Assembly (NCBI RefSeq): GCF_026810505.1
Contig: NZ_CP101750.1
Span: forward strand, 6,388,501 to 6,452,500
Length of the DNA: 64,000 bases
Direction of reading: 5' to 3'
Source of the DNA: Streptomyces sp. Je 1-369
Lineage (GTDB): Bacteria > Actinomycetota > Actinomycetes > Streptomycetales > Streptomycetaceae
Of this stretch, positions 1-64,000 are shown piece after piece. Position 1 is the stretch's first letter. Each line of letters opens with the position of its first letter. Made by a program: the position numbers and the translations under genes. A model generated the notes under the pieces. The model did not search any database. It was not told the DNA's origin and worked only from the letters and a program-made list of their open reading frames with translations.

Positions 1-2
1 TC

Positions 3-1013
3 GAGGACGCGCGCTCGGCGGCGTTCGAGGAGCTCAAGCCCGGCGACGAGACCCGCCTCTTCTACACGCGCAAGCCCTGGAAGCGCGTGATCGTGATGTT
101 CGCCGGGCCGTTCATGAACCTGATCCTCGCCGTGGCGATCTTCCTCGGCGTGATGATGACGTTCGGCATCAGCAGCCAGACGACCCAGGTCGGCAAGGTC
201 TCCGACTGCGTCATCCAGCAGAGCGAGAACCGCGCCAAGTGCGAGAAGGGCGACAAGGCCGCGCCCGCCAAGGCGGCAGGCCTGAAGCCCGGCGACAAGA
301 TCGTCGCCTTCCAGGGCACGTCCGTCGACGACTGGTCCGCGCTCCAGTCGAAGATCCGCGAGACCATCGGCCCGGCCACGATCACGGTCGAGCGCGACGG
401 CAAGCGGGTCGACCTGCACGCCAACCTCATCAGGAACCAGGTCACCAAGACCGACGGCGACGGCGCGTACGTGGAGGGCAAGTACGTCTACGCCGGCTTC
501 CTCGGCTTCACCCCCGCCACCGGCATCGTGCAGCAGTCCTTCGGCGACTCCGTCGACCGCATGGGCGACATGATGGAGAACGGCGTCGAGTCGATCATCG
601 CCCTGCCGTCCAAGATCCCCGACCTGTGGAACGCGGCGTTCGGCGACGGCGAACGCAAGCAGGACTCCCCGATGGGCGTCGTCGGCGCGGCCCGCGTGGG
701 CGGCGACGTGTTCACCCTGGACATCCCGCCGGAGAACCAGATCGCGATGATGCTGTTCCTCATCGCGGGCTTCAACCTCTCGCTCTTCCTCTTCAACATG
801 CTGCCGCTGCTCCCGCTCGACGGCGGCCACATCGCGGGCGCCCTGTGGGAGTCCCTGCGCCGCAACGCCGCGAAGGTCCTGCGCCGCCCCGACCCGGGCC
901 CGTTCGACGTCGCCAAGCTGATGCCGGTCGCCTACGTGGTGGCGGGGATCTTCATCTGCTTCACGATCCTCGTCCTCATCGCGGACGTGGTGAACCCGGT
1001 CAGAATCTCCTGA
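3..1013 (+). CDS. rseP: Site-2-type membrane metalloprotease, RseP/Rip family (5' end outside the window)
   Basis: Partial: the frame is open from base 3 to the TGA at 1011-1013, so the N-terminus with the HExxH zinc motif lies upstream and cannot be checked. What remains shows a hydrophobic segment soon after the left edge ([12 protein letters not shown]), a PDZ-like domain around [13 protein letters not shown], and a C-terminal membrane segment carrying [12 protein letters not shown], the conserved third M50 motif whose Asp completes the zinc site, followed by a last helix. Family members cleave substrates inside the membrane, typically anti-sigma factors, releasing a transcription regulator. 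It lies directly upstream of ispG, as in other streptomycetes. Substrate not inferable from sequence. Confidence 0.9.
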
Positions 1014-1204
1014 TTACGAGAAATTTACGGCGCCCCGGCACCTTGTGTGTCGGGTCGCCCACCATTGGGTGGACTTCCGGACGTGATGTGCCCGGGCCCG
1101 GTGGGGTGCCGTAATCTCGAATCCGGAGCCCGCCGATCTCGGGACCTGAAAGCACACGTAGTGCTCGACACTCCGTGATCCACACTCTTGGGGATGCTCG
1201 CCAG

Positions 1205-2362
1205 ATGACTGCCGTATCGCTCGGAATCCCGTCCGTTCCGACCAAGCTCGCCGACCGAAGGGTCAGCCGTAAGATCCAGGTCGGCACGGTGGCCGTGGGC
1301 GGCGACGCACCGGTCTCGGTCCAGTCGATGACGACGACGCGCACGTCCGACATCGGCGCCACGCTGCAGCAGATCGCGGAGCTGACGGCTTCCGGCTGCC
1401 AGATCGTGCGCGTCGCCTGCCCGACGCAGGACGACGCGGACGCGCTCGCCACGATCGCGCGCAAGTCGCAGATCCCGGTGATCGCCGACATCCACTTCCA
1501 GCCGAAGTACGTGTTCGCGGCGATCGACGCCGGGTGTGCGGCGGTCCGCGTCAACCCGGGCAACATCAAGCAGTTCGACGACAAGGTCAAGGAGATCGCG
1601 CGGGCCGCGAAGGACGCGGGCACGCCGATCCGCATCGGCGTCAACGCGGGCTCCCTGGACGCGCGCCTCCTCAAGAAGTACGGCAAGGCGACCCCCGAGG
1701 CGCTCGTCGAGTCGGCCCTCTGGGAGGCGTCCCTCTTCGAGGAGCACGACTTCCGCGACATCAAGATCTCGGTCAAGCACAACGACCCGGTCGTCATGGT
1801 CAACGCGTACCGCCAGCTCGCGGCCCAGTGCGACTACCCGCTCCACCTCGGCGTGACCGAGGCGGGCCCCGCCTTCCAGGGCACGATCAAGTCCGCCGTC
1901 GCGTTCGGCGCGCTGCTCTCCGAGGGCATCGGCGACACGATCCGTGTCTCCCTCTCCGCGCCGCCCGCGGAGGAGATCAAGGTCGGCATCCAGATCCTCG
2001 AATCCCTCAACCTGCGCCAGCGCCGCCTGGAGATCGTCTCCTGCCCGTCCTGCGGCCGCGCCCAGGTCGACGTCTACAAGCTCGCCGAAGAGGTCACCGC
2101 CGGCCTCGACGGCATGGAGGTCCCGCTCCGCGTCGCCGTCATGGGCTGCGTCGTGAACGGACCCGGCGAGGCCCGCGAGGCCGACCTCGGCGTCGCCTCC
2201 GGCAACGGCAAGGGCCAGATCTTCGTCAAGGGCGAGGTCATCAAGACGGTGCCCGAGTCCAAGATCGTGGAGACGCTGATCGATGAGGCGATGAAGATTG
2301 CGGAGCAGATGGAAAAGGACGGAGTGGCCTCCGGCGAGCCCACGATCTCCGTCGCAGGCTGA
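1205..2362 (+). CDS. ispG: 4-hydroxy-3-methylbut-2-en-1-yl diphosphate synthase (flavodoxin/ferredoxin dependent)
   Basis: IspG (GcpE) performs the penultimate step of the MEP isoprenoid pathway, reductive ring opening of MEcPP to HMBPP with a [4Fe-4S] cluster. The 385-residue product has the usual actinobacterial length. The cluster ligands are visible: C280 and C283 in CPSCGR and C315 in [11 protein letters not shown], the last followed by the conserved Glu. The N-terminal TIM-barrel part reads [12 protein letters not shown] and [14 protein letters not shown] chose the ATG at 1205 ([11 protein letters not shown]) because family similarity begins there; an in-frame ATG at 1175 has no extra conserved residues. 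It follows the metalloprotease gene with a 191-bp gap. Confidence 0.97.
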
Positions 2363-2542
2363 CCCGCGCACTCCCTCGTGCCCCCGCCTCCCCCCGGAGG
2401 AACGGGGGCACACCCACACCCGCCCCCACCCCTGCCCCCAGGGCACCCCCGGCACCGCCCCGGGTGCCCGGCCTCGCCGGTTGCCCTGCCCCGCGGGTGC
2501 CCTGCCCCCCCCGGTTGCCCTGCCTCGCGGCGCCCCCCCCTC

Positions 2543-3227
2543 GCGCACCCCACACGGCCCTGCCCCGTAAAGGCCGGGCACCGAACCCGCGCCCTCCATG
2601 CCGCCGCTGCGCGGCGTCCCCCTCCCACCCACCCGCCCGTTCACCCCGCACGGCCCTGTCCCGTAGGACCCCCACGCCCCCACACCGAGCCCGCGCCCCC
2701 CCCCGCCGCTGCGTGGCGGTTGCCTCCCCCCGCCCGCCCGTTCACCCTGCACGGCCTTGTCCCGTAGGGGCGGCCCTGCACTTTCGGAGCGAGTCCGCGC
2801 CCTGCCCCGCCGCTGCGTGGCGGTTGTCTCCCACCCGCCCGCCCGTTCACCCCGCACGGCCCTGTCCCGTAGGGGCGCTGTGCCCCGCACCGAGCCCGCG
2901 CCCCCTGCCCCGCCTGCCCGTTCGCACCGCACCGCCCTGTCCCGTAGCGGTGGCCCTGCACCTTCGGAGCGAGCCCGCGCCCGCCCCCTGCCCCGCCGCT
3001 GCGCGGCGAATGTCTGCCACCCGCCGACCCGTTCACCCTGCACGGCCCTGCCCTGTAGGGCCCCACGCGCCCGCACCGAGTCCGTGCCCCCCACCCCGCT
3101 GCTGCGCCGCGGTCCCCTCCAGCTTGCCCGCCCGTTCACCCCGCACCGTCGTGTCTCGTAGGGGGGCCTATGCCCCAGCAACAAACCCGTGCCTCCCGGC
3201 CCCGCCCGTTCACCCCGCCCCGCAAGG
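2543..3227. repeat. Degenerate interspersed repeat, about 31 bp core, at least seven copies
   Basis: The core reads cccgttcaccccgcacggcc followed by ctgtcccgtag. Copies begin at 2636, 2737, 2842, 2917, 3028 and 3131, with a truncated copy at 3205 and an eroded one near 2543. Steps between starts are 101, 105, 75, 111, 103 and 74 bp, so units fall into long (about 100 bp) and short (about 75 bp) classes. Between cores recurs a second module, cgagcccgcgcc plus the near-palindrome ccgccgctgcgtggcgg. The copies differ by several substitutions each, so this is not an assembly artefact. Function unknown; no ORF is maintained across units. Confidence 0.8.
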
Positions 3228-3252
3228 GGCCTAGCCCTGCGGCACCCCGTTG

Positions 3253-3436
3253 GTGCCGGGTAACGGGTGGGTGGGTGGGTGTCATGCCGCGGAGCGGCGC
3301 TGGGCCCGCGCAGCGCATGCGCGCCGCAAGGGATCCGTTCGTCCCGCAGGGTTCCCGCCTCACCGCCAAGGTGCCGAGTCACGGGTGGGTGGGTGGGCCC
3401 GGCGCCGCGGAGCGGCGGAGCGGCGGAGCGGCGGAA
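3253..3436 (+). repeat. Two G-rich direct repeats with G-quadruplex potential plus a GCGGCGGA microsatellite
   Basis: Two copies of a module starting gtgccg(g/a)gt(a/c)acggg begin at 3253 and 3371, 118 bp apart. Each contains four adjacent GGG runs separated by single T (about 3265-3279 and 3383-3397), a textbook intramolecular G-quadruplex pattern, followed by ccgcggagcggcg. After the second copy the octamer agcggcgg repeats three times near 3410-3434. No gene overlaps. Confidence 0.7.
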
Positions 3437-3612
3437 ACGCCCCCCGGCCCCGCAGGGCACCGGGGAGGGGAGGGGAGAGGAGGGGACGTCGCCGTGGCGT
3501 CAGGCGCGGCCGCCGCACCCCCGCACCCCAACGGACAAATCCCCCTCCGCACAAGGCGCCCCCGCCAGGTACAGTGCGGAGATCAGCAGACCGTATGGTG
3601 AGGCCCCCGCAC

Positions 3613-4461
3613 GTGTTGACTCAGACCACCACCCGGGTCCTCGAACCGAGTGACCTCGACGCCGCGCTCGCCGTGCTCGACCGCGAGCCGGTCGCGAACG
3701 CCTTCGTGACCGCTCGCGTCCAGGTGGCGGGCCTCGACCCGTGGCGCCTCGGCGGCGAGATGTGGGGCTGGTACGAGGACGGCATGCTGGCCTCGCTCTG
3801 CTACGCGGGCGCCAACCTCGTCCCCATCTGCGCCACCCCACGCGCCATCCGCGGCTTCGCGGACCGCGCCCGCAGGGCAGGGCGCCGCTGCTCGTCCATC
3901 GTCGGCCCCGCCGAGTCCACCGCCCAGCTGTGGCGGCTCCTGCAGCCCTCCTGGGGCCCCGCCCGTGAGGTCCGCGCCCAGCAGCCCCTGATGGTCGCCG
4001 ACCGGCTCCCGGACGACATCGTCCCGGACCCGTACGTCCGTCGTGTCCGCAAGGACGAGATGGAGACGATCATGCCGGCGTGCGTGGCGATGTTCACCGA
4101 GGAGGTGGGGGTGTCGCCGCTCGCGGGGGATGGGGGGCTGCTCTATCAGGCTCGCGTCGCCGAACTCGTCGGCTCCGGCCGCTCCTTCGCCCGCCTCGAC
4201 CGCGACGGCAAGGTCGTCTTCAAGGCGGAGATCGGCGCCGCCACGTCGCAGGCGTGCCAGATCCAGGGAGTCTGGGTGGCTCCCGAGTACCGCGGCCGCG
4301 GCCTCGCCGCCCCCGGCATGGCCGCCGTCCTGCGCTACGCCCTCGCGGACATCGCCCCCGTGGCCAGCCTCTACGTGAACGACTTCAACACCGCGGCCAG
4401 GGCGGCGTACCGACGCGTCGGCTTCCAGGAGGTCGGGGCGTTCATGAGCGTCCTGTTCTGA
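3613..4461 (+). CDS. GNAT family N-acetyltransferase with DUF4081-type N-terminal domain
   Basis: A 282-residue protein with an N-terminal region of about 130 residues typical of the actinobacterial DUF4081/GNAT fusion family, then a C-terminal GNAT fold. The acetyl-CoA loop is visible as [13 protein letters not shown], followed by a LYVNDFN strand and [11 protein letters not shown], the usual C-terminal GNAT signature. Substrate is unknown. I take the GTG at 3613 ([15 protein letters not shown]) because similarity starts there and a tgagg lies 9 nt upstream; the ATG at 3595 is an alternative adding six residues, and longer extensions run into the repeat region. Followed after 29 bp by a second acetyltransferase. 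Confidence 0.88.
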
Positions 4462-4490
4462 ACGTGAGCGTCGCGAAGTAGGGTCGCCCC

Positions 4491-5042
4491 ATGACAGACG
4501 ATGTCGTGATCGCGCCGCTCGACCTCGCCGCGCGCGTGGACGACGCACTGCGCGTCCAGGCCCACGCCTTCGGACTGAGCGACGACGAAGTGGCCGTCCG
4601 GCGGCAGATCGTCCTGCGGCACCTCACCTACCCGGGCGCCCGCGCGTTCGGCGCGACCACACCCGACGACCGCCTCGTCGGCTTCGTCTACGGCATGCCC
4701 AACAGCCGTGGCCACTGGTGGTCGACGGTCGTCGAGCCGTACCTGCGCAGCCAGAACCTCGACGGCTGGCTCGACGACTCCTTCGTGATCACCGAGCTGC
4801 ACGTGCACCCGGGTCATCAGAACCGCGGCATCGGGCGTGGTCTCATCACGACCATCACCGAGGGTGTTCGCGAGCCGCGCTCGATCCTCTCCGCCATCGA
4901 CGTGGAGAGCCCCGCCCGCGGCCTCTACCGCTCCCTCGGCTACGCGGACCTGGCCCGCCGCGTCCTGTTCCCCAGCGCCGCCCGGCCCTACGCGGTGATG
5001 GGCGCGCCCCTGCCGCTGCCACCGCCGCCGAAACGGTTCTGA
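4491..5042 (+). CDS. GNAT family N-acetyltransferase
   Basis: A 183-residue single-domain GNAT protein. The cofactor-binding signature is [16 protein letters not shown] at about residues 104-119, and the C-terminal part [19 protein letters not shown] fits strand 6/7 of the fold. The substrate cannot be inferred. An aggg element precedes the ATG at 4491. It lies between the other acetyltransferase and proS on the same strand. The C-terminus is proline-rich ([10 protein letters not shown]) and probably disordered. Confidence 0.87.
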
Positions 5043-5116
5043 GCCGTAACCGATTTCCGCCCGCCCCCGGCCCCCGGCTAACCTCCTGCGTACCACCCTT
5101 ACAGCAGGAGTTCACC

Positions 5117-6811
5117 ATGGCCCAGGTCCAGCGCATGTCCCGACTGATGGCGAAGACCTTGCGCGACGACCCCGCGGACGCCGAGGTGCTCAGCCACAAA
5201 CTCCTCGTCCGCGCCGGATACGTGCGCCGTACCGCCGCCGGTGTCTGGTCGTGGCTGCCGCTGGGCAAGAAGGTCCTCGCCAACGTCGAGCGCGTCGTAC
5301 GCGAGGAGATGGACGCCATGGGCGGCCAGGAGGTCTCCCTGCCGGCCCTGCTGCCCAAGGAGCCCTACGAGGCGACCGGCCGCTGGACCGAGTACGGCGC
5401 GGAGCTGTTCCGCCTCAAGGACCGCAAGGGCGGCGACTACCTCCTCGGCCCCACCCATGAGGAGATCTTCACCCTCCTGGTCAAGGACCAGTGCACGTCC
5501 TACAAGGACCTGCCGGTGATCCTCTACCAGATCCAGACCAAGTACCGCGACGAGGCCCGCCCCCGCGCCGGCATCCTGCGCGGCCGCGAGTTCCTGATGA
5601 AGGACTCGTACTCCTTCGACCTGGAGGACGAGGGCCTCGCCCAGTCGTACGCGCTGCACCGCGCCGCGTACCAGAAGATCTTCGAGCGCCTCGGCCTGGA
5701 CTACCGCATCTGCGCGGCCACCGCGGGCGCCATGGGCGGCTCGAAGTCCGAGGAGTTCCTCGCCCCGGCCGCCGCCGGTGAGGACACCTTCGCCGACTGC
5801 CCGAACTGCGACTACGCCGCGAACACCGAGGCCGTCTCGTTCGCCCTGAAGCCGGTGGACGCCGCGGGCGTGCCCGCCGCCGAGGACATCCCGACCCCCG
5901 ACACCCCCACCATCGAGACGCTCGCCGCGCACCTCGGGGTCCCCGCGTCGGCCACCCTCAAGAACCTCCTCGTGAAGGTCGACGGCGAGATCGTCGCCGT
6001 CGGCGTCCCCGGCGACCGCGAGGTCGACCTGGACAAGGTCGAGGCGCACTTCGCCCCCGCCGCGGTGGAGCTGGTGACGGCCGCCGACTTCGAGGGGCGT
6101 GACGATCTCGTACGCGGCTACGTCGGCCCGCAGGGCCTGCAGAAGGTCCAGTACATCGCCGACCCGCGCGTCGCCCCCGGCACCGCCTGGATCACCGGCG
6201 CCAACAAGGACGGCGTGCACGCCAAGAACGTCGTCGCGGGCCGTGACTTCGAGGTCGACGCGTACGTCGACGTGGTCGTCGTCCAGGAGGGCGACCCCTG
6301 CCCGGCCTGCGGCACCGGCCTCAAGCTGGACCGCGCCATCGAGATCGGCCACATCTTCCAGCTGGGCCGCAAGTACGCCGACGCCTTCCAGCTCGACGTG
6401 CTCGGTCAGCAGGGCAAGCCCGTCCGCGTGACCATGGGCTCGTACGGCATCGGTGTCTCCCGCGCCGTCGCGGCGCTCGCCGAGCAGCACGCCGACGACA
6501 AGGGCCTGATCTGGCCCGAGGAGATCGCCCCCGCCGACGTCCACGTCGTCGCCGCGGGCAAGGCCCTCCAGACCGAGCTGGCCCTGGAGGTCTCCGAGAA
6601 GCTGGCCGCGGCCGGTGTCCGGGTCCTGGTCGACGACCGTCCCGGCGTCTCCCCGGGCGTGAAGTTCACCGACTCCGAGCTGATGGGCGTGCCGAAGATC
6701 CTGGTCGCGGGCCGCCGCTCCGCCGACGGCGTCGTCGAGCTCAAGGACCGCCGTACCGGCGAGCGCGAGGAGCTGACGGTCGACGAGGCGATCGCGCGCC
6801 TCACGGCCTGA
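5117..6811 (+). CDS. proS: Prolyl-tRNA synthetase, bacterial type with editing insertion
   Basis: Class II aminoacyl-tRNA synthetase that charges tRNA-Pro. The 564-residue product has the bacterial-type layout: catalytic motif 2 around [18 protein letters not shown], a central insertion of about 180 residues (roughly 220-405) matching the YbaK-like domain that hydrolyses mischarged Ala-tRNA-Pro, motif 3 in [14 protein letters not shown], and a C-terminal anticodon-binding domain. The ATG at 5117 is preceded by gcaggag at 6-7 nt, and [19 protein letters not shown] matches the family N-terminus; the frame is open much further upstream but overlaps the acetyltransferase gene and is not used. A strong hairpin terminator follows. 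Confidence 0.97.
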
Positions 6812-6819
6812 CAGCACAC

Positions 6820-6856
6820 GAGAAGGGGCGCTCCGCACGGCGGGGCGCCCCTTCTC
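6820..6856. terminator. Bidirectional hairpin terminator between proS and the minus-strand pseudokinase gene
   Basis: A perfect 12-bp stem, gagaaggggcgc at 6820-6831 pairing with 6845-6856, with a 13-nt loop. It sits between convergent genes. There is no long T-tract, as is usual in streptomycetes. Confidence 0.88.
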
Positions 6857-6876
6857 CCGTATACGTACACGTACCG

Positions 6877-7776
6877 CTACAGCCAGTCCGCGAACTCCAG
6901 CAGCAGTTCCGCGTCCTGCGGCCGTCCCACGCGCAGCGCCCGCACGCCCGACTCCACCGCGCGGAACAGCGTCCAGCCCCGGAGCCGTTCCTGCTCGACC
7001 TCCAGGGACTCCGCGAGCTTCTTCACGCGCCGCCGTGTGATCGAGGCGCCCGACGGCGAGGCGATCAGGTCCTCGACCCGGTCGCGGACGAGGCGGGCCA
7101 GGTCGAAGGCGGGCTCGCCGACCACCGGATCGGGCCCCACGGCCAGCCACGGCAGCCGGTCCCCGGCGAGCACCTTGCTCTGCCGGAACGTGCCGTGCAG
7201 CAGCCGGGGCTCCACGCTCGCCGCAAGGAGTTCGTCCCGGACCGCGAGCGCCGCGTCGACCAGCGGCGCGACCTCCGCGTCGGCCGCGGCGGACGCCCGC
7301 ATCGCCTCGGCCTGGCGGCCCGTCCGCTCGGCGACCGTCTCGAAACGGTGCCCGGCGGGCGGCTCCACCCACAGCCTGCGCAGCGTCCCCGCCGCCTCCA
7401 GGAGCGCCTTTGCCTCGGGCAGCGACCGCACGGACACGTCACGGTGCAGCCGCTCCATGAGCAGCGCCCCGTCCGCGCACTCGGGGTCGAGGAGCCGCGC
7501 GGCGCCGAGCCCGTTCCAGTGGGCGAGCGCGGCCCGCTCGCTCTCCGGCCGCGACCTGGGCGGTACGAGCTTCAGTACCGCGGGCGTGTCGTCGGCCCGC
7601 CGCACCAGCAGCACGAGGCTGCTGCGGCCGCCGGGGACGTGCACCCGCTCGACGGTCAACTCGCGTAGAGCGACGGCCTCCTCGGCTGCCTTGGGCAGCT
7701 TGTCCAGCCAGTCGTCGCCGTCCTGCGCCGTCTCGCCGAGTGCTGTGACGAGGCGCTGCGGCGGTTCGAAAGCCAT
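6877..7776 (-). CDS. Aminoglycoside phosphotransferase-fold protein (APH(6)/Hur-like), probable pseudokinase
   Basis: A 299-residue protein resembling the streptomycin 6-kinase/hydroxyurea kinase family, with family landmarks VLKLVPPRSRPESERAAL (ATP-binding Lys region) and GEPAFDLARLVRDR near the C-terminus. The catalytic positions are altered: the brenner motif HGD....N reads HGTFRQSK (H194-K201), so the catalytic Asp is Thr196 and the metal-binding Asn is Lys201; the second metal Asp, expected in IDP, is Gly214 in AVGPDP. Phosphotransfer is therefore unlikely. A regulatory or scaffolding role is inference. ATG at 7776; ggaaggga lies about 12 nt upstream. Convergent with proS, and downstream of the ferritin-like gene. 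Confidence 0.8.
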   Translation of the reverse strand: MAFEPPQRLVTALGETAQDGDDWLDKLPKAAEEAVALRELTVERVHVPGGRSSLVLLVRRADDTPAVLKLVPPRSRPESERAALAHWNGLGAARLLDPECADGALLMERLHRDVSVRSLPEAKALLEAAGTLRRLWVEPPAGHRFETVAERTGRQAEAMRASAAADAEVAPLVDAALAVRDELLAASVEPRLLHGTFRQSKVLAGDRLPWLAVGPDPVVGEPAFDLARLVRDRVEDLIASPSGASITRRRVKKLAESLEVEQERLRGWTLFRAVESGVRALRVGRPQDAELLLEFADWL

Positions 7777-7803
7777 GCGCGAGTCGTTCCCTTCCTGAGC
7801 GCG

Positions 7804-8289
7804 TTACGCCTGGGGTGTCGCCGGTGCGGACGACGGTGTCGACCGCTCGGCGAGCCCAGGGAAGGCTACGCTCCCGCCCCGCCACCGTGCCGCACGGACC
7901 GCCGCCTCCCGCAGCGCGAGGGCCGCGGTGCCGCGCCGGGTGCCCGACGAGGCGCGTACGAGATCGGAGTAGACGCCCGCGACCCGGTCCTCGAGCTCCG
8001 TGGCGAGCCGGACGGCCGCGGCGGCGTCCGGCACCGGGAACGGCAGCGAGTACGCGGCGTCCGCGGACTGCGGCTCGCCGCCCAGGTCGCGCACCGCGCG
8101 CTGCAGCTCGTCGCGCCGGGCGCGGTGCGCGTCGTACGCCGTGCGCGCCTCGGACCTGCGCTTGTCGCCGATGCGGCCGCCGACGACGCCGTAGCCGTAC
8201 ACGGCGGCGTGCTCGGCGCCGAGGGCGGCTTGCAGCGCCTTCAGCTCGTCGTCCTTCGACGCCTCCCGCGAGTCCTTCGTGTCGCTCAC
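7804..8289 (-). CDS. Ferritin-like domain protein, DUF4439 family
   Basis: A 161-residue helical protein whose start (DDELKALQAALGAEHAAVYGYG) and EARTAYDAHRARRDEL segment match the actinobacterial DUF4439 ferritin-like family; the AEH and HRARRDEL residues are where metal ligands would fall, but metal binding is not shown. The GTG start overlaps the TGA of the upstream lipoprotein gene (GTGA), implying translational coupling. The pair is usually adjacent in Streptomyces. The C-terminus is Ser/Pro/Ala-rich. Function unknown. Confidence 0.82.
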   Translation of the reverse strand: MSDTKDSREASKDDELKALQAALGAEHAAVYGYGVVGGRIGDKRRSEARTAYDAHRARRDELQRAVRDLGGEPQSADAAYSLPFPVPDAAAAVRLATELEDRVAGVYSDLVRASSGTRRGTAALALREAAVRAARWRGGSVAFPGLAERSTPSSAPATPQA

Positions 8290-8837
8290 TTGTCGTCCTC
8301 CGTCTCCGTCAGCAGGTAGGCGTGGGCCGCGCCCGCGGCGGCCACGGAGGCGAGCAGCCTGCCCTCCTCGGCGGGGGCGTCGAGCAGGGCCCTGCCCCGC
8401 CGGTCGGCCAGCTCGCGTTCGGACTTGGCCAGGTCGCGCACGGCCGTCCCGGGGTCCGTGGCCACGGAGGGCGAGGGAGCCTTCGACGGGGTGCCGGAAG
8501 GGGAGCCGGACGCCGTGGGGGACGGGCTCCTGTCGTACGCGCTCTTCTCGAACGCCTCCACGTGCCGCTTCACCTCGCCCCGCAGCGGCCCGAGCCGCAC
8601 GTCGAGCGAGGGGTGCGCGGCCAGCACGGCGTCGTACCGCCCGAGGAGTTCCCTGCTGTCCTTCGCCGCGGCGGCGCGCAGGCGCCGGGCCGCGGACGGA
8701 CGCTCGTCGGCGTCGGAGTCGGGGGAGTCCGTGCAGCCCGCGAGCAGCGCCGCCGACGCGATACCGGCGGCCCCGGTGAGCAGACTCCTTCGGCGCGGTC
8801 CCGGACGGGATCGCGGGGCGGTGAGATACGACGGCAC
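8286..8837 (-). CDS. Putative Tat-exported lipoprotein
   Basis: A 183-residue exported protein. The N-terminus has a twin-arginine-like RRRSLL (residues 15-20), a short hydrophobic core and a lipobox LLAGC with acceptor C35, followed by an acidic Ser/Asp-rich linker, a helical segment (ARRLRAAAAKDSRELLGRYD) and an internal Pro/Ser/Thr spacer. I prefer the GTG at 8837 because cgagga lies 9-10 nt upstream; a TTG at 8864 would add nine residues without a good ribosome binding site. The gene is coupled to the ferritin-like gene, suggesting a shared function at the cell surface, which is inference. Confidence 0.78.
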   Translation of the reverse strand: MPSYLTAPRSRPGPRRRSLLTGAAGIASAALLAGCTDSPDSDADERPSAARRLRAAAAKDSRELLGRYDAVLAAHPSLDVRLGPLRGEVKRHVEAFEKSAYDRSPSPTASGSPSGTPSKAPSPSVATDPGTAVRDLAKSERELADRRGRALLDAPAEEGRLLASVAAAGAAHAYLLTETEDDK

Positions 8838-9104
8838 GGCAGACGTCCTCGGAAGGAAGGCCAAAAGGCGCGAGCGAGAAGGGTGCGAAAGGGAACAGAA
8901 AGGAGCAGAAAGGGAGATCGGTGGGCACAGGCCCGGTGATCACCGTACCTTCGGACCGCCTCGGCGCCCGCGATCGGCTCGGAACGGAGCGCCGCATCGT
9001 CCTGCCCGTGGGCGGCAACACCCCTTCGGACCGGATACCCTTTGACCTGACACGCAGACTTGCAACGCACCCACAACAGCACACGCGGCCGAGGAGTCAC
9101 CCGG

Positions 9105-9602
9105 ATGAGCACCACCCAGAGCGAGAGGCTGCGGCAACTACTGGAACCGCTCGTCGCCTCCCAGGACCTGGATCTCGAAGAGATCGAAGTGGCCTCCGTC
9201 GGACGCAAGCGGGTGCTGAGAGTCGTCATCGACTCCGAGGACGGCGTGGACCTGGACGCGATCGCGGAAGTGAGCCGCGCGCTCTCCGCGAAGCTCGACG
9301 AGACCGACGCGATGGGTGAGGGCGAGTACGACCTTGAGGTCGGTTCCCCCGGCGCCGAGCGTGCGCTGACCGAGCGCCGCCACTACCTGCGCGCGGTCGG
9401 CCGCCTGGTGAAGTTCCAGCTCACCGAGGGCGACGAGGTGACCGCCCGCATCCTCACCGTGGACGACGAAGGCCTCGACCTCGAGGTGCCCGGCGTGAAG
9501 GGCCGCAAGCCCACCTCCCGCCGCCTCGCCTTCGACGAGATCGACAAGGCGCGCGTGCAGGTCGAGTTCAACCGCAAGGACAAGAAGGAAGAGGAGGCGT
9601 AG
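9105..9602 (+). CDS. rimP: Ribosome maturation factor RimP
   Basis: RimP helps assemble the 30S subunit. The 165-residue product has the family's N-terminal alpha/beta domain ([50 protein letters not shown]) and C-terminal SH3-like domain. The ATG at 9105 has gaggag eight bases upstream; an ATG at 9060 is in frame but lacks conserved residues and a good site. It begins the rimP-nusA operon, with nusA starting 2 bp after the stop. The 267-bp gap from the divergent lipoprotein gene should hold the operon promoter. Confidence 0.95.
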
Positions 9603-9604
9603 CC

Positions 9605-10594
9605 GTGGACATCGACATGAGTGCCCTGCGGGGTCTGGTCCGTGAGAAGGAGATCTCCTTCGACCTCCTCGTCGAGGCGATCGAGTCGGCCCTCCTCATC
9701 GCCTACCACCGCACCGAGGGAAGCCACCGCCGCGCACGCGTGAAGCTCGACCGTGAGAGCGGCCACGTGACGGTCTGGGCGAAGGAAGAGGCGGACGACC
9801 TCGAAGAGGGCCAGGAGCCCCGCGAGTTCGACGACACCCCGTCCGACTTCGGCCGCATCGCCGCGACCACCGCGAAGCAGGTCATCCTGCAGCGCCTGCG
9901 CGACGCCGAGGACGACGCGACGCTCGGGGAGTATGCCGGGCGCGAGGGCGACATCGTCACCGGCGTGGTCCAGCAGGGCCGCGACCCGAAGAACGTGCTG
10001 GTCGACATCGGCAAGCTCGAGGCCATCCTGCCGGTGCAGGAGCAGGTGCCCGGCGAGCAGTACCCCCACGGCATGCGCCTGCGCAGCTACGTCGTGCGGG
10101 TCGCCAAGGGCGTCCGCGGCCCGTCCGTGACCCTGTCGCGCACGCACCCCAACCTGGTGAAGAAGCTCTTCGCGCTGGAGGTCCCGGAGATCGCCGACGG
10201 TTCCGTCGAGATCTCGGCCATCGCCCGCGAGGCCGGCCACCGCACCAAGATCGCGGTCCGTTCGACGCGCTCGGGCCTCAACGCCAAGGGCGCCTGCATC
10301 GGCCCGATGGGCAGCCGTGTGCGCAACGTCATGGGTGAGCTCAACGGCGAGAAGATCGACATCGTCGACTGGTCCGAGGACCCGGCCGAGATGGTCGCCC
10401 ACGCGCTCTCCCCGGCCCGCGTCAGCAAGGTCGAGGTCGTCGACCTCGGCGCCCGCTCGGCCCGGGTGACTGTGCCGGACTACCAGCTGTCGCTCGCGAT
10501 CGGCAAGGAGGGGCAGAACGCCCGCCTGGCCGCGCGTCTCACCGGCTGGCGGATCGACATCAGGCCCGACACGGAGCAGCCCGAGCGCGACTAG
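9605..10594 (+). CDS. nusA: Transcription termination/antitermination protein NusA
   Basis: NusA binds RNA polymerase and nascent RNA, modulating pausing, termination and rRNA antitermination. The 329-residue product shows the N-terminal RNAP-binding domain ([20 protein letters not shown]), an S1 domain ([22 protein letters not shown]) and two KH domains ending in [20 protein letters not shown]; the C-terminal acidic repeats of proteobacterial NusA are absent, as usual in actinobacteria. The GTG at 9605 has its ggagg inside the rimP stop region. A hairpin lies just after the stop. Confidence 0.96.
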
Positions 10595-10600
10595 CAGCGG

Positions 10601-10642
10601 GCGGTGGAGCCGTCCCGGGAATAAATTCCGGGCGGCCACCGC
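10601..10642 (+). terminator. Hairpin after nusA (terminator or attenuator)
   Basis: An outer stem gcggtgg (10601-10607) pairs with ccaccgc (10636-10642), with an inner ccg.cccgg / ccggg.cgg stem enclosing a gaataaatt loop. It could partially terminate nusA transcripts before ylxR-infB. Confidence 0.65.
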
Positions 10643-10714
10643 TTCGATCACGACAGTATGTGGCGAGTAGCCGTTCGATTCTTGCCCCAAAGGGGTGAGG
10701 TCGGTGCGGGGAGG

Positions 10715-10720
10715 TAGACT
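10715..10720 (+). promoter_or_regulatory. Possible -10 element of a ylxR-infB promoter
   Basis: TAGACT matches the streptomycete TANNNT -10 pattern and lies 5 bp before the ylxR GTG, the spacing of leaderless transcripts. No good -35 is visible, and a gaggt that could act as a ribosome binding site overlaps it, so this remains a weak call. Confidence 0.3.
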
Positions 10721-10725
10721 TAAGC

Positions 10726-11016
10726 GTGTCTGGCCGGACGCATGCCCGCGCATGCCCTGAGCGCACCTGTGTGGGGTGCCGGGAGCGAGCGGCCAAGAGC
10801 GATCTGCTGCGCATCGTGAGGAAAGAGGGCGCCTGCGTCCCCGATCCGCGCGGTACGCTGCCCGGCCGGGGTGCGTATGTACACCCCGCCCTGGTCTGTC
10901 TGGACCTGGCGGTCCGCCGCCGGGCGTTCCCGAGGGCGTTCCGCGCCCAGGGGCCGCTCGACACGGAGGCGCTGCGCCGGGCTGTCGAGACAGTTGCCCA
11001 GGAGGCAACACCGTAA
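10726..11016 (+). CDS. ylxR: YlxR (RnpM/DUF448) family RNA-binding protein
   Basis: A 96-residue basic protein with the family signature: CVGCRERAAKSDLLRIV near the N-terminus and GRGAYVHP in the middle. Family members bind structured RNA; the Bacillus homologue is described as modulating RNase P. The nusA-ylxR-infB neighbourhood is conserved across Gram-positive bacteria. It begins at the GTG at 10726, with gaggt about 10 bp upstream. Confidence 0.9.
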   Translation: MSGRTHARACPERTCVGCRERAAKSDLLRIVRKEGACVPDPRGTLPGRGAYVHPALVCLDLAVRRRAFPRAFRAQGPLDTEALRRAVETVAQEATP

Positions 11017-11080
11017 GACGTGGGCGCACGGAACCCCGTGTGGCCCTGGTACCCCGCGAGTTGGAAGTAGGTCGAGATTG

Positions 11081-11149
11081 CGATGAGCACTCGATGAGCA
11101 CGCGATGAGTACGCCCATGAAGTAGCGACGGTCCGGCGTAACCCGGACC
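11081..11149 (+). promoter_or_regulatory. infB leader: 11-bp ATGAG repeats and a hairpin before the ribosome binding site
   Basis: Three tandem copies of cgatgagcac(t/g), cgatgag(c/t)acg occupy 11081-11113, each containing an ATG in a different frame. A perfect 7-bp hairpin ggtccgg/ccggacc with a 6-nt loop follows at 11130-11149, 2-3 nt before the aaaggag used by infB. The arrangement could influence infB translation; this is inference. Confidence 0.55.
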
Positions 11150-11162
11150 TAAAAGGAGCGAA

Positions 11163-14100
11163 GTGGCTAAGGTCCGGGTATACGAGCTCGCCAAGGAGTT
11201 CGGAGTGGAGAGCAAGGTCGTCATGGCCAAGCTCCAAGAACTCGGTGAATTCGTACGTTCGGCGTCCTCGACGATCGAGGCGCCGGTAGTACGCAAACTG
11301 ACTGACGCATTGAACCAGGGCGGTGGCAACGGCAAGTCCGCCGCCAAGCCCGGGGCCCCGCGCAAGCAGGCCGCCCCCAAGCCGGCGAGCCCCGCGGCTC
11401 CCGCATCCCCCTCTCCCGCGCAGGCCGCCCGTCCGGGTCCGGCCGCGCCGAAGCCGCCGGCGCCCAAGCCCGCCGCGGCCGAGAAGCCCGCGGCCGCCGC
11501 GACGCCGGGCCCGCGCCCGACGCCCGGCCCGAAGCCGCCGGCCCCCAAGCCCGCGCCGGCCTCGCCGGCCCCGGCCGCCCCGGAGTTCACCGCTCCGCCG
11601 GCCGCGCCTGCGGCATCCGAGGCTCCTGCCGCCCCGTCCGGCCCGCGCCCCGGCGCCCGTCCGGGCCCCGGCGCCCCGAAGCCCGGTGGCCGTCCGGCCC
11701 CCGGTCAGGGCCAGGGTCAGGGCCGTGGTGACCGCGGCGACCGTGGTGACCGCGGTGACCGTCAGGGTGCTGCGCGCCCCGGCGGCCAGGGTGGCGCCCC
11801 GCGTCCCGGCGGTGCCCGTCCCTCGGGTCCGCGCCCGGGCAACAACCCCTTCACCTCCGGTGGCTCCACCGGCATGGCGCGCCCGCAGGCGCCCCGTCCG
11901 GGTGGTGCCCCGCGTCCCGGCGGCGGCCAGGGCGGCCCCGGTGGCGCCCCGCGCCCGCAGGGCGGCCAGGGTGGCCCCGGTGGCGCTCCCCGTCCGCAGG
12001 GTCAGGGCGGCGCCCGTCCGACCCCGGGCGGCATGCCCCGCCCGCAGGGCGGCGCTCCGCGTCCCGGCGGCGGTCCCGCCGGTAACCGTCCGAACCCGGG
12101 CATGATGCCGCAGCGTCCCGCCGCGGGTCCGCGTCCCGGCGGTGGCCCCGGCGGTGGCCGCGGTCCCGGCGGCGGCGGTCGCCCGGGTGGCGGCGGTGGC
12201 GGTCGTCCCGGTGGCGGCGGCTTCGCGGGTCGTCCCGGTGGCGGTGGCGGCGGTTTCGCCGGCCGTCCCGGCGGTCCGGGTGGCGGCGGTGCCGGTCGTC
12301 CCGGTGGCGGCGGCGGCTTCGGTGGCCGTCCCGGCTTCGGTGGCCGTCCCGGTGGTCCCGGTGCCCGTGGTGGCACGCAGGGTGCGTTCGGCCGTCCCGG
12401 CGGGCCCGCCCGTCGTGGTCGCAAGTCGAAGCGGCAGAGGCGCCAGGAGTACGAGGCCATGCAGGCCCCGTCGGTGGGCGGCGTCATGCTGCCTCGCGGC
12501 AACGGACAGATCGTCCGCCTGTCGCGCGGTGCCTCGCTGACCGACTTCGCGGAGAAGATCAACGCGAACCCGGCCTCGCTGGTCGGCGTGATGATGAACC
12601 TCGGCGAGATGGTCACCGCCACGCAGTCCGTCTCCGACGAGACGCTGAAGCTCCTCGCGGACGAGATGAACTTCGTCCTCGAGATCGTCAGCCCGGAGGA
12701 GGAGGACCGCGAGCTCCTCGAGTCGTTCTCCATCGAGTTCGGCGAGGACGAGGGCGGCGAGGACATGCTCGTCTCCCGTCCGCCGGTCGTGACCGTCATG
12801 GGTCACGTCGACCACGGTAAGACCCGACTTCTGGACGCGATCCGCAAGACGAACGTCGTTGCGGGCGAGGCCGGCGGTATTACGCAGCACATCGGTGCGT
12901 ACCAGGTCGCCACCGAGGTCAACGGTGAAGAGCGCGCCATCACCTTCATCGACACCCCCGGTCACGAGGCGTTCACCGCCATGCGTGCCCGTGGTGCGAA
13001 GTCCACCGACATCGCGATCCTCGTGGTCGCGGCGAACGACGGTGTGATGCCGCAGACGATCGAGGCGCTGAACCACGCCAAGGCGGCCGACGTGCCGATC
13101 GTGGTCGCGGTCAACAAGATCGACGTCGAGGGTGCCGACCCGACCAAGGTGCGCGGTCAGCTCACCGAGTTCGGTCTGGTGGCCGAGGAGTACGGCGGCG
13201 ACACGATGTTCGTCGACATCTCCGCGCGCCAGGGCCAGAACATCGAGCAGCTGCTCGAGGCCGTGGTCCTGACCGCGGACGCCTCGCTCGACCTGCGGGC
13301 CAACCCGGAGCAGGACGCGCAGGGCATCGCGATCGAGGCCCACCTCGACAAGGGCCGCGGCGCCGTCGCGACCGTCCTCGTCCAGCGCGGTACCCTCCGC
13401 GTCGGCGACACGATGGTCGCCGGTGACGCGTACGGCCGAGTCCGCGCGATGCTCGACGACAAGGGCGAGAACGTCGAGGAGGCGACCCCGTCGACTCCCG
13501 TCCTCGTTCTCGGTCTCACCAACGTGCCGGGTGCCGGCGACAACTTCCTGGTTGTCGACGAGGACCGTACGGCGCGTCAGATCGCCGAGAAGCGTGCGGC
13601 CCGTGAGCGCAACGCCGCGTTCGCCAAGCGCACCCGCCGGGTGTCCCTCGAGGACCTCGACCAGGTGCTCAAGGCCGGTCTGGTCCAGGACCTCAACATC
13701 ATCATCAAGGGCGACGCGTCCGGTTCGGTGGAGGCTCTCGAGTCCTCGCTGCTCCAGCTCGACGTCGGCGAAGAGGTCGACATCCGCGTCCTGCACCGCG
13801 GTGTGGGTGCGGTCACCGAGTCGGACATCGACCTGGCGATGGGCTCCGACGCCATCGTCATCGGCTTCAACGTCCGTGCGGCCGGTCGTGCCGCGCAGAT
13901 GGCGGAGCGCGAGGGCGTCGACGTCCGCTACTACTCGGTGATCTACCAGGCCATCGAGGAGATCGAGGCGGCCCTCAAGGGCATGCTCAAGCCGGAGTAC
14001 GAGGAGGTCGAGCTCGGCACCGCGGAGATCCGCGAGGTCTTCCGCTCGTCCAAGCTCGGCAACATCGCCGGTGTGCTCATCCGCTCCGGCGAGGTCAAGC

Positions 14101-14300
14101 GCAACACCAAGGCCCGCCTGCTGCGCGATGGCAAGGTCATCGCGGAGAACCTCAACATCGAGGGTCTGCGCCGCTTCAAGGACGACGTCACCGAGATCCG
14201 CGAAGGGTTCGAGGGCGGTATCAACCTCGGCAACTTCAACGACATCAAGATCGACGACGTCGTTGCCACGTACGAGATGCGCGAGAAGCCGCGCGGCTGA
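11163..14300 (+). CDS. infB: Translation initiation factor IF-2
   Basis: IF-2 is the GTPase that delivers initiator fMet-tRNA to the 30S subunit. The 1,045-residue protein starts with the IF2_N helix module ([18 protein letters not shown]), followed by a very long disordered Pro/Ala- and then Gly/Arg-rich linker (about residues 50-420), a second IF2_N module, and the G domain: P-loop GHVDHGKT at residues 547-554, [12 protein letters not shown]. Domains II-IV follow, ending MREKPRG. GTG start at 11163, preceded by aaaggag. The linker's short GGRPGG-type repeats are low-complexity and prone to length variation. Confidence 0.97.
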
Positions 14301-14334
14301 TCAGTTCGCTGATCTGATCCGCTCGGTTCAGTGT

Positions 14335-14374
14335 CGGGGCCGGTCGACGGGGAAAATCCCGTCGATCGGCCCCG
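14335..14374 (+). terminator. Strong hairpin after infB
   Basis: A 17-bp stem with one G-U pair (14335-14351 with 14358-14374) closes on the 6-nt loop gaaaat. There is no T-tract; it could terminate infB transcription or protect its 3' end, leaving downstream genes to partial read-through or their own promoter. Confidence 0.8.
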
Positions 14375-14456
14375 GCCGTTCCGTGTACGGTTCTTGTGTC
14401 CCTGCCAAGTGGTTGGCGGGGCCTCGACCCCGTACCGGCGGGACATCCGGACACAC

Positions 14457-14750
14457 ATGTATGTGGGGACTCTGTCCTTCGATCTGCTCCTCGGCGACGT
14501 ACATTCGCTGAAGGAGAAACGCTCCGTCGTCCGTCCCATCGTCGCCGAGCTCCAGCGCAAGTACGCGGTGAGCGCGGCGGAAGTGGGCGGTCAGAACCTG
14601 CACCGCAGGGCCGAGATCGGCCTCGCGGTGGTGTCGGGTGACGCGGGCCACCTCCACGACGTACTGGACCGGTGCGAGCGCCTCGTCGCCGCCCGGCCCG
14701 AAGTGGAGCTGCTGTCGGTGCGACGGCGGCTGCACGGCGACGATGACTGA
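14457..14750 (+). CDS. DUF503 (YlxP-like) protein
   Basis: A 97-residue protein starting MYVGTLSFDLLLGDVHSLKEKRSV, the diagnostic DUF503 opening, which adopts a ferredoxin-like fold in solved relatives. The ATG at 14457 is where similarity starts; upstream in-frame codons lie in the infB terminator. It sits between infB and rbfA as in many Gram-positive genomes, suggesting a role in ribosome function, but the biochemical role is not established. Confidence 0.9.
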   Translation: MYVGTLSFDLLLGDVHSLKEKRSVVRPIVAELQRKYAVSAAEVGGQNLHRRAEIGLAVVSGDAGHLHDVLDRCERLVAARPEVELLSVRRRLHGDDD

Positions 14751-14800
14751 ACACAGCAAGACAAGCCCAGGGAATGCCCGGGGATAAGGGAGACGGAGCA

Positions 14801-15262
14801 GTGGCCGACAACGCGCGGGCGAAAAGGCTGGCGGACCTCATCCGAGAGGTGGTTGCTCAGAAGCTGCAGCGCGGGATCAAGGACCCGCGGCTCGGCACGC
14901 ACGTGACGATCACGGACACCCGGGTGACCGGTGACCTGCGGGAGGCCACGGTCTTCTACACGGTCTACGGCGACGACGAGGAGCGCGCGGCGGCCGCCGC
15001 GGGCCTGGAGAGCGCCAAGGGCGTCCTCCGGTCGGCGGTCGGACAGGCCGCGGGTGTGAAGTTCACGCCGACCCTGTCCTTCGTCGCCGACGCCCTGCCG
15101 GACAACGCGCGGGCCATCGAGGACCTGCTCGACAAGGCACGGATGTCGGACGAGAAGGTCCGGGAGGTCTCCGCGGGCGCCGAGTTCGCGGGCGGCGCGG
15201 ACCCGTACCGCAAGCCCGAGGACGAGTCCGACGACGAAACGGACGGCGACGCCCGAGCATGA
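14801..15262 (+). CDS. rbfA: 30S ribosome-binding factor RbfA
   Basis: RbfA is a KH-fold protein that binds immature 30S subunits for late 16S maturation. The 153-residue product shows MADNARAKRLADLIREVV, LGTHVTITDTRVTGDLREAT and the KFTPTLSFVADALPDNARAIE segment. The GTG at 14801 has a ggaga/ggag element upstream; the ATG at 14774 is in frame but not conserved. It overlaps truB by ATGA, implying coupled translation. The C-terminal acidic tail is common in actinobacteria. Confidence 0.95.
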   Translation: MADNARAKRLADLIREVVAQKLQRGIKDPRLGTHVTITDTRVTGDLREATVFYTVYGDDEERAAAAAGLESAKGVLRSAVGQAAGVKFTPTLSFVADALPDNARAIEDLLDKARMSDEKVREVSAGAEFAGGADPYRKPEDESDDETDGDARA

Positions 15263-16164
15263 GCAACAGCGGCACCACGCCGGACGGCCTTGTCATCGTC
15301 GACAAGCCGTCCGGCTTCACTTCGCACGACGTGGTGGCCAAGATGCGCGGGATCGCCAAGACCCGCCGCGTCGGACACGCGGGCACCCTCGACCCCATGG
15401 CGACGGGCGTCCTCGTGCTCGGCGTCGAGCGCGCCACGAAGCTCCTCGGCCACCTAGCGCTGACCGAGAAGGAGTACCTGGGCACCATCCGCCTGGGCCA
15501 GAACACCCTCACCGACGACGCCGAGGGCGAGATCACCTCGTCGACGGATGCCTCGAAGGTCACCCGAGAGGGCATAGACGAGGGCATCGCCAAGCTGTCC
15601 GGCGACATCATGCAGGTGCCGTCCAAGGTCAGCGCCATCAAGATCGACGGCAAGCGGTCGTACGCCAGGGCCCGCAAGGGCGAGGACTTCGAGATCCCGG
15701 CCAGGCCGGTCACGATCTCCGCCTTCACGGTGTACGACGTCCGTGACGCGGTCGCCGAGGACGGCACGCCCGTGCTCGACCTGGTCGTCTCGGTCGTCTG
15801 CTCCTCCGGTACGTACATCAGGGCCATCGCCCGCGACCTGGGCGCCGACCTCGGCGTCGGCGGTCACCTGACCGCGCTGCGCCGCACCCGCGTCGGCCCC
15901 TACAAGCTGGACGCGGCGAAGACCCTCGACCAGCTCCAGGAAGAGCTGACCGTGATGCCCGTGGCCGAGGCCGCCGACCGGGCCTTCCCGCGCTGGGACG
16001 TGGACGACAAGCGCGGCAGGCTGCTGCTCAACGGCGTCCGCATCGACATGCCCGAGGAGTACGTGGGTGTGGGCGCCGTCGCCGTCTTCGACCCGGAGGG
16101 CCGCTTCCTGGTCCTCGCGGAGGAGTCGCGCGGCAAGGCCAAGAGCCTGGCCGTCTTCGCCTGA
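15259..16164 (+). CDS. truB: tRNA pseudouridine(55) synthase
   Basis: TruB isomerises U55 in the T-loop of tRNAs. The 301-residue product has the catalytic motif GHAGTLDPMATGVL with nucleophile D45, plus SGTYIRAIARDLG and a C-terminal PUA-like domain. The ATG overlaps the rbfA stop (ATGA). A good terminator hairpin follows, ending the infB-to-truB block. Confidence 0.96.
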   Translation: MSNSGTTPDGLVIVDKPSGFTSHDVVAKMRGIAKTRRVGHAGTLDPMATGVLVLGVERATKLLGHLALTEKEYLGTIRLGQNTLTDDAEGEITSSTDASKVTREGIDEGIAKLSGDIMQVPSKVSAIKIDGKRSYARARKGEDFEIPARPVTISAFTVYDVRDAVAEDGTPVLDLVVSVVCSSGTYIRAIARDLGADLGVGGHLTALRRTRVGPYKLDAAKTLDQLQEELTVMPVAEAADRAFPRWDVDDKRGRLLLNGVRIDMPEEYVGVGAVAVFDPEGRFLVLAEESRGKAKSLAVFA

Positions 16165-16194
16165 CGTCGGCGCACCTCGTACCCCTGTGACGTA

Positions 16195-16226
16195 GTGGAG
16201 CGGCGGACCTCGGTCCGCCGCTCCAC
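16195..16226 (+). terminator. Terminator after truB
   Basis: A perfect 14-bp stem gtggagcggcggac/gtccgccgctccac with the loop ctcg, followed by a C/T-rich run. Confidence 0.88.
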
Positions 16227-16396
16227 GCTTCCCCCCTCTAGAGGTCTATCCACCGGCACGCCCCCATTCACCCCATCGGGCAGGCGCTCGGAGTGAACCG
16301 GGGGGTCGGAAGGGGGCGCGTTCGCGCCGTCCCCTGTCCCGCTGATCACCCCCGACCTACGGTCGAGGGAACGGGGCACGGCGGGGAGGTTCGAGC

Positions 16397-19300
16397 ATGG
16401 CGGGACGCGGCCGGGACGGCTTCTCGGTTCCGGCGCCGGAGTCGTCTCTGGTGCGGGTCTGCGATCTCGCGGGGCGACCGCGCGGCACGGGGTTCGCAGC
16501 CGACGAGCACGGCACGGTCGTCACCAGCCACGAGGCGGTCGACGGGCTCGCCCGGATCGTCCTGCACGCGCCGGACGACCGCACCTGCGTAGTGCCCGCC
16601 GAAGCCGTCGTGGAGCTGCCCGGCACCGACCTCGCCCTCGTCCGCACCGAAGGGCTCGGACTGCGGCCCCTGCCGGTCGCCGCCCGGACATCCGTGGCGA
16701 CCGGCACCTACGTACGCATCGCCGCACGCGGCTGGCGCGAGGCGCGGGTCCTCGGCACCTCAGCGGTCACGTACACGGCGACGGACCGCTTCCACCTGGT
16801 GGACGCGGCCCTGGAACTGGCGATCGGCACGGACGGCGCGGACGCGCTGCGGCTCGGCGGCGGCGCCGCGGGCGGGCCGGTCGTGGACGCGTCGACGGGC
16901 GCCGTGCTGGCGGTCCTCGGCACGGCCCTGCAACCCGGCCGGAGCGCGGCGCTCTCCCTCCCGGACCAGGACGTCTGCGCACACCGCCCCGCGGGCTTCG
17001 CCGTATCGCTTCTGCAAGCGGCCGCCGCCGACCCGGGCGGGCCGCTCGCCGAGCTCGTCGCGCGCAACGCCGCGACCGTTCCCGCGTACGGCGAAGACCT
17101 CAACCTCGCGGGCGCGCTGCACCTCACCGCCACCTCGGCGGGCTCCGACGGCCCGCCCGCCCCGCTCCACGAACCGGTCGAACGGCCCGACACGGCACGA
17201 GAGTTCGCCGCGTTCATGACCGGTACCGCCCGTGTGCTCGGCCTCGTCGGAGACCCCGGCACGGGGCGTACGACGGAGCTGGCCGCGCTCGCCGCACGAC
17301 GCGCGAGAGGCACCGAGCCCGCCCCCACGCTGTGGCTGCGCGGCGCGGACCTGCGGGGCACGGACGCGTCCGTGGCCGACGCGGTGGAGCGGGCGCTCGA
17401 CCGTGCGGGGCGCATCCTCACGGCGTCCGCGGGGGAGCCGGGTGACGAGCAGACACTCGGCGACCTGGGGGCCGGCCGGGTGGCCCGGCTCGTACGGGAC
17501 GCCGGGCGACCGCTCCTCCTCCTGCTCGACGGCCCCGAGGAGATGCCGGCCGTGCTGGCCCACCGCCTCGCGCAGTGGAGCGCCAACACGGCCCGATGGC
17601 TGCGGGACACGGGGGCCCGCCTCGTCGTCGCCTGCCGCGCGGAGTACTGGGAGCAGGCCGGCGCCCACTTCGACGCGGCGTCGCTGCACGCGGCGGCGGA
17701 CGGCGCGGAGCTCCCCGGTTGCGTACGCCTCGGGGACCTGCCGGAACCCCAGGCACGCCGGGCCCGCGCGCTCCACGGCATCCCGGACGGTGCCCTGGCC
17801 GCCGCCGACGCCCGGCACCCGCTGGCCCTGCGGCTGCTCTCCGAGGTGTGGGGCGCGACACCGGACGCGCCACCGCCGGGCACTCCTGGCCGCGACGACA
17901 TCTTCGGCGCCTACCTCGACCTGCTGTGCCTGCGGGTGGCGGTGCGGCTCGCGGCGGCGAACGGGCTGCGCGGCAACGCGGTGCGCCGTCTGGCGGCGAC
18001 GGTGTCGGGCCAGGTCCACGAGGCGGCCCGCCGCTGCCTCGGCCCCGGCCACGGGGAGCTGGACAGGACCTCCTTCGAGGAGACCTTCCCGTGGGGGACG
18101 CGGCTCCACGGCTGCACGGGCTGGGCATCAGCGGTACTGACGGAGGGACTCCTCGTACCCGCGGGGACGGGTTACCGCTTCGCGCACGAGGAGGTGGCGG
18201 ACTGGCTCCAGGGGACGCATCTGGACGTGGACGGGGCTTTGGGGGCGTTGGTGCATCGGCATCGGGGGGCGGGGAGGGGCGGCCCCGCGGTCCCGGAGCA
18301 GCGTCGGCGCAGGCCGGGCAGCACCTCTGCCCCGGCCCCCGCTCCCGCCCGCCCCCTGCCCGTGCCGCGGCACCGCATCGGGCCCGTGATCCAGGCGCTG
18401 CTGCTGCTCGGTCGGCAGCGGGGCGCCGCGGAGCTGGCGTCGCGGCTGGGTGAGCTCACCGACGCGCTGGTGGAGTTCGGCCGTGGGGGAGCGGGAGAGG
18501 GAGGCGACCGGGGGGACGCCGCGTGGTGGGCCGGGCACCTTCTCGGTGAGGTGCTGCTGCGCGTGCCCGACGCGACGCCCTACCTCGCCGTGCTCGAACC
18601 GCTCGCCGGGCGCGGGGAGTTCGCGACGGCGTTCTGGCTGCGGCTGCCGCTCGCCGAGGCCGACCGGTTCTCGCTGCTGCGCCGGCTCGTCGTGCACGAC
18701 GGCCCCCCTGGGACCCCGGACCGCCGCCTCGACGCCGTCGCCGCACTGCTCCGCGCCGACCCCGCGAACGTACAGCCGCACCTCGCGCGATGGTTCGCCG
18801 ACGAGCGGCCGCTGGACGGGGCGCCCGACGCCACCGTCGCCTCCGCCGCGCAGGCGCTGCTCCACACGCACCGGCACCGCGCCATCGACGACCTCACCGA
18901 GGCCCTCGTCGACTGCGCGCACGCGCGCGCCGACGAACTGCTCGCCGCGCTCGCCGAGGAGGAGCCCGCCGCCCTGTGCAGGGCGGTCGACCGCTGGGCC
19001 CGCGACGAACGCCCCGCCCGGCGCGTAGCGGCCGCCGCCTACGGCCTGCGCGCCGCCCCGCACGCCACCACGGTCGCCGAACACGCGCTCCTGCGCTGCG
19101 CCGCCCTCGCGCTGCTCGCCCGCCCCGCCGACGATGCCCTCCACGGCGCCGCGCTCGCCGTCCTCGTACGCGATCCGCAGACCCGCGCCCAGCACCTGCC
19201 GAACGCCCTGCGCCGCTTCACCGCCGGGGACCCGCAGCTGCCCGCGAGCGCCCTCGCCGCCGCCCTCACCACCCACTCCGACCTCGTCCTCGACGCCTTC

Positions 19301-19933
19301 CGCACCCGGCTGCACGCCCCGGACCCGGCCGCCGACGCCATCCTGTGCTGCCTCGCCGACGTGACCACGCCCGTCCTCGCCCGCCGCGTCGCCACCCTCG
19401 TCCACGACCTCCTGGAGGCCCGCCCCGAGGCGGCCGCGCCCGCCGTCGCGTACATCGACCGTCGCCTCGAACACGGCCCCGACGTGCGCCCCGTCCTCTT
19501 TCCCCTGGTCGCAGGCCTGCTGCACAGCAGACACGTACAGGTCCGCGCGGCCCTCGCGCCCGTGCTCGCCGCGCCCGGCACCGCCGCGTCACGCGCCCTG
19601 CGCGGCGAACTGCTCGACGTCCTGCTCAGCCAGGAGCGGGACGCCGCCGTCCTGGAGAGCGTCCTGCGGGCGGTGGTGCTCGGCGTGGCGGAGTGCGGCG
19701 AGGACCGTACCCGCGAGCGGGTCCACCGCACCGCGCTGCTCCTCGTCCGCACGCCGGAGGGCGCGTCCCGGTGCGACCGGTGCCTCGTCGAACTGGCCCG
19801 CGGCCGTCCGGGCTTCGCCGCGCTCGTCACCGGCTGGCTGGCCGACGCCCCGCAGGACTGGGCGGCCCTGATCGGCCCGAGCGCCCAGCGGGTGATCGAG
19901 AACCTCGCGGGCGGCATCCGCGTCCCTGCGTAG
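16397..19933 (+). CDS. Trypsin-like pseudoprotease - P-loop NTPase - helical repeat protein, function unknown
   Basis: A 1,178-residue protein with three parts. Residues about 15-215 resemble a trypsin-like domain (GTGFAADEHGTVVTSHEAV with H45, GTDLALV with D78), but the expected GDSGGP reads GAAGGPVVD, so the nucleophile Ser is Ala158 and catalysis is unlikely. Residues about 275-600 form a STAND/AAA-like NTPase: Walker A VGDPGTGRTT (284-293) and Walker B LLLLLDGPEE (about 371-380). The remaining half is Ala/Leu/Arg-rich and helical, suggestive of HEAT/TPR-like repeats. This architecture resembles signal-sensing NTPases, but no partner genes are adjacent. ATG at 16397, between the truB terminator and ribF. 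Base composition is like its neighbours, so there is no sign of recent transfer. Confidence 0.75.
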   Translation: MAGRGRDGFSVPAPESSLVRVCDLAGRPRGTGFAADEHGTVVTSHEAVDGLARIVLHAPDDRTCVVPAEAVVELPGTDLALVRTEGLGLRPLPVAARTSVATGTYVRIAARGWREARVLGTSAVTYTATDRFHLVDAALELAIGTDGADALRLGGGAAGGPVVDASTGAVLAVLGTALQPGRSAALSLPDQDVCAHRPAGFAVSLLQAAAADPGGPLAELVARNAATVPAYGEDLNLAGALHLTATSAGSDGPPAPLHEPVERPDTAREFAAFMTGTARVLGLVGDPGTGRTTELAALAARRARGTEPAPTLWLRGADLRGTDASVADAVERALDRAGRILTASAGEPGDEQTLGDLGAGRVARLVRDAGRPLLLLLDGPEEMPAVLAHRLAQWSANTARWLRDTGARLVVACRAEYWEQAGAHFDAASLHAAADGAELPGCVRLGDLPEPQARRARALHGIPDGALAAADARHPLALRLLSEVWGATPDAPPPGTPGRDDIFGAYLDLLCLRVAVRLAAANGLRGNAVRRLAATVSGQVHEAARRCLGPGHGELDRTSFEETFPWGTRLHGCTGWASAVLTEGLLVPAGTGYRFAHEEVADWLQGTHLDVDGALGALVHRHRGAGRGGPAVPEQRRRRPGSTSAPAPAPARPLPVPRHRIGPVIQALLLLGRQRGAAELASRLGELTDALVEFGRGGAGEGGDRGDAAWWAGHLLGEVLLRVPDATPYLAVLEPLAGRGEFATAFWLRLPLAEADRFSLLRRLVVHDGPPGTPDRRLDAVAALLRADPANVQPHLARWFADERPLDGAPDATVASAAQALLHTHRHRAIDDLTEALVDCAHARADELLAALAEEEPAALCRAVDRWARDERPARRVAAAAYGLRAAPHATTVAEHALLRCAALALLARPADDALHGAALAVLVRDPQTRAQHLPNALRRFTAGDPQLPASALAAALTTHSDLVLDAFRTRLHAPDPAADAILCCLADVTTPVLARRVATLVHDLLEARPEAAAPAVAYIDRRLEHGPDVRPVLFPLVAGLLHSRHVQVRAALAPVLAAPGTAASRALRGELLDVLLSQERDAAVLESVLRAVVLGVAECGEDRTRERVHRTALLLVRTPEGASRCDRCLVELARGRPGFAALVTGWLADAPQDWAALIGPSAQRVIENLAGGIRVPA

Positions 19934-19979
19934 AGGAGACGCGTAGAGGAGACGCGTAGAGGAGACGCATAGAGGAGAC
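19928..19979 (+). repeat. 13-bp minisatellite (gcgtagaggagac) x4, each carrying a Shine-Dalgarno-like core
   Basis: Four head-to-tail copies, at 19928, 19941, 19954 and 19967 (the last reads gcatag). The stop codon of the pseudoprotease gene is in the first copy. Each unit has GAGGAG, but the true ribF start is 135 bp further on, so they are unlikely to serve as its ribosome binding site. Confidence 0.9.
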
Positions 19980-20113
19980 CCACAGGAGTGACCCCCGCCA
20001 CTCCCTCCGGTGCGAGCCGCGAGGTGTCGGCATGGCACTCTTAGTCCTGCGCAATCGGCAATGGGAACGTACAGATGTACGTGACGTATACGGGTTCGGC
20101 GAGGAGCAAAGAA

Positions 20114-21067
20114 GTGCAGCGCTGGCGTGGCTTGGAGGACATCCCCCAGGACTGGGGGCGCAGCGTCGTCACCATTGGTTCCTACGACGGCGTGCACCGC
20201 GGGCACCAGCTCATCATCGGCCGTGCGGTGGAGCGCGCCCGTGAGCTCGGCGTGCCCGCCGTCGTCGTCACCTTCGACCCGCACCCCAGCGAGGTCGTCC
20301 GCCCCGGCAGCCACCCGCCGCTGCTCGCCCCGCACCACCGGCGCGCCGAGCTGATGGCCGAGCTGGGCGTGGACGCGCTCCTGATCCTCCCCTTCACCAC
20401 CGAGTTCTCGAAGCTGTCGCCCGCGGACTTCGTGGTCAAGGTCCTCGTCGACAAACTGCACGCGCGCGTGGTCGTCGAGGGCCCCAACTTCCGCTTCGGC
20501 CACAAGGCGGCGGGCAACGTCGACTTCCTGGCCGAGCTCGGCGGAACGTACGACTACGAAGTGGACGTCATCGACCTGTACGTCAGCGGCGAGGCGGGCG
20601 ACGGCGCGCCGTTCTCCTCGACCCTGACCCGGCGCCTGATCGCCGAGGGCGACGTCACCGGAGCGGCGGAGATCCTCGGCCGCCCGCACCGCGTCGAGGG
20701 CGTCGTCGTGCGCGGTGCGCAGCGCGGGCGCGAGCTCGGTTTCCCCACGGCGAACGTCGAGACCCTGCCGCACACCGCCGTCCCCGCGGACGGGGTCTAC
20801 GCCGGTTGGCTGCACGCCCAGGGCGAGGCGATGCCGGCGGCGATCTCGGTCGGCACGAATCCGCAGTTCGACGGCACGGAGCGGACGGTCGAGGCGTACG
20901 CGATCGACCGCGTCGGGCTCGACCTGTACGGGTTGCACGTGGCCGTGGACTTCCTGGCCTTCGTCCGCGGCCAGGCCAAGTTCGACTCGATCGACGCACT
21001 GCTCGTGGCGATGGCGGACGACGTGAAGCGCTGCGGGGAGCTCGTGGCGGCGGCGGAACGCGCGTAG
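20114..21067 (+). CDS. ribF: Bifunctional riboflavin kinase / FAD synthetase
   Basis: RibF converts riboflavin to FMN and then FAD. The 317-residue product has the N-terminal nucleotidyltransferase with GSYDGVHRGHQ (HxGH motif) and the C-terminal flavokinase with GRELGFPTAN (TAN motif). The GTG at 20114 has gaggag seven bases upstream and MQRWRGLEDIPQDWGRSVV matches the family start; an upstream in-frame ATG at 20075 is less likely. The leader has a palindrome, cgtacagatgtacg, at 20068-20081. No FMN riboswitch is recognisable. Confidence 0.96.
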   Translation: MQRWRGLEDIPQDWGRSVVTIGSYDGVHRGHQLIIGRAVERARELGVPAVVVTFDPHPSEVVRPGSHPPLLAPHHRRAELMAELGVDALLILPFTTEFSKLSPADFVVKVLVDKLHARVVVEGPNFRFGHKAAGNVDFLAELGGTYDYEVDVIDLYVSGEAGDGAPFSSTLTRRLIAEGDVTGAAEILGRPHRVEGVVVRGAQRGRELGFPTANVETLPHTAVPADGVYAGWLHAQGEAMPAAISVGTNPQFDGTERTVEAYAIDRVGLDLYGLHVAVDFLAFVRGQAKFDSIDALLVAMADDVKRCGELVAAAERA

Positions 21068-21099
21068 TCGCCGGGGGCGGTGCGCGCGGCCTCGTCCCG

Positions 21100-21361
21100 A
21101 TGGCGCAGGTCAGGGCTGGGGAGAAACCTCGAACCGTCCTTGCCATCGCCGGTGGTTCGGTCATGGTCAGCGCACCGGTCGCCCCGGCCGCCGCCTATTG
21201 CAGCCGCTGATCTGGAAGGCGCCTGGACGCCCTACTGGCTGGTGAACGTCGCAGCGGCGACCACCAGCGAGGACGAAGAGGCCGTCCCGGGTCTCTACCG
21301 AGTGAACGCCCTCACCGGCAAGGTGTTCGACGCCGGAGGCGCCCCCGTCAGGACGAGCTGA
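21100..21361 (+). pseudogene. Possible frameshifted remnant of a small secreted protein
   Basis: An ATG at 21100 opens a frame with a signal-peptide-like run (TVLAIAGGSVMVSAPVAPAAA) that stops at 21210. In the next frame the DNA then reads DLEGAWTPYWLVNVAAAT through LYRVNALTGKVFDAGGAP, which looks like genuine protein rather than GC noise. One +1 shift near 21195-21210 would join them. The segment lies between ribF and the convergent ABC operon. Identity unknown; could be chance. Confidence 0.28.
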
Positions 21362-21391
21362 CCGCGGCCTGGTGGTCGCCGGACAGGGACG

Positions 21392-22408
21392 CTATCGCGC
21401 CGCCGCCCAGTGGCACGCCACCTGTGTCTCGCCCGCCCCGGAGAGCACCGCCAGGTCCTCCCCGCGGCAGCGGTCCGCGACTCCCGCGCGTTCCGCCTCG
21501 CCGGAGGCGAGTACCTGGCAGCGGGCGTGGAAGCGGCAGCCGCCGGGGATGCGGGAGGGGTCCGGGGGCTCGCCCGTCAGTACCACCGGGTCTCCCGGCG
21601 CCTCGGGCAGGACGGACAGCAGGGCCTGCGTGTACGGGTGCTGAGGTGACGTCAGTACCTCCTCCACCGTTCCCGTCTCCACGATCCGGCCCAGGTACAT
21701 CACCGCGACCCGGTCCGCGATGTTCCAGGCGAGGCCCAGGTCGTGCGTCACCACCAGCGCGGACAGGCCCAGGTCGTCGCGGAGCCGCAGCAGGAGCGCC
21801 AGGATCTCACCTCGTACGGACGCGTCCAGCGAAGCCACCGGCTCGTCGGCGACGATGAGCTCGGGTTCGAGGACCAGCGCGCCCGCGATGACGACGCGCT
21901 GGCGCTGGCCGCCGGACAGCTCGTGCGGGTAGCGCAGGAAGAAGCGGTCCGGCGGGCGCAGCCCGGCCCGCGAGAGCGCCCCCGCGACCGCCGCCCGCTC
22001 GTCGCCCCCGTACCCGTGGATGCGCAGCCCCTCCGCCACGGCGTCGTACACCGTGTGCCGCGGATTGAGCGACCCGCTCGGGTCCTGGAGGACCAGCTGG
22101 ACCCGTTTGCGGTACGCCTTGAGTGCGCGCCCCGAGTAGTTGAGCGGCTTGCCGCCGAACGTGACCTTGCCGGATGTCGGGGGCACGAGGCCGAGCAGTG
22201 AGCGCGCCAGCGTCGTCTTGCCGCAGCCCGACTCGCCCACGAGGGCGACGATCTCGCCGCCCTTGATGTCGAGGTCGACGCCGTCCACGGCACGCGCGGT
22301 GGCCCCGCCGCGGCGGCCGGGAAAGGCGATGTGCAGACCGGCGGCGGTGAGCAGCGGCCCACCGGATCCCGCGACAGTCGTCTCCGGTTCCTGCTCCTGC
22401 GTCGTCAT
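21392..22408 (-). CDS. Oligopeptide/dipeptide ABC transporter ATP-binding protein (DppF/OppF-like)
   Basis: A 338-residue ABC ATPase: Walker [11 protein letters not shown]-loop QDPSGSLNP, signature LSGGQRQR, Walker B LIVADEP and switch His in VVTHDLGLA, plus the C-terminal peptide-transporter extension with Cys residues (GGCRFHARCQV). The ATG at 22408 has agagga about 7 nt upstream; a GTG at 22441 overlapping the preceding stop as GTGA is a possible longer start. Last gene of the five-gene importer operon. Confidence 0.92.
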   Translation of the reverse strand: MTTQEQEPETTVAGSGGPLLTAAGLHIAFPGRRGGATARAVDGVDLDIKGGEIVALVGESGCGKTTLARSLLGLVPPTSGKVTFGGKPLNYSGRALKAYRKRVQLVLQDPSGSLNPRHTVYDAVAEGLRIHGYGGDERAAVAGALSRAGLRPPDRFFLRYPHELSGGQRQRVVIAGALVLEPELIVADEPVASLDASVRGEILALLLRLRDDLGLSALVVTHDLGLAWNIADRVAVMYLGRIVETGTVEEVLTSPQHPYTQALLSVLPEAPGDPVVLTGEPPDPSRIPGGCRFHARCQVLASGEAERAGVADRCRGEDLAVLSGAGETQVACHWAAAR

Positions 22409-22437
22409 GCGCGCGTCCTCTTCACGGGGGCTCTCGG

Positions 22438-23520
22438 TCACGATGTGCGCTCCGCCGTCGCGGGAGCCGACGTGGGCTGCGCGGGAAGCGGTGCGCCCGC
22501 GTGAACGCAGGCCGCGCGGTGGTGCGGCCCCGCGTCCCGCAGCGCCTGGTCCTCCGTGGCGCAGGAGTCGAGGGCGACCGGGCAGCGGGGGTGGAACGTA
22601 CACCCCGTGGGGAGCGCGGACGGGTCGGGCGGATCGCCGGGCAGCCCGCGCGGGGCGAACCGGGACGCGATGTCGCCGATGCGCGGGAAGGCCGCCGAGA
22701 GGGCCTTCCCGTAGGGGTGCCGGGCGTTCTCGTAGACCTCGGAGGCCGGGCCCTCCTCGACGACACGGCCCGCGTACATCACCGCGAGCCGGTCACACGT
22801 GTCGGAGAGCACGGCCAGGTCGTGGCTGATCATCATCAGGCCGAGGTCCTGCTCGGCCACCAACTGCTCGATCAGGCGGAGGATCTGCGCCTGGATCATC
22901 ACGTCGAGCGCGGTGGTCGGCTCATCGGCGATGATGAGCCGCGGATCGCAGGCGAGCGCCATCGCGATCATCACGCGCTGGCGCTGGCCGCCGGACAGCT
23001 CGTGCGGATAGGCCTCCGCGCGGGCGGCGGGCAGTCCCACGTGTTCGAGGAGCTCACCGACCTTGGTCTTCGCGCCGGCCTGCGTCGCCTTCTTGTGCAG
23101 CAGGATCGGCTCGGCGATCTGGTCGCCGATGCGGTGCACGGCGTTCAGGGAGTGCATCGCGCCCTGGAAGACGATGGAGGCACCGGCCCAGCGCACCGCG
23201 CGGACCCGCCCCCACTTCATCGTGAGGACGTCCTCGCCGTCGAGCAGGATCTCGCCGGACACCTTGGTGCCCGCGGGCAGCAGCCGCAGCAGGGCCAGCG
23301 CGAGCGTGGACTTGCCGCACCCCGACTCGCCCGCGACGCCGAGCTTGTGCCCCGCGTCGACGTGCAGGTTCACACCGCGGACCGCTGCGGCGCCGTTCGC
23401 GTACGTCACTTCGAGCTCGCGTACGTCGAGGAGACGCCGCGGGCTCGCTTGGGCCTTGTCGGTCAACTGGGCCTTGTCGGTCAACTGGCTCTTGTCGGGC
23501 AACTGGGTGTTGTCGGTCAA
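22438..23520 (-). CDS. Oligopeptide/dipeptide ABC transporter ATP-binding protein (DppD/OppD-like)
   Basis: A 360-residue ABC ATPase with Walker [11 protein letters not shown], signature [12 protein letters not shown], Walker [14 protein letters not shown]-loop MISHDLAV and the C-terminal GCTFHPRCP motif of the Opp/Dpp class. The probable TTG start at 23520 overlaps the permease stop (TTGA). The first residues are a short (TDKAQL)-like repeat encoded by an 18-bp tandem repeat that offers several in-frame TTG codons, so the exact start is uncertain. Similarity proper begins at [14 protein letters not shown]. Confidence 0.92.
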
Positions 23521-23524
23521 CGGG
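23456..23524 (-). repeat. 18-bp tandem repeat at the start of the ABC ATPase gene
   Basis: About 3.8 copies of ttgtcggtcaactgggcc (plus strand) at 23456, 23474, 23492 and 23510. On the coding strand each unit starts TTGACCGAC, giving in-frame potential TTG starts 18 bp apart; the first coincides with the junction of the two genes. Confidence 0.85.
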
Positions 23525-24464
23525 AGGCCCCCAGCCTGGGGTTGAGCACGGATTCCACGGCGCGGCCGCACAGTGTGAACGCCAGCGCGACGACGGCGAT
23601 GGCGAGACCGGGTGGGGCGAGGTACCACCAGTGCCCCGCGCTGACCGCGCCCGCCTCGCGCGCGTCCTGCAGCAGCCCGCCCCAGGAGACGCTCGTCGGG
23701 TCGCCGAGGCCGAGGAACGCGAGCGTGGCCTCGGTGAGGATGGCGCCGGAGATGACGAGCGTGGTCTGCGCGAGGACGAGCGGCATGACGTTGGGCAGGA
23801 CGTGCCGGGCCATGATGTGGCCGTGGCCGCCGCCGAGTGCCTGCGCCCGCTCGATGTAGGGGCGGGACTCCACGGCGAGGGTCTGCGCCCTGACCAGGCG
23901 TGCCGTGGTCGGCCAGGTCGTCACGCCGATCGCCAGGATGATCGTCCAGACCGTGCCGGACATCACCGCGGCGAGCGCGATGGCGAGCACGAGCGTCGGC
24001 ATCACCAGGAACCAGTCGGTGACGCGCATGATCACGGTGGCGTACCAGCCCTTGAAGTGCCCCGCGGTGATGCCGACGAGCGTGCCGATGGCCACCGAGA
24101 GCACGGCGGCGAGCAGCCCCACGGTCAGCGACATGCGCGCGCCGTACACGAGCAGGCCCAGCAGGTCGCGCCCGAACTGGTCGGTCCCGAGCGGGAACTC
24201 CCCGCTCGGCGCCTCCATCGGATCGCCCGGCGCGCCGGTCACGCTCTGCGCGTCGGAGCCGACGAGCAGCGGGGCGAAGACCGCGGCGAGGCCGATCAGG
24301 ACGAGCACGGAGAGGCCGACGAGCCCGGCGCGGTGCGTGCGGTACTCGCGCCAGAAGCGCACCGCGGAGTGCCTGCGCCGCGTCCACGCGAGCGACCGCG
24401 CGCTCTTCGCGGTGGCCTTCGGAGCAATCGGTGTCGGGTCGGTCGGTGCGGATTCGGTCGTCAT
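23517..24464 (-). CDS. Oligopeptide/dipeptide ABC transporter permease (DppC/OppC-like)
   Basis: A 315-residue inner-membrane permease. An N-terminal cytoplasmic extension is followed by AGLVGLSVLVLIGLAAVFAP, the OppC-type first membrane helix, a large extracytoplasmic loop (GDPMEAPSGEFPLGTDQFGR) and the cytoplasmic EAA-like loop IERAQALGGGHGHIMARHVLP that contacts the ATPase. ATG overlaps the upstream permease stop (ATGA). Confidence 0.93.
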   Translation of the reverse strand: MTTESAPTDPTPIAPKATAKSARSLAWTRRRHSAVRFWREYRTHRAGLVGLSVLVLIGLAAVFAPLLVGSDAQSVTGAPGDPMEAPSGEFPLGTDQFGRDLLGLLVYGARMSLTVGLLAAVLSVAIGTLVGITAGHFKGWYATVIMRVTDWFLVMPTLVLAIALAAVMSGTVWTIILAIGVTTWPTTARLVRAQTLAVESRPYIERAQALGGGHGHIMARHVLPNVMPLVLAQTTLVISGAILTEATLAFLGLGDPTSVSWGGLLQDAREAGAVSAGHWWYLAPPGLAIAVVALAFTLCGRAVESVLNPRLGASR

Positions 24465-25555
24465 CGGCCCACCCGGGGATCGAGCAGCGGATAGATCACG
24501 TCGGCCAGGGTGTTCATCAGGATCACCGCGACGGAGAAGACGAAGAACAGCCCCTGCACCAGCGGCAGGTCGGGCACGCTCAGCGCCTGATAGAAGAGCC
24601 CGCCGAGCCCCGGCCAGGAGAACACGGTCTCGACGAGGATGGCGCCCGCCACGACCGTGCCGAGGTTGACGAACATCAGGGTGACGGTCGGCAGCATGGC
24701 ATTGGGCACGGCGTGCCGACGCCGTACGAGATCGTCCCGAAGCCCCTTCGCCCGCGCGGTCGTCAGATAGTCGCTGCCCATCTCGTCGAGCAGCGACGAC
24801 CGCATGACGAGCAGCGTCTGCGCGTACCCGACGGCGACCAGCGTGACGACGGGAAGCACCATGTGGTGCGCGACGTCGACGACGTACGCGAAGCCGGTCT
24901 CACCCCCGGACTCCAGACCGCCGGTCGGGAACATCCCGGGGATGGGCCCGATGCCCACGGAGAAGGTGATGATCAGCAACAGCCCCAGCCAGAATGACGG
25001 CACCGAGTACAACGTCAGGGCGAGCCCGGTGTTGAGGCGGTCGCCAAGCTTCCCGTTGCGCCAGGCGGTGCGCGTGCCGAGCCAGATGCCGATGATCGTG
25101 TAGAGGACGTACGCCGTTCCGGTGAGAAGGAGCGTCGCGGGCAGCGCCTCGGTGATCTTGTCCATCACGGGCGCGTGGAACTGGTACGACGTGCCGAAGT
25201 CGCCGGACAGGACGTTGCCGGTGTAGTCCCAGAATTGGGCCATGACCGACTTGTCGAGGCCGAACTCCTGACGCATCGCGGCGAGTTGCTCGGCGGAGAC
25301 CCGCTTGCCGCCCGTCATCTGCTTGACGGGGTCGCCGGGGATCAGCCGGAACAGGAAGAAGCTGGTGACGAGCACGGCGAACAGCGACACGACCGCGCCG
25401 CCGATCTTGCCCGCCACATAGAGGAGGTAGGCGCGGGTGTTGCGGTCCCGGGGCCCGCGGGCCGACGCCGCCCCGGCCACAGCCGGGTCGCCGTCGGCCC
25501 CGGGGCCCTTGGGGCCCTCGGTGTCGAGCAGTGCGGGATTGCTGTCAGCGGTCAT
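24461..25555 (-). CDS. Oligopeptide/dipeptide ABC transporter permease (DppB/OppB-like)
   Basis: A 364-residue permease with an unusually long, hydrophilic N-terminus (about 40 residues) before the first helix GGAVVSLFAVLVTSFFLFRL and the conserved IPGDPV segment. The EAA-like loop is LTTARAKGLRDDLVRRRHAVPN. It starts 3 bp after the binding-protein gene stop and overlaps the next permease, so the operon is translated as a coupled unit. Confidence 0.93.
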   Translation of the reverse strand: MTADSNPALLDTEGPKGPGADGDPAVAGAASARGPRDRNTRAYLLYVAGKIGGAVVSLFAVLVTSFFLFRLIPGDPVKQMTGGKRVSAEQLAAMRQEFGLDKSVMAQFWDYTGNVLSGDFGTSYQFHAPVMDKITEALPATLLLTGTAYVLYTIIGIWLGTRTAWRNGKLGDRLNTGLALTLYSVPSFWLGLLLIITFSVGIGPIPGMFPTGGLESGGETGFAYVVDVAHHMVLPVVTLVAVGYAQTLLVMRSSLLDEMGSDYLTTARAKGLRDDLVRRRHAVPNAMLPTVTLMFVNLGTVVAGAILVETVFSWPGLGGLFYQALSVPDLPLVQGLFFVFSVAVILMNTLADVIYPLLDPRVGR

Positions 25556-25558
25556 GCG

Positions 25559-27484
25559 TTACTCGCGGTCCTCTGCGGTAGAACGGCGGCGCAGGGCGAA
25601 CAGGACTCCGCCGCCCACGAGCACCACCGCGGCAGCGGCGATACCGATGATGACACCGGTCGAGCTGCCGTCCTTGGAGGAACTCTTCCCATCCGCGGGC
25701 ACGGCCGACCACCAGCTCCAATATCCGTCCTGGCCGTAGATGTTGCCTGCGGCCGTCGGCATGGTGGTGATGGACTTGATCTGGTCGGTGCGGTAGGCCT
25801 CGACGGCGTTCGGATACGCGAGGACGTTCATGTACCCGGAGTCGTACAGCCACGACTCCATCTGCTTCACGATGTCGGCACGCTTGCCCTCGTCGTACTC
25901 GGCGAGCTGCTTGTCGTACAGGCTGTCGAACTTCTTGTCGCAGATGAAGTTGTCCGTGGCGGCGCTCTCCTTGGCCTTCACCGGCAGCGCGGCGCAGGTG
26001 TGGATGCCGAGGACGAAGTCGGGGTCGGGGTTGACGGACCACCCGTCGAAGGCGAGGTCGTACTCACCCGCGTACCAGGGCACGGACACGTCATCGAGGC
26101 AATTCACCTTGAGCCCGATCCCGAGCTCCCCCCACCACTCCTTCAGATACTTCCCGACGGCCTTGTCGTTGGGGTCGGTGGCGTGACACAGGATGCGGAA
26201 GTCAAGAGGCTTCCCGTCCTTCCCGACCCGCTTGCCGCTGCTGTTCTCCTTGTATCCGGCCTCGTCGAGGAGTTGTGCGGCCTTCTTCGGGTCGTACTTC
26301 AGCTCTTGGTCGGCGGACGGTTTCCAGGCGTACTCGGAGAAGCGCGGCGGAATGTATCCGGCCCCCTCGACGGCATGCCCCTGGAAGACCTTCTCCACGA
26401 GCGCCGCACGGTCGACGGAGAGGAAGAGTGCCTGCCGCACCTTCTTGTCGAGCAGCGCGGGATGCCCGTCGCCGAACTTCTTGCCGTCGAGGGTCTTGGC
26501 GCCCGGGTTGGTGGCGAGGGCGAAGAACCGGCGCCCCGGCCCCTCATTGACCTTGATGTTGTCCTCGTTCTTCAAGGACTCGGCCTGCGCGGGCGTGAGC
26601 GCGGGCTGCCCGGCCACGAACGACACCTCGCCCTTCCGGAGGGCGGAGACGGCGGCGTCCTGGTCCTTGTACGTCTTGAAGACCAGTTCGTCGAACTTGG
26701 GCGAACCGCGCCAGAAGTCCTTGTTGGCCTTCAGTCGTACGTACTGGTCGACCTTGTAGTCCGTCAGGGTGAACGGTCCGTTGCCGACGACGGGGAAGTC
26801 CTTGTCGTTGTTGAACTTCGAGATGTCCTCGACCTTCTCCCATACGTGCTTGGGAACGATCGGCACGTCGAGGGCGGCCATCGTGGCCTGCGGCTTCTTC
26901 AGCTCGATGACCAGCTTGGTCGCGCTCGGCGCGGTCACCTTCTTGAAGTTGGTGACGAAGTTCGAGTTCGCGGTAGCGGTGCCTTCCTTGGACATCACCT
27001 TGTTGAACGTCCACGCCGCGTCCTCGGCGGTCGCCTTCTTCCCGTCCGACCACTTGGAGTCGCCCCGGATGGTGTACGTCCAGGTCAGCTTGTCGTCGGA
27101 GGACTCCCACTCGGTGGCGAACCCCGGGATCGCCTTGTTGTCCTTGGCGTCGTAGTTCGTCAGGTACTCGTACGTCAGCCGGTGGATGCTGGTGCTGAGC
27201 AGCCGCTGGGCGAGGAACGGACTGAGCGAGTCGACGCTCTGCGCCACGGCGACGGTGAGCACCTGCTTCCCGCCGTCGTCCTTGGCCTGTGCGAGCTGCG
27301 GCGCCGGATTGAGTGGCGTGGCGAGACCGGCCGTCAGAGTGAACGCGGCGACGCCACCGGCGAGGGTGAGTGTGAGGCGGCGGTGGGGGTGGGAGCGGGC
27401 GTGGGGGTGGTGCCGGGGGTGGTGCCGGGGCGTTGCTCTCCGCTGGGGTGCTGCTGATCTGCCGTGCTGATCCTGTGTGTCCAT
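25559..27484 (-). CDS. Extracellular solute-binding protein family 5, C-terminally membrane anchored
   Basis: First gene of the importer operon, 641 residues. A His/Arg-rich N-terminus precedes a signal-type hydrophobic stretch (LTLTLAGGVAAFTLTAGLA); there is no lipobox. The binding domain shows the SBP_bac_5 pattern (LTYEYLTNYDAKDNKAIPGFA, WTYTIRGDSKWSDGKKATAED). The C-terminus has a Ser/Gly spacer, a hydrophobic helix (VIIGIAAAAVVLVGGGVLFA) and a positive stop-transfer RRRS, so the protein is probably tethered by its C-terminus rather than by lipid. Start chosen at ATG 27484 with gaggt upstream; ATGs at 27505 and 27532 are possible. Ligand unknown, peptide-like by family. Confidence 0.9.
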   Translation of the reverse strand: MDTQDQHGRSAAPQRRATPRHHPRHHPHARSHPHRRLTLTLAGGVAAFTLTAGLATPLNPAPQLAQAKDDGGKQVLTVAVAQSVDSLSPFLAQRLLSTSIHRLTYEYLTNYDAKDNKAIPGFATEWESSDDKLTWTYTIRGDSKWSDGKKATAEDAAWTFNKVMSKEGTATANSNFVTNFKKVTAPSATKLVIELKKPQATMAALDVPIVPKHVWEKVEDISKFNNDKDFPVVGNGPFTLTDYKVDQYVRLKANKDFWRGSPKFDELVFKTYKDQDAAVSALRKGEVSFVAGQPALTPAQAESLKNEDNIKVNEGPGRRFFALATNPGAKTLDGKKFGDGHPALLDKKVRQALFLSVDRAALVEKVFQGHAVEGAGYIPPRFSEYAWKPSADQELKYDPKKAAQLLDEAGYKENSSGKRVGKDGKPLDFRILCHATDPNDKAVGKYLKEWWGELGIGLKVNCLDDVSVPWYAGEYDLAFDGWSVNPDPDFVLGIHTCAALPVKAKESAATDNFICDKKFDSLYDKQLAEYDEGKRADIVKQMESWLYDSGYMNVLAYPNAVEAYRTDQIKSITTMPTAAGNIYGQDGYWSWWSAVPADGKSSSKDGSSTGVIIGIAAAAVVLVGGGVLFALRRRSTAEDRE

Positions 27485-27825
27485 GGGTCGGTGACCTCGC
27501 GTCATCGCTCGCGCAGGGATGGCTGGTTGCACATTGTTCGATCAAGAAACGTCAGCTGGTTGCTGTGTGTTTACCAGCGCCGGTCTGCGCGCGTCAACGG
27601 CGTGTGCACCCCATGTGGCCTGCGGAAATAACGAGTTGACCGGTATGGCGCACACATTGGTCGAGACCACTGACGCGCGCCTGGTGAGGGGGTGGCGCCA
27701 GGGGAAGGGGGGACGTGACCTGGTGGTCCGTCCGGGGGGCCACTGCTGTGGGCAGGCGCTCCGCGCGGCGGAACGGGTGGGCATGGCTGCCAGTGCCGGG
27801 ATGGCGTACGGGGGCGTACACGGCG
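27485..27825. other. Intergenic region upstream of the importer operon
   Basis: About 340 bp without a supported gene. It should carry the importer promoter (reading left). A less GC-rich patch at 27535-27570 (attgttcgatcaagaaacg) is the likeliest location, but no clean -35/-10 pair is visible. Confidence 0.5.
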
Positions 27826-27858
27826 GTGGGCCCGCACCGGGGAACGGTGCGGGCCCAC
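27826..27858 (-). terminator. Terminator of the EspI-like ATPase gene
   Basis: A perfect 14-bp stem gtgggcccgcaccg/cggtgcgggcccac with the 5-nt loop gggaa, located about 60 bp past the stop codon of the minus-strand ATPase gene. Confidence 0.87.
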
Positions 27859-27920
27859 TGATGAATCGGCTGTGACTGTGACTGTGACCGTGCCTGCGAC
27901 GGCGACGGCGACTGCTGTCG

Positions 27921-30900
27921 CTACTGCTGCGGAGGCGGCGGCTGCTGGAAGGGTGCGCCGGGCTGGGCGGGCGGGGGAGCTTGCTGTGCCTGCTGCGGCG
28001 GCTGGGGTTGCTGTGGCGGCTGTGTCTGCTGGGGTTGCTGAGGCTGCCATCCCTGCGGGGCGCCCGGCTGCTGCGGGTAGGGCTGTTGCTGCCCGGGCTG
28101 GGGCTGGGGCTGGGGCTGGTGCGGGGGCTGGGGCTGCTGGGGTGCGTACGGCTGAGGTTGCTGGGGAGCGTACGGCTGCGCCTGCGGTTGCTGCGCCTGC
28201 GGTTGCTGTGCCTGCTGGCCCGGCATCGGCGGAGCCAGATGCGGGGGCGGATTCCCGTCCGACGTCCACAGCCCCTGCTGCTGCTGGGCCCGTACGAAGT
28301 CCTCCGCGACCATCGCGGAGAGGTTGAAGTACGCCTCCCGCACCTTGGGCCGCATCATGTCGAGATCGACCTCGGCACCGGCGGCGAGATGCTCGTCGAA
28401 GGGGATGACGACGACGCCCCGGCACCGCGTCTCGAAGTGCGACACGATGTCGTCGACCTTGATCATCTTGCCGGTCTCGCGCACACCGGAGATGACGGTG
28501 ATGGACCGCGAGACGAGATCGGCGTACCCGTGCGCGGAGAGCCAGTCCAGCGTCGTCGAGGCGCTGCTCGCCCCGTCCACGGACGGTGTGGAGATGATGA
28601 TCAGCTGATCGGCGAGGTCGAGCACGCCACGCATGGCGCTGTAGAGCAGCCCCGTACCGGAGTCGGTGAGGATGATCGGGTACTGCTTGCCGAGTACGTC
28701 GATCGCGCGCCGGTAGTCCTCGTCGTTGAACGTGGTCGACACGGCCGGGTCGACGTCGTTGGCGATGATCTCGAGCCCGGACGGCGCCTGCGAGGTGAAG
28801 CGCCGGATGTCCATGTACGAGTTGATGTACGGGATCGCCTGGACGAGGTCACGAATGGTGGCCCCGGTCTCGCGCCGCACGCGCCGGCCGAGCGTACCGG
28901 CGTCGGGGTTGGCGTCGATCGCGAGGATCTTGTCCTGCCGCTCGGTGGCGAGCGTGGAGCCCAGCGCGGTGGTGGTGGTCGTCTTGCCGACGCCGCCCTT
29001 GAGGCTGATGACGGCGATGCGGTAGCAGGAGAGAACCGGGGTCCGGATCAGCTCCAGCTTCCGCTGCCGCTCGGCCTCCTCCTTCTTGCCGCCCAGCTTG
29101 AACCGCGAACCGCCCGCGGGCCGACTGCTCTTGGCCTTCTGCTTGTTGTTCCGCAGCAGCCGGTCGGAGGACAGCTCGACGGCGGCGGTGTACCCGAGCG
29201 GAGCCCCGGGGTTCGTCCGCTCGCGCTGATCGTGCCGCACGGCTTGCGGCCAGGCGGCACCGGTACGGGGGTCGACGGGGCCTTGGGGCTGCTGGGGTGC
29301 TTGGGGCTGGGCGGGGGGCTGGGCGGGCGGGGGGGGGGCGGGGGCGGGGGGCGGGGGGGGGCGGGGGTGGGGATGCGGTTGGGCTTGCTGTTGAGGCGCA
29401 GGCGGCTGCTGGTTCGGAAGGGGCTGCGCGCCGGGGGCGGGCTGCTGCGGCTGGCCGGGGAAGGGCTGCGCGGGCTGTCCAGGCTGCACGGGGTGCTGCC
29501 CCTGCGGCGCGGGCGCCTGCGGGAACCCGTACCCGCTGCTGCTCTGGGCGGCGGGTTCAGGGGTGACCGGAGTGGCGGGGGCGGCGGGGGTGGGCGGAGC
29601 GGAGTTCTGCGGGGGAGGGGCGGGGGCGAAGGGTGCACCGGGTGCGGCGGGGGTCTGCGGGAAGCCGTAACCGCTCTGCGGGGCCTCGGGGGCGGCAGGC
29701 GCGGGGGCGGAGTTCTGCGCGGGCGGGTTCGGCGGCGCGACCGGCGCACCGGACGCGGCCTGCGGGAACCCGTAGCCGCTCAGCGGGGCCTCGGAGGCGG
29801 CGTTCGGCGCAGGCGGGTTCGGCGGCGTGACCGGCGCACCGGGCGCGGCCTGCGGGAACCCGTAGCTGCTCTGCGGTGCCGCAGGGGCGGGCGGAGCGGA
29901 GTTCTGGGCAGGCGGAGCGGGGGCGAAGGGCGCACCGGGTGCGGCGACTCCGGCTTGCGGGAACCCGTAACCGCTCTGCGGGGCCTCGGGGGCGGCAGGC
30001 GCGGGGGCGGAGTTCTGCGCGGGCGGGGTAGGGGCGGTCGGCGTAACGGGTGCGGCAGGCGCGGCCTGCGGGAACCCGTAACCACCCTGCTGCGGCTGCG
30101 GAGCGGCAGGCGCAGGCGCGGACGTAGGCCACGTACCCGGCGCGGGCTGCGGAGTCTGCGGCTGAACGGGCGCGGTGGGCGGAGCCTGAGGAGTCTGCGC
30201 CTGCGCGGGCCACTGCGGCGCGGCGGCCGGAGCCGCGGGCTGGAACGCGGGCGGCAGCGGAGGCAGCACGTCCTGAGGGGAGGGCGGCGGAGGCCAGGCG
30301 GAGGGCGCGGAGTCCTGTGCGGCGTCGACAGCACGGACGGAAGCGGACGCGCCGAGCTCCTCGGCTACGGACTCGGAGTCATCGTGAGCGTCAGTCCCAG
30401 CACGACCGCTCACCCCCGACTCGGTCTCCCGCTCCTGCTTCCCCTCACCGGGCTCACCGGACTCACCAGACTTAACGGCTACGTCGGACGCACCGGCCTC
30501 GTCCACGTCGGAGGAGATCACACCGGAGCGGTCGGCCTCGGCGGCCCGTTCCGCAGCGGCCCGCTCCTCGAACTCCCGCTTCAGGGCACGAGCGGAGAAC
30601 CGCATGGTGGCGCCACTCTCAAGATCGCCACTGCCAAGGCTCTCGGAGACGGGCTCGCCGACTGCACTGTCGGCGGAGGAGGACACGGACGCGTCCGCCC
30701 CCTGCCCGGCATCGTCACGACCCGCCTCGCGCTCCCCGCGCTCCCCGCGCTCTTCGCGCTCCTTGGCCTCAGCAAGGGCGTCGACGTCCTTCTTGGGCAC
30801 GACACCAGTCACATGCACGGAGGCCGCAGGCCCGGCGAGGGCCCCGCTCCAGTCGGAGGCGGCATCACTGGAAGAAACGGGCGGCATGGACGAAGGGGCG

Positions 30901-31538
30901 ACGGAAGGCGCAGCAGAGGCCGCAGCGCCCCTCTCTCCTGCCTCCTCCACAGCAACGTCATCCACAGCGACGTCATCCACAGCAACGTCATCCACGGAGC
31001 CCGAAGCACCCGAGACGGCGTCGGAAGCCGAAGCATCCGAAGCATCCGGAGCCGCAGGCTGAAACCCACTCCCCACGGGCAACTTGGGCACGACGCTCGG
31101 TACGCCCGCCGAAGGCGGCCCCAGCGGCAGCGGCGGAGGCGGCGGAGCGGCGAAGGAGGGCATGGCGGGAACACCCGGCGCAGCCGAAGCGGAGTCCCCC
31201 GAATCGGCCGCCGTCCCCGCAGCGGAAGCACCCGACGCAGAGGCGCCCGACGCGGCGGCATCCGACGCAGCAGCATCGGGCCCAGAGGCAACCGGCGCGG
31301 AAGCGGGCGGCTCCGGCGCAGGCGACGTAGAACCAGGCGACGTAGAACCAGGCGGCGTAGAAACGGGCGGCGCCGAAGGCGTCTCACCCGCGCTGCCCGA
31401 GGCGTTCTGCGTGTACCAGGCAGGCGGTGCGTAGTCGATGGTGAACTCGCCCGTCGTCTCGGCAGCGGACTCCGCGTCGGACTGATCATCGACGGGTGAG
31501 TCCCAGCCCCCGCGGATCTCGTCCCGATCGCTGTTCAC
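27921..31538 (-). CDS. MinD/ParA-type ATPase with long disordered Pro-rich arms (EspI-like, type VII secretion associated)
   Basis: A 1,205-residue protein. Roughly the first 790 residues are disordered and Ala/Pro/Ser/Gln-rich with local repeats, then comes a basic linker and a MinD-type ATPase: deviant Walker [11 protein letters not shown] (K847), [13 protein letters not shown], and [10 protein letters not shown]. The last 120 residues are Gln/Pro-rich. Similar proteins with a proline-rich arm plus MinD domain occur in mycobacterial ESX loci as EspI and are implicated in controlling secretion. GTG at 31538 with ggagg 4 nt upstream. First gene of the secretion locus on its left side. Confidence 0.82.
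29518..30083 (-). repeat. Six in-gene repeats encoding GYGFPQ
   Basis: The 18-bp plus-strand motif ctgcgggaacccgta(a/g)cc recurs at 29518, 29655, 29760, 29850, 29955 and 30066, with spacing of 90-137 bp and proline-rich spacers ([12 protein letters not shown]). The protein therefore displays evenly spaced aromatic stickers in a disordered arm. Confidence 0.88.
30951..30995 (-). repeat. 15-bp tandem repeat encoding VDDVA
   Basis: Three copies of agc(a/g)acgtcatccac encode [15 protein letters not shown] in the acidic part of the disordered arm. The units are multiples of three, so copy changes keep the frame. Confidence 0.88.
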
Positions 31539-31833
31539 AATGCCTCCTGATGTGGTCGAGCACCCTCGTGCCGTGGTGGGGGGCGACCGTTCCTGTCGTC
31601 CGATCCGCCTGGCTCTCCCCGTAGAGGGACGCGCATGAACCGTTCAAGGGTTCTGGCGTCGCGCCCTGTCCCAGCCTAATCACCAAAACCACGAGCACGG
31701 CAGGGCAGTCCACCCCACCAATGCTGTCCATTGCGTCACGCCCCACGCAGGAGCGATCCACGTACATCAATCAGTGACGGACAAAACCCCCAACGCCCGA
31801 CACTCCACCCCGAATTACCGAGGCCCCGTCCGG

Positions 31834-32739
31834 TCAGTCCATCCGCCGGGCGGTACCCAACAATCCGGTCTCGGCATCCGTGGCCTGCGTCATCACGTAC
31901 TGCCGGTCCCGATCGGCGCACCACAGGGTCACACCGTCCGCCAGCGTCGGCAGCGACTCGACGTCGGCGCCCGGCAACCCGAGGTGCCGTCCGATCTGCA
32001 CCGCTTCGTCCGGCGACACCCGCTGCACGCCCACCAGCCGCGCCTGCCGCACGAGCCGAGGCGCGACGGGACTCAGATAGGGCAGCACCGTCAGCACGGA
32101 CTGCCACGGCGCGGAGGCGACCCGCCCCCGAGGCGGCCGCATCCCGCAGTCCCGCACCACGAGCACCGGACTCCCCGCGGACGCCCCCTGCGGCGGCACC
32201 CGCCCCACGTCGTGCACGGCCATCCCGCTCTGCCCGACCCCGAGCGCCTGCACCAGCTGCGCCCACGCCCCGGCCCGCCCGGTCTCCACAGCCACCCGCG
32301 CGCCGGTCGCGGCGGCCCGCAACGCGATGACCTGCGCCGTCCACAGGCCACCGATGAAGACCATGTCGTACGGGGTCGGCCGGTTGACGCCGAGCACGGC
32401 GGGCCTGCTCTCGGCGTCGACGCCTATGACCACGCCGTCGTCCCCGATGGGGAGGCCGAGTTCGGGCAACGACTCCAGAGGGAGCGCATGCCGGGGGTGC
32501 CGCGGCCCGATCAGGCCGAACCCCGAACGAATCCGCTGCCGAGCGCGAGCCGCCACCGAAGTCACCGGTTCCCCGGGACGCGCGGACCCTCCAGACGCAG
32601 GCACCCCGGACACGGGCACCCCCGACGCGGGCATCCCGGACGCGGGTACTCCAGACGCGGGCATCCCGGACGCGGACGCCGATACAGGCCCACCCCCACC
32701 CCCCGGCGCAAGCCCCGGCCCATACCCCGATGCGGTCAT
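31834..32739 (-). CDS. Type VII secretion-associated protein of unknown function
   Basis: A 301-residue protein. After a low-complexity N-terminus (Gly/Pro/Ser/Ala, including a MPASGVPASG repeat) the remainder is an alpha/beta protein without membrane helices (VVIGVDAESRPAVLGVNRP, YDMVFIGGLWTAQVIALRAA, SPVLVVRDCGMRPPRGRVAS). I do not recognise a catalytic motif. Its ATG overlaps the eccE stop (TGATG) and the ribosome binding site ggaggt lies inside eccE, so it is translationally coupled to eccE and probably acts with it at the membrane face; that is inference. The 295-bp gap to the EspI-like gene has no other gene. Confidence 0.7.
   Translation of the reverse strand: MTASGYGPGLAPGGGGGPVSASASGMPASGVPASGMPASGVPVSGVPASGGSARPGEPVTSVAARARQRIRSGFGLIGPRHPRHALPLESLPELGLPIGDDGVVIGVDAESRPAVLGVNRPTPYDMVFIGGLWTAQVIALRAAATGARVAVETGRAGAWAQLVQALGVGQSGMAVHDVGRVPPQGASAGSPVLVVRDCGMRPPRGRVASAPWQSVLTVLPYLSPVAPRLVRQARLVGVQRVSPDEAVQIGRHLGLPGADVESLPTLADGVTLWCADRDRQYVMTQATDAETGLLGTARRMD
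32594..32668 (-). repeat. 15-bp tandem repeat (five units) in the secretion-associated gene
   Basis: Units gacgc(g/a)ggca(c/t)cccg at 32594, 32609, 32624, 32639 and 32654 encode the (M/V)PASG repeat; the frame is kept whatever the copy number. Confidence 0.88.
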
Positions 32740-34079
32740 CAGCGCGTACCTCCGAGCGGCAGAGTGGCGAGTGTGCCGGGAAGCTGTTCGCGGTCGAGCC
32801 GCACGAGGCCGACCCTCGCCTGACGGGCGGCGTGCTCCAACGCGCGGCGCGCGGAGACGAGTTCGGCGTCCCCGCGCCCCGTCACGCGCATGTGCCCGCA
32901 CAGCGACACCTCCCTGCGGTCGTCGAGCCGCAGCGTCAGGCTGAACGTCGTCGCCAGCGCCGGGACCGCCGTGAGCGAGGCCACGAGTTGAGGGAGTGGC
33001 TGCCCCGCGGAACCGCCGAGGTGCGGCCAGCGCCGTACCCAGTACGTCGTGTGCCTGCGGTTGTCGCACCGCCACGACCGTGCCGTCTCCTCCGTCCGAC
33101 GCTCCGGCGCATCCGCGCGCCCCGCCTGGGCGGTCACCAGGGGATTGGCTCCGGCGGATGTCGCGACGGCGGACGTCAGCTCTTCCTCGTCCAGCACCGT
33201 GACCCGGAAGCCCGCCCCGGTCAGCCGGCTCGCGAGCTGGTCGACGGCCCGCACGACGCACTTCTGGGCGCCGAGCAGCCCTCCTCCGCGTGCCGTCACG
33301 GCTTCCGGGCAGAGCTCGGGGTCGAGCTTCAGCGCGATCCAGGTGATCCGTACCGCGGGCGCCCCGGTCTGTGCCTGCAGCGGTGCGTAGTTGCCGACGG
33401 CGATCGACTGCTGCGGCAGGTGAAGGGCGGGTGCGGGCTGCGTGTGCAGCACGACCTGCGCGGACTCCAGCCGGATGCCGTCGACTTCGAGGGCGTCGGC
33501 CACGAGCCGCAGCGGGAGCGGACGTTGCAGCCGGTCGGCACGCAACGAGGTCGCCTCCGACTCGACTTGAAGAACAGCGGTCACGAAGGTGCCGTCCCCG
33601 ATGATGCCCACGGAGCGGCGATCCCTGTCACCGTAGGCGTACGTACGCAGCGCGGGATCACACTCGACGGCCGGCGCGAGACCCGGCTCGGTGCCGGGAC
33701 GCACCGGAGTGCTGAAGGCCCGCCTCTGCCGCGTGCGCAGCGCCCGCGCCGTGCTCAGCCAGTCGGGCAGGGAACGCCCCCGTCGGCGTACGAGCGCCAG
33801 CAGGAGCAGCGGCGTGGACACCAGGAGCGCCGGGACGACGAGGAGTTGGTCCACGACCCAGGCGGAGAGGAGCAGAGCCGCGGCGACCTCGACGAGCACG
33901 AGCTGTTGCAGCCGGAACGAACCGTACTGCTGTGCTCGTAGCCGGAGTTGCACCGAAGCCGGCCCATGGGCGGCGGTCGCCCTGGGCCTGGGCCCCTCGG
34001 GTCCGGACTGCGGACCGCCGGACCCGGCGGCCGGGGTGTGCACGCGCGCCCGCGATCTTCTCCGTGTGGCCACAGCCAT
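32739..34079 (-). CDS. eccE: Type VII secretion membrane protein EccE
   Basis: A 446-residue protein: an N-terminal basic disordered stretch, two adjacent membrane helices (about residues 60-76 and 80-97, LVLVEVAAALLLSAWVV and LVVPALLVSTPLLLLALV), then a cytoplasmic alpha/beta domain. That is the EccE topology, and the gene lies next to eccB in divergent orientation. EccE sits at the periphery of the mycobacterial ESX membrane complex. ATG at 34079 with a ggggggt about 10 nt upstream. Family assignment rests on topology and location, as EccE sequences are poorly conserved. Confidence 0.82.
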   Translation of the reverse strand: MAVATRRRSRARVHTPAAGSGGPQSGPEGPRPRATAAHGPASVQLRLRAQQYGSFRLQQLVLVEVAAALLLSAWVVDQLLVVPALLVSTPLLLLALVRRRGRSLPDWLSTARALRTRQRRAFSTPVRPGTEPGLAPAVECDPALRTYAYGDRDRRSVGIIGDGTFVTAVLQVESEATSLRADRLQRPLPLRLVADALEVDGIRLESAQVVLHTQPAPALHLPQQSIAVGNYAPLQAQTGAPAVRITWIALKLDPELCPEAVTARGGGLLGAQKCVVRAVDQLASRLTGAGFRVTVLDEEELTSAVATSAGANPLVTAQAGRADAPERRTEETARSWRCDNRRHTTYWVRRWPHLGGSAGQPLPQLVASLTAVPALATTFSLTLRLDDRREVSLCGHMRVTGRGDAELVSARRALEHAARQARVGLVRLDREQLPGTLATLPLGGTR

Positions 34080-34253
34080 CACTTGATACCCCCCGAATGC
34101 GGCGAATTCCCTTGCCAAGTAGGGTGCTTGCCCGTCGCGGATCCCTACCCCCCGCGCACGCCCGACTACTCACCCTGCATAGTAGGGGCCGGGTCTTGCA
34201 ATGGAGGAACGGGGTTCGCGCCCCGACGTGCGGCGGGGGAGAAGCAGGCGCTC

Positions 34254-35783
34254 ATGGCATCACGGCGGGACGAGCTCAACGCGTACACCTTTGCGAAGAA
34301 GCGGACGTTGGCGGCATTTCTCCAGCCGTCGCCGACGGGGTCCGAAGAGGGTGCGCCGCGCCCTTTGCGAGCCTTCCTGCCGAGCGTGATCATGGGTGTC
34401 CTCGTTCTGGCGGTGTTCGGCGCCTGGGGGATGTTCCAGCCGAAGGCGCCGCCCGGCTGGGACGCGCCGGGCACCCGCGTGATCGTGGGAAAGGACTCGA
34501 CGACGCGGTACGTCGTACTCAAGACCGGTAAGAAGTCGCGCCTGCACCCCGTCCTGAACCTGGCATCGGCACGGCTGCTGATGAACGGCGCCGACTACAA
34601 GGTCATCCAGGTCGCCGACAGCATCCTCGACGCGGGCAAGCCGCCGCGCGGTCCCATCATCGGCATCCCTTACGCCCCCGACCGGCTCCCGTCCTCCGAC
34701 GAGGCGGGCAAGGCCAAGCGGTGGGCGGTCTGCGAGCAGCCGGGTTCCGGTGGCCGTACGACGCAGGAGGCGACGTTCGTCCTCGCCGACCGGGAAGCGG
34801 ACAAGATGGACGGCTCCCGGCGCCTCCACAAGGGCGAGGTGCTGTACGTGAAGACGCGCACGGGCACACGTCACCTCGTGGACGCGGCCGGAATGTCGTA
34901 CGAGGTGACGGGCGCCGAGGGGGACCTCCTCGCGGACGCGCTGGTGGGCCCGACCAGGAAGCCGCAACTGGTGACCAAGGAGTGGCTGGCCACGCTGCAC
35001 AGGGGCAACCCGATCCGGTTCCCGCAACTGCCCACGAGCGTGGGCGACCCGGCCGACGCGTCGGACCAGCTGTCGTCGGAGGAGAACCGGGTCGGCATGG
35101 TCCTGAAGGCGGAGACCGGCGAGGGCACCAAACACTTCGTGGTGCTTCCCGGCAAGGTCCAGCCGATCACCGAATTCACTGCCTGGCTCCTGACCAACTC
35201 CCCGCAGACGGCGCAGCTGAACATGAACGGTGAGGCTCGTACGGTCGGCCTCCAGGACTTCGCGTCCGCCGACGGCACCTTCGAGGGGGAGGCCGGTCAG
35301 TGGCCCCGCCACCGCACCGTCCAGGTCAACAGCGGACAGAGCGGTTCCGGTCGGGACACGGTGTGCAGTGTGCTGCGGAACGTGGATGACCAGGGTGGTA
35401 CGACGCTGAGCACGTGGGCCGGTCCGAAGTACCCGGCCGACATCGTGGCCGGCGGCACGAGTACGTACGTGACACCCGGAACGGGCCTGCTCTACACCCA
35501 GGTTCGTGGCACGCAGACGAAGACCGGGTCGCTCTTCCTCGTGACGGACACCGGCCTGCGGTACGCCGTGCAGGCCAACGGCGACAGCGACAGCGAGAAG
35601 TCCGACATCGGAGCGGACGGCAAGCAGCAGACGACGGACGGCAGCCCCGAACCCAGCGAGGCCCAAGTCAAGCTCGGCTACAAGAACGTCAGGCCCGCCA
35701 AGGTTCCCCTGCCCTGGTCCGACTTCCTTGCGAAAGGCCCCCGCCTCGACACCAACAGCGCACGGCAGCCACAGGGTTCCTGA
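34254..35783 (+). CDS. eccB: Type VII secretion protein EccB
   Basis: A 509-residue core component. The N-terminus MASRRDELNAYTFAKKRTLAA is diagnostic of EccB, followed by one membrane helix (VIMGVLVLAVFGAWGMF, about residues 47-63) and a large extracytoplasmic domain with repeats and paired Cys (WAVCEQP, TVCSVL). EccB forms part of the periplasmic side of the ESX complex. ATG at 34254, with a gggga/gagaag element upstream; divergent from eccE across a 174-bp gap. Confidence 0.95.
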   Translation: MASRRDELNAYTFAKKRTLAAFLQPSPTGSEEGAPRPLRAFLPSVIMGVLVLAVFGAWGMFQPKAPPGWDAPGTRVIVGKDSTTRYVVLKTGKKSRLHPVLNLASARLLMNGADYKVIQVADSILDAGKPPRGPIIGIPYAPDRLPSSDEAGKAKRWAVCEQPGSGGRTTQEATFVLADREADKMDGSRRLHKGEVLYVKTRTGTRHLVDAAGMSYEVTGAEGDLLADALVGPTRKPQLVTKEWLATLHRGNPIRFPQLPTSVGDPADASDQLSSEENRVGMVLKAETGEGTKHFVVLPGKVQPITEFTAWLLTNSPQTAQLNMNGEARTVGLQDFASADGTFEGEAGQWPRHRTVQVNSGQSGSGRDTVCSVLRNVDDQGGTTLSTWAGPKYPADIVAGGTSTYVTPGTGLLYTQVRGTQTKTGSLFLVTDTGLRYAVQANGDSDSEKSDIGADGKQQTTDGSPEPSEAQVKLGYKNVRPAKVPLPWSDFLAKGPRLDTNSARQPQGS

Positions 35784-35828
35784 GCCTTGTCACGCCTGAT
35801 GCCACCGACACAGAGGACAGAGGTAGCG

Positions 35829-37106
35829 GTGCCGCCGACGAGAAGAGTCCTGCTGGCCGGGGCCGCCATGGCCGCGGCGCTGAGCACGGCCACGGCCACG
35901 CCCACAGCCGCAGTGACGGCCACGCTGGTGGCTGCCGCCTCCGCCGAGGGCAGTGCACCGGTGCGTCTCACCGGCAACGGCGCGTGCCAGACCCCCGCCG
36001 AGCAGATCAAGGGCCGCCCCTGGCCTCTCCAGCGTGTGCTGCTGGATGAGTTGTGGCAGGACGGGAAGACGGGCAAGGGCATCCGGGTCGCCGTGATCGA
36101 CACGGGGGTGGACGACAAGAACCCGCAGCTCGCCGACGCGGTGGATGCCCGCGCGGGGCGTGACTACCTGACGAAGGGCAAGGGCGCGGACCCCACCAAG
36201 GACGAGGTTGGCCACGGCACGAAGGTCGCCGGCATCATCGCGGCCCGCCCGCACAAGGGGACGGGCTTCGTGGGCATCGCACCGGCCTCGACCATCATCC
36301 CGATCCGGCAGAACGACGCCGAGAACAGCGGGGACTCCGACACCATGGCGAAGGCCATCGACCACGCGGTCGCCGAGGGCGCCGACGTCATCAACATCTC
36401 CCAGGACACGACGAAACCCCTGTCCCGCACTTCGGCCCTGGCCAAGGCGGTACGTGACGCCCTCGACTCGGACGTCGTGGTGGTCGCGTCCGCGGGGAAC
36501 GACGGCCTGGACGGCAAGGTGAAGAACACGTACCCCGCCGCCTTCGACGGCGTGCTCGCGGTGGCGTCCTCCGACCGGAACAACGAACGTGCGGCCTTCT
36601 CACAGCCGGGCGACTTCGTCGACGTGGCGGCCCCCGGCGTGGACATCGTGTCCACCGTTCCTGGCGGGGGCCAGTGCACGGACAACGGCACGAGTTTCTC
36701 GGCCCCCTTCGTCGCGGGCGTGGCAGCCCTCCTCAAGTCCCGGCACCCGGACTGGAGCCCGGCACAGATCGCCACCCGGATCGAGCAGACGGCGGAGCGC
36801 TCCATCAACGGCCACGACAACTACGTCGGCTGGGGCGTGATCGATCCCGTACGCGCCCTCACCACCTCCGACACCACCTCGCCCGCGTCTTCGCCGACCC
36901 CGGACCCCGGCGTGTCGAAGGCCCCGCCCCCGGACACGGCGGCGTTCTCGCTCGCCGAGACCTCGCAGGAGCGCGCCGAGCGGTACGCGACGTACGCGGT
37001 CGGCATCACCGCGGTCGTGGTGGCGGTGATCGCGGGCACGGCGGCGGCCCTGCGCGAGGCCCGCAGAAGACGTGAGGCCCCGAGCAGAAGGGACCCGAGG
37101 TCGTGA
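35829..37106 (+). CDS. mycP: Type VII secretion-associated serine protease (mycosin)
   Basis: A subtilisin-family protease anchored by its C-terminus, 425 residues. Catalytic triad: D91 in AVIDTGVDD, H129 in GHGTKVAG and S289 in NGTSFSAP, with the oxyanion Asn in SAGNDG. There is a signal sequence (RRVLLAGAAMAAALSTATA) and a C-terminal helix (TYAVGITAVVVAVIAGTAAA) ending in an Arg-rich tail. Mycosins are required for ESX complex stability and function. I use GTG 35829 because of agagg about 6 nt upstream; TTG 35787 and ATG 35799 are alternatives. It overlaps the next gene (GTGA). Confidence 0.93.
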   Translation: MPPTRRVLLAGAAMAAALSTATATPTAAVTATLVAAASAEGSAPVRLTGNGACQTPAEQIKGRPWPLQRVLLDELWQDGKTGKGIRVAVIDTGVDDKNPQLADAVDARAGRDYLTKGKGADPTKDEVGHGTKVAGIIAARPHKGTGFVGIAPASTIIPIRQNDAENSGDSDTMAKAIDHAVAEGADVINISQDTTKPLSRTSALAKAVRDALDSDVVVVASAGNDGLDGKVKNTYPAAFDGVLAVASSDRNNERAAFSQPGDFVDVAAPGVDIVSTVPGGGQCTDNGTSFSAPFVAGVAALLKSRHPDWSPAQIATRIEQTAERSINGHDNYVGWGVIDPVRALTTSDTTSPASSPTPDPGVSKAPPPDTAAFSLAETSQERAERYATYAVGITAVVVAVIAGTAAALREARRRREAPSRRDPRS

Positions 37107-38605
37107 GCTTCGGACCACCTCCCTCCGTGTTCACCCAGTCGACGGTGGCAGCGGACCGCGCACGGAGACAACGCCGCCGACGCAGGGCGCTCGGGGCCGG
37201 TGTCGTGGTGCTGGTGCTCGCGCTGTGCACGGGCGGCTGGCTCCTGTGGCTGGGCCCGGACGACGCGGCCGACACGGCGCACCAGGACGGCAAGCCCTCC
37301 GTGGGCACCGCCTCCCAGGGGCGACTCGACATCAGAGAGACGGTGGAGAAGCGCCCGGAGAGCACCACCGGGCAGATGGCCTTCCGCTTCGCCGTCGACG
37401 ACATGAGCCCGGGGGAGGAGTACGAGATGCCGGGCACCTGGGCGACGGACAAGGTGCTGGCCAAGGGCATCAACAGAACGCTCGTGGGCTTCGAGGTCGG
37501 CAAGGACGTGACCACGGACGACGAGATCTGGCGCATCCCGCTGTCCGGCCCCATCTGCGGCGTGACGCGACACGTGACCGTGGAAGGCCGCACCGCGGTG
37601 CTCCACCGGGCCCAGAAGAACCCGGAGTCCCTCTGCAACCAGGTGGCGTTCGTCGACATCGACTCCGGCAAGAAGCTCTGGGACAAGGAGTTCCCCACGT
37701 CGGAGTCCGTCTTCGGGCAGGACGCGACGAGCGTGACGATGACGCGAGGCACGGTCGCCGTCGCATGGGGCGACGGTGCGACGGCGTACGACATGGACCG
37801 AGGGACCCGGCTCTGGCGGAACAAGAAGAGTGACGGTTGCACGTACCAGGGGCTGGCGGGCGGACGGGCTCTGCTGACGCTGCTGGCTTGCTCGCGGGGC
37901 AAGGAAGACATCACGTACCGAGTCCGGAACCTCGCACCGCGCACCGGCACCACCCGATGGACACATCAGGCCGCGGGCGGCGTCAAGGACGTCAAGGTGC
38001 TGTCCACCGACCCGCCGGTCATCGCCGTCGGCGCGGGCGACCTTGACCTGACGCACCTGTTCCCCCTCGACGACAGGGGGAAACGGCGGGCCACCATCGG
38101 ACTGGACGGCGGCCGCTACGAGGTCCGCTGCCGGGAACGTCACGACTACCCCGCCATCGACGACTGCCCCTCGACGGTGGTCAGTGACGACCAGGTGTTC
38201 CTCACGAGCCGCGAGGCCGAAGGAGCCAACTGGATGACGTCGTTCGACCTGTCGACGGGAAAGGCGGTCAGGAAGTTCGACGCCGGCCGCAACCAGCTCT
38301 TGTACCCCCTACGGATGAGCGGCGGCCAGGTTCTCGCGTTCCGGGAGAGCAGCGACCACATCACCCCCTTGGGAGTGGTGAGCCTGAATCCACGAACAGG
38401 GAAAGAGACTCCCTACTTCTCCTTCGGACTCCCACCCGAGGCCTGGACGCTCACTTCTCTGGAACTGTCGGACGTAGTCGTCCAGAATGGGCGAATTTTC
38501 TTCGGCGACTTCCGTGCCGAAGGACCGGTCGACAACGCCAAGGACACTCCAAAAGTGTCATGGCTTGTTCTGGGCATCGAAGGCGCAAGGAAGGCACCCA
38601 ACTGA
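37103..38605 (+). CDS. Membrane-anchored PQQ-like beta-propeller protein in the type VII locus
   Basis: A 500-residue protein: a short basic N-terminus (RARRQRRRRRALGAG), one membrane helix (VVVLVLALCTGGWLLWLG, about residues 34-52), then an extracytoplasmic domain with repeated strands typical of PQQ/BamB-like propellers (VDIDSGKKLWDKEF, YDMDRGTRLWRNKK, LAPRTGTTRWTHQA, FDLSTGKAVRKF, LNPRTGKETPYF). Five or more blades are visible. It is translated with mycP (GTGA overlap). Role unknown; a protein-protein interaction surface on the outer side of the secretion complex is inference. Confidence 0.82.
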   Translation: MSFGPPPSVFTQSTVAADRARRQRRRRRALGAGVVVLVLALCTGGWLLWLGPDDAADTAHQDGKPSVGTASQGRLDIRETVEKRPESTTGQMAFRFAVDDMSPGEEYEMPGTWATDKVLAKGINRTLVGFEVGKDVTTDDEIWRIPLSGPICGVTRHVTVEGRTAVLHRAQKNPESLCNQVAFVDIDSGKKLWDKEFPTSESVFGQDATSVTMTRGTVAVAWGDGATAYDMDRGTRLWRNKKSDGCTYQGLAGGRALLTLLACSRGKEDITYRVRNLAPRTGTTRWTHQAAGGVKDVKVLSTDPPVIAVGAGDLDLTHLFPLDDRGKRRATIGLDGGRYEVRCRERHDYPAIDDCPSTVVSDDQVFLTSREAEGANWMTSFDLSTGKAVRKFDAGRNQLLYPLRMSGGQVLAFRESSDHITPLGVVSLNPRTGKETPYFSFGLPPEAWTLTSLELSDVVVQNGRIFFGDFRAEGPVDNAKDTPKVSWLVLGIEGARKAPN

Positions 38606-38823
38606 CAGACCACACAGCCCAGTTGCGGTACGGGAATGACTAGAGTGGTGTACGGCATCACGAGTTGATGCCGCACGGGGGCGGCGCGGCGTCGCGGATC
38701 GCGTGTGTCGTCACACGCGAGACCTGACGCGACCCTTGCCCGCCAGAGCCGGGGGAGCCCTGGCACGGAGTCGAAACGAACAGCGGGTACGACCGCTGTC
38801 GGTGAATGAGGAGGGCAAGAGCG
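38606..38823 (+). promoter_or_regulatory. Structured leader upstream of the WXG100 pair
   Basis: Two hairpins lie in the 218-bp gap: cggcatca/tgatgccg (38653-38673, 5-nt loop) and a longer one in which cgcgtgtg/cacacgcg (38700-38719, loop tcgt) sits within an outer gcgtc/gacgc stem (38689-38730). A gaggag precedes the first start at 10 nt. No clear -35/-10 pair. Confidence 0.55.
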
Positions 38824-39156
38824 ATGAGCGTTGATTACAGCAATGACGATCTGACCAAACTGGCGGACAGGATCCGCAACTTCCACATGGATGTGAGCAA
38901 GCGCGTCACCTCGCTGAACACGGTCGTGGACATGATCCAGGCCGGCTGGAAGGGCGCAGCGGGCAAGGAGTTCGACACGCTTCAGCGCGGTGTGAACCAG
39001 CACCTCAAGAAGCTGCAGGACAACCTCGTCGACCTCGAAGACGTCATGCGGATGAGCGTCAAGGGCTTCGACAGCCACGAGCAGGAGCGGATCGCCCAGA
39101 TCCGCAAGGTGGACAACTCGTACGAGGTGCCCAGCCGGATCGTCGACCACGCCTGA
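38824..39156 (+). CDS. WXG100-family secreted protein (first of pair)
   Basis: A 110-residue helical hairpin protein with the WXG motif in the turn (G-W42-K-G44). N-terminal residues MSVDYSNDDLTKLADRIRNF and the helix after the turn (LQRGVNQHLKKLQDNLVDLEDV) match the EsxA/EsxB class, which form dimers exported by the ESX machinery. It lacks the C-terminal YxxxD/E signal, so it probably relies on its partner. ATG 38824 has gaggag 10 nt upstream. Confidence 0.93.
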   Translation: MSVDYSNDDLTKLADRIRNFHMDVSKRVTSLNTVVDMIQAGWKGAAGKEFDTLQRGVNQHLKKLQDNLVDLEDVMRMSVKGFDSHEQERIAQIRKVDNSYEVPSRIVDHA

Positions 39157-39189
39157 GACGCTGCGACCGAAAGTCAGGGAGTTACCCAG

Positions 39190-39498
39190 ATGGCAGAGAA
39201 CTTCGACCGCACAGCGGTCAATTACGACACCGTCACGACGGCGGCCACCGATGTGCGCAACACCGGCAGGAGCATCGACGAGGGACTCGAGAGCCTCATG
39301 CGCGAGGTGGCGCGAGTGGCCGAGACCTGGGACGGCGAGGCCAGGACCGCGTACCACGAGATCCAGCGGCAGAGCGAGACCGAGATGAACGCGATGGTGC
39401 ACAAGCTCCAGCGCATCGCCCGCCTCCTGGACGAGTCCGTCGTCGGCTACAGCGACACGGACAAGGGGAACGCGGCACGCTTCCGCATGCTGAGCTGA
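39190..39498 (+). CDS. WXG100-family secreted protein (second of pair)
   Basis: A 102-residue WXG100 protein with W47-D-G49 at the turn and a C-terminal export signal of the YxxxD type (Y87-S-D-T-D91). It is 33 bp downstream of the other WXG100 gene and presumably forms a heterodimer with it, supplying the signal recognised by EccC. A strong terminator follows. Confidence 0.94.
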   Translation: MAENFDRTAVNYDTVTTAATDVRNTGRSIDEGLESLMREVARVAETWDGEARTAYHEIQRQSETEMNAMVHKLQRIARLLDESVVGYSDTDKGNAARFRMLS

Positions 39499-39520
39499 CC
39501 CGGCTCGGCACGTGTCGGAC

Positions 39521-39563
39521 GTGTGGGGGCCGGGGGCGTACGAATCGCCCCCGGCCCCCACAC
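39521..39563. terminator. Strong bidirectional terminator after the WXG100 pair
   Basis: A perfect 18-bp stem (39521-39538 with 39546-39563), with a 7-nt loop tacgaat, between convergent genes. Confidence 0.92.
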
Positions 39564-39593
39564 TCACGTCTTACCATCACTCGCCCACGGACC

Positions 39594-39908
39594 TCACCCG
39601 ACGGCACCGGCCCCGTCCGCCGGCAGACCACCGTTCCGCGACGTCGGCTCCAGGTCGAACTCCCCGTCCCGCGCCCCGAGCACGAAGGCCCGCCACTCGG
39701 CCGCGGTGTACCGCAGCACGGTTCCGGGATCGAGCGACGACCGCATGGCAACGGCCCCCTCGGGCAGATAAGCGATCTCGACGCGCTCCTCGGCCTCCTC
39801 CGTGCCGGGCGCGCTGTGCCACTCGATGCCGGAGATATCCAGGGCGTAGAGCTCGTCCTTCTCCCGCTCCTTACGCGCCTTGACGTCCTCGTCCTGCCCC
39901 TCGCCCAT
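39594..39908 (-). CDS. DUF397 domain protein
   Basis: A 104-residue small protein with an acidic/basic coiled N-terminus and the DUF397 core: GIEWHSAPGT, VEIAYLPEGAVAMRSS, and TAAEWRAFVLGARDGEFD. DUF397 proteins in Streptomyces normally accompany a helix-turn-helix regulator; none is adjacent here, so this is an orphan copy. A damaged second copy of its 3' end is 0.6 kb to the right. Confidence 0.85.
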   Translation of the reverse strand: MGEGQDEDVKARKEREKDELYALDISGIEWHSAPGTEEAEERVEIAYLPEGAVAMRSSLDPGTVLRYTAAEWRAFVLGARDGEFDLEPTSRNGGLPADGAGAVG

Positions 39909-40094
39909 GACGAACCGGCCCCTTCCCGACGTACGAAACCACTGGTGACTCAGCCTACTTGGAGGGGAGATGGGCGGGGGTGCAAGTCACTGGTTCGGCA
40001 ACGACGCCCCGACGAACCTGCGAGCATGCCTCGCGTGGAGGCTCAGCTTCCGTGAACGGCATCCCATGCGGTCGGGTGACTACCACCTGGTTCC

Positions 40095-40229
40095 TCACCA
40101 CACCACATCGCCGGCCGCAGAAGCCCCATCGTTTTCCAGTGTCGCTACCAACGCGCGAGTCCGTATACATACGTAAGCCTTCCCCTTTGACTTCCGGTAG
40201 TCATCTAGGGCGTCCTGAGTGGCTTGCAT
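40095..40229 (-). pseudogene. Short ORF, possible gene fragment
   Basis: A 44-codon ORF from the ATG at 40229 (MQATQDALDDYRKSKGKAY...VATLENDG) with non-GC-biased codons and a plausible helical composition; the open frame continues upstream without a start into a decayed region. It may be the C-terminal fragment of a lost gene. I do not recognise it. Confidence 0.25.
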
Positions 40230-40273
40230 CGCAGAATTCTTGTGACCCTCAAAATGTCCGTCAGGCAGTCGTC

Positions 40274-40360
40274 GCCGGCCCTGTGCGCTGACAGCCCACC
40301 GTTCCGCGTCGTCGGCTCCAGGTCGAACTCTCCGTCCCGCGCCCGAGGACGGAAGCCCGC
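40274..40360 (-). pseudogene. Decayed duplicate of the DUF397 gene 3' end
   Basis: This 87-bp segment repeats 39606-39692 with several substitutions and a 1-bp deletion. Translated, it gives RDGEFDLEPTTRNGGLSA, matching RDGEFDLEPTSRNGGLPA of the intact gene, but the deletion separates it from the preceding FVLG. It is in the same orientation as the intact copy. Confidence 0.82.
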
Positions 40361-40426
40361 TCGAATGGAGCAAATCACCCTATTGAGAAGACATGCGACC
40401 GGCACGGAAGCTAGGCCGGGAGGTCA

Positions 40427-40972
40427 TTATCTTCCGCACTCGAACCGGTTCACCGTCTCCTTCATGTATGCGGCCATGAAACTTTTAATGTGCGCCCGCA
40501 TTTCGGAACCATGCTTTGGTGTTTCTGGGAGCTGCATGGTGAGAGTGAAGTAGTTCTTGCTGGATTTTTTGCAAGAGGCAGTTGCGATGGCTCCGTTATT
40601 TCCTACCACGGTCTCATACCCGGCCCTTGTCCGACGCGGGTCTGCCAGCCTGCTAATGGATTCTTCGGATGAGGCATAGTGCATGATATCGACTGAGTCC
40701 GACGACCAAGCGAATCTGAAACTCATGACAGGTTCGTCGTCGCTCAAGAGGTCACATGGAGCGGTACGGGTACCTGCATCGTCGAGACGGCTGTACTCGC
40801 TGAAGTCATCAGTTCTTTTTAGCAGCGGTTCCGTGTACCTCGTGTCAATCTTTGTTCCACAGATCTTTTGAGGGATTTTCGCGTCGGAATTGGCATCGCA
40901 CGAGGCCAAGCACATGGTGGTAAGCGCGACCAGAGGGATAAGGGAGAGCGCTGCGCTGCGTTGCGGGTTCAC
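40427..40972 (-). CDS. Putative lipoprotein, islet cassette gene 3
   Basis: A 181-residue protein with a signal peptide (LIPLVALTTMCLASC) whose lipobox places the acceptor at C25. The mature part has four further Cys (ICGTK, PCDLL, SCKKS, FECGR), consistent with disulphides outside the membrane, and no domain I recognise. The GTG starts 5 bp after the stop of the large cassette gene. It is the last gene of a three-gene unit. An immunity or receptor role for the upstream protein is speculative. Codon use is visibly less GC-biased than in flanking genes. Confidence 0.75.
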   Translation of the reverse strand: MNPQRSAALSLIPLVALTTMCLASCDANSDAKIPQKICGTKIDTRYTEPLLKRTDDFSEYSRLDDAGTRTAPCDLLSDDEPVMSFRFAWSSDSVDIMHYASSEESISRLADPRRTRAGYETVVGNNGAIATASCKKSSKNYFTLTMQLPETPKHGSEMRAHIKSFMAAYMKETVNRFECGR

Positions 40973-40977
40973 TATTT

Positions 40978-43083
40978 CTACTTTCCTGATACGTCGGCAG
41001 CTGTGTCAACGCCAGCGGTACTCGCCCGGTCGATCGCGTCTTGCGCTCCGTATTCGCTGCCTCCGTGCATCTTCCTCCATTGCGCCGCAAGTGCCATTAG
41101 TTGCTCATTTCGCACCTTGTACACATCGCGGTTGGTGTCAGCTTCCTTGTCGTCCAGACGATCCTGCTCATCCTTTTGCCATTTGCCGGCCACATAGTCA
41201 AATGCTTGTTGCGCGTCCTCGCTTCCTACCGGCAAGTAGCTGATGCCCTTATCGATAATCCATTTGCCCTTGACCTCTGCCGTTTCCGGGGGTGGTTCAG
41301 CCTGAGACCGCGCTTCTTCCAGGAAGCCAACCGTTCGACCGGCCCTGGTCAGAGAATCCTCTGGTTTCTCACCCTTTTCCGGCTTCTCGGCGTAGATGTC
41401 TGTCACCATTGCCTTGTTTATGCCGTGGTTCAGTTCGCCATAGGCGTCATCACTCTTGGAGACCTGCTTAAGTACCTCAAAGAGTTCGTGTTGCGGAATG
41501 GGTGATGTCTTCACTGCTACTGAGCTCGTGGCTGCGTGCACAGTGTCCCCATGGTTAACCAGGATCTTGGCCATCGGCTCGCGCAAGGATGATGGGAAGT
41601 CGTCACCGCTCTCGGACAGGTAAGTGATGGATGACTTGAATACTTTTCTGTTTTCGTCCGTATGCTCGACGAACTTGCCGTCTTCGTCACTCGACGAGAT
41701 GCCAGTAGCTGCGGCCTGCAGTGCGGCACCGAAGCCGACCCGGTCATCAGCGTCTGGAGCGGGAGTGTACGTGGAGGCCTTGGCGCCCTCGTGCACTTCC
41801 TGGATAACGCTCCAATCGCGATGCTGGCCGTCACCCACTCCCATGAGGTATGGGAGATTCTTGTCGGAGTTCAAGAATGATGCGGCAGTTTGCGGATCGC
41901 GGCTCATCACTCCGAGGACCCCGTCCAGTGGATCATTTGCAAACCACCCGGAAGTCTTACCGTTGTATGGGCCCTTGAGATCCCAGATGTCGGGATTCTT
42001 CTTCTCGGCGCTTATGATGTCATTTCCGACATCCTCGAGGAATTTACGGGAGAACCCATTCGCCTTATCGCCGGTCCCTGCCTCCATGAGGGTGACCAAG
42101 GACTGGTAGCCGCGTACCTTATCAAGGCGGGCACCATGGAAGTCCGTTTCGTAGCGACTCACTCCCGCCTTCTTCAAGTCAGCGTGCCATTCCTTGTACC
42201 ATTTGCTATCGGTGTTCTGCGTCGCCCTGGCCAGCGTATCCGCCAGGCCCGATTCGAGAGCAGAGTAGTCACCGCTATGTTTTGGGTCTTTGACATGCCC
42301 GAGGTCATTCAGCCTGTTCGATAGGGTGATGGTTCCACCGGGCCCCAGGCTGTCAAGCAGAGTTCTACTGAATACGCCGTTGTCGCTATTCTCCTTGAAT
42401 GCCCGCTTGAGGGCCGCGATTTCGCGTGCGGACGGATCCTTCCCTTCATTAATGCGGGTAAGAATATCGGCCGCTTTCTCTGCCTCGTGCGCAGCCTCGT
42501 AGTCCCCAATCTTCTTTCTGGCTTGCGCATTGAAACCGTTGAGAGTTCCGTCGCCAAGGTCCGAATCAATGACGACGGCCTCAAGGGAGATCTTGACCCC
42601 GGCATCGGCTTCGTCGACCGCCTCCACCGCCTTGCGAATATGTTCACTCCAGGAGGCTTCCAGTTCTGGAAGTCCTGGATCGTTGCGAGCTGCCTTGGCC
42701 GCGCTGGCGCTCGCCCTCTTGTAGTCGAAGCGGCAAACCCCTTGATCGGATACGTCCATTCCCGCATCATGAGCTTCTTTGCGTGCCTTCTTGACCGCAG
42801 CCTTCAGCTCGGAAAACTGTGAATGCGCATCGCGTAGCAGTGAAGCCACCGCTTTCGCTTCTGTCTGCGCTGCTTGAATTTCCTTCAGTGTGATGTCGAA
42901 ACGTTCGTTCGCTGCATTGGCACTCAGCCCCCGCCAGTCTGGACCACCGAGGGAAATCCCATGGACATCCCTTTTGTACTGCCCCTCCAGCGTCTTGAAT
43001 GAGGCAGCCATGTCATCCCACTTCTTGGCTGCTGTTGTGAGGGTCGATAGGTCGGTAGTCATGACTTCGTGGTAGCTGGGCAC
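40978..43083 (-). CDS. Large WXG-like N-terminal protein (DUF6571-like), candidate type VII substrate, islet cassette gene 2
   Basis: A 701-residue protein. The first about 110 residues form a WXG-like helical hairpin (PDW50-R-G52LSANAANERFD, flanked by long heptad-rich helices), then a helical linker and a large C-terminal region of about 500 residues with no motif I can name (LTRINEGKDPSAREIAALKRA, FVEHTDENRKVFKSSITYLSE). It resembles, from memory, streptomycete proteins annotated DUF6571. The GTG at 43083 (MPSYHEVMTTDL) has aagga about 9 nt upstream; ATG 43062 is an alternative. No signal peptide, as expected for a WXG-type substrate. GC and codon bias are lower than in the neighbouring secretion genes. 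Confidence 0.75.
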   Translation of the reverse strand: MPSYHEVMTTDLSTLTTAAKKWDDMAASFKTLEGQYKRDVHGISLGGPDWRGLSANAANERFDITLKEIQAAQTEAKAVASLLRDAHSQFSELKAAVKKARKEAHDAGMDVSDQGVCRFDYKRASASAAKAARNDPGLPELEASWSEHIRKAVEAVDEADAGVKISLEAVVIDSDLGDGTLNGFNAQARKKIGDYEAAHEAEKAADILTRINEGKDPSAREIAALKRAFKENSDNGVFSRTLLDSLGPGGTITLSNRLNDLGHVKDPKHSGDYSALESGLADTLARATQNTDSKWYKEWHADLKKAGVSRYETDFHGARLDKVRGYQSLVTLMEAGTGDKANGFSRKFLEDVGNDIISAEKKNPDIWDLKGPYNGKTSGWFANDPLDGVLGVMSRDPQTAASFLNSDKNLPYLMGVGDGQHRDWSVIQEVHEGAKASTYTPAPDADDRVGFGAALQAAATGISSSDEDGKFVEHTDENRKVFKSSITYLSESGDDFPSSLREPMAKILVNHGDTVHAATSSVAVKTSPIPQHELFEVLKQVSKSDDAYGELNHGINKAMVTDIYAEKPEKGEKPEDSLTRAGRTVGFLEEARSQAEPPPETAEVKGKWIIDKGISYLPVGSEDAQQAFDYVAGKWQKDEQDRLDDKEADTNRDVYKVRNEQLMALAAQWRKMHGGSEYGAQDAIDRASTAGVDTAADVSGK

Positions 43084-43127
43084 AGCGTTCGTTCCTTCTC
43101 TTTGGCTATCCTTAAAGGTTCAGAACC

Positions 43128-43577
43128 TCAGGTGATCTTGCTGATGTCGGACTCTCGCAGGATCTGGGATCGGATGCCGAGTTCATTACTATTGAAACTG
43201 ATGGAAGTGTCTCGCAGTGCGGAGCTTTCGGCGGCGAGTCTCTTTTTCAGTGACTTCACCTGTGTGCTCCAGGCTTTTTGTGCTTTATGTAGGGCAGGTG
43301 AAGTCAACCAACCGTCACCGTCCTTCGGCTTGAATGCTTTCACGGCATTTGCTGTATCTTCGTCGGCCACATCACCAGCTTTTTGAGTGTCCCTGAGTAG
43401 ATGCTCATCAATGGCTCTGGCAGCCTTCTTCTTTTCGGCAGGACTTGATGCAAAATCCTCACCCCCCTGGCCGCCGGACCCGCCGCCGTTGTGTGGGGAC
43501 GCTGTGTTCAATTGCATGTCGGCGTGCAGGTCCGTGGCCCTGTTTCGAGCCTGGCCCCACTCTTCTTCGAACGACAT
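43128..43577 (-). CDS. Small helical type VII-associated protein, islet cassette gene 1
   Basis: A 149-residue, charged, helical protein (MSFEEEWGQARNRATDLHAD) with a Gly-rich disordered segment at about residues 31-40 and a second helical block (LHKAQKAWSTQVKSLKKRLAAES). No WXG motif, signal peptide or membrane helix. It precedes the large gene by 44 bp in the same orientation; comparable small genes usually precede large WXG-like ones in Streptomyces, so a chaperone or partner role is plausible inference. ATG 43577 has aggagcgaggg upstream. Confidence 0.72.
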   Translation of the reverse strand: MSFEEEWGQARNRATDLHADMQLNTASPHNGGGSGGQGGEDFASSPAEKKKAARAIDEHLLRDTQKAGDVADEDTANAVKAFKPKDGDGWLTSPALHKAQKAWSTQVKSLKKRLAAESSALRDTSISFNSNELGIRSQILRESDISKIT

Positions 43578-43640
43578 AGCCCTCGCTCCTGATATCTGTC
43601 TGTGGCACCGCGTGGGAGGGGAGTGCGATCCAGCCCTGGC

Positions 43641-44924
43641 TCACGCGGGCGGTCTGGTGTCCGAAGGGGCGCTGCGTGTGGAGCTACGCCGACGCGCCTG
43701 GTAGATCGCGAACACCGTGCCCAGGGTCACGGCGGCGCTGAGCCCCAAAACCGTCCAGAGCGTGTTGTCGTGTCCCTCGGAAGCTGCCGCCTTGGCGTCT
43801 GATTCATCCGCCTTCTTGCGACTTGCGCGGGTGCCGCTGCGGTCAGACGAGTGCGGAGCGGGGGATTTAGCTGCCGCTGCCAGGTCCGGCAGGGGGTACT
43901 CGTCGGCAGGACCAGGATCTCCAGGCTCCTTCAGCGCGATACGAGGTCGCACCGCCCCATACCCCACCGAGTCGTCCCGGCTCCAGCCGTCGTCGTTGCC
44001 CTGCATTGTGTTGATCATGACCCGCAGGACCTGGTTGTTCGTCCAGTCGGGGTGCTTGGACCAGATGAGGGCGGCGGAGGCGGAGGCGAGGGCCGTGCTG
44101 GCGCTGGTGCCGTGACCCTTGCAGAGTTCGGTGCCGCCGGCACACGCGTTCCAGATGTCGTCGCCAGGGGCGACCATGTCGACTTGCGGGCCCCATTGCG
44201 ACTCCTTGGTCCGTTCAACCTCTCGGTTGATCGCGCCAACCCCGACTACGCCGGGCGTTGCTGCGGGGTACTCCACCGCATTGCCCTTGTGAGCACTGTT
44301 GCCAACAGCTGCGAAGATCAACGTCCCCTTGTCGATCGCGTACTTGACGGCAGCGCTGAGTTCGGGCGTATTTACATTCGAGAGTCCGCGATGATTGGGA
44401 CTGCCCATGGAGATGTTGAGGATCTGGGCATCTGAGTCGACGGCGTAGCGGATCGCCTTGGACAAATCTCTTGAGTATGAGGAGAGTTGGTCGGGCTTGC
44501 CTGACTTTTCGTAGCTAGAGGGCATGCGGATGGGCAGAATCTTGGTGTCTGGCGCCAAGCCGTAGGAACCTGAAACCTTGCCACGAGCCCCCGTGCCCGC
44601 GATGAGCGCTGCGATGCCTGTGCCATGGCTGTCCCGGTCGGAGTGCTCGTCACCGGGGAGGTCCGAATAGTCCTTCCCGTCGAGAACCCGGCCCTGGAGG
44701 TCGGCGACCGTGTCATCGACTCCGGAGTCGATGACCGCGACGGTCATATTGCGCCCGGTGCTGATCTTCCACATCTCTTCGGCATGCATGGCGTCGAGGT
44801 GCCACTGCCGGGATCGCACAGTGTCGGCATGGGCTGGATCCGCAGTGACGCCCACCATGAGCAGGCCCAGGACTGCTGCCAGAGCAGTCCTGGAACGGAT
44901 GTCGCTCTTCCTGGTGAGGGGCAT
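43641..44924 (-). CDS. Second mycosin-type serine protease
   Basis: A 427-residue subtilisin with an N-terminal signal (TALAAVLGLLMVGVTADPAHA), triad D66 (VIDSGVDD), H100 (DSHGTGIA), S274 (GHGTSAST), oxyanion Asn in AVGNS, and a C-terminal membrane helix (LWTVLGLSAAVTLGTVFAIY) with a basic tail. Residues are intact, so it should be active. It is more GC-poor than the first mycosin and sits on the opposite side of the islet. ATG 44924 with aagga 7 nt upstream. A locus with two mycosins is common in streptomycetes; division of labour unknown. Confidence 0.92.
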   Translation of the reverse strand: MPLTRKSDIRSRTALAAVLGLLMVGVTADPAHADTVRSRQWHLDAMHAEEMWKISTGRNMTVAVIDSGVDDTVADLQGRVLDGKDYSDLPGDEHSDRDSHGTGIAALIAGTGARGKVSGSYGLAPDTKILPIRMPSSYEKSGKPDQLSSYSRDLSKAIRYAVDSDAQILNISMGSPNHRGLSNVNTPELSAAVKYAIDKGTLIFAAVGNSAHKGNAVEYPAATPGVVGVGAINREVERTKESQWGPQVDMVAPGDDIWNACAGGTELCKGHGTSASTALASASAALIWSKHPDWTNNQVLRVMINTMQGNDDGWSRDDSVGYGAVRPRIALKEPGDPGPADEYPLPDLAAAAKSPAPHSSDRSGTRASRKKADESDAKAAASEGHDNTLWTVLGLSAAVTLGTVFAIYQARRRSSTRSAPSDTRPPA

Positions 44925-44941
44925 CTGTAGTCCTTGTCAGG

Positions 44942-46504
44942 TCAGTCGATGACTGGCGGGAGGGTGCGCCGGTTCTCAGGCTGCCAAGTTTCTTCGTCTT
45001 CGGAGAGGTAGTCCTGGCGGTCGGGCTCCTCGCTGCGTGGAGCGTTCCGCTGTTTGGCCGGAGGGGAGGGGGGCCGTCCCATAGCAGTTGAACGCGTCGT
45101 TTCGCCTGCCGCGGAGCTTCGTACCAAACCCGTACCACCAGGCGTGAAGGGACGTCCTTCGACACGACCGGGTTGGTGTGACTGCCGGCCGATCGCTCCG
45201 CCGGGTTCCCTGGTGAGACGCCGGCCGTCGACAACGCCCGGGCGGCCCAGGCTCGTCCCGCCACCGCCGGGGCCGGTCGTCGGGCTCATGGGCGGCCGGC
45301 CTTGCATGTGGTCCCCGCCAAACACATTGCTACGAGGCAGACCAGACGTCGGACGACCTTGACCCGGCGGTGTGGGACGGCCGCCGATGATGCCGGGATC
45401 CCTCGGCATGCGGTTACCGGGACCGTTGTGTGCGCTCTCACCCGTCGGAAGGAGAGGCGGACGCACCATGGGGGAGGGCCGACCTGGAGGCGGGGTGGTA
45501 GGTCCGGACTGAACGGGGGGTGAGCCGAACGGGGGTGGTGCCGTGCCGAGGGCAGGAGGCGTCACTGACTCAGGCCGACCCAGGGAAGGGGTGGGTCCGG
45601 GCGGGGCCTCCGACGGCGACGGCGACGGCGGAAGCGTTGAGACCCGGTCAATTCCCATGGCCACGGGATCAGGGTGAGGCGACTGCGGAACGTTCGACGG
45701 CGAGGGCCCGGGCGCGTACTCGGACGCCCTGACGGGGCCCGCATGGCTGGACGGTGAGTTGCTTCCGGCGCCACCCGGCGGAGAGGGCGGAGGAGGAGAA
45801 GAAGAGGAGTATTGGCCCGCTGCCGCAGCGCCGCCTCCCTCACCAGGTACTGCCTGGTAACTCTCCTCCTGGCGCCATCTACTCGGATTCCCATCATGCG
45901 CCGCCGGCGGCGCAAACGTAGGCGGCGTCACCCCATTCACCTGCTGCGCAGACTGCTGATACGTCTGCGCAAGCTTCCGCATCCGCTGCACCGCCTCCGC
46001 CTGCGCCGCCTCGATGCGTCCCTGCGCCGCGGCCGCATCCGACTTGGAGTCGCGGGTGACCTTGGCGGCGTCGGGGTCGTTGGGGGCCTTCTTGGCGGCG
46101 TCCATGTTCTTGTTGGCGGTGCGCAGGTCCGCCTTCGCCTGCGTCGTGTCCGAAGCCGGCGGCATCGACGCCTTCGCCTCGGCGATCGCCTGGGCGACCA
46201 CGCCCATCCAGCGCGACGCGACCTCGCTGTACTCCCCGAGGTACAGCGTGGCGCTCGCCGACTGGGTGCCCCATACGCGGAAGGCGTCGCCGCCCTCGCC
46301 CTGCCAGTGCAGGCCCTTCGTGTACGTCATGAGGTCGTCGCCGATCTTGGTGATCGTCGACGCGGCCCTGCCCAGCTTTCCGGCGAGTTGGGAAGCGCCC
46401 TCCGAACTCGCGGACTCCACCAGCGCGAGCAGCTGCTCGTGCGTCATGGACTCGAAGTCCGTGTGCGCGAGCTTGGGCGTGCCGCCCTTGGATCCCTCAG
46501 CCAT
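44942..46504 (-). CDS. WXG100/PPE-like N-terminal protein with a long proline-rich tail
   Basis: A 520-residue protein: a WXG-type helical hairpin (turn at HW67QG69EGGDAF), a second helical stretch to about residue 190 (QAEAVQRMRKLAQTYQQSAQQV), then about 330 residues of disordered Pro/Gly/Ser/Arg sequence. It resembles actinobacterial PPE-like/WXG proteins encoded beside EccC and is a likely secretion substrate or structural component. ATG 46504. It lies 17 bp upstream of the second mycosin in the same operon orientation. Confidence 0.82.
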   Translation of the reverse strand: MAEGSKGGTPKLAHTDFESMTHEQLLALVESASSEGASQLAGKLGRAASTITKIGDDLMTYTKGLHWQGEGGDAFRVWGTQSASATLYLGEYSEVASRWMGVVAQAIAEAKASMPPASDTTQAKADLRTANKNMDAAKKAPNDPDAAKVTRDSKSDAAAAQGRIEAAQAEAVQRMRKLAQTYQQSAQQVNGVTPPTFAPPAAHDGNPSRWRQEESYQAVPGEGGGAAAAGQYSSSSPPPPSPPGGAGSNSPSSHAGPVRASEYAPGPSPSNVPQSPHPDPVAMGIDRVSTLPPSPSPSEAPPGPTPSLGRPESVTPPALGTAPPPFGSPPVQSGPTTPPPGRPSPMVRPPLLPTGESAHNGPGNRMPRDPGIIGGRPTPPGQGRPTSGLPRSNVFGGDHMQGRPPMSPTTGPGGGGTSLGRPGVVDGRRLTREPGGAIGRQSHQPGRVEGRPFTPGGTGLVRSSAAGETTRSTAMGRPPSPPAKQRNAPRSEEPDRQDYLSEDEETWQPENRRTLPPVID

Positions 46505-46518
46505 CGTCTTGTGCCCCC

Positions 46519-46592
46519 GGTCCCCGTCCTCGTCCCCGTCTCAGTGCCCGTGCTCGTGCCTGCGTTCGTGCTCTTCCTCGTCCCCATCCCCG
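46519..46592 (-). repeat. Degenerate hexamer-type repeat between two secretion genes
   Basis: The gap is pyrimidine-biased on the plus strand, built of cctcgtccccgt-like units (period about 6). No gene. Confidence 0.6.
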
Positions 46593-46600
46593 TACGGTCA

Positions 46601-47131
46601 TCAGAGCGCCGTGTCCTTGTCCGTCGCCTTCGGGCCGGATCCATCGGAGCCGGAGCCGGAGCCTGAGCCGGAACCGCCGGGCCCCTGCGCGTACGGATCC
46701 CGATCAGGGTCGTAGTACTTCTCCGCCTCCGCGTTGATCGCCCGCATCCGCGCCCGAATGTCGTCCTCGAGGTTGTCGTAGCCCACTCGCGACGCATGGA
46801 CCGCAAGTCCGAGCCCCTCGATCTGGGCGCCCAACGCCTTCGAGAGCTTCTCCAGCTCGTCGTGCACGGTCGCGTACGAGTCGTAGAGGAACTGCGCCTC
46901 CTTGAAGTCCGCCGACCCCAGCTGCCTCCGCGACAGCCGGTCGGCGCCGACCCTGCCCGGCGCGGCCTCCGAACCCTCGAGCTCGGTGAGCAGGTCGTCG
47001 ACGCGCTTCTTGAAGCCCTTCATCGCGCTCGCCTGGACGTCCAGCGCCATTTGCGGGTTTACGCCGTAAAGGGTGTCGAACGACTTGTCCGTATCCGGCG
47101 TTCCGCCGTTGCCCCCGCTCGAACTCGCCAC
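46601..47131 (-). CDS. Type VII secretion-associated helical protein
   Basis: A 176-residue, mainly helical protein without Trp, so no WXG motif. Heptad-like helices (MKGFKKRVDDLLTELEGSEA, ATVHDELEKLSKALGAQIEGL) are followed by a Gly/Ser-rich acidic tail. It is adjacent to eccC in the same direction, 39 bp from it. Its genomic position suggests an ESX accessory protein; no function is recognised. GTG 47131 with ggagg 6 nt upstream. Confidence 0.78.
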   Translation of the reverse strand: MASSSGGNGGTPDTDKSFDTLYGVNPQMALDVQASAMKGFKKRVDDLLTELEGSEAAPGRVGADRLSRRQLGSADFKEAQFLYDSYATVHDELEKLSKALGAQIEGLGLAVHASRVGYDNLEDDIRARMRAINAEAEKYYDPDRDPYAQGPGGSGSGSGSGSDGSGPKATDKDTAL

Positions 47132-47169
47132 GCCTGCCTCCCCGTTGAGTCATGTAACCAGCACGCACT

Positions 47170-50100
47170 CTAGTAGTGGTCCGGGAGCCGCCCCACTTGA
47201 ATCAGGGCAGTCCCACGCTTTCGTGACACGAACGTTCCGCGACCCGGCGGCATCGGGCGGGCGCGGACATTTCCGAGAATGTCTCCTTCGCTCGGATCGC
47301 CCGACAACAGCACACCTTGCGCGCCCAGTTCCTTTACGCGCTGCATGAACGCCTCGTACATCGAACGTGAGGCTCCGGCCGAGCTCCGCGCGATGATGAA
47401 CTTGACGCCGACGTCCCGCGCGAACGGCAGGTGCTCGACCAACACGCTCAGCGGATTGGTGGAATTGGTGGCCACCAGTTCGTAGTCGTCGATGATGACG
47501 AACAGTTCCGGACCGTTCCACCAGCTTCGATCACGCAACTGCTGCGGAGTGATGTCGGGCTTGGGTGCCCGCTTCTCCATGAAGGTGGCGATGGCGTTCA
47601 TGTGGACGTCCATTGCCGACGCCATCGGGGCGTACTCCAGCAGGTGGTCCGCCGACACCGCCTCCAGCATGGTGCGCCGGTAGTCGCCGACGACGATGCG
47701 GGCCTGCGCGGGCGTGTATCTCTCCGCGATCTGCTTCGCGATGAGGCGCAGCAGGTTCGTCTTGCCCGATTCGCTTTCACCGAAGACCAGGAAGAATGGA
47801 TCTGTCTCGAAATCGACGAAGACCGGTTCCAGGTTCGTCTCGTCGATGCCGATGGCGACACCGTGCTGCGGGAACTCGAATCCCTTCGGCAGCTGGTCAG
47901 CCGGGAGTTTGCGCGGCAGCAGCCGCACCGTCGGGGCCGCGGGCCCGTGCCAGTTGCCCTTCACCGTCTCGACCAACTGAGCCGTCGCGTCGCTGAGGGC
48001 GGCGGGGTCGGGTGACGAGTCGACGCGCGGCATCGCCGTCATGAAATGCAGCTTCTCCGGGACCTGGCCGCGGCCGGGCACCCCGGCGGGGACGTTCATG
48101 GCGACCTTGCGGTCGAACTCCGAGTCCATGACATCACCGAGACGCAGCTCCAGACGTCCGAGCATCTGGTCCTTGAGCGCCGCCCGCACCTCCATGTAGC
48201 GCGACGCGGACACGACGACATGTACGCCGTACCCGAGGCCGCGACCTGCGATGTCGTTGACGACGCCCTCGAGCATCTCGTAGTCGTTCTTGAAGCTTCC
48301 CCACCCGTCGATGACGAGGAAGACGTCACCCCAGGCCTCACCGGGGAGCTGCCCCGCGGCGCGCTGGCGCCGATAGGTGGTGATCGAGTCGATGCCGTTG
48401 GCGCGGAAGAAGGCCTCGCGGCGGTTCAGGACACCGGCGACCTCCGCCACCGCGCGCCGCACCCGCTCAGGATCCAGACGGGAGGCCACCCCTCCCACAT
48501 GCGGCAGATCGGAGACCGAGGCCAGGCCCCCGCCGCCGAAGTCCAGGCAGTAGAACTGCACCTCGTGCGCGGTATGGGTCAGCGCGAACGACGTGATCAA
48601 CGTACGCAGCAGCGTCGACTTTCCCGACTGCGGTCCGCCGACCACCACCATGTTGCCCGCCGCGCCCGAGAAGTCGCTGTACAGCACTTCACGCTTCTGC
48701 TCGAAGGGCTTGTCGACCAGGCCCAGGGGAACGACAAGGCCCCCGGGGCGTGTGTAGTCGCCGGCGTGCAGGCCCCGCTCCGCGGACACCACGAGCCGCG
48801 GCATGAGCTGGTCCAGCGTCGGGGCCTCGTCCAGCGGCGGCAGCCACACCTGGTGCGCCGGCACGCCCTGCCCCTCGAGGCGGCGCACCACGACATCCAG
48901 CACGGTGTCGGCAAGCGCGTCGTCCTCCCTACGGGAGGACGCACGGAGCTGCCCAGTGTCCGGAGCCGTGTACGTCGCAGCAACCGGGGCCGCGGTGAAG
49001 AGTGCGGGCCTGCGATCGATGGGCAGCTGGGTCGACGCCGGGTCGGCGCCACCCGCGCGGTACACCCCGGAGACGTACGCCGCCTTGAAACGGGTCATCT
49101 CATCCGTACCGAACTTCAGGTAGCCGGAGCCCGGCACGGACGGCAGGTGGTAGGCGTCCGGCACACCCAGCGCCGTACGGGACTCCGAAGCGGAGAAGGT
49201 GCGCAGTCCGACGCGGTACGACAAGTAGGTGTCGAGCCCCCGCAGTTTGCCCTCCTCCAGGCGCTGCGAAGCGAGCAGCAGGTGCACACCGAGAGACCGG
49301 CCGATGCGGCCGATCTGGATGAACATGTCGATGAAATCGGGCTTGGCCGTCAGCAGTTCACTGAACTCGTCGATCACCAGGACGAGCGACGCCAAGGGGG
49401 CCAGGGGCGCACCCGCGGCGCGTGCCTTCTCGTAGTCGTGCATGTTCGCGTAGTTGCCCGCCGACCGCAGCAGCTCCTGTCGGCGCTGCAGTTCGCCGCG
49501 GATCGCGTCGCCCATGCGGTCCACGAGAGTGAGGTCGTCCGAAAGATTCGTGATCACCGCCGCGACGTGCGGCATGTCCGACATGCCGGCGAACGTCGCA
49601 CCACCCTTGAAGTCGGCGAGGACAAAGTTCAAGGTCTCTGAGGAGTGGGTCACGGCCAGCCCCAGGACCAGCGTGCGCAGCAGCTCGGACTTGCCCGAAC
49701 CCGTGGCACCCACACACAGGCCGTGCGGGCCCATGCCCTCTTGAGCCGCCTCCTTGAGGTCCAGCATGACCGGCCGGCCGTCCTCGCCCACCCCGATGGG
49801 GACCCGGAGCCGCTCGGCCGTCGAACGGGGCCGCCACGTGCGCGTGACGTCCACCGACCCCGCGTCCCCCAGATTCAGCAGATCGGTGAAGTCCAGGTTG
49901 GCGAGCAGCGGTTCGTCGTCGTCGCCCCCGCCCATGCGCAGCGGCGCCAGCTGCCGTGCCAGCGCCTCCGCGGCGGGCAGCGACAGCGTGTCCGGTACGC
50001 CTTCGTAGGCGACGCCACCGGTCGACTCCAGGAGCAGCTTGCCGGGCCGGGCGACCACGGAGAGGCCACCGCGAGGCTCATCCAGCTCCCCGCTGACCAC

Positions 50101-51129
50101 TTCGATGATCGTCACGCCCTGCAGCCCCTCCGGCGCGGCGAACGCGGACGTCGGCGGCACCATCCCGCCGTCGAGTACGACCACGAGGTGAGGCTGGTCG
50201 AGCACGGGCTGGCCGTCACGGCTGAACCGCGGCCGCCCGTCGAGACGGTCGGCGAGGAGTTGTTCCAGCTCACCGAGGTCGTCGCCGAAGAGCCGCCGCG
50301 CGCCGGCGCCGTCGACCTGCCCCGGCAACTGGCAGTGGGGAAGCCACTTCGTCCAGTCCCACCGCCCGACGGCGCCTGGGGCGGCGACCACCGCGATCAC
50401 CAGGTCCTCCGGGCCGTGCAGGGTGGCCAGTTGGGCGACCAGCGAGCGCGCCGTGCCCTGCGCCGACTCCGGCTCTCCGGATACCGTCAAGTGGTAGAAG
50501 GCGCGCATCGAGACCGCGACCGGCAGCCCGTCCAGCGAGCTGTGCACGGCGAGGAACTGCTGCATCGCCCCCGCCGCCAGCGGCTCCAGCTCATCGACCG
50601 GCGCCGTCTCGGGGGCGACCAGGGGAGTGGCCAGTTGCTGCGGCCCCAGACCCACCCGCGCCTGCCCGAAGTCCCGGTCCCCGATGCGGCGTTCCCACAC
50701 CCGGCTCCCCTCGGCGACCACCGACCACAGCTGCTCCGGGGCGGGGTGCAGATAGAACTGGGCGTCGCGTTGCTTCAGGGCGGTGCGCCGCACCGTACGC
50801 CGAGTCTGTGCCAGGTATTTGAGGTAATCGCGGCGCACGTCCGCCATTTGCCCCTGCGTACCGCGCCGGTACCTGACGATCTGGGCGACGACCATCGCGA
50901 CCGTCGACACCAGCATCACCACACCCATGATCCGCATGAAGGGATGGGCGTTCGGCGACGCGAAGAAGAAGACCACCGACGACCCCATGCCGAGCGTCGG
51001 CAGGACCTGCATCAGCACGCCCTCCTGCTGCCCGCGCGGAAGCTCCGGCGGAGGCGCCAATTGCAGCGCGTCATGGGGCACTTCGGGCGGCAGGGAGCGC
51101 GGCGGGCGCTTGATGACGATCTGACTCAC
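47170..51129 (-). CDS. eccC: Type VII secretion ATPase EccC (single-chain, three FtsK/SpoIIIE domains)
   Basis: A 1,319-residue protein with two N-terminal membrane helices (around GMGSSVVFFFASP and IMGVVMLVSTVAMVVAQIV), then three ATPase domains with Walker A motifs GATGSGKS (474-481), GGPQSGKS (831-838) and GESESGKT (1117-1124) and Walker B segments VLVIDEFSELL, VFLVIDGWGSF and FVIIDDYELV. EccC energises export and recognises YxxxD/E signals. Here all domains are in one chain, as in many actinobacteria, instead of split EccCa/EccCb. GTG 51129. Divergent from eccD. Confidence 0.96.
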   Translation of the reverse strand: MSQIVIKRPPRSLPPEVPHDALQLAPPPELPRGQQEGVLMQVLPTLGMGSSVVFFFASPNAHPFMRIMGVVMLVSTVAMVVAQIVRYRRGTQGQMADVRRDYLKYLAQTRRTVRRTALKQRDAQFYLHPAPEQLWSVVAEGSRVWERRIGDRDFGQARVGLGPQQLATPLVAPETAPVDELEPLAAGAMQQFLAVHSSLDGLPVAVSMRAFYHLTVSGEPESAQGTARSLVAQLATLHGPEDLVIAVVAAPGAVGRWDWTKWLPHCQLPGQVDGAGARRLFGDDLGELEQLLADRLDGRPRFSRDGQPVLDQPHLVVVLDGGMVPPTSAFAAPEGLQGVTIIEVVSGELDEPRGGLSVVARPGKLLLESTGGVAYEGVPDTLSLPAAEALARQLAPLRMGGGDDDEPLLANLDFTDLLNLGDAGSVDVTRTWRPRSTAERLRVPIGVGEDGRPVMLDLKEAAQEGMGPHGLCVGATGSGKSELLRTLVLGLAVTHSSETLNFVLADFKGGATFAGMSDMPHVAAVITNLSDDLTLVDRMGDAIRGELQRRQELLRSAGNYANMHDYEKARAAGAPLAPLASLVLVIDEFSELLTAKPDFIDMFIQIGRIGRSLGVHLLLASQRLEEGKLRGLDTYLSYRVGLRTFSASESRTALGVPDAYHLPSVPGSGYLKFGTDEMTRFKAAYVSGVYRAGGADPASTQLPIDRRPALFTAAPVAATYTAPDTGQLRASSRREDDALADTVLDVVVRRLEGQGVPAHQVWLPPLDEAPTLDQLMPRLVVSAERGLHAGDYTRPGGLVVPLGLVDKPFEQKREVLYSDFSGAAGNMVVVGGPQSGKSTLLRTLITSFALTHTAHEVQFYCLDFGGGGLASVSDLPHVGGVASRLDPERVRRAVAEVAGVLNRREAFFRANGIDSITTYRRQRAAGQLPGEAWGDVFLVIDGWGSFKNDYEMLEGVVNDIAGRGLGYGVHVVVSASRYMEVRAALKDQMLGRLELRLGDVMDSEFDRKVAMNVPAGVPGRGQVPEKLHFMTAMPRVDSSPDPAALSDATAQLVETVKGNWHGPAAPTVRLLPRKLPADQLPKGFEFPQHGVAIGIDETNLEPVFVDFETDPFFLVFGESESGKTNLLRLIAKQIAERYTPAQARIVVGDYRRTMLEAVSADHLLEYAPMASAMDVHMNAIATFMEKRAPKPDITPQQLRDRSWWNGPELFVIIDDYELVATNSTNPLSVLVEHLPFARDVGVKFIIARSSAGASRSMYEAFMQRVKELGAQGVLLSGDPSEGDILGNVRARPMPPGRGTFVSRKRGTALIQVGRLPDHY

Positions 51130-51293
51130 CGGAGCATCAATCCCCCCTATGCGGACGGACAGTTCCGTACCGCTGCCTCAATCGGTGCGGTCTCCCTCCG
51201 CACCCGGGTGATCCTATGTGCAGGCACTGACAGGGCGTAGCGGTAGGGTGACGCCCGCACGGTGCGCAACCGCGAATCAGGGGGTCATCAAAG

Positions 51294-52763
51294 GTGAGTT
51301 CGCCCGCAGCGACCGGTTTCTGCAGGGTCACTGTTGTCGCGCCCGACAGCCGTATCGATGTCGCTCTTCCGGAGGACATCGCCGTGGCCGACATCTATCC
51401 GGAGGTTCTCCGGCTGACTCGCCAGACCCAACCGGCGGGCACCCCGACCGGTTACAACCTCGTACGCCAGAACGGCACCGTTCTGGACAGCGCCCGGACG
51501 CTCGCCGCCCAGCGGGTCCTCGATGGCGAGATGCTCAGCCTGCGGCCCTTCGCCATGTCGCTGCCGCCTGCCGTGTACGACGACGTCGCGGACGCGGTCG
51601 CCTCCGCCGTGGTCCAGGACCGCAGGCTGTGGAGAGACGCGCTGCTGCGTGGCGCCGGCCTGACCGGGAGCTTCCTGGTCCTCCTCCTGATGGCCTTCGT
51701 GCTCTGGTTCGCCGACCCGGTGCGCCACGACATGCACGGCCTGCCCGGCATCCTCGCGGGCGGCGTGGGCCTGCTCCTCACCGCCTTCGCCGGCGTACGC
51801 CTGCGTGTTTATGAGGACCGTGCCGTCGGCGCGGTCCTGGGCCTCGCCGCCCTGCCGCTCCTCCTCGTCGCCGGATCCGGAATCGTCGCCCCGGACGCGG
51901 GTCAAGGACCCGGACGACTGCAGTTCCTGCTCGGCTGCGTCACCGTGCTGGTGGCATCGGTCCTGCTCGTCGTCGTCTCCCCGGGCAGCGACGCACCCTT
52001 CGTGGCCGCCACGTTCCTGGCGGCGGCCGGCGCTCTGGCGACCTTCGTCGCGGTCATCACCGAAGCTTCGGCAACGGACGCCGCCGCCGTCACCGCCCCG
52101 GTGACCATCGCCCTCGTCGCGTTCCTCCCGGGCCTGTCCTCCCGGTTCGCCAGGCTGCCCATCGGGTACGCCTCGCCGCGGAGCTCCGTACAGGAGGACT
52201 TCGACGCCGACCTGAATCCGAGCGTCGACCCCGGCCCGCTCGACGCGGCCCGGATCGCGGCCCAGGCCCGGCGCGGCCACGAGCTGCTGCTCGGCCTCGT
52301 CGCGGGATCGGCCTGCACCGTCGTGGGGTCCGCCGTCGTCCTCGGCTTCTCGGGGGACGTCTGGGGGCAGCTCCTGGCGCTTGCCGCGGGCCTCGCCATG
52401 CTGCTCCGGGCCCGCCTCTTCCGCTACACCTCGCAGGTCGTGTGCGCGCTCGTGGCGGGCATCGCCGCCATCGCCCTCCTACTCATCGGCCTGGCCCTGA
52501 ACCCGCCGGGCGACGCCCTGCGGGAGCTGCTCCTGCACGGCGACCACGGTCCCCTGGAACTGCGCGCGGTCTGGCTCACGGCCGCCATCGCGCTGGGATG
52601 CGCCCTGCTGACGGCCATCGCGTTGATCATTCCGGCGAAGGGGCTCTCGCCCTTCTGGGGCCGTTTCCTCGACCTCACGGAATCGGCGATACTGCTCTCT
52701 CTGGTCCCGCTGTGCCTCGCCGTGCTCGACGTCTACAGCGCCGCTCGCTCCCTGACCAGCTGA
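51294..52763 (+). CDS. eccD: Type VII secretion integral membrane protein EccD
   Basis: A 489-residue protein with an N-terminal ubiquitin-like domain (CRVTVVAPDSRIDVALPED ... YNLVRQNGTVLD) and about eleven hydrophobic helices beginning GSFLVLLLMAFVLWFA. EccD forms the hydrophobic core of the ESX membrane complex. GTG 51294 with ggggg about 9 nt upstream; divergent from eccC across a 164-bp gap that must hold two promoters. Confidence 0.95.
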   Translation: MSSPAATGFCRVTVVAPDSRIDVALPEDIAVADIYPEVLRLTRQTQPAGTPTGYNLVRQNGTVLDSARTLAAQRVLDGEMLSLRPFAMSLPPAVYDDVADAVASAVVQDRRLWRDALLRGAGLTGSFLVLLLMAFVLWFADPVRHDMHGLPGILAGGVGLLLTAFAGVRLRVYEDRAVGAVLGLAALPLLLVAGSGIVAPDAGQGPGRLQFLLGCVTVLVASVLLVVVSPGSDAPFVAATFLAAAGALATFVAVITEASATDAAAVTAPVTIALVAFLPGLSSRFARLPIGYASPRSSVQEDFDADLNPSVDPGPLDAARIAAQARRGHELLLGLVAGSACTVVGSAVVLGFSGDVWGQLLALAAGLAMLLRARLFRYTSQVVCALVAGIAAIALLLIGLALNPPGDALRELLLHGDHGPLELRAVWLTAAIALGCALLTAIALIIPAKGLSPFWGRFLDLTESAILLSLVPLCLAVLDVYSAARSLTS

Positions 52764-52765
52764 GC

Positions 52766-52810
52766 GGGGGCCTTGCCCGGCAGCCCCAGGTCGCCCCGGG
52801 CAAACCCCCC
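52766..52810 (+). terminator. Terminator after eccD
   Basis: A hairpin with stems ggggg/ccccc and ttgcccgg (52773-52780)/ccgggcaa (52796-52803), just after the eccD stop. Confidence 0.8.
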
Positions 52811-53003
52811 ACAAGCAGACTGGTACCCTGTGAAACGACCGTCTGTATGCGCACCCCGAATCCCCAAGGGATCCGGACCCCGGGCCCGCAAGGACCCGGA
52901 ACCGCGCCCGACGGCTCATCCCAGCCTCCCGAGTCACGGAAGCCCCCCTGAGATGTAAACCAGGGGCACTCGGAGGCACTCGAAGACATCACGAGGAGTA
53001 CGC

Positions 53004-53291
53004 GTGTCGCTCGACGCCGCTACGAAGAAGCAGATCATGACCGAGTTCGGCCAGAAGGAGGGCGACACCGGCTCCCCCGAGGTTCAGGTGGCGCTGCTCT
53101 CTCGCCGCATCTCCGACCTGACCGAGCACCTCAAGACCCACAAGCACGACCACCACTCCCGTCGTGGTCTGCTGATCCTGGTCGGTCAGCGTCGCCGCCT
53201 GCTGCAGTACCTGGCCAAGAAGGACATCCAGCGCTTCCGTGCGCTGGTCGAGCGCCTGGGCATCCGCCGCGGCGCGGCGGGCGCCAAGTAA
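53004..53291 (+). CDS. rpsO: 30S ribosomal protein S15
   Basis: A 95-residue ribosomal protein starting [28 protein letters not shown] with the [10 protein letters not shown] and QRRRLLQYL core of S15, which binds the 16S central domain. GTG 53004 with gaggag about 7 nt upstream. It is followed by a hairpin and pnp, the usual rpsO-pnp arrangement. Confidence 0.98.
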
Positions 53292-53300
53292 GACGGCGTG

Positions 53301-53346
53301 AAGGGAGCGGTTCCCACTCGAAGCAATCGAAGGGGGCCGCTCCCTT
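53301..53346 (+). terminator. rpsO-pnp intergenic hairpin
   Basis: A 10-bp stem aagggagcgg/ccgctccctt with a long loop that can extend the pairing. In S. coelicolor an intergenic rpsO-pnp hairpin is an RNase III processing site, so this may be a processing rather than a pure termination signal. Confidence 0.82.
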
Positions 53347-53679
53347 TGCTGTACGTGCGCGGTGTCGCCGACCCTTTGTAGTCTGGTGACACACGCACGT
53401 CCCCGCGGGTGAGGAAAACCCCGGGGCGGCGGGAACGACGCAAGAACGAAAACCCCCACGAGGGAGAGGCGCACCAGCCGCCGCCGGTCCTCGGTAGTGG
53501 CCCCCGGGAGACATCCCCGGGTGCTTCGATCGAAGACCGGCCCGCACCTACGGCGCGCTTCTCCACACCGTCCCGGTCCACGCACGAGGCGTGGACGCAG
53601 ATGAACGGGACACCGCCCCGGTCCACACGGGACCTGGGCGGGACGACGACACGTAGACACGTAGACACGTAGGAGAACA
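53347..53679 (+). promoter_or_regulatory. pnp leader region with an 8-bp tandem repeat
   Basis: About 330 bp without a gene. It should contain the pnp promoter(s) known in streptomycetes; I cannot fix their boxes by eye. At 53649-53672 the octamer acacgtag repeats three times, ending directly at the aggag ribosome binding site. Confidence 0.5.
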
Positions 53680-55896
53680 GTGGAGAACGAGACCCACTAC
53701 GCCGAGGCTGTTATCGACAACGGCACGTTCGGCACCCGCACCATCCGCTTCGAGACGGGTCGGCTGGCCAAGCAGGCCGCCGGCTCCGCCGTGGCGTACC
53801 TGGACGACGACACCATGGTGCTGTCGGCCACCACCGCTTCCAAGCGGCCCAAGGACCAGCTCGACTTCTTCCCCCTGACGGTGGACGTCGAGGAGCGGCA
53901 GTACGCCGCCGGCAAGATCCCCGGTTCGTTCTTCCGTCGTGAGGGTCGCCCCTCCGAGGACGCGATCCTGACCTGCCGCCTGATCGACCGCCCGCTGCGT
54001 CCTTCCTTCCGCAAGGGCCTGCGCAACGAGATCCAGATCGTCGAGACGATCATGGCGCTCAACCCCGACCACCTGTACGACGTGGTCGCGATCAACGCCG
54101 CCTCCTGCTCCACGCAGCTGGCCGGCCTGCCCTTCTCGGGCCCGATCGGCGGCACTCGCGTGGCGCTCATCAAGGGCCAGTGGGTCGCCTTCCCGACGCA
54201 CACCGAGCTCGAGGACGCCGTCTTCGACATGGTCGTCGCCGGTCGCGTCCTCGAGGACGGCGACGTCGCGATCATGATGGTCGAGGCCGAGGCCACCGAG
54301 AAGACCATCCAGCTGGTCAAGGACGGCGCCGAGGCCCCGACCGAAGAGGTCGTCGCCGCTGGTCTGGAAGCCGCGAAGCCCTTCATCAAGGCCCTCTGCA
54401 AGGCCCAGTCGGACCTCGCCGCGAAGGCCGCCAAGCCGACCGGCGAGTTCCCGGTCTTCCTGGACTACGAGGACGACGTCCTCGAGGCCCTGACCGCCGC
54501 GGTCAAGACCGAGCTCGCCCAGGCGCTCACCATCGCCGGCAAGCAGGAGCGCGAGGCCGAGCTGGACCGCGTCAAGGAGATCGCCTCCGAGAAGCTGCTC
54601 CCGCAGTTCGAGGGCCGCGAGAAGGAGATCTCCGGTGCCTACCGCGCGCTGACCAAGAAGCTGGTCCGCGAGCGCGTCATCAAGGACAAGGTCCGCATCG
54701 ACGGCCGCGGCGTCACGGACATCCGTACGCTGGCCGCCGAGGTCGAGGCCATCCCGCGCGTGCACGGTTCGGCGCTGTTCGAGCGTGGCGAGACCCAGAT
54801 CCTGGGCGTCACCACCCTCAACATGCTCCGCATGGAGCAGCAGCTCGACACCCTCTCCCCGGTGACGCGCAAGCGCTACATGCACAACTACAACTTCCCG
54901 CCGTACTCGGTCGGCGAGACCGGCCGCGTCGGTTCGCCGAAGCGCCGCGAGATCGGCCACGGCGCGCTCGCCGAGCGCGCGATCGTGCCGGTGCTCCCCT
55001 CGCGCGAGGAGTTCCCGTACGCGATCCGTCAGGTCTCCGAGGCCCTCGGTTCCAACGGCTCGACGTCCATGGGCTCGGTCTGCGCCTCGACGATGTCGCT
55101 GCTGAACGCCGGTGTGCCGCTGAAGGCCGCCGTCGCCGGTATCGCCATGGGCCTGATCTCCCAGGAGATCGACGGCCAGACGCACTACGTCGCCCTCACC
55201 GACATCCTCGGTGCGGAGGACGCGTTCGGTGACATGGACTTCAAGGTCGCCGGTACGAAGCAGTTCGTGACCGCGCTCCAGCTCGACACCAAGCTCGACG
55301 GCATCCCCGCCTCGGTCCTGGCCGCCGCGCTGAAGCAGGCCCGCGACGCGCGTCTGCACATCCTCGACGTGATGAACGAGGCCATCGACGTTCCGGACGA
55401 GATGTCCCCGAACGCGCCGCGCATCATCACCGTCAAGATCCCGGTGGACAAGATCGGTGAGGTCATCGGCCCCAAGGGCAAGATGATCAACCAGATCCAG
55501 GAGGACACCGGCGCCGACATCACGATCGAGGACGACGGCACCATCTACATCGGTGCCGCGCAGGGCTCGCAGGCCGAGGCCGCGCGCGCCACGATCAACG
55601 GCATCGCCAACCCGACCATGCCGGAGGTCGGCGAGCGCTACCTGGGTACGGTCGTCAAGACCACCACCTTCGGTGCGTTCGTGTCCCTGATGCCGGGCAA
55701 GGACGGTCTGCTGCACATCTCGCAGATCCGCAAGCTCGCCGGTGGCAAGCGCGTGGAGAACGTCGAGGACGTCCTCGGTGTGGGCCAGAAGGTCCAGGTC
55801 GAGATCGCCGAGATCGACTCCCGCGGCAAGCTCTCCCTCATCCCCGTCATCGAGGGTGAAGAGGACGACGACAAGAAGGACGACACCGACAAGTGA
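53680..55896 (+). CDS. pnp: Polynucleotide phosphorylase / guanosine pentaphosphate synthetase
   Basis: PNPase degrades RNA from the 3' end phosphorolytically and can also add 3' tails; the streptomycete enzyme has also been reported to make pppGpp. The 738-residue protein has two RNase PH domains ([20 protein letters not shown] and [15 protein letters not shown]), then KH ([19 protein letters not shown]) and S1 ([20 protein letters not shown]) domains. GTG 53680 with aggag 4 nt upstream. It overlaps the next gene by GTGA. Confidence 0.97.
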
Positions 55897-57272
55897 CGTC
55901 GCGTAGCACCACGACGACGGCCCGCACCTCTTCGGAGGCGCGGGCCGTCGCCCGTACCCAAACCCTCATCAAGGGCGAGAACGGCATCGGCACCGTCCGC
56001 AGGACGACCCTCCCGGGCGGCCTGCGCGTCGTCACGGAGACCCTGCCGTCCGTGCGCTCGGCCACCTTCGGCATCTGGGCCAACGTCGGCTCCCGCGACG
56101 AGACCCCCTCCCTGAACGGCGCCACGCACTACCTGGAGCACCTCCTCTTCAAGGGCACAAAGAAGCGCAGTGCCCTCGACATCTCCGCCGCGCTCGACGC
56201 GGTCGGCGGCGAGATGAACGCCTTCACGGCGAAGGAGTACACGTGCTACTACGCGCGCGTGCTCGACACGGACCTGCCCCTCGCCATCGACGTCGTCTGC
56301 GACATGCTGACGGGCTCCCTCATCCTTCAGGAGGACGTCGACGCGGAGCGTGGCGTCATCCTCGAAGAGATCGCGATGACCGAGGACGACCCGGGCGACT
56401 GCGTGCACGACCTGTTCGCGCACACGATGCTCGGCGACACGCCTCTCGGGCGCCCGGTCCTCGGCACGGTCGACACGATCAACAGCCTCAACGCCGACCG
56501 AATCCGCCGCTTCTACAAGAAGCACTACGACCCGACCCACCTGGTGGTCGCGGCCGCGGGCAACGTGGATCACAACAAGGTCGTACGCCAGGTCCGCGCC
56601 GCCTTCGAGAAGGCCGGCGCCCTCCGGAACACCGACGCGACCCCGATGATCCCGCGCCAGGGCTCACGTACCCTGCGCACCTCAGGCCGCGTCGAGGTCG
56701 TCAACCGCAAGACCGAGCAGGCCCACGTCATCCTCGGCATGCCGGGCCTGGCCCGCACCGACGACCGCCGCTGGGCCCTGGGCGTGCTCAACACGGCCCT
56801 GGGCGGCGGCATGTCGTCCCGCCTCTTCCAGGAGGTACGGGAGAAGCGCGGCCTGGCCTACAGCGTGTACTCGTACACGTCGGGCTTCGCCGACACCGGC
56901 CTCTTCGGTGTGTACGCGGGCTGCCGCCCCAGCCAGGTGCACGACGTCCTGAAGATCTGCCGCGACGAGCTCGACCAGGTCGCGGAGCACGGTCTGACGG
57001 ACGACGAGATCGGCCGCGCCATCGGCCAGCTCGCGGGCTCCACCGTCCTCGGTCTCGAGGACACCGGTGCCCTGATGAACCGCATCGGCAAGAGCGAGCT
57101 CTGCTGGGGCGAGCACATGTCGGTCGACGACATGCTGGCCAGGATCTCCGCGGTGACCCCCGACGAGGTGCGCGAAGTGGCCCGCGACGTGCTGGGCCAC
57201 CGCCCGTCCCTGTCGGCCATCGGCCCGCTCAAGGACAAGCAGGCGGCCCGCCTCCACGAAGCGGTCGCCTAG
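55893..57272 (+). CDS. M16 family zinc metalloprotease
   Basis: A 459-residue peptidase with the inverted zinc motif HYLEH near residue 79 and the third ligand Glu in [11 protein letters not shown], and the M16 C-terminal domain ([20 protein letters not shown]). Members process peptides and small proteins. GTG 55893 overlaps the pnp stop (GTGA). In Streptomyces the gene always follows pnp. Substrate unknown. Confidence 0.93.
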
Positions 57273-58064
<792 letters not shown>

Positions 58065-58125
58065 CCCCAGAGCTGCCCATGAGCCGTCCGAAAGCCGCCC
58101 GAGAGCTGAAGAACAGCTGAGAGAC

Positions 58126-58578
58126 ATGCGCGCGAAAATCACCTACGCCGTCACGGCAGCCGTCCTGGTCGTCTACTTCGTCCTGGTCGGCAGCCGCGGC
58201 GTGCTCCTGATACAGCACGGCACCGCGCTCACCGTCACCTTCGGTGTCGCGGTGCTCATCCTGCCGTTCATCGGCATCTGGTTCCTCTGGAAGAACACGC
58301 AGTTCGTCCAGCGCGCCAACCGCCTCGCGGCCGAGCTTGAGGCCGAGGGCGGGCTGCCCGTGGACGAGCTGAAGCGCACCCCGGGGGGCCGCATCGACCG
58401 CGACTCGGCGGACGAGGTGTTCGCCCGCCGCAAGGCCGAGACCGAGGACGCGCCGGACGACTGGCGCTGCTGGTTCCGGCTGGCCGTCGCCTACCACGAC
58501 GCCAGGGACACGCCCCGCGCGCGGAAAGCCATGCAGCGGGCCATCGCCCTGCACGCGGGCAAGCCCGTCAACGTCTGA
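58126..58578 (+). CDS. Small membrane protein with C-terminal TPR-like segment
   Basis: A 150-residue protein with two membrane helices (ITYAVTAAVLVVYFVLVG; ALTVTFGVAVLILPFIGIWFLW), a charged linker and a final helical pair (WRCWFRLAVAYHDARDTPRARKAMQRAI) that fits a tetratricopeptide repeat. The ATG at 58126 is 61 bp downstream of dapB. Function unknown. Confidence 0.85.
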   Translation: MRAKITYAVTAAVLVVYFVLVGSRGVLLIQHGTALTVTFGVAVLILPFIGIWFLWKNTQFVQRANRLAAELEAEGGLPVDELKRTPGGRIDRDSADEVFARRKAETEDAPDDWRCWFRLAVAYHDARDTPRARKAMQRAIALHAGKPVNV

Positions 58579-58592
58579 CGAGGCGTGCGTGA

Positions 58593-59174
58593 CTAGGCGA
58601 TGGGCCGGTACTCGTCGGCCCACACCTCGATGGAGTCGGCCGCGCGGTTGAACGCCTCGTGCCGCGCCAGGAAGTCAGCGTTCCGGTCGGTCAGGAGCAG
58701 CTGCCGCGCCCCGGCCGACTGCTGATCACGTCGTACGAGAATCAGCGCCTGGCCCTGGACCGTACGGGGAAGTCCCAGCCAGCGCACCGGCTGCTGCGCG
58801 GTCCGCACGGCGGAGATCTGCTCCCACGCGAGCGTCTGCGTCGTCAGGAAGCCGACCCTGCGCAGGCCGTGGGCGCTGACCCAGGTGCCCATGCGCAGCA
58901 GTCGCAGGGCGCCCACGATGATGAGGACGGCGAGCGCCGCGCAGAGGGCGGCGCCCGCCAGGGAGTCCGCGAACGCGATGATCACGGCGGCGAACAGGAC
59001 GAACGAGGCGAGCAGCAGCAGGACCGCGCCCGCGCCGACGCGCCAGGGGCCCGGACGGTAGGGCCGGCGCCACTGATCGCGGTCGTCGAAGGGCAGCGCG
59101 GCGTCGTCCGCCGCGTCGTCGAAGGTGCGGTCCGCGGTCAGGAAGGGCAGGGGCACGGGCTGATCCTCACTCAA
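58593..59174 (-). CDS. Two-helix membrane protein with bacterial PH-like domain
   Basis: A 193-residue protein with an acidic N-terminus, two membrane helices (VGAGAVLLLLASFVLFAAVI; AALCAALAVLIIVGALRLL) and a C-terminal part (VSAHGLRRVGFLTTQTLAWEQISAVR) resembling the actinobacterial bPH domain. The start appears to be TTG 59174 (MSEDQPVPLPF), which is unusual and has only a weak site. Convergent with the TPR gene. Confidence 0.75.
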   Translation of the reverse strand: MSEDQPVPLPFLTADRTFDDAADDAALPFDDRDQWRRPYRPGPWRVGAGAVLLLLASFVLFAAVIIAFADSLAGAALCAALAVLIIVGALRLLRMGTWVSAHGLRRVGFLTTQTLAWEQISAVRTAQQPVRWLGLPRTVQGQALILVRRDQQSAGARQLLLTDRNADFLARHEAFNRAADSIEVWADEYRPIA

Positions 59175-59277
59175 TCCACACAGGGGCTGTGCCCGGTGAG
59201 GCTATCGAGCCGTGCCCCCTGCTACCACCCTTGGGGGTCCGGACGAGTCAGTGCCGGACGATCACGGTCGGTGCCGG

Positions 59278-59517
59278 TCAGCGGTTCTCCGAGGCTTCCG
59301 ACTGCTGGTGATGCGTGGGCGACTGATCGGCGGACATCGCGGGCATCCCGAAGAGCAGGGAGCCCACCAGACCGGCCACGACGGTGAGGCCGATCAGCGT
59401 GCGGCCCACGACCTGACTGGCCGATGCGCGCTCGCGGGGCGGGGGAGTGACGTTACTGCGGAACTTGTCGGCTTCGGCGATGAAGGCGAACGGGACAGGC
59501 TCTCGCCGACGGAACAT
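59278..59517 (-). CDS. Small single-helix membrane protein
   Basis: A 79-residue protein with one membrane helix (TLIGLTVVAGLVGSLLFGMP) and a soluble N-terminus (MFRRREPVPFAFIAEADKFR). The ATG at 59517 is preceded by gaggag at 10 nt. Divergent from thyX across a 200-bp gap. Homologues occupy this slot in other streptomycetes; function unknown. Confidence 0.8.
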   Translation of the reverse strand: MFRRREPVPFAFIAEADKFRSNVTPPPRERASASQVVGRTLIGLTVVAGLVGSLLFGMPAMSADQSPTHHQQSEASENR

Positions 59518-59717
59518 GGGGTGCGCTTCTCCTCACGGGTCTCGAACGGAGCTGTGTGAGCTCTGTTACTTGGATAGACGCGTGAATCGCCCAAAAGGTG
59601 CCCTGTTTCAGCAAATTAGTCGAAGAATGTCGTGGCGGGTCACCGAACGGCCGATTGTCAGTGCCTGCCCATAGAGTGGGCGCCGCCCGAGAGATGCACA
59701 TGGAAGGACCCCCGCTT

Positions 59718-60458
59718 GTGAGCGAGACCCCCACCGAAGACCTCAAGCCCAGCTTCCGCAGCGAGGTCACCGTCGAGCTGGTGAAGCACGCCGCCAGCGA
59801 CTCCGACGTCCTGTGGGCCGCCCGCGTCTCCACGGCGGGCGAGCAGTCCCTCGAAGAGCTCCAGAAGGACCCGGAGCGCTCCAAGGGTCTGATCAACTAC
59901 CTGATGCGGGACCGCCACGGCAGCCCCTTCGAGCACAACTCGATGACGTTCTTCATCAGCGCCCCCATCTTCGTCTTCCGCGAGTTCATGCGGCACCGCG
60001 TCGGCTGGTCGTACAACGAGGAATCGGGTAGGTACAGGGAGCTCCAGCCCGTCTTCTACGTCCCCGATGCCGCCCGCAAGCTCGTCCAGGAGGGCCGCCC
60101 GGGGAAGTACGTCTTCGTGGAGGGCACCGAGGCCCAGCAGGAGCTCACGGGCCGCGTCATGGAGGACTCGTACCGCCAGGCGTACGAGGCGTATCAGGAG
60201 ATGCTCGCCGCCGGTGTCGCCCGCGAGGTCGCCCGCTCGGTGCTCCCGGTGGGCCTCTTCTCCTCGATGTACGCGACGTGCAACGCGCGTTCGCTGATGC
60301 ACTTCCTCGGACTGCGCACGCAGCACGAGCTCGCCAAGGTCCCGTCCTTCCCGCAGCGGGAGATCGAGATGGTCGGCGAGAAGATGGAGCAGCAGTGGGC
60401 CGAGCTCATGCCTCTCACCCACGCGGCCTTCAACAAGAACGGGCGCGTGGCGCCGTAA
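59718..60458 (+). CDS. thyX: Flavin-dependent thymidylate synthase
   Basis: ThyX methylates dUMP using FAD and methylene-tetrahydrofolate. The 246-residue product carries the signature RHRVGWSYNEESGRY (RHRxxSxNxxSxRY with the usual variations) and SFPQREIEMVGEKM. GTG 59718 has ggaagga 9 nt upstream and gives the normal family length; upstream in-frame ATGs would add an unconserved extension. Confidence 0.96.
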   Translation: MSETPTEDLKPSFRSEVTVELVKHAASDSDVLWAARVSTAGEQSLEELQKDPERSKGLINYLMRDRHGSPFEHNSMTFFISAPIFVFREFMRHRVGWSYNEESGRYRELQPVFYVPDAARKLVQEGRPGKYVFVEGTEAQQELTGRVMEDSYRQAYEAYQEMLAAGVAREVARSVLPVGLFSSMYATCNARSLMHFLGLRTQHELAKVPSFPQREIEMVGEKMEQQWAELMPLTHAAFNKNGRVAP

Positions 60459-60496
60459 GGCACTGATGTGCGGATGCACCGAGTGAAGTGTCCGGT

Positions 60497-60526
60497 TTGC
60501 GGCACTTCGTGAAGTTCATCTAGCCT
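60497..60526 (+). promoter_or_regulatory. Candidate promoter between thyX and dapA
   Basis: TTGCGG (60497-60502), an 18-bp spacer and TAGCCT (60521-60526) fit the main streptomycete sigma factor. The spacer contains the inverted repeat acttc-gt-gaagt, a possible operator. Transcription would enter the hairpin that starts about 12 bp downstream. Confidence 0.45.
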
Positions 60527-60537
60527 GATGAAACGGA

Positions 60538-60575
60538 CCCGGCACTGCTTGAACCCCCGAGCAGGCAGTGCCGGG
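60538..60575 (+). terminator. Hairpin between thyX and dapA (terminator or attenuator)
   Basis: An 11-bp stem cccggcactgc/gcagtgccggg, loop 16 nt. Either the thyX terminator or a leader element of dapA. Confidence 0.7.
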
Positions 60576-60635
60576 CTCCACACTTGTCAGGTCCGCACAC
60601 ATCCCCCGAGGGGCGACCCCGCGCTGAGCAGCGAG

Positions 60636-60641
60636 TAGCGT
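60636..60641 (+). promoter_or_regulatory. Possible leaderless -10 element of dapA
   Basis: TAGCGT lies 7 nt before the dapA ATG, the spacing seen in leaderless actinobacterial genes, and no ribosome binding site is visible upstream of that ATG. The -35 region (GGCGAC) is weak. Confidence 0.3.
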
Positions 60642-60648
60642 GTTACCC

Positions 60649-61548
60649 ATGGCTCCGACCTCCACTCCGCAGACCCCCTTCGGGAGGGTCCTCACCGCCA
60701 TGGTCACGCCCTTTACGGCGGATGGCGCACTTGACCTCGACGGCGCGCAGCAGCTCGCCGCCCACCTGGTGGACGCAGGCAATGACGGCCTGGTCGTCAA
60801 CGGCACCACCGGTGAGTCCCCGACCGTCAGTGACGCGGAGAAAAACGACCTCGTACGAGCCGTACTGGACGCCGTCGGAGACCGCGCCCACATCGTCGCG
60901 GGCGTCGGCACGAACGACACCCGCCACAGTCTCGAGCTCGCCCGCGCCGCCGAGCAGGCAGGCGCCCACGGCCTCCTGACCGTCACGCCGTACTACAACA
61001 AGCCCCCGCAAGAGGGCCTGTTCCGGCACTTCACCGCCATCGCCGACAGCACCGACCTCCCGGTCATGCTGTACGACATCCCTGGCCGCAGCGGCGTTCC
61101 CATCAACACGGAAACCCTCGTCCGGCTCGCCGAGCACCCCCGGATCGTCGCCAACAAGGACGCCAAGGGTGACCTCGGCCGCGCCAGCTGGGCCATCGCC
61201 CGCTCGGACCTCGCCTGGTACTCCGGCGACGACATGCTGAACCTCCCGCTCCTGTCCGTCGGCGCCTGCGGCTTCGTCTCCGTCGTCGGCCACGTCGTCA
61301 CCCCCGAGCTGCGCGCCATGCTGGAGGCGCACCTCACCGGTGACGTACAGAAGGCCACGGAGATCCACCAGAAGCTGCTCCCGGTCTTCACCGGCATGTT
61401 CCGCACCCAGGGCGTGATCACCACCAAGGCGGCACTGGCCCTCCAGGGACGCCCCGCGGGCCCGCTCCGCCTCCCGATGGTGGAACTGTCACCCGACGAG
61501 ACGGCCCAGCTCAAGATCGATCTCGCGGCCGGCGGGGTACAGCTGTAA
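60649..61548 (+). CDS. dapA: 4-hydroxy-tetrahydrodipicolinate synthase
   Basis: DapA condenses pyruvate and aspartate semialdehyde, the first committed step to diaminopimelate and lysine. The 299-residue TIM barrel shows GTTGESPT, the PYYNKP tyrosine region and the Schiff-base lysine K170 in IVANKDAKGD. ATG 60649 (MAPTSTPQTPFG); an in-frame alternative at 60640 adds three residues. A cell-wall precursor enzyme in actinobacteria. Confidence 0.96.
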   Translation: MAPTSTPQTPFGRVLTAMVTPFTADGALDLDGAQQLAAHLVDAGNDGLVVNGTTGESPTVSDAEKNDLVRAVLDAVGDRAHIVAGVGTNDTRHSLELARAAEQAGAHGLLTVTPYYNKPPQEGLFRHFTAIADSTDLPVMLYDIPGRSGVPINTETLVRLAEHPRIVANKDAKGDLGRASWAIARSDLAWYSGDDMLNLPLLSVGACGFVSVVGHVVTPELRAMLEAHLTGDVQKATEIHQKLLPVFTGMFRTQGVITTKAALALQGRPAGPLRLPMVELSPDETAQLKIDLAAGGVQL

Positions 61549-61696
61549 CCACAGACTTCACAACTGAATAAGCGAAACCCGCGGGCGCGTCCCATACGAA
61601 CAGCCGCCCGCACCCCACACAACAACTGCTACTGCACGAACGTCATACGCGCCACGTGCCTTGGAGGTACGTGGCGCGCGTGGTGAGGAGAGTCTT

Positions 61697-63382
61697 TTGA
61701 GTCATCCGCATCCTGAACTCGGTGCTCCGCCGAAGCTCCCGAAGGGCGGCCTGCGGGTCACCCCGCTCGGCGGCCTCGGCGAGATCGGCCGCAACATGAC
61801 CGTCTTCGAGTACGACGGTCGCCTGCTGATCGTCGACTGCGGAGTGCTCTTCCCCGAGGAGGAGCAGCCCGGAATCGACCTGATCCTGCCGGACTTCTCG
61901 TCCATCAGGGACCGCCTCGACGACATCGAAGGCATTGTGCTCACGCACGGGCACGAGGACCACATCGGTGGTGTCCCGTACCTCCTGCGCGAGAAGCCGG
62001 ACATTCCGCTGATCGGCTCCAAGCTGACCCTCGCGCTGATCGAGGCGAAGCTGCAGGAGCACCGCATCCGTCCGTACACGCTCGAGGTCGTCGAGGGCGA
62101 CCGCGAGCACCTGGGCCCGTTCGACTGCGAGTTCATCGCCGTCAACCACTCCATCCCGGACGCCCTGGCCGTCGCCGTCCGCACCCCCGCGGGCATGGTC
62201 GTCGCCACCGGCGACTTCAAGATGGACCAGCTCCCGATGGACGGCCGCCTGACCGACCTGCACGCGTTCGCGCGGCTGAGCGAGGAGGGCATCGACCTTC
62301 TCCTCTCCGACTCGACGAACGCCGAGGTCCCGGGCTTTGTCCCGCCAGAGCGCGACATCTCGAACGTGATCCGCGGTGTCTTCGCCGGTGCCCAGAAGCG
62401 CATCATCGTGGCGAGCTTCGCCAGCCATGTGCACCGCATCCAGCAGATCCTGGACGCCGCCCATGAGTACGGCCGCCGGGTCGCCTTCGTCGGCCGCTCG
62501 ATGGTCCGCAACATGGGCATCGCCCGTGACCTGGGTTATCTGCGCGTCCCGCCGGGCCTGGTCGTCGACGTCAAGACGCTCGACGACCTCCCCGACAGCC
62601 AGGTCGTCCTCGTCTGCACGGGTTCCCAGGGCGAGCCCATGGCCGCGCTCTCCCGCATGGCCAACCGCGATCACCAGATCCGGATCGTCCAGGGCGACAC
62701 GGTGATCCTGGCGTCGTCCCTCATCCCCGGCAACGAGAACGCGGTGTACCGCGTGATCAACGGCCTGACCCGCTGGGGAGCGAACGTCGTCCACAAGGGC
62801 AACGCGAAGGTGCACGTCTCCGGCCACGCGTCGGCCGGTGAGCTCCTGTACTTCTACAACATCTGCAAGCCCAAGAACCTGATGCCGGTCCACGGCGAAT
62901 GGCGCCACCTGCGCGCCAACGCCGAGCTCGGCGCCCTCACCGGCGTCCCGCACGACCGCATCGTGATCGCCGAGGACGGCGTCGTCGTCGACCTCGTCGA
63001 GGGCAAGGCGAAGATCGTCGGCAAGGTCCAGGCGGGTTACGTCTATGTGGACGGCCTCTCCGTGGGCGATGTCGGCGAGCCGGCGCTGAAGGACCGCAAG
63101 ATCCTCGGCGACGAGGGCATCATCTCGGTCTTCGTGGTGGTGGACTCCAGCACCGGCAAGATCACCAGCGGCCCGACCATCCAGGCGCGCGGCTCCGGCA
63201 TCGAGGACTCGGCGTTCAGCGCCGTGATGCCGAAGATCCACGAAGTACTGGGGAAGTCGGCCCAGGACGGCGTCGTCGAACCCCACCAGCTGCAGCAGCT
63301 CATCCGCCGCACGCTGGGCAAATGGGTCTCGGACAACTACCGCCGGCGGCCGATGATCCTGCCCGTGGTCGTCGAGGTCTGA
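61697..63382 (+). CDS. rnj: Ribonuclease J
   Basis: RNase J is a 5'-3' exo- and endonuclease of the metallo-beta-lactamase/beta-CASP family, used in mRNA decay and rRNA maturation. The 561-residue product has the metal motif HGHEDH at residues 84-89, the GDFKMD motif, the beta-CASP SGHAS motif and the KNLMPVHGEW segment. The TTG at 61697 has gaggag 6 nt upstream and gives the family N-terminus (MSHPHPELGAPPKLP); the ATG at 61661 lacks such support. A strong terminator follows. Confidence 0.95.
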   Translation: MSHPHPELGAPPKLPKGGLRVTPLGGLGEIGRNMTVFEYDGRLLIVDCGVLFPEEEQPGIDLILPDFSSIRDRLDDIEGIVLTHGHEDHIGGVPYLLREKPDIPLIGSKLTLALIEAKLQEHRIRPYTLEVVEGDREHLGPFDCEFIAVNHSIPDALAVAVRTPAGMVVATGDFKMDQLPMDGRLTDLHAFARLSEEGIDLLLSDSTNAEVPGFVPPERDISNVIRGVFAGAQKRIIVASFASHVHRIQQILDAAHEYGRRVAFVGRSMVRNMGIARDLGYLRVPPGLVVDVKTLDDLPDSQVVLVCTGSQGEPMAALSRMANRDHQIRIVQGDTVILASSLIPGNENAVYRVINGLTRWGANVVHKGNAKVHVSGHASAGELLYFYNICKPKNLMPVHGEWRHLRANAELGALTGVPHDRIVIAEDGVVVDLVEGKAKIVGKVQAGYVYVDGLSVGDVGEPALKDRKILGDEGIISVFVVVDSSTGKITSGPTIQARGSGIEDSAFSAVMPKIHEVLGKSAQDGVVEPHQLQQLIRRTLGKWVSDNYRRRPMILPVVVEV

Positions 63383-63402
63383 CCCTCACGACCGCGCGAA
63401 GT

Positions 63403-63446
63403 ACGGAGCGGGGCGCCTCGATTTGCATCGGGGCGCCCCGCTCCGT
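63403..63446 (+). terminator. Strong terminator after rnj
   Basis: A 20-bp stem with one G-T pair (63403-63422 with 63427-63446), loop ttgc, followed by taggttt. Confidence 0.93.
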
Positions 63447-63914
63447 TAGGTTTCAGGCTCCGCCAGCGAGGGAAGCCCCGAGCACGCACGTGCCTGGGAC
63501 CGACCGAGCGGGGCGGGAAATCCGACTCAGAACTTCTGATAAAGTCGGAACCGCCGGAAAGGGAAACGCGAAAGCCGAAAGGCCGGAGCGGGAACCGGAA
63601 AGGCACCGAGGAAGTCGGACACGAAAGAGTCTGATAGAGTCGGAAACGCAAGAATAAAAGAAACACCGAAGGGAAGCGCCCGGAGGAAAGCCCCAGAAAA
63701 TGTTCTGCGGGTGAGTACAAAGGAAGCGTCCGTTCCTTGAGAACTCAACAGCGTGCCAAAAGTCAACGCCAGATATGTTGATAACCCCGTCTCCGGCCAA
63801 TCGGCTGGGACGAGGTTCCTTTGAAAAAACACAGCGAGGACGCTGTGAACGGCCGGGATTATTCCTCCCGACCGTTCCGCTCTCGTGGTGTAGCACCGGA
63901 TTACCGGTACACAT
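63447..63914 (+). promoter_or_regulatory. rRNA operon promoter and leader region
   Basis: The region is strikingly less GC-rich than its surroundings. Two copies of tctgata(a/g)agtcgga with -10-like TAAAGT (63540-63545) and TAGAGT (63635-63640), about 95 bp apart, look like tandem rRNA promoters. The boxA-type antitermination sequence ccttgagaactcaacag is at 63735-63751. Downstream hairpins, cacagcg/cgctgtg at 63830-63847 and acggccggga/tcccgaccgt at 63849-63875, fit processing stems before the 16S gene. Confidence 0.72.
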
Positions 63915-64000
63915 TCACGGAGAGTTTGATCCTGGCTCAGGACGAACGCTGGCGGCGTGCTTAACACATGCAAGTCGAACGATGAAGCCCTTCGGGGTGG
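63915..64000 (+). rRNA. 16S ribosomal RNA, 5' end (truncated by the window)
   Basis: From about 63915 the sequence has the universal 16S 5' region (agagtttgatcctggctcag at 63921-63940), then gacgaacgctggcggcgtgc and the actinobacterial cgaacgatgaagcccttcgg. Only about 86 nt are present. The mature 5' end is placed by similarity to other streptomycetes. Confidence 0.97.

Follow-up and report, generated by a model that had tools for sequence, protein, structure and literature searches.

A three-gene cassette in the ESX (type VII secretion) locus of Streptomyces sp. Je 1-369 is best explained as a cargo module of the type VII (ESX) machinery, belonging to a family of such exchangeable modules in Streptomyces. 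The cassette was analysed within a 64,000-nucleotide stretch of DNA, here called the window, and encodes a small protein (P0003), a large protein (P0002) and a lipoprotein (P0001). Directly observed are the gene order, the modularity, the pairing of the C region of the large protein with the downstream gene, the covariation of parts, the shared distribution with EccC and, as a prediction, the membrane anchoring. That the triplet is modular cargo of a type VII secretion system (T7SS) is, in our judgement, very probable. Our best reading of the sequences, which we hold to be likely, is that it comprises a T7SS-exported polymorphic effector, a targeting partner and a membrane-anchored cognate (immunity) protein; on balance we also favour the view that the set is antagonistic, with an effector and its immunity protein.

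Locus and base composition

The preliminary description had placed three co-oriented genes, with gaps of 44 and 5 bp, between a WXG100/DUF397 block and a second mycosin gene. The open reading frames were recovered exactly, with 44 bp between P0003 and P0002 and 5 bp between P0002 and P0001, and the neighbours were identified by their profile matches (Table 1). The triplet sits within a complete ESX locus, which also includes EccB, EccD and EccE. The GTG start of P0002 agrees with its homologues, the majority of which in A1 open with MPTYHEIM or similar.

Table 1. Features of the triplet and its neighbourhood, in window coordinates.
Feature	Position	Strand	Details
First mycosin	35787-37106	+	
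Two WXG100 (Esx) genes	38806-39156, 39190-39498	+	PF06013, 52 and 64 bits; TIGR03930 above cut-off
DUF397 gene	39597-39908		PF04149, 40.6 bits
75-bp direct repeat	39602-39676, 40270-40344	no strand	copies 88% identical
P0001 gene	40427-40972	-	181 aa lipoprotein, family c2
Lipobox LASC (L22-A-S-C25)	40898-40909	-	C25, predicted lipid-modified cysteine; from sequence
P0002 gene	40978-43083	-	701 aa, whole proposed effector, GTG start
C region, P0002 residues about 431-701 (tested as 450-701)	40981-41793	-	predicted all-helical
Middle region, P0002 residues 201-430	41794-42483	-	covered by DUF6571; swaps independently of N and C
N domain, P0002 residues 1-200	42484-43083	-	WxG helical hairpin and helices
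W50-x-G52 motif	42928-42936	-	turn predicted to link helices 13-44 and 53-106; alignment and AlphaFold2 model
P0003 gene	43128-43577	-	149 aa, small protein, family c0
FNSNE motif, P0003 residues 128-132, near C-terminus	43182-43196	-	form [FLYIM]xxx[DE]
Second mycosin, immediately upstream of triplet	43641-44924	-	TIGR03921, 328 bits, above cut-off
EccC ATPase, ESX/T7SS locus	47170-51129	-	TIGR03924 and TIGR03925 above cut-off

The lower GC content that had been claimed for the triplet relative to its flanks is borne out by calculation, at 0.53-0.57 against a mean of 0.706, with GC3 lower too. GC/GC3 values are 0.547/0.593 for P0003, 0.565/0.644 for P0002 and 0.533/0.626 for P0001; among the other 45 genes called at 100 aa or longer, the GC has an sd of 0.035 and a minimum of 0.604, and GC3 is 0.899 (sd 0.063, minimum 0.688). 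The triplet stretch of 3151 bp has a GC of 0.554, and equal-length stretches starting before 37001 or after 44000 never fall below 0.659. Low GC is a mild family-wide tendency too: the large gene lies below its flanks in 85% of 111 related loci, with a median difference of -0.038 and a difference beyond -0.05 in 32%. The 75-bp direct repeat, of which copy 1 is the end of the DUF397 gene and copy 2 is partial and lies 82 bp from the lipoprotein gene, is a possible footprint left by the arrival of the cassette.

Predicted features of the three proteins

The W50-x-G52 motif that had been described at the N-terminus of P0002 is present and near-invariant among 115 related proteins, with W at column 50 in 107/115 and G at column 52 in 114/115. 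The PPE (PF00823) and WXG100 (TIGR03930) profiles gave 17.9 and 16.5 bits on P0002, below their cut-offs of 26 and 44.85, and LXG, DUF3130 and DUF3958 gave no Pfam match in P0002 or P0003 at E<=1. The 500-residue region earlier regarded as nameless does have a name over much of its course, since Pfam DUF6571 (PF20211) matches residues 188-556 with 30 bits against a cut-off of 27; the family carries no assigned function, and no paper naming DUF6571 turned up in the literature library searched. Searches of Pfam, NCBIfam, PHROGs and PADLOC found no toxin family in P0002, and those of Pfam, PHROGs and PADLOC found none in three class-C proteins, although such a domain may escape these profiles. 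The AlphaFold2 model of P0002 has pLDDT block means of 75-94 over residues 451-700. We propose that the C region is the exchanged, putative effector part.

P0003 gave no Pfam or NCBIfam match at E<=1. All 107 of the 107 aligned partners contain [FLYIM]xxx[DE], the first residue being L, F, I, Y or M and the last being D in 100 and E in 7. The first position is aromatic in 44/107 and strictly Y in 1/107, and P0003 itself has FxxxE. This pattern appears to resemble the YxxxD/E and FxxxD export signals of T7SS, and P0003 is proposed as a candidate targeting partner of the large protein.

The third protein had been called a Cys-rich lipoprotein, in agreement with its lipobox and with four further cysteines that are invariant among 33 relatives; the C25 column is conserved to at least 90% in A4. 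The genes downstream of the large proteins are mostly predicted to encode membrane-anchored products. A comparison of P0001 with the fold of Tsi3/Tli4-like immunity proteins gave no clear-cut structural match. We propose that P0001 may be a cognate immunity or receptor protein on the external face of the membrane.

Exchange of parts and tie to the ESX machine

Loci were picked by similarity to P0002 or from the P0002 match list (40 stretches), and the class counts are a biased census. Duplicate loci (L112, L113 and L114) and matches with an HMM score <200 or a length outside 400-830 were dropped. The class A/B anchors number 95, of which the 86 followed by c2, c16, c23 or c31 went into the pairing test and 79 into the junction test, where downstream genes of differing families were assigned an identity of 0.15. 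Gene calls in the fetched loci came from hexamer scores; some starts are wrong, which lowers the signal-peptide counts, and partners are possibly hidden (e.g. in L055).

That the genes should occur as a set agrees with what was found: a P0003-family gene lies immediately upstream of the large-protein gene in 107/115 related anchors, and within 1.5 kb upstream of 47/53 N-domain matches in 30 whole genomes. The closest relatives of P0002 are kept over almost their full length (116/120 listed at 50-57% identity), so that exchange is visible family-wide and not among the closest relatives. Among similar pairs from the 79 anchors, breaks were found at the N|mid junction in 10/107 and at mid|C in 17/99, none was found at partner|N, and C|downstream gene gave 0/37. 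The expectation of a C-terminus that varies while the N-terminus stays thus holds across the family, in which the large protein has a modular build and swaps its C part. In class C proteins the shared stretch is limited to about residues 1-200. Other bodies, with other downstream genes, are also found behind the same partner and N domain; as judged by eye they comprise a glycine-rich repeat body, a second type accompanied by a lipoprotein gene, and a body that is hydrophobic and rich in glycine.

The family of the downstream gene was that predicted by the nearest C part in 85/86 cases, compared with 59 for N and 64 for mid, and this pairing test was repeated without close relatives. In partial Mantel tests, whose permutations ignore phylogeny, the P0003 family followed the N part (0.86, reached by 0/500 permutations), with 0.09 for mid (31/500) and -0.01 for C, and the lipoprotein followed the C part (0.60, 0/500), with 0.09 for N and 0.02 for mid. 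Such covariation is as expected if the one is a targeting partner and the other a cognate receptor or self-protection protein. Together with the pairing it lends support, at the level of sequence, to the earlier suggestion of an exchangeable cargo module with the small protein as partner and the lipoprotein as receptor or self-protection factor.

A mechanism can be proposed in four steps. As the covariation and the motifs suggest, the small protein would bind the WxG domain at the N-terminus of the large protein, and the two together would present a composite export signal to EccC, with WxG on one chain and [FLYIM]xxx[DE] on the other. The ESX machine would export the large protein, possibly after processing by mycosin, a step backed by codistribution. 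Exchange and pairing point to a C-terminal helical region of about 250 residues that may act on other Streptomyces, at the external face of the membrane or in the wall zone, or that may instead recognise them. The lipoprotein, anchored to the external side of the producer's membrane, would bind the C region and protect the producer, in which case the C region would travel together with the gene for the lipoprotein.

The foremost alternative dispenses with a toxin. An exported alpha-solenoid ligand and a matching lipoprotein receptor would signal between relatives as these grow or sporulate, in kin recognition or in development, and the polymorphism would then reflect matching of self and non-self. 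The helical body looks non-enzymatic, no toxin domain was found in the profile searches and the lipoprotein covaries with the C region; moreover, Streptomyces ESX reportedly affects development and sporulation, the link to development being described for S. coelicolor and S. scabies (PMC8401907). However, one partner and N domain bear varied bodies and downstream genes, which fits toxins better than a single receptor-ligand pair, and the tandem and unpaired downstream genes look like immunity genes: a second downstream-family gene occurs in 8/115 anchors (the same family in 5), and of the 20 c2-profile matches across 30 genomes, 10 (including short or weak ones) do not lie downstream of an N-domain protein. 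We consider signalling unlikely, though by no means negligible.

Those unpaired matches are also left unexplained if the lipoprotein serves as a tether at the surface or as a secretion factor and the large protein is kept on the producer surface for a wall or envelope function, and so is the switch of downstream family along with the C region. The lipoprotein does adjoin and covary with the large protein, and a gene of the second-mycosin cluster lies immediately upstream of the partner gene in 14/115 anchors, but we regard a tether as improbable.

Export by the ESX machine is also in line with the distribution of the family. Genome searches scored the best candidates per genome, 16 in the N-domain search and 6 in the second. 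Profile A2 (N domain) found matches in 131/199 Streptomyces genomes and in 12/197 genomes of the class, all 12 being Streptomyces. The domain is present in 131/184 Streptomyces genomes with a complete EccC, compared with 0/15 of those without, and 9/53 copies lie within 15 kb of eccC, where 0.31 were expected. This patchy spread, the tie to EccC and the recombination of parts already disfavour an old, ordinary housekeeping operon that stands in the ESX locus by chance and owes its low GC to weak selection, a reading that we judge very improbable even though near relatives are kept over their full length, the fetched locus also contains tuf/fusA and rpsJ/rplC in 17/115 anchors, and GC is commonly below the flanks.

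Relation to known systems

Effector-immunity pairs are much better described for the T7SSb of Firmicutes than for T7SSa, and to our knowledge little is known of Streptomyces ESX cargo beyond EsxA and EsxB. Among T7SSa substrates, the mycobacterial PE/PPE and Esx heterodimers have a WxG hairpin on one chain and a YxxxD/E-type signal on the other, with adjacent genes. The triplet likewise has WxG and a signal-like motif on separate chains from adjacent genes, whereas PF00823 remains below its cut-off on P0002 and P0003 is without a Pfam match.

The genus-wide module family gives a concrete candidate list of T7SSa substrates and effector-immunity pairs, and its members without a known domain are material for structural work. 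The triplet may help to reveal the type VII cargo of soil Streptomyces, and its parts look to be swapped like those of weapon-antidote sets. If true, this would be additional protein-based antagonism in Streptomyces, beside the umbrella toxins, whose gene set differs from the triplet. Umbrella toxins are protein weapons that Streptomyces direct at competitors (PMC11062931).

For the T7SSb LXG effectors of Streptococcus intermedius, TelC/TipC with the partners Lap1 and Lap2 (PMC6193138, PMC9600955), small partners bind an N-terminal helical domain, one with FxxxD, and are essential for export (shown for TelD); the C-terminal part is variable, and TipC is a membrane-anchored immunity protein whose inhibitory part lies in the wall zone. 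The triplet resembles this arrangement but lacks a recognised LXG or DUF3130/DUF3958, has one partner gene and not two, belongs to actinobacterial T7SSa (ESX) and has an effector activity that is only putative. The T7SSb lipase set of S. aureus, TslA/TilA with TlaA1 and TlaA2 (PMC10730906), similarly combines small helical partners, an effector and a lipoprotein, with TilA binding and inhibiting TslA. In contrast to P0002, with putative targeting at the N-terminus and no enzyme domain found, TslA is a lipase with a C-terminal targeting domain, and TilA, unlike P0001, is a DUF576 protein.

Closer in taxonomy are exported alarmone synthetases that have been linked to T7SS in Streptomyces and Amycolatopsis, where one from Amycolatopsis bears an LXG domain (PMC12691689). 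Some of these toxin-like genes in Streptomyces also adjoin T7SS and putative immunity genes; theirs, however, is a catalytic SYNTH domain. The T7SS-delivered polymorphic toxin systems of Zhang et al. 2012 (PMC3482391) share an N-terminal trafficking domain, an exchangeable C-terminus, cognate immunity genes and, in actinobacteria, WXG-bearing toxins. The triplet differs from them in having no recognised toxin family, an N domain confined to Streptomyces among the genomes searched, exchange at two internal points and, in the family, a downstream protein (c31) that is kin to the effector's own C region. Tentatively, Streptomyces ESX might serve as a weapon or as a channel for kin recognition, with a repertoire of three-part exchangeable cargo specific to the genus, and c31 an anchored copy that would replace one subunit of the effector's own assembly and so give self-protection. 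The relation of c31 to the C region has an hhalign probability of 99.7 (E 2e-25), and c31, which is usually membrane-anchored, is nearest to its own effector class in 12/13.

The cassette and its ESX locus

The window is part of a Streptomyces chromosome, and Pfam and NCBIfam matches identify a complete ESX locus in it, adjoined by rpsO and pnp. From the PQQ_2 gene onwards the order is two WXG100 genes, DUF397, the triplet, mycosin 2, genes for proteins of 520 and 176 aa, EccC and EccD. The triplet encodes a 149-aa partner (P0003), a 701-aa large protein (P0002) and a 181-aa lipoprotein (P0001), and the preliminary description gave its reading frames, spacing, strand and neighbouring genes correctly. 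The low GC reported there also holds: nowhere in the window is GC lower, and the GC3 of the three genes is 0.59-0.64, whereas the 45 other genes average 0.90. A 75-bp direct repeat (88% identical) is perhaps a trace of the cassette's arrival: copy 1 is where the DUF397 gene ends, and copy 2, a partial one, lies just past the cassette end. The 520-aa and 176-aa proteins between mycosin 2 and EccC matched no Pfam or NCBIfam family; such proline-rich proteins, without Pfam family, recur beside a mycosin (loci with clusters c9-c11-c3), also outside the ESX locus.

Positions of features in the window
Feature	Position	Strand
EccE	32739-34118	-
EccB ORF	33948-35783	+
Mycosin 1	35787-37106	+
PQQ_2 (BamB-like) protein, immediately after mycosin 1	37103-38605	+
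75-bp repeat, copy 1	39602-39676	
75-bp repeat, copy 2	40270-40344	
Lipoprotein P0001	40427-40972	-
Large protein P0002	40978-43083	-
Partner P0003	43128-43577	-
176-aa and 520-aa proline-rich proteins	44942-47131	

Related proteins and loci

A protein collection search (7997 candidates scored) gave 554 relatives of P0002 at E<=0.001. The best 120 comprise P0002 itself, three proteins at 72-81% identity and 116 at 50-57%, and in most the alignment covers 95-100% of its length; every organism named among the relatives listed and the fetched loci is Streptomyces. Residues 188-556 of P0002 match DUF6571 (Pfam). Its AlphaFold2 model (24 sequences; pLDDT 80, pTM 0.64) is mostly helical and begins with the WxG hairpin. 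With P0002 as query, relatives at E<=1e-10 were found in 114 of 199 Streptomyces genomes; the match extends along the whole protein in some and is confined to residues 1 to ~200 in others, which are 437-490 aa long.

Genes were called and proteins clustered in the window and 119 loci, leaving 115 large proteins after removals. A gene of the P0003 family lies directly upstream of 107 of these (median gap 38 bp); the remaining eight are in L055, L051, L102, L098, L073 (gene 10), L121, L122 and L131, with the partner one gene further upstream in L121 and L122. Large proteins of 500-734 aa (n=38) are followed by a P0001-family lipoprotein (c2) in 33 cases, c116 in three and c23 in one, and one is a split gene; those of at least 735 aa (n=57) by c16 (17), c23 (14), c31 (13), c2 (8) or other/none (5); and the short class (n=20) by c37 (10), c43 (9) or c185 (1). 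In L064, L067, L076 and L104 the large gene is two ORFs, left as found, reflecting frameshift, sequencing error or decay. The c31 protein (13 anchors, including L066, L069, L079, L084, L094, L105 and L120), whose N-terminus is usually hydrophobic, is related to the C-terminal region of the large protein itself.

The pairing also appeared in a profile search of 30 near-complete Streptomyces genomes in which neighbourhood was not a selection criterion. The N domain (residues 1-200) turned up 53 times, in 22 genomes, and the partner 52 times, in 21. In 47 cases the two are no more than 1.5 kb apart on the same strand with the partner first, and in 44 of these the distance is at most 134 bp. Across the class, the N domain occurred in 12 of 197 genomes, all Streptomyces (1 of 90 genera).

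P0003 matched no known family in Pfam or NCBIfam. All 107 aligned partners carry, near the C-terminus, a hydrophobic residue (L 59, F 43, I 3, Y 1, M 1) four before an acidic one (D 100, E 7). According to PMC9600955, export of S. intermedius TelD needs the FxxxD of the Lap1 protein LapD1, a motif likened there to the YxxxD/E of mycobacterial substrates.

Of 199 Streptomyces genomes, 184 have a complete EccC (TIGR03925 at E<=1e-100). The N domain occurs in 131 of these 184 and in 0 of the 15 lacking a complete EccC (P 3e-8, phylogeny ignored). Of the 53 N-domain matches, nine have a complete EccC within 15 kb, against 0.31 expected, and the other 44 are elsewhere. Among the 115 anchors, 13 have EccC in the fetched locus, and in 14 the gene immediately preceding the partner belongs to the mycosin cluster. 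Seventeen have tuf/fusA and rpsJ/rplC in their locus (L040-L045, L047, L052, L053, L055, L056, L058, L060, L065, L070, L104 and L109), and the ribosomal protein region of Streptomyces is apparently an insertion hot spot for these modules.

Exchange of parts within the large gene

Pairwise comparison makes switch points visible in the large proteins. Two proteins of a single locus, L073_8 and L073_10, share 98-100% identity up to residue 200, 88% over 201-250 and 17-40% beyond, and have c16 and c31 downstream. For L116_4 and L117_5, from one genome, identity is 90-100% up to residue 400, 76% over 401-450 and 0-38% after that; their partners are near-identical and their downstream genes differ.

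Breaks were defined as at least 75% identity on one side and at most 45% on the other (79 anchors). There were none between partner and N domain, 10/107 between N and the middle region (201-430), 17/99 between middle and C region (450-701), and none at the junction of C region and downstream gene (0/37 and 0/4). Taking the downstream family from the anchor with the nearest C region gives the right answer in 85 of 86 cases (N 59, middle 64), and again in 85 once relatives of more than 60% mean identity are left out (N 22, middle 44). Of 75 pairs with N identity above 80%, 30 have C identity below 40%, 27 of these with different downstream families; the remaining 45 all share the downstream family. 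Partial Mantel correlations were 0.86 for partner and N domain (79 partners) and 0.60 for lipoprotein and C region (41 lipoproteins), other partials being at most 0.09. Linkage adds to both correlations; alone, it would not leave both gene borders intact with breaks inside the gene.

Putative role and short relatives

Judged from sequence, the anatomy of the module is that of a putative exported polymorphic effector with a partner and a cognate, mostly outward-facing membrane protein. It resembles TelC/Lap/TipC and TslA/TlaA/TilA in way of working, although the families of neither are recognised in the triplet. We favour antagonism as the role of the putative effector, because one front end carries several different bodies, each body having a downstream gene of its own. 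Downstream genes also occur in tandem and unpaired, which again argues for antagonism over its main rival, a role in recognition. The literature searched yielded no earlier description of the exchangeable module family. For alarmone synthetases, toxin-like Streptomyces genes that are linked to the T7SS and accompanied by putative immunity genes were noted earlier (PMC12691689), and T7SS antagonism in this genus is therefore not a new idea.

In three short large proteins (L133, L135 and L148; 437-490 aa) the partner and N domain are as in P0002 modules and are followed by other bodies, in none of which a Pfam search found a family. Read by eye, one goes with a lipoprotein gene (c43), one is glycine-rich and repeat-like with c37 and c27, and one is hydrophobic and glycine-rich. 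The C-terminal domain of the L133 protein is also found in shorter proteins of 272-319 aa (P0129, P0156, P0166 and P0240), possibly stand-alone cassettes or mis-annotated starts.
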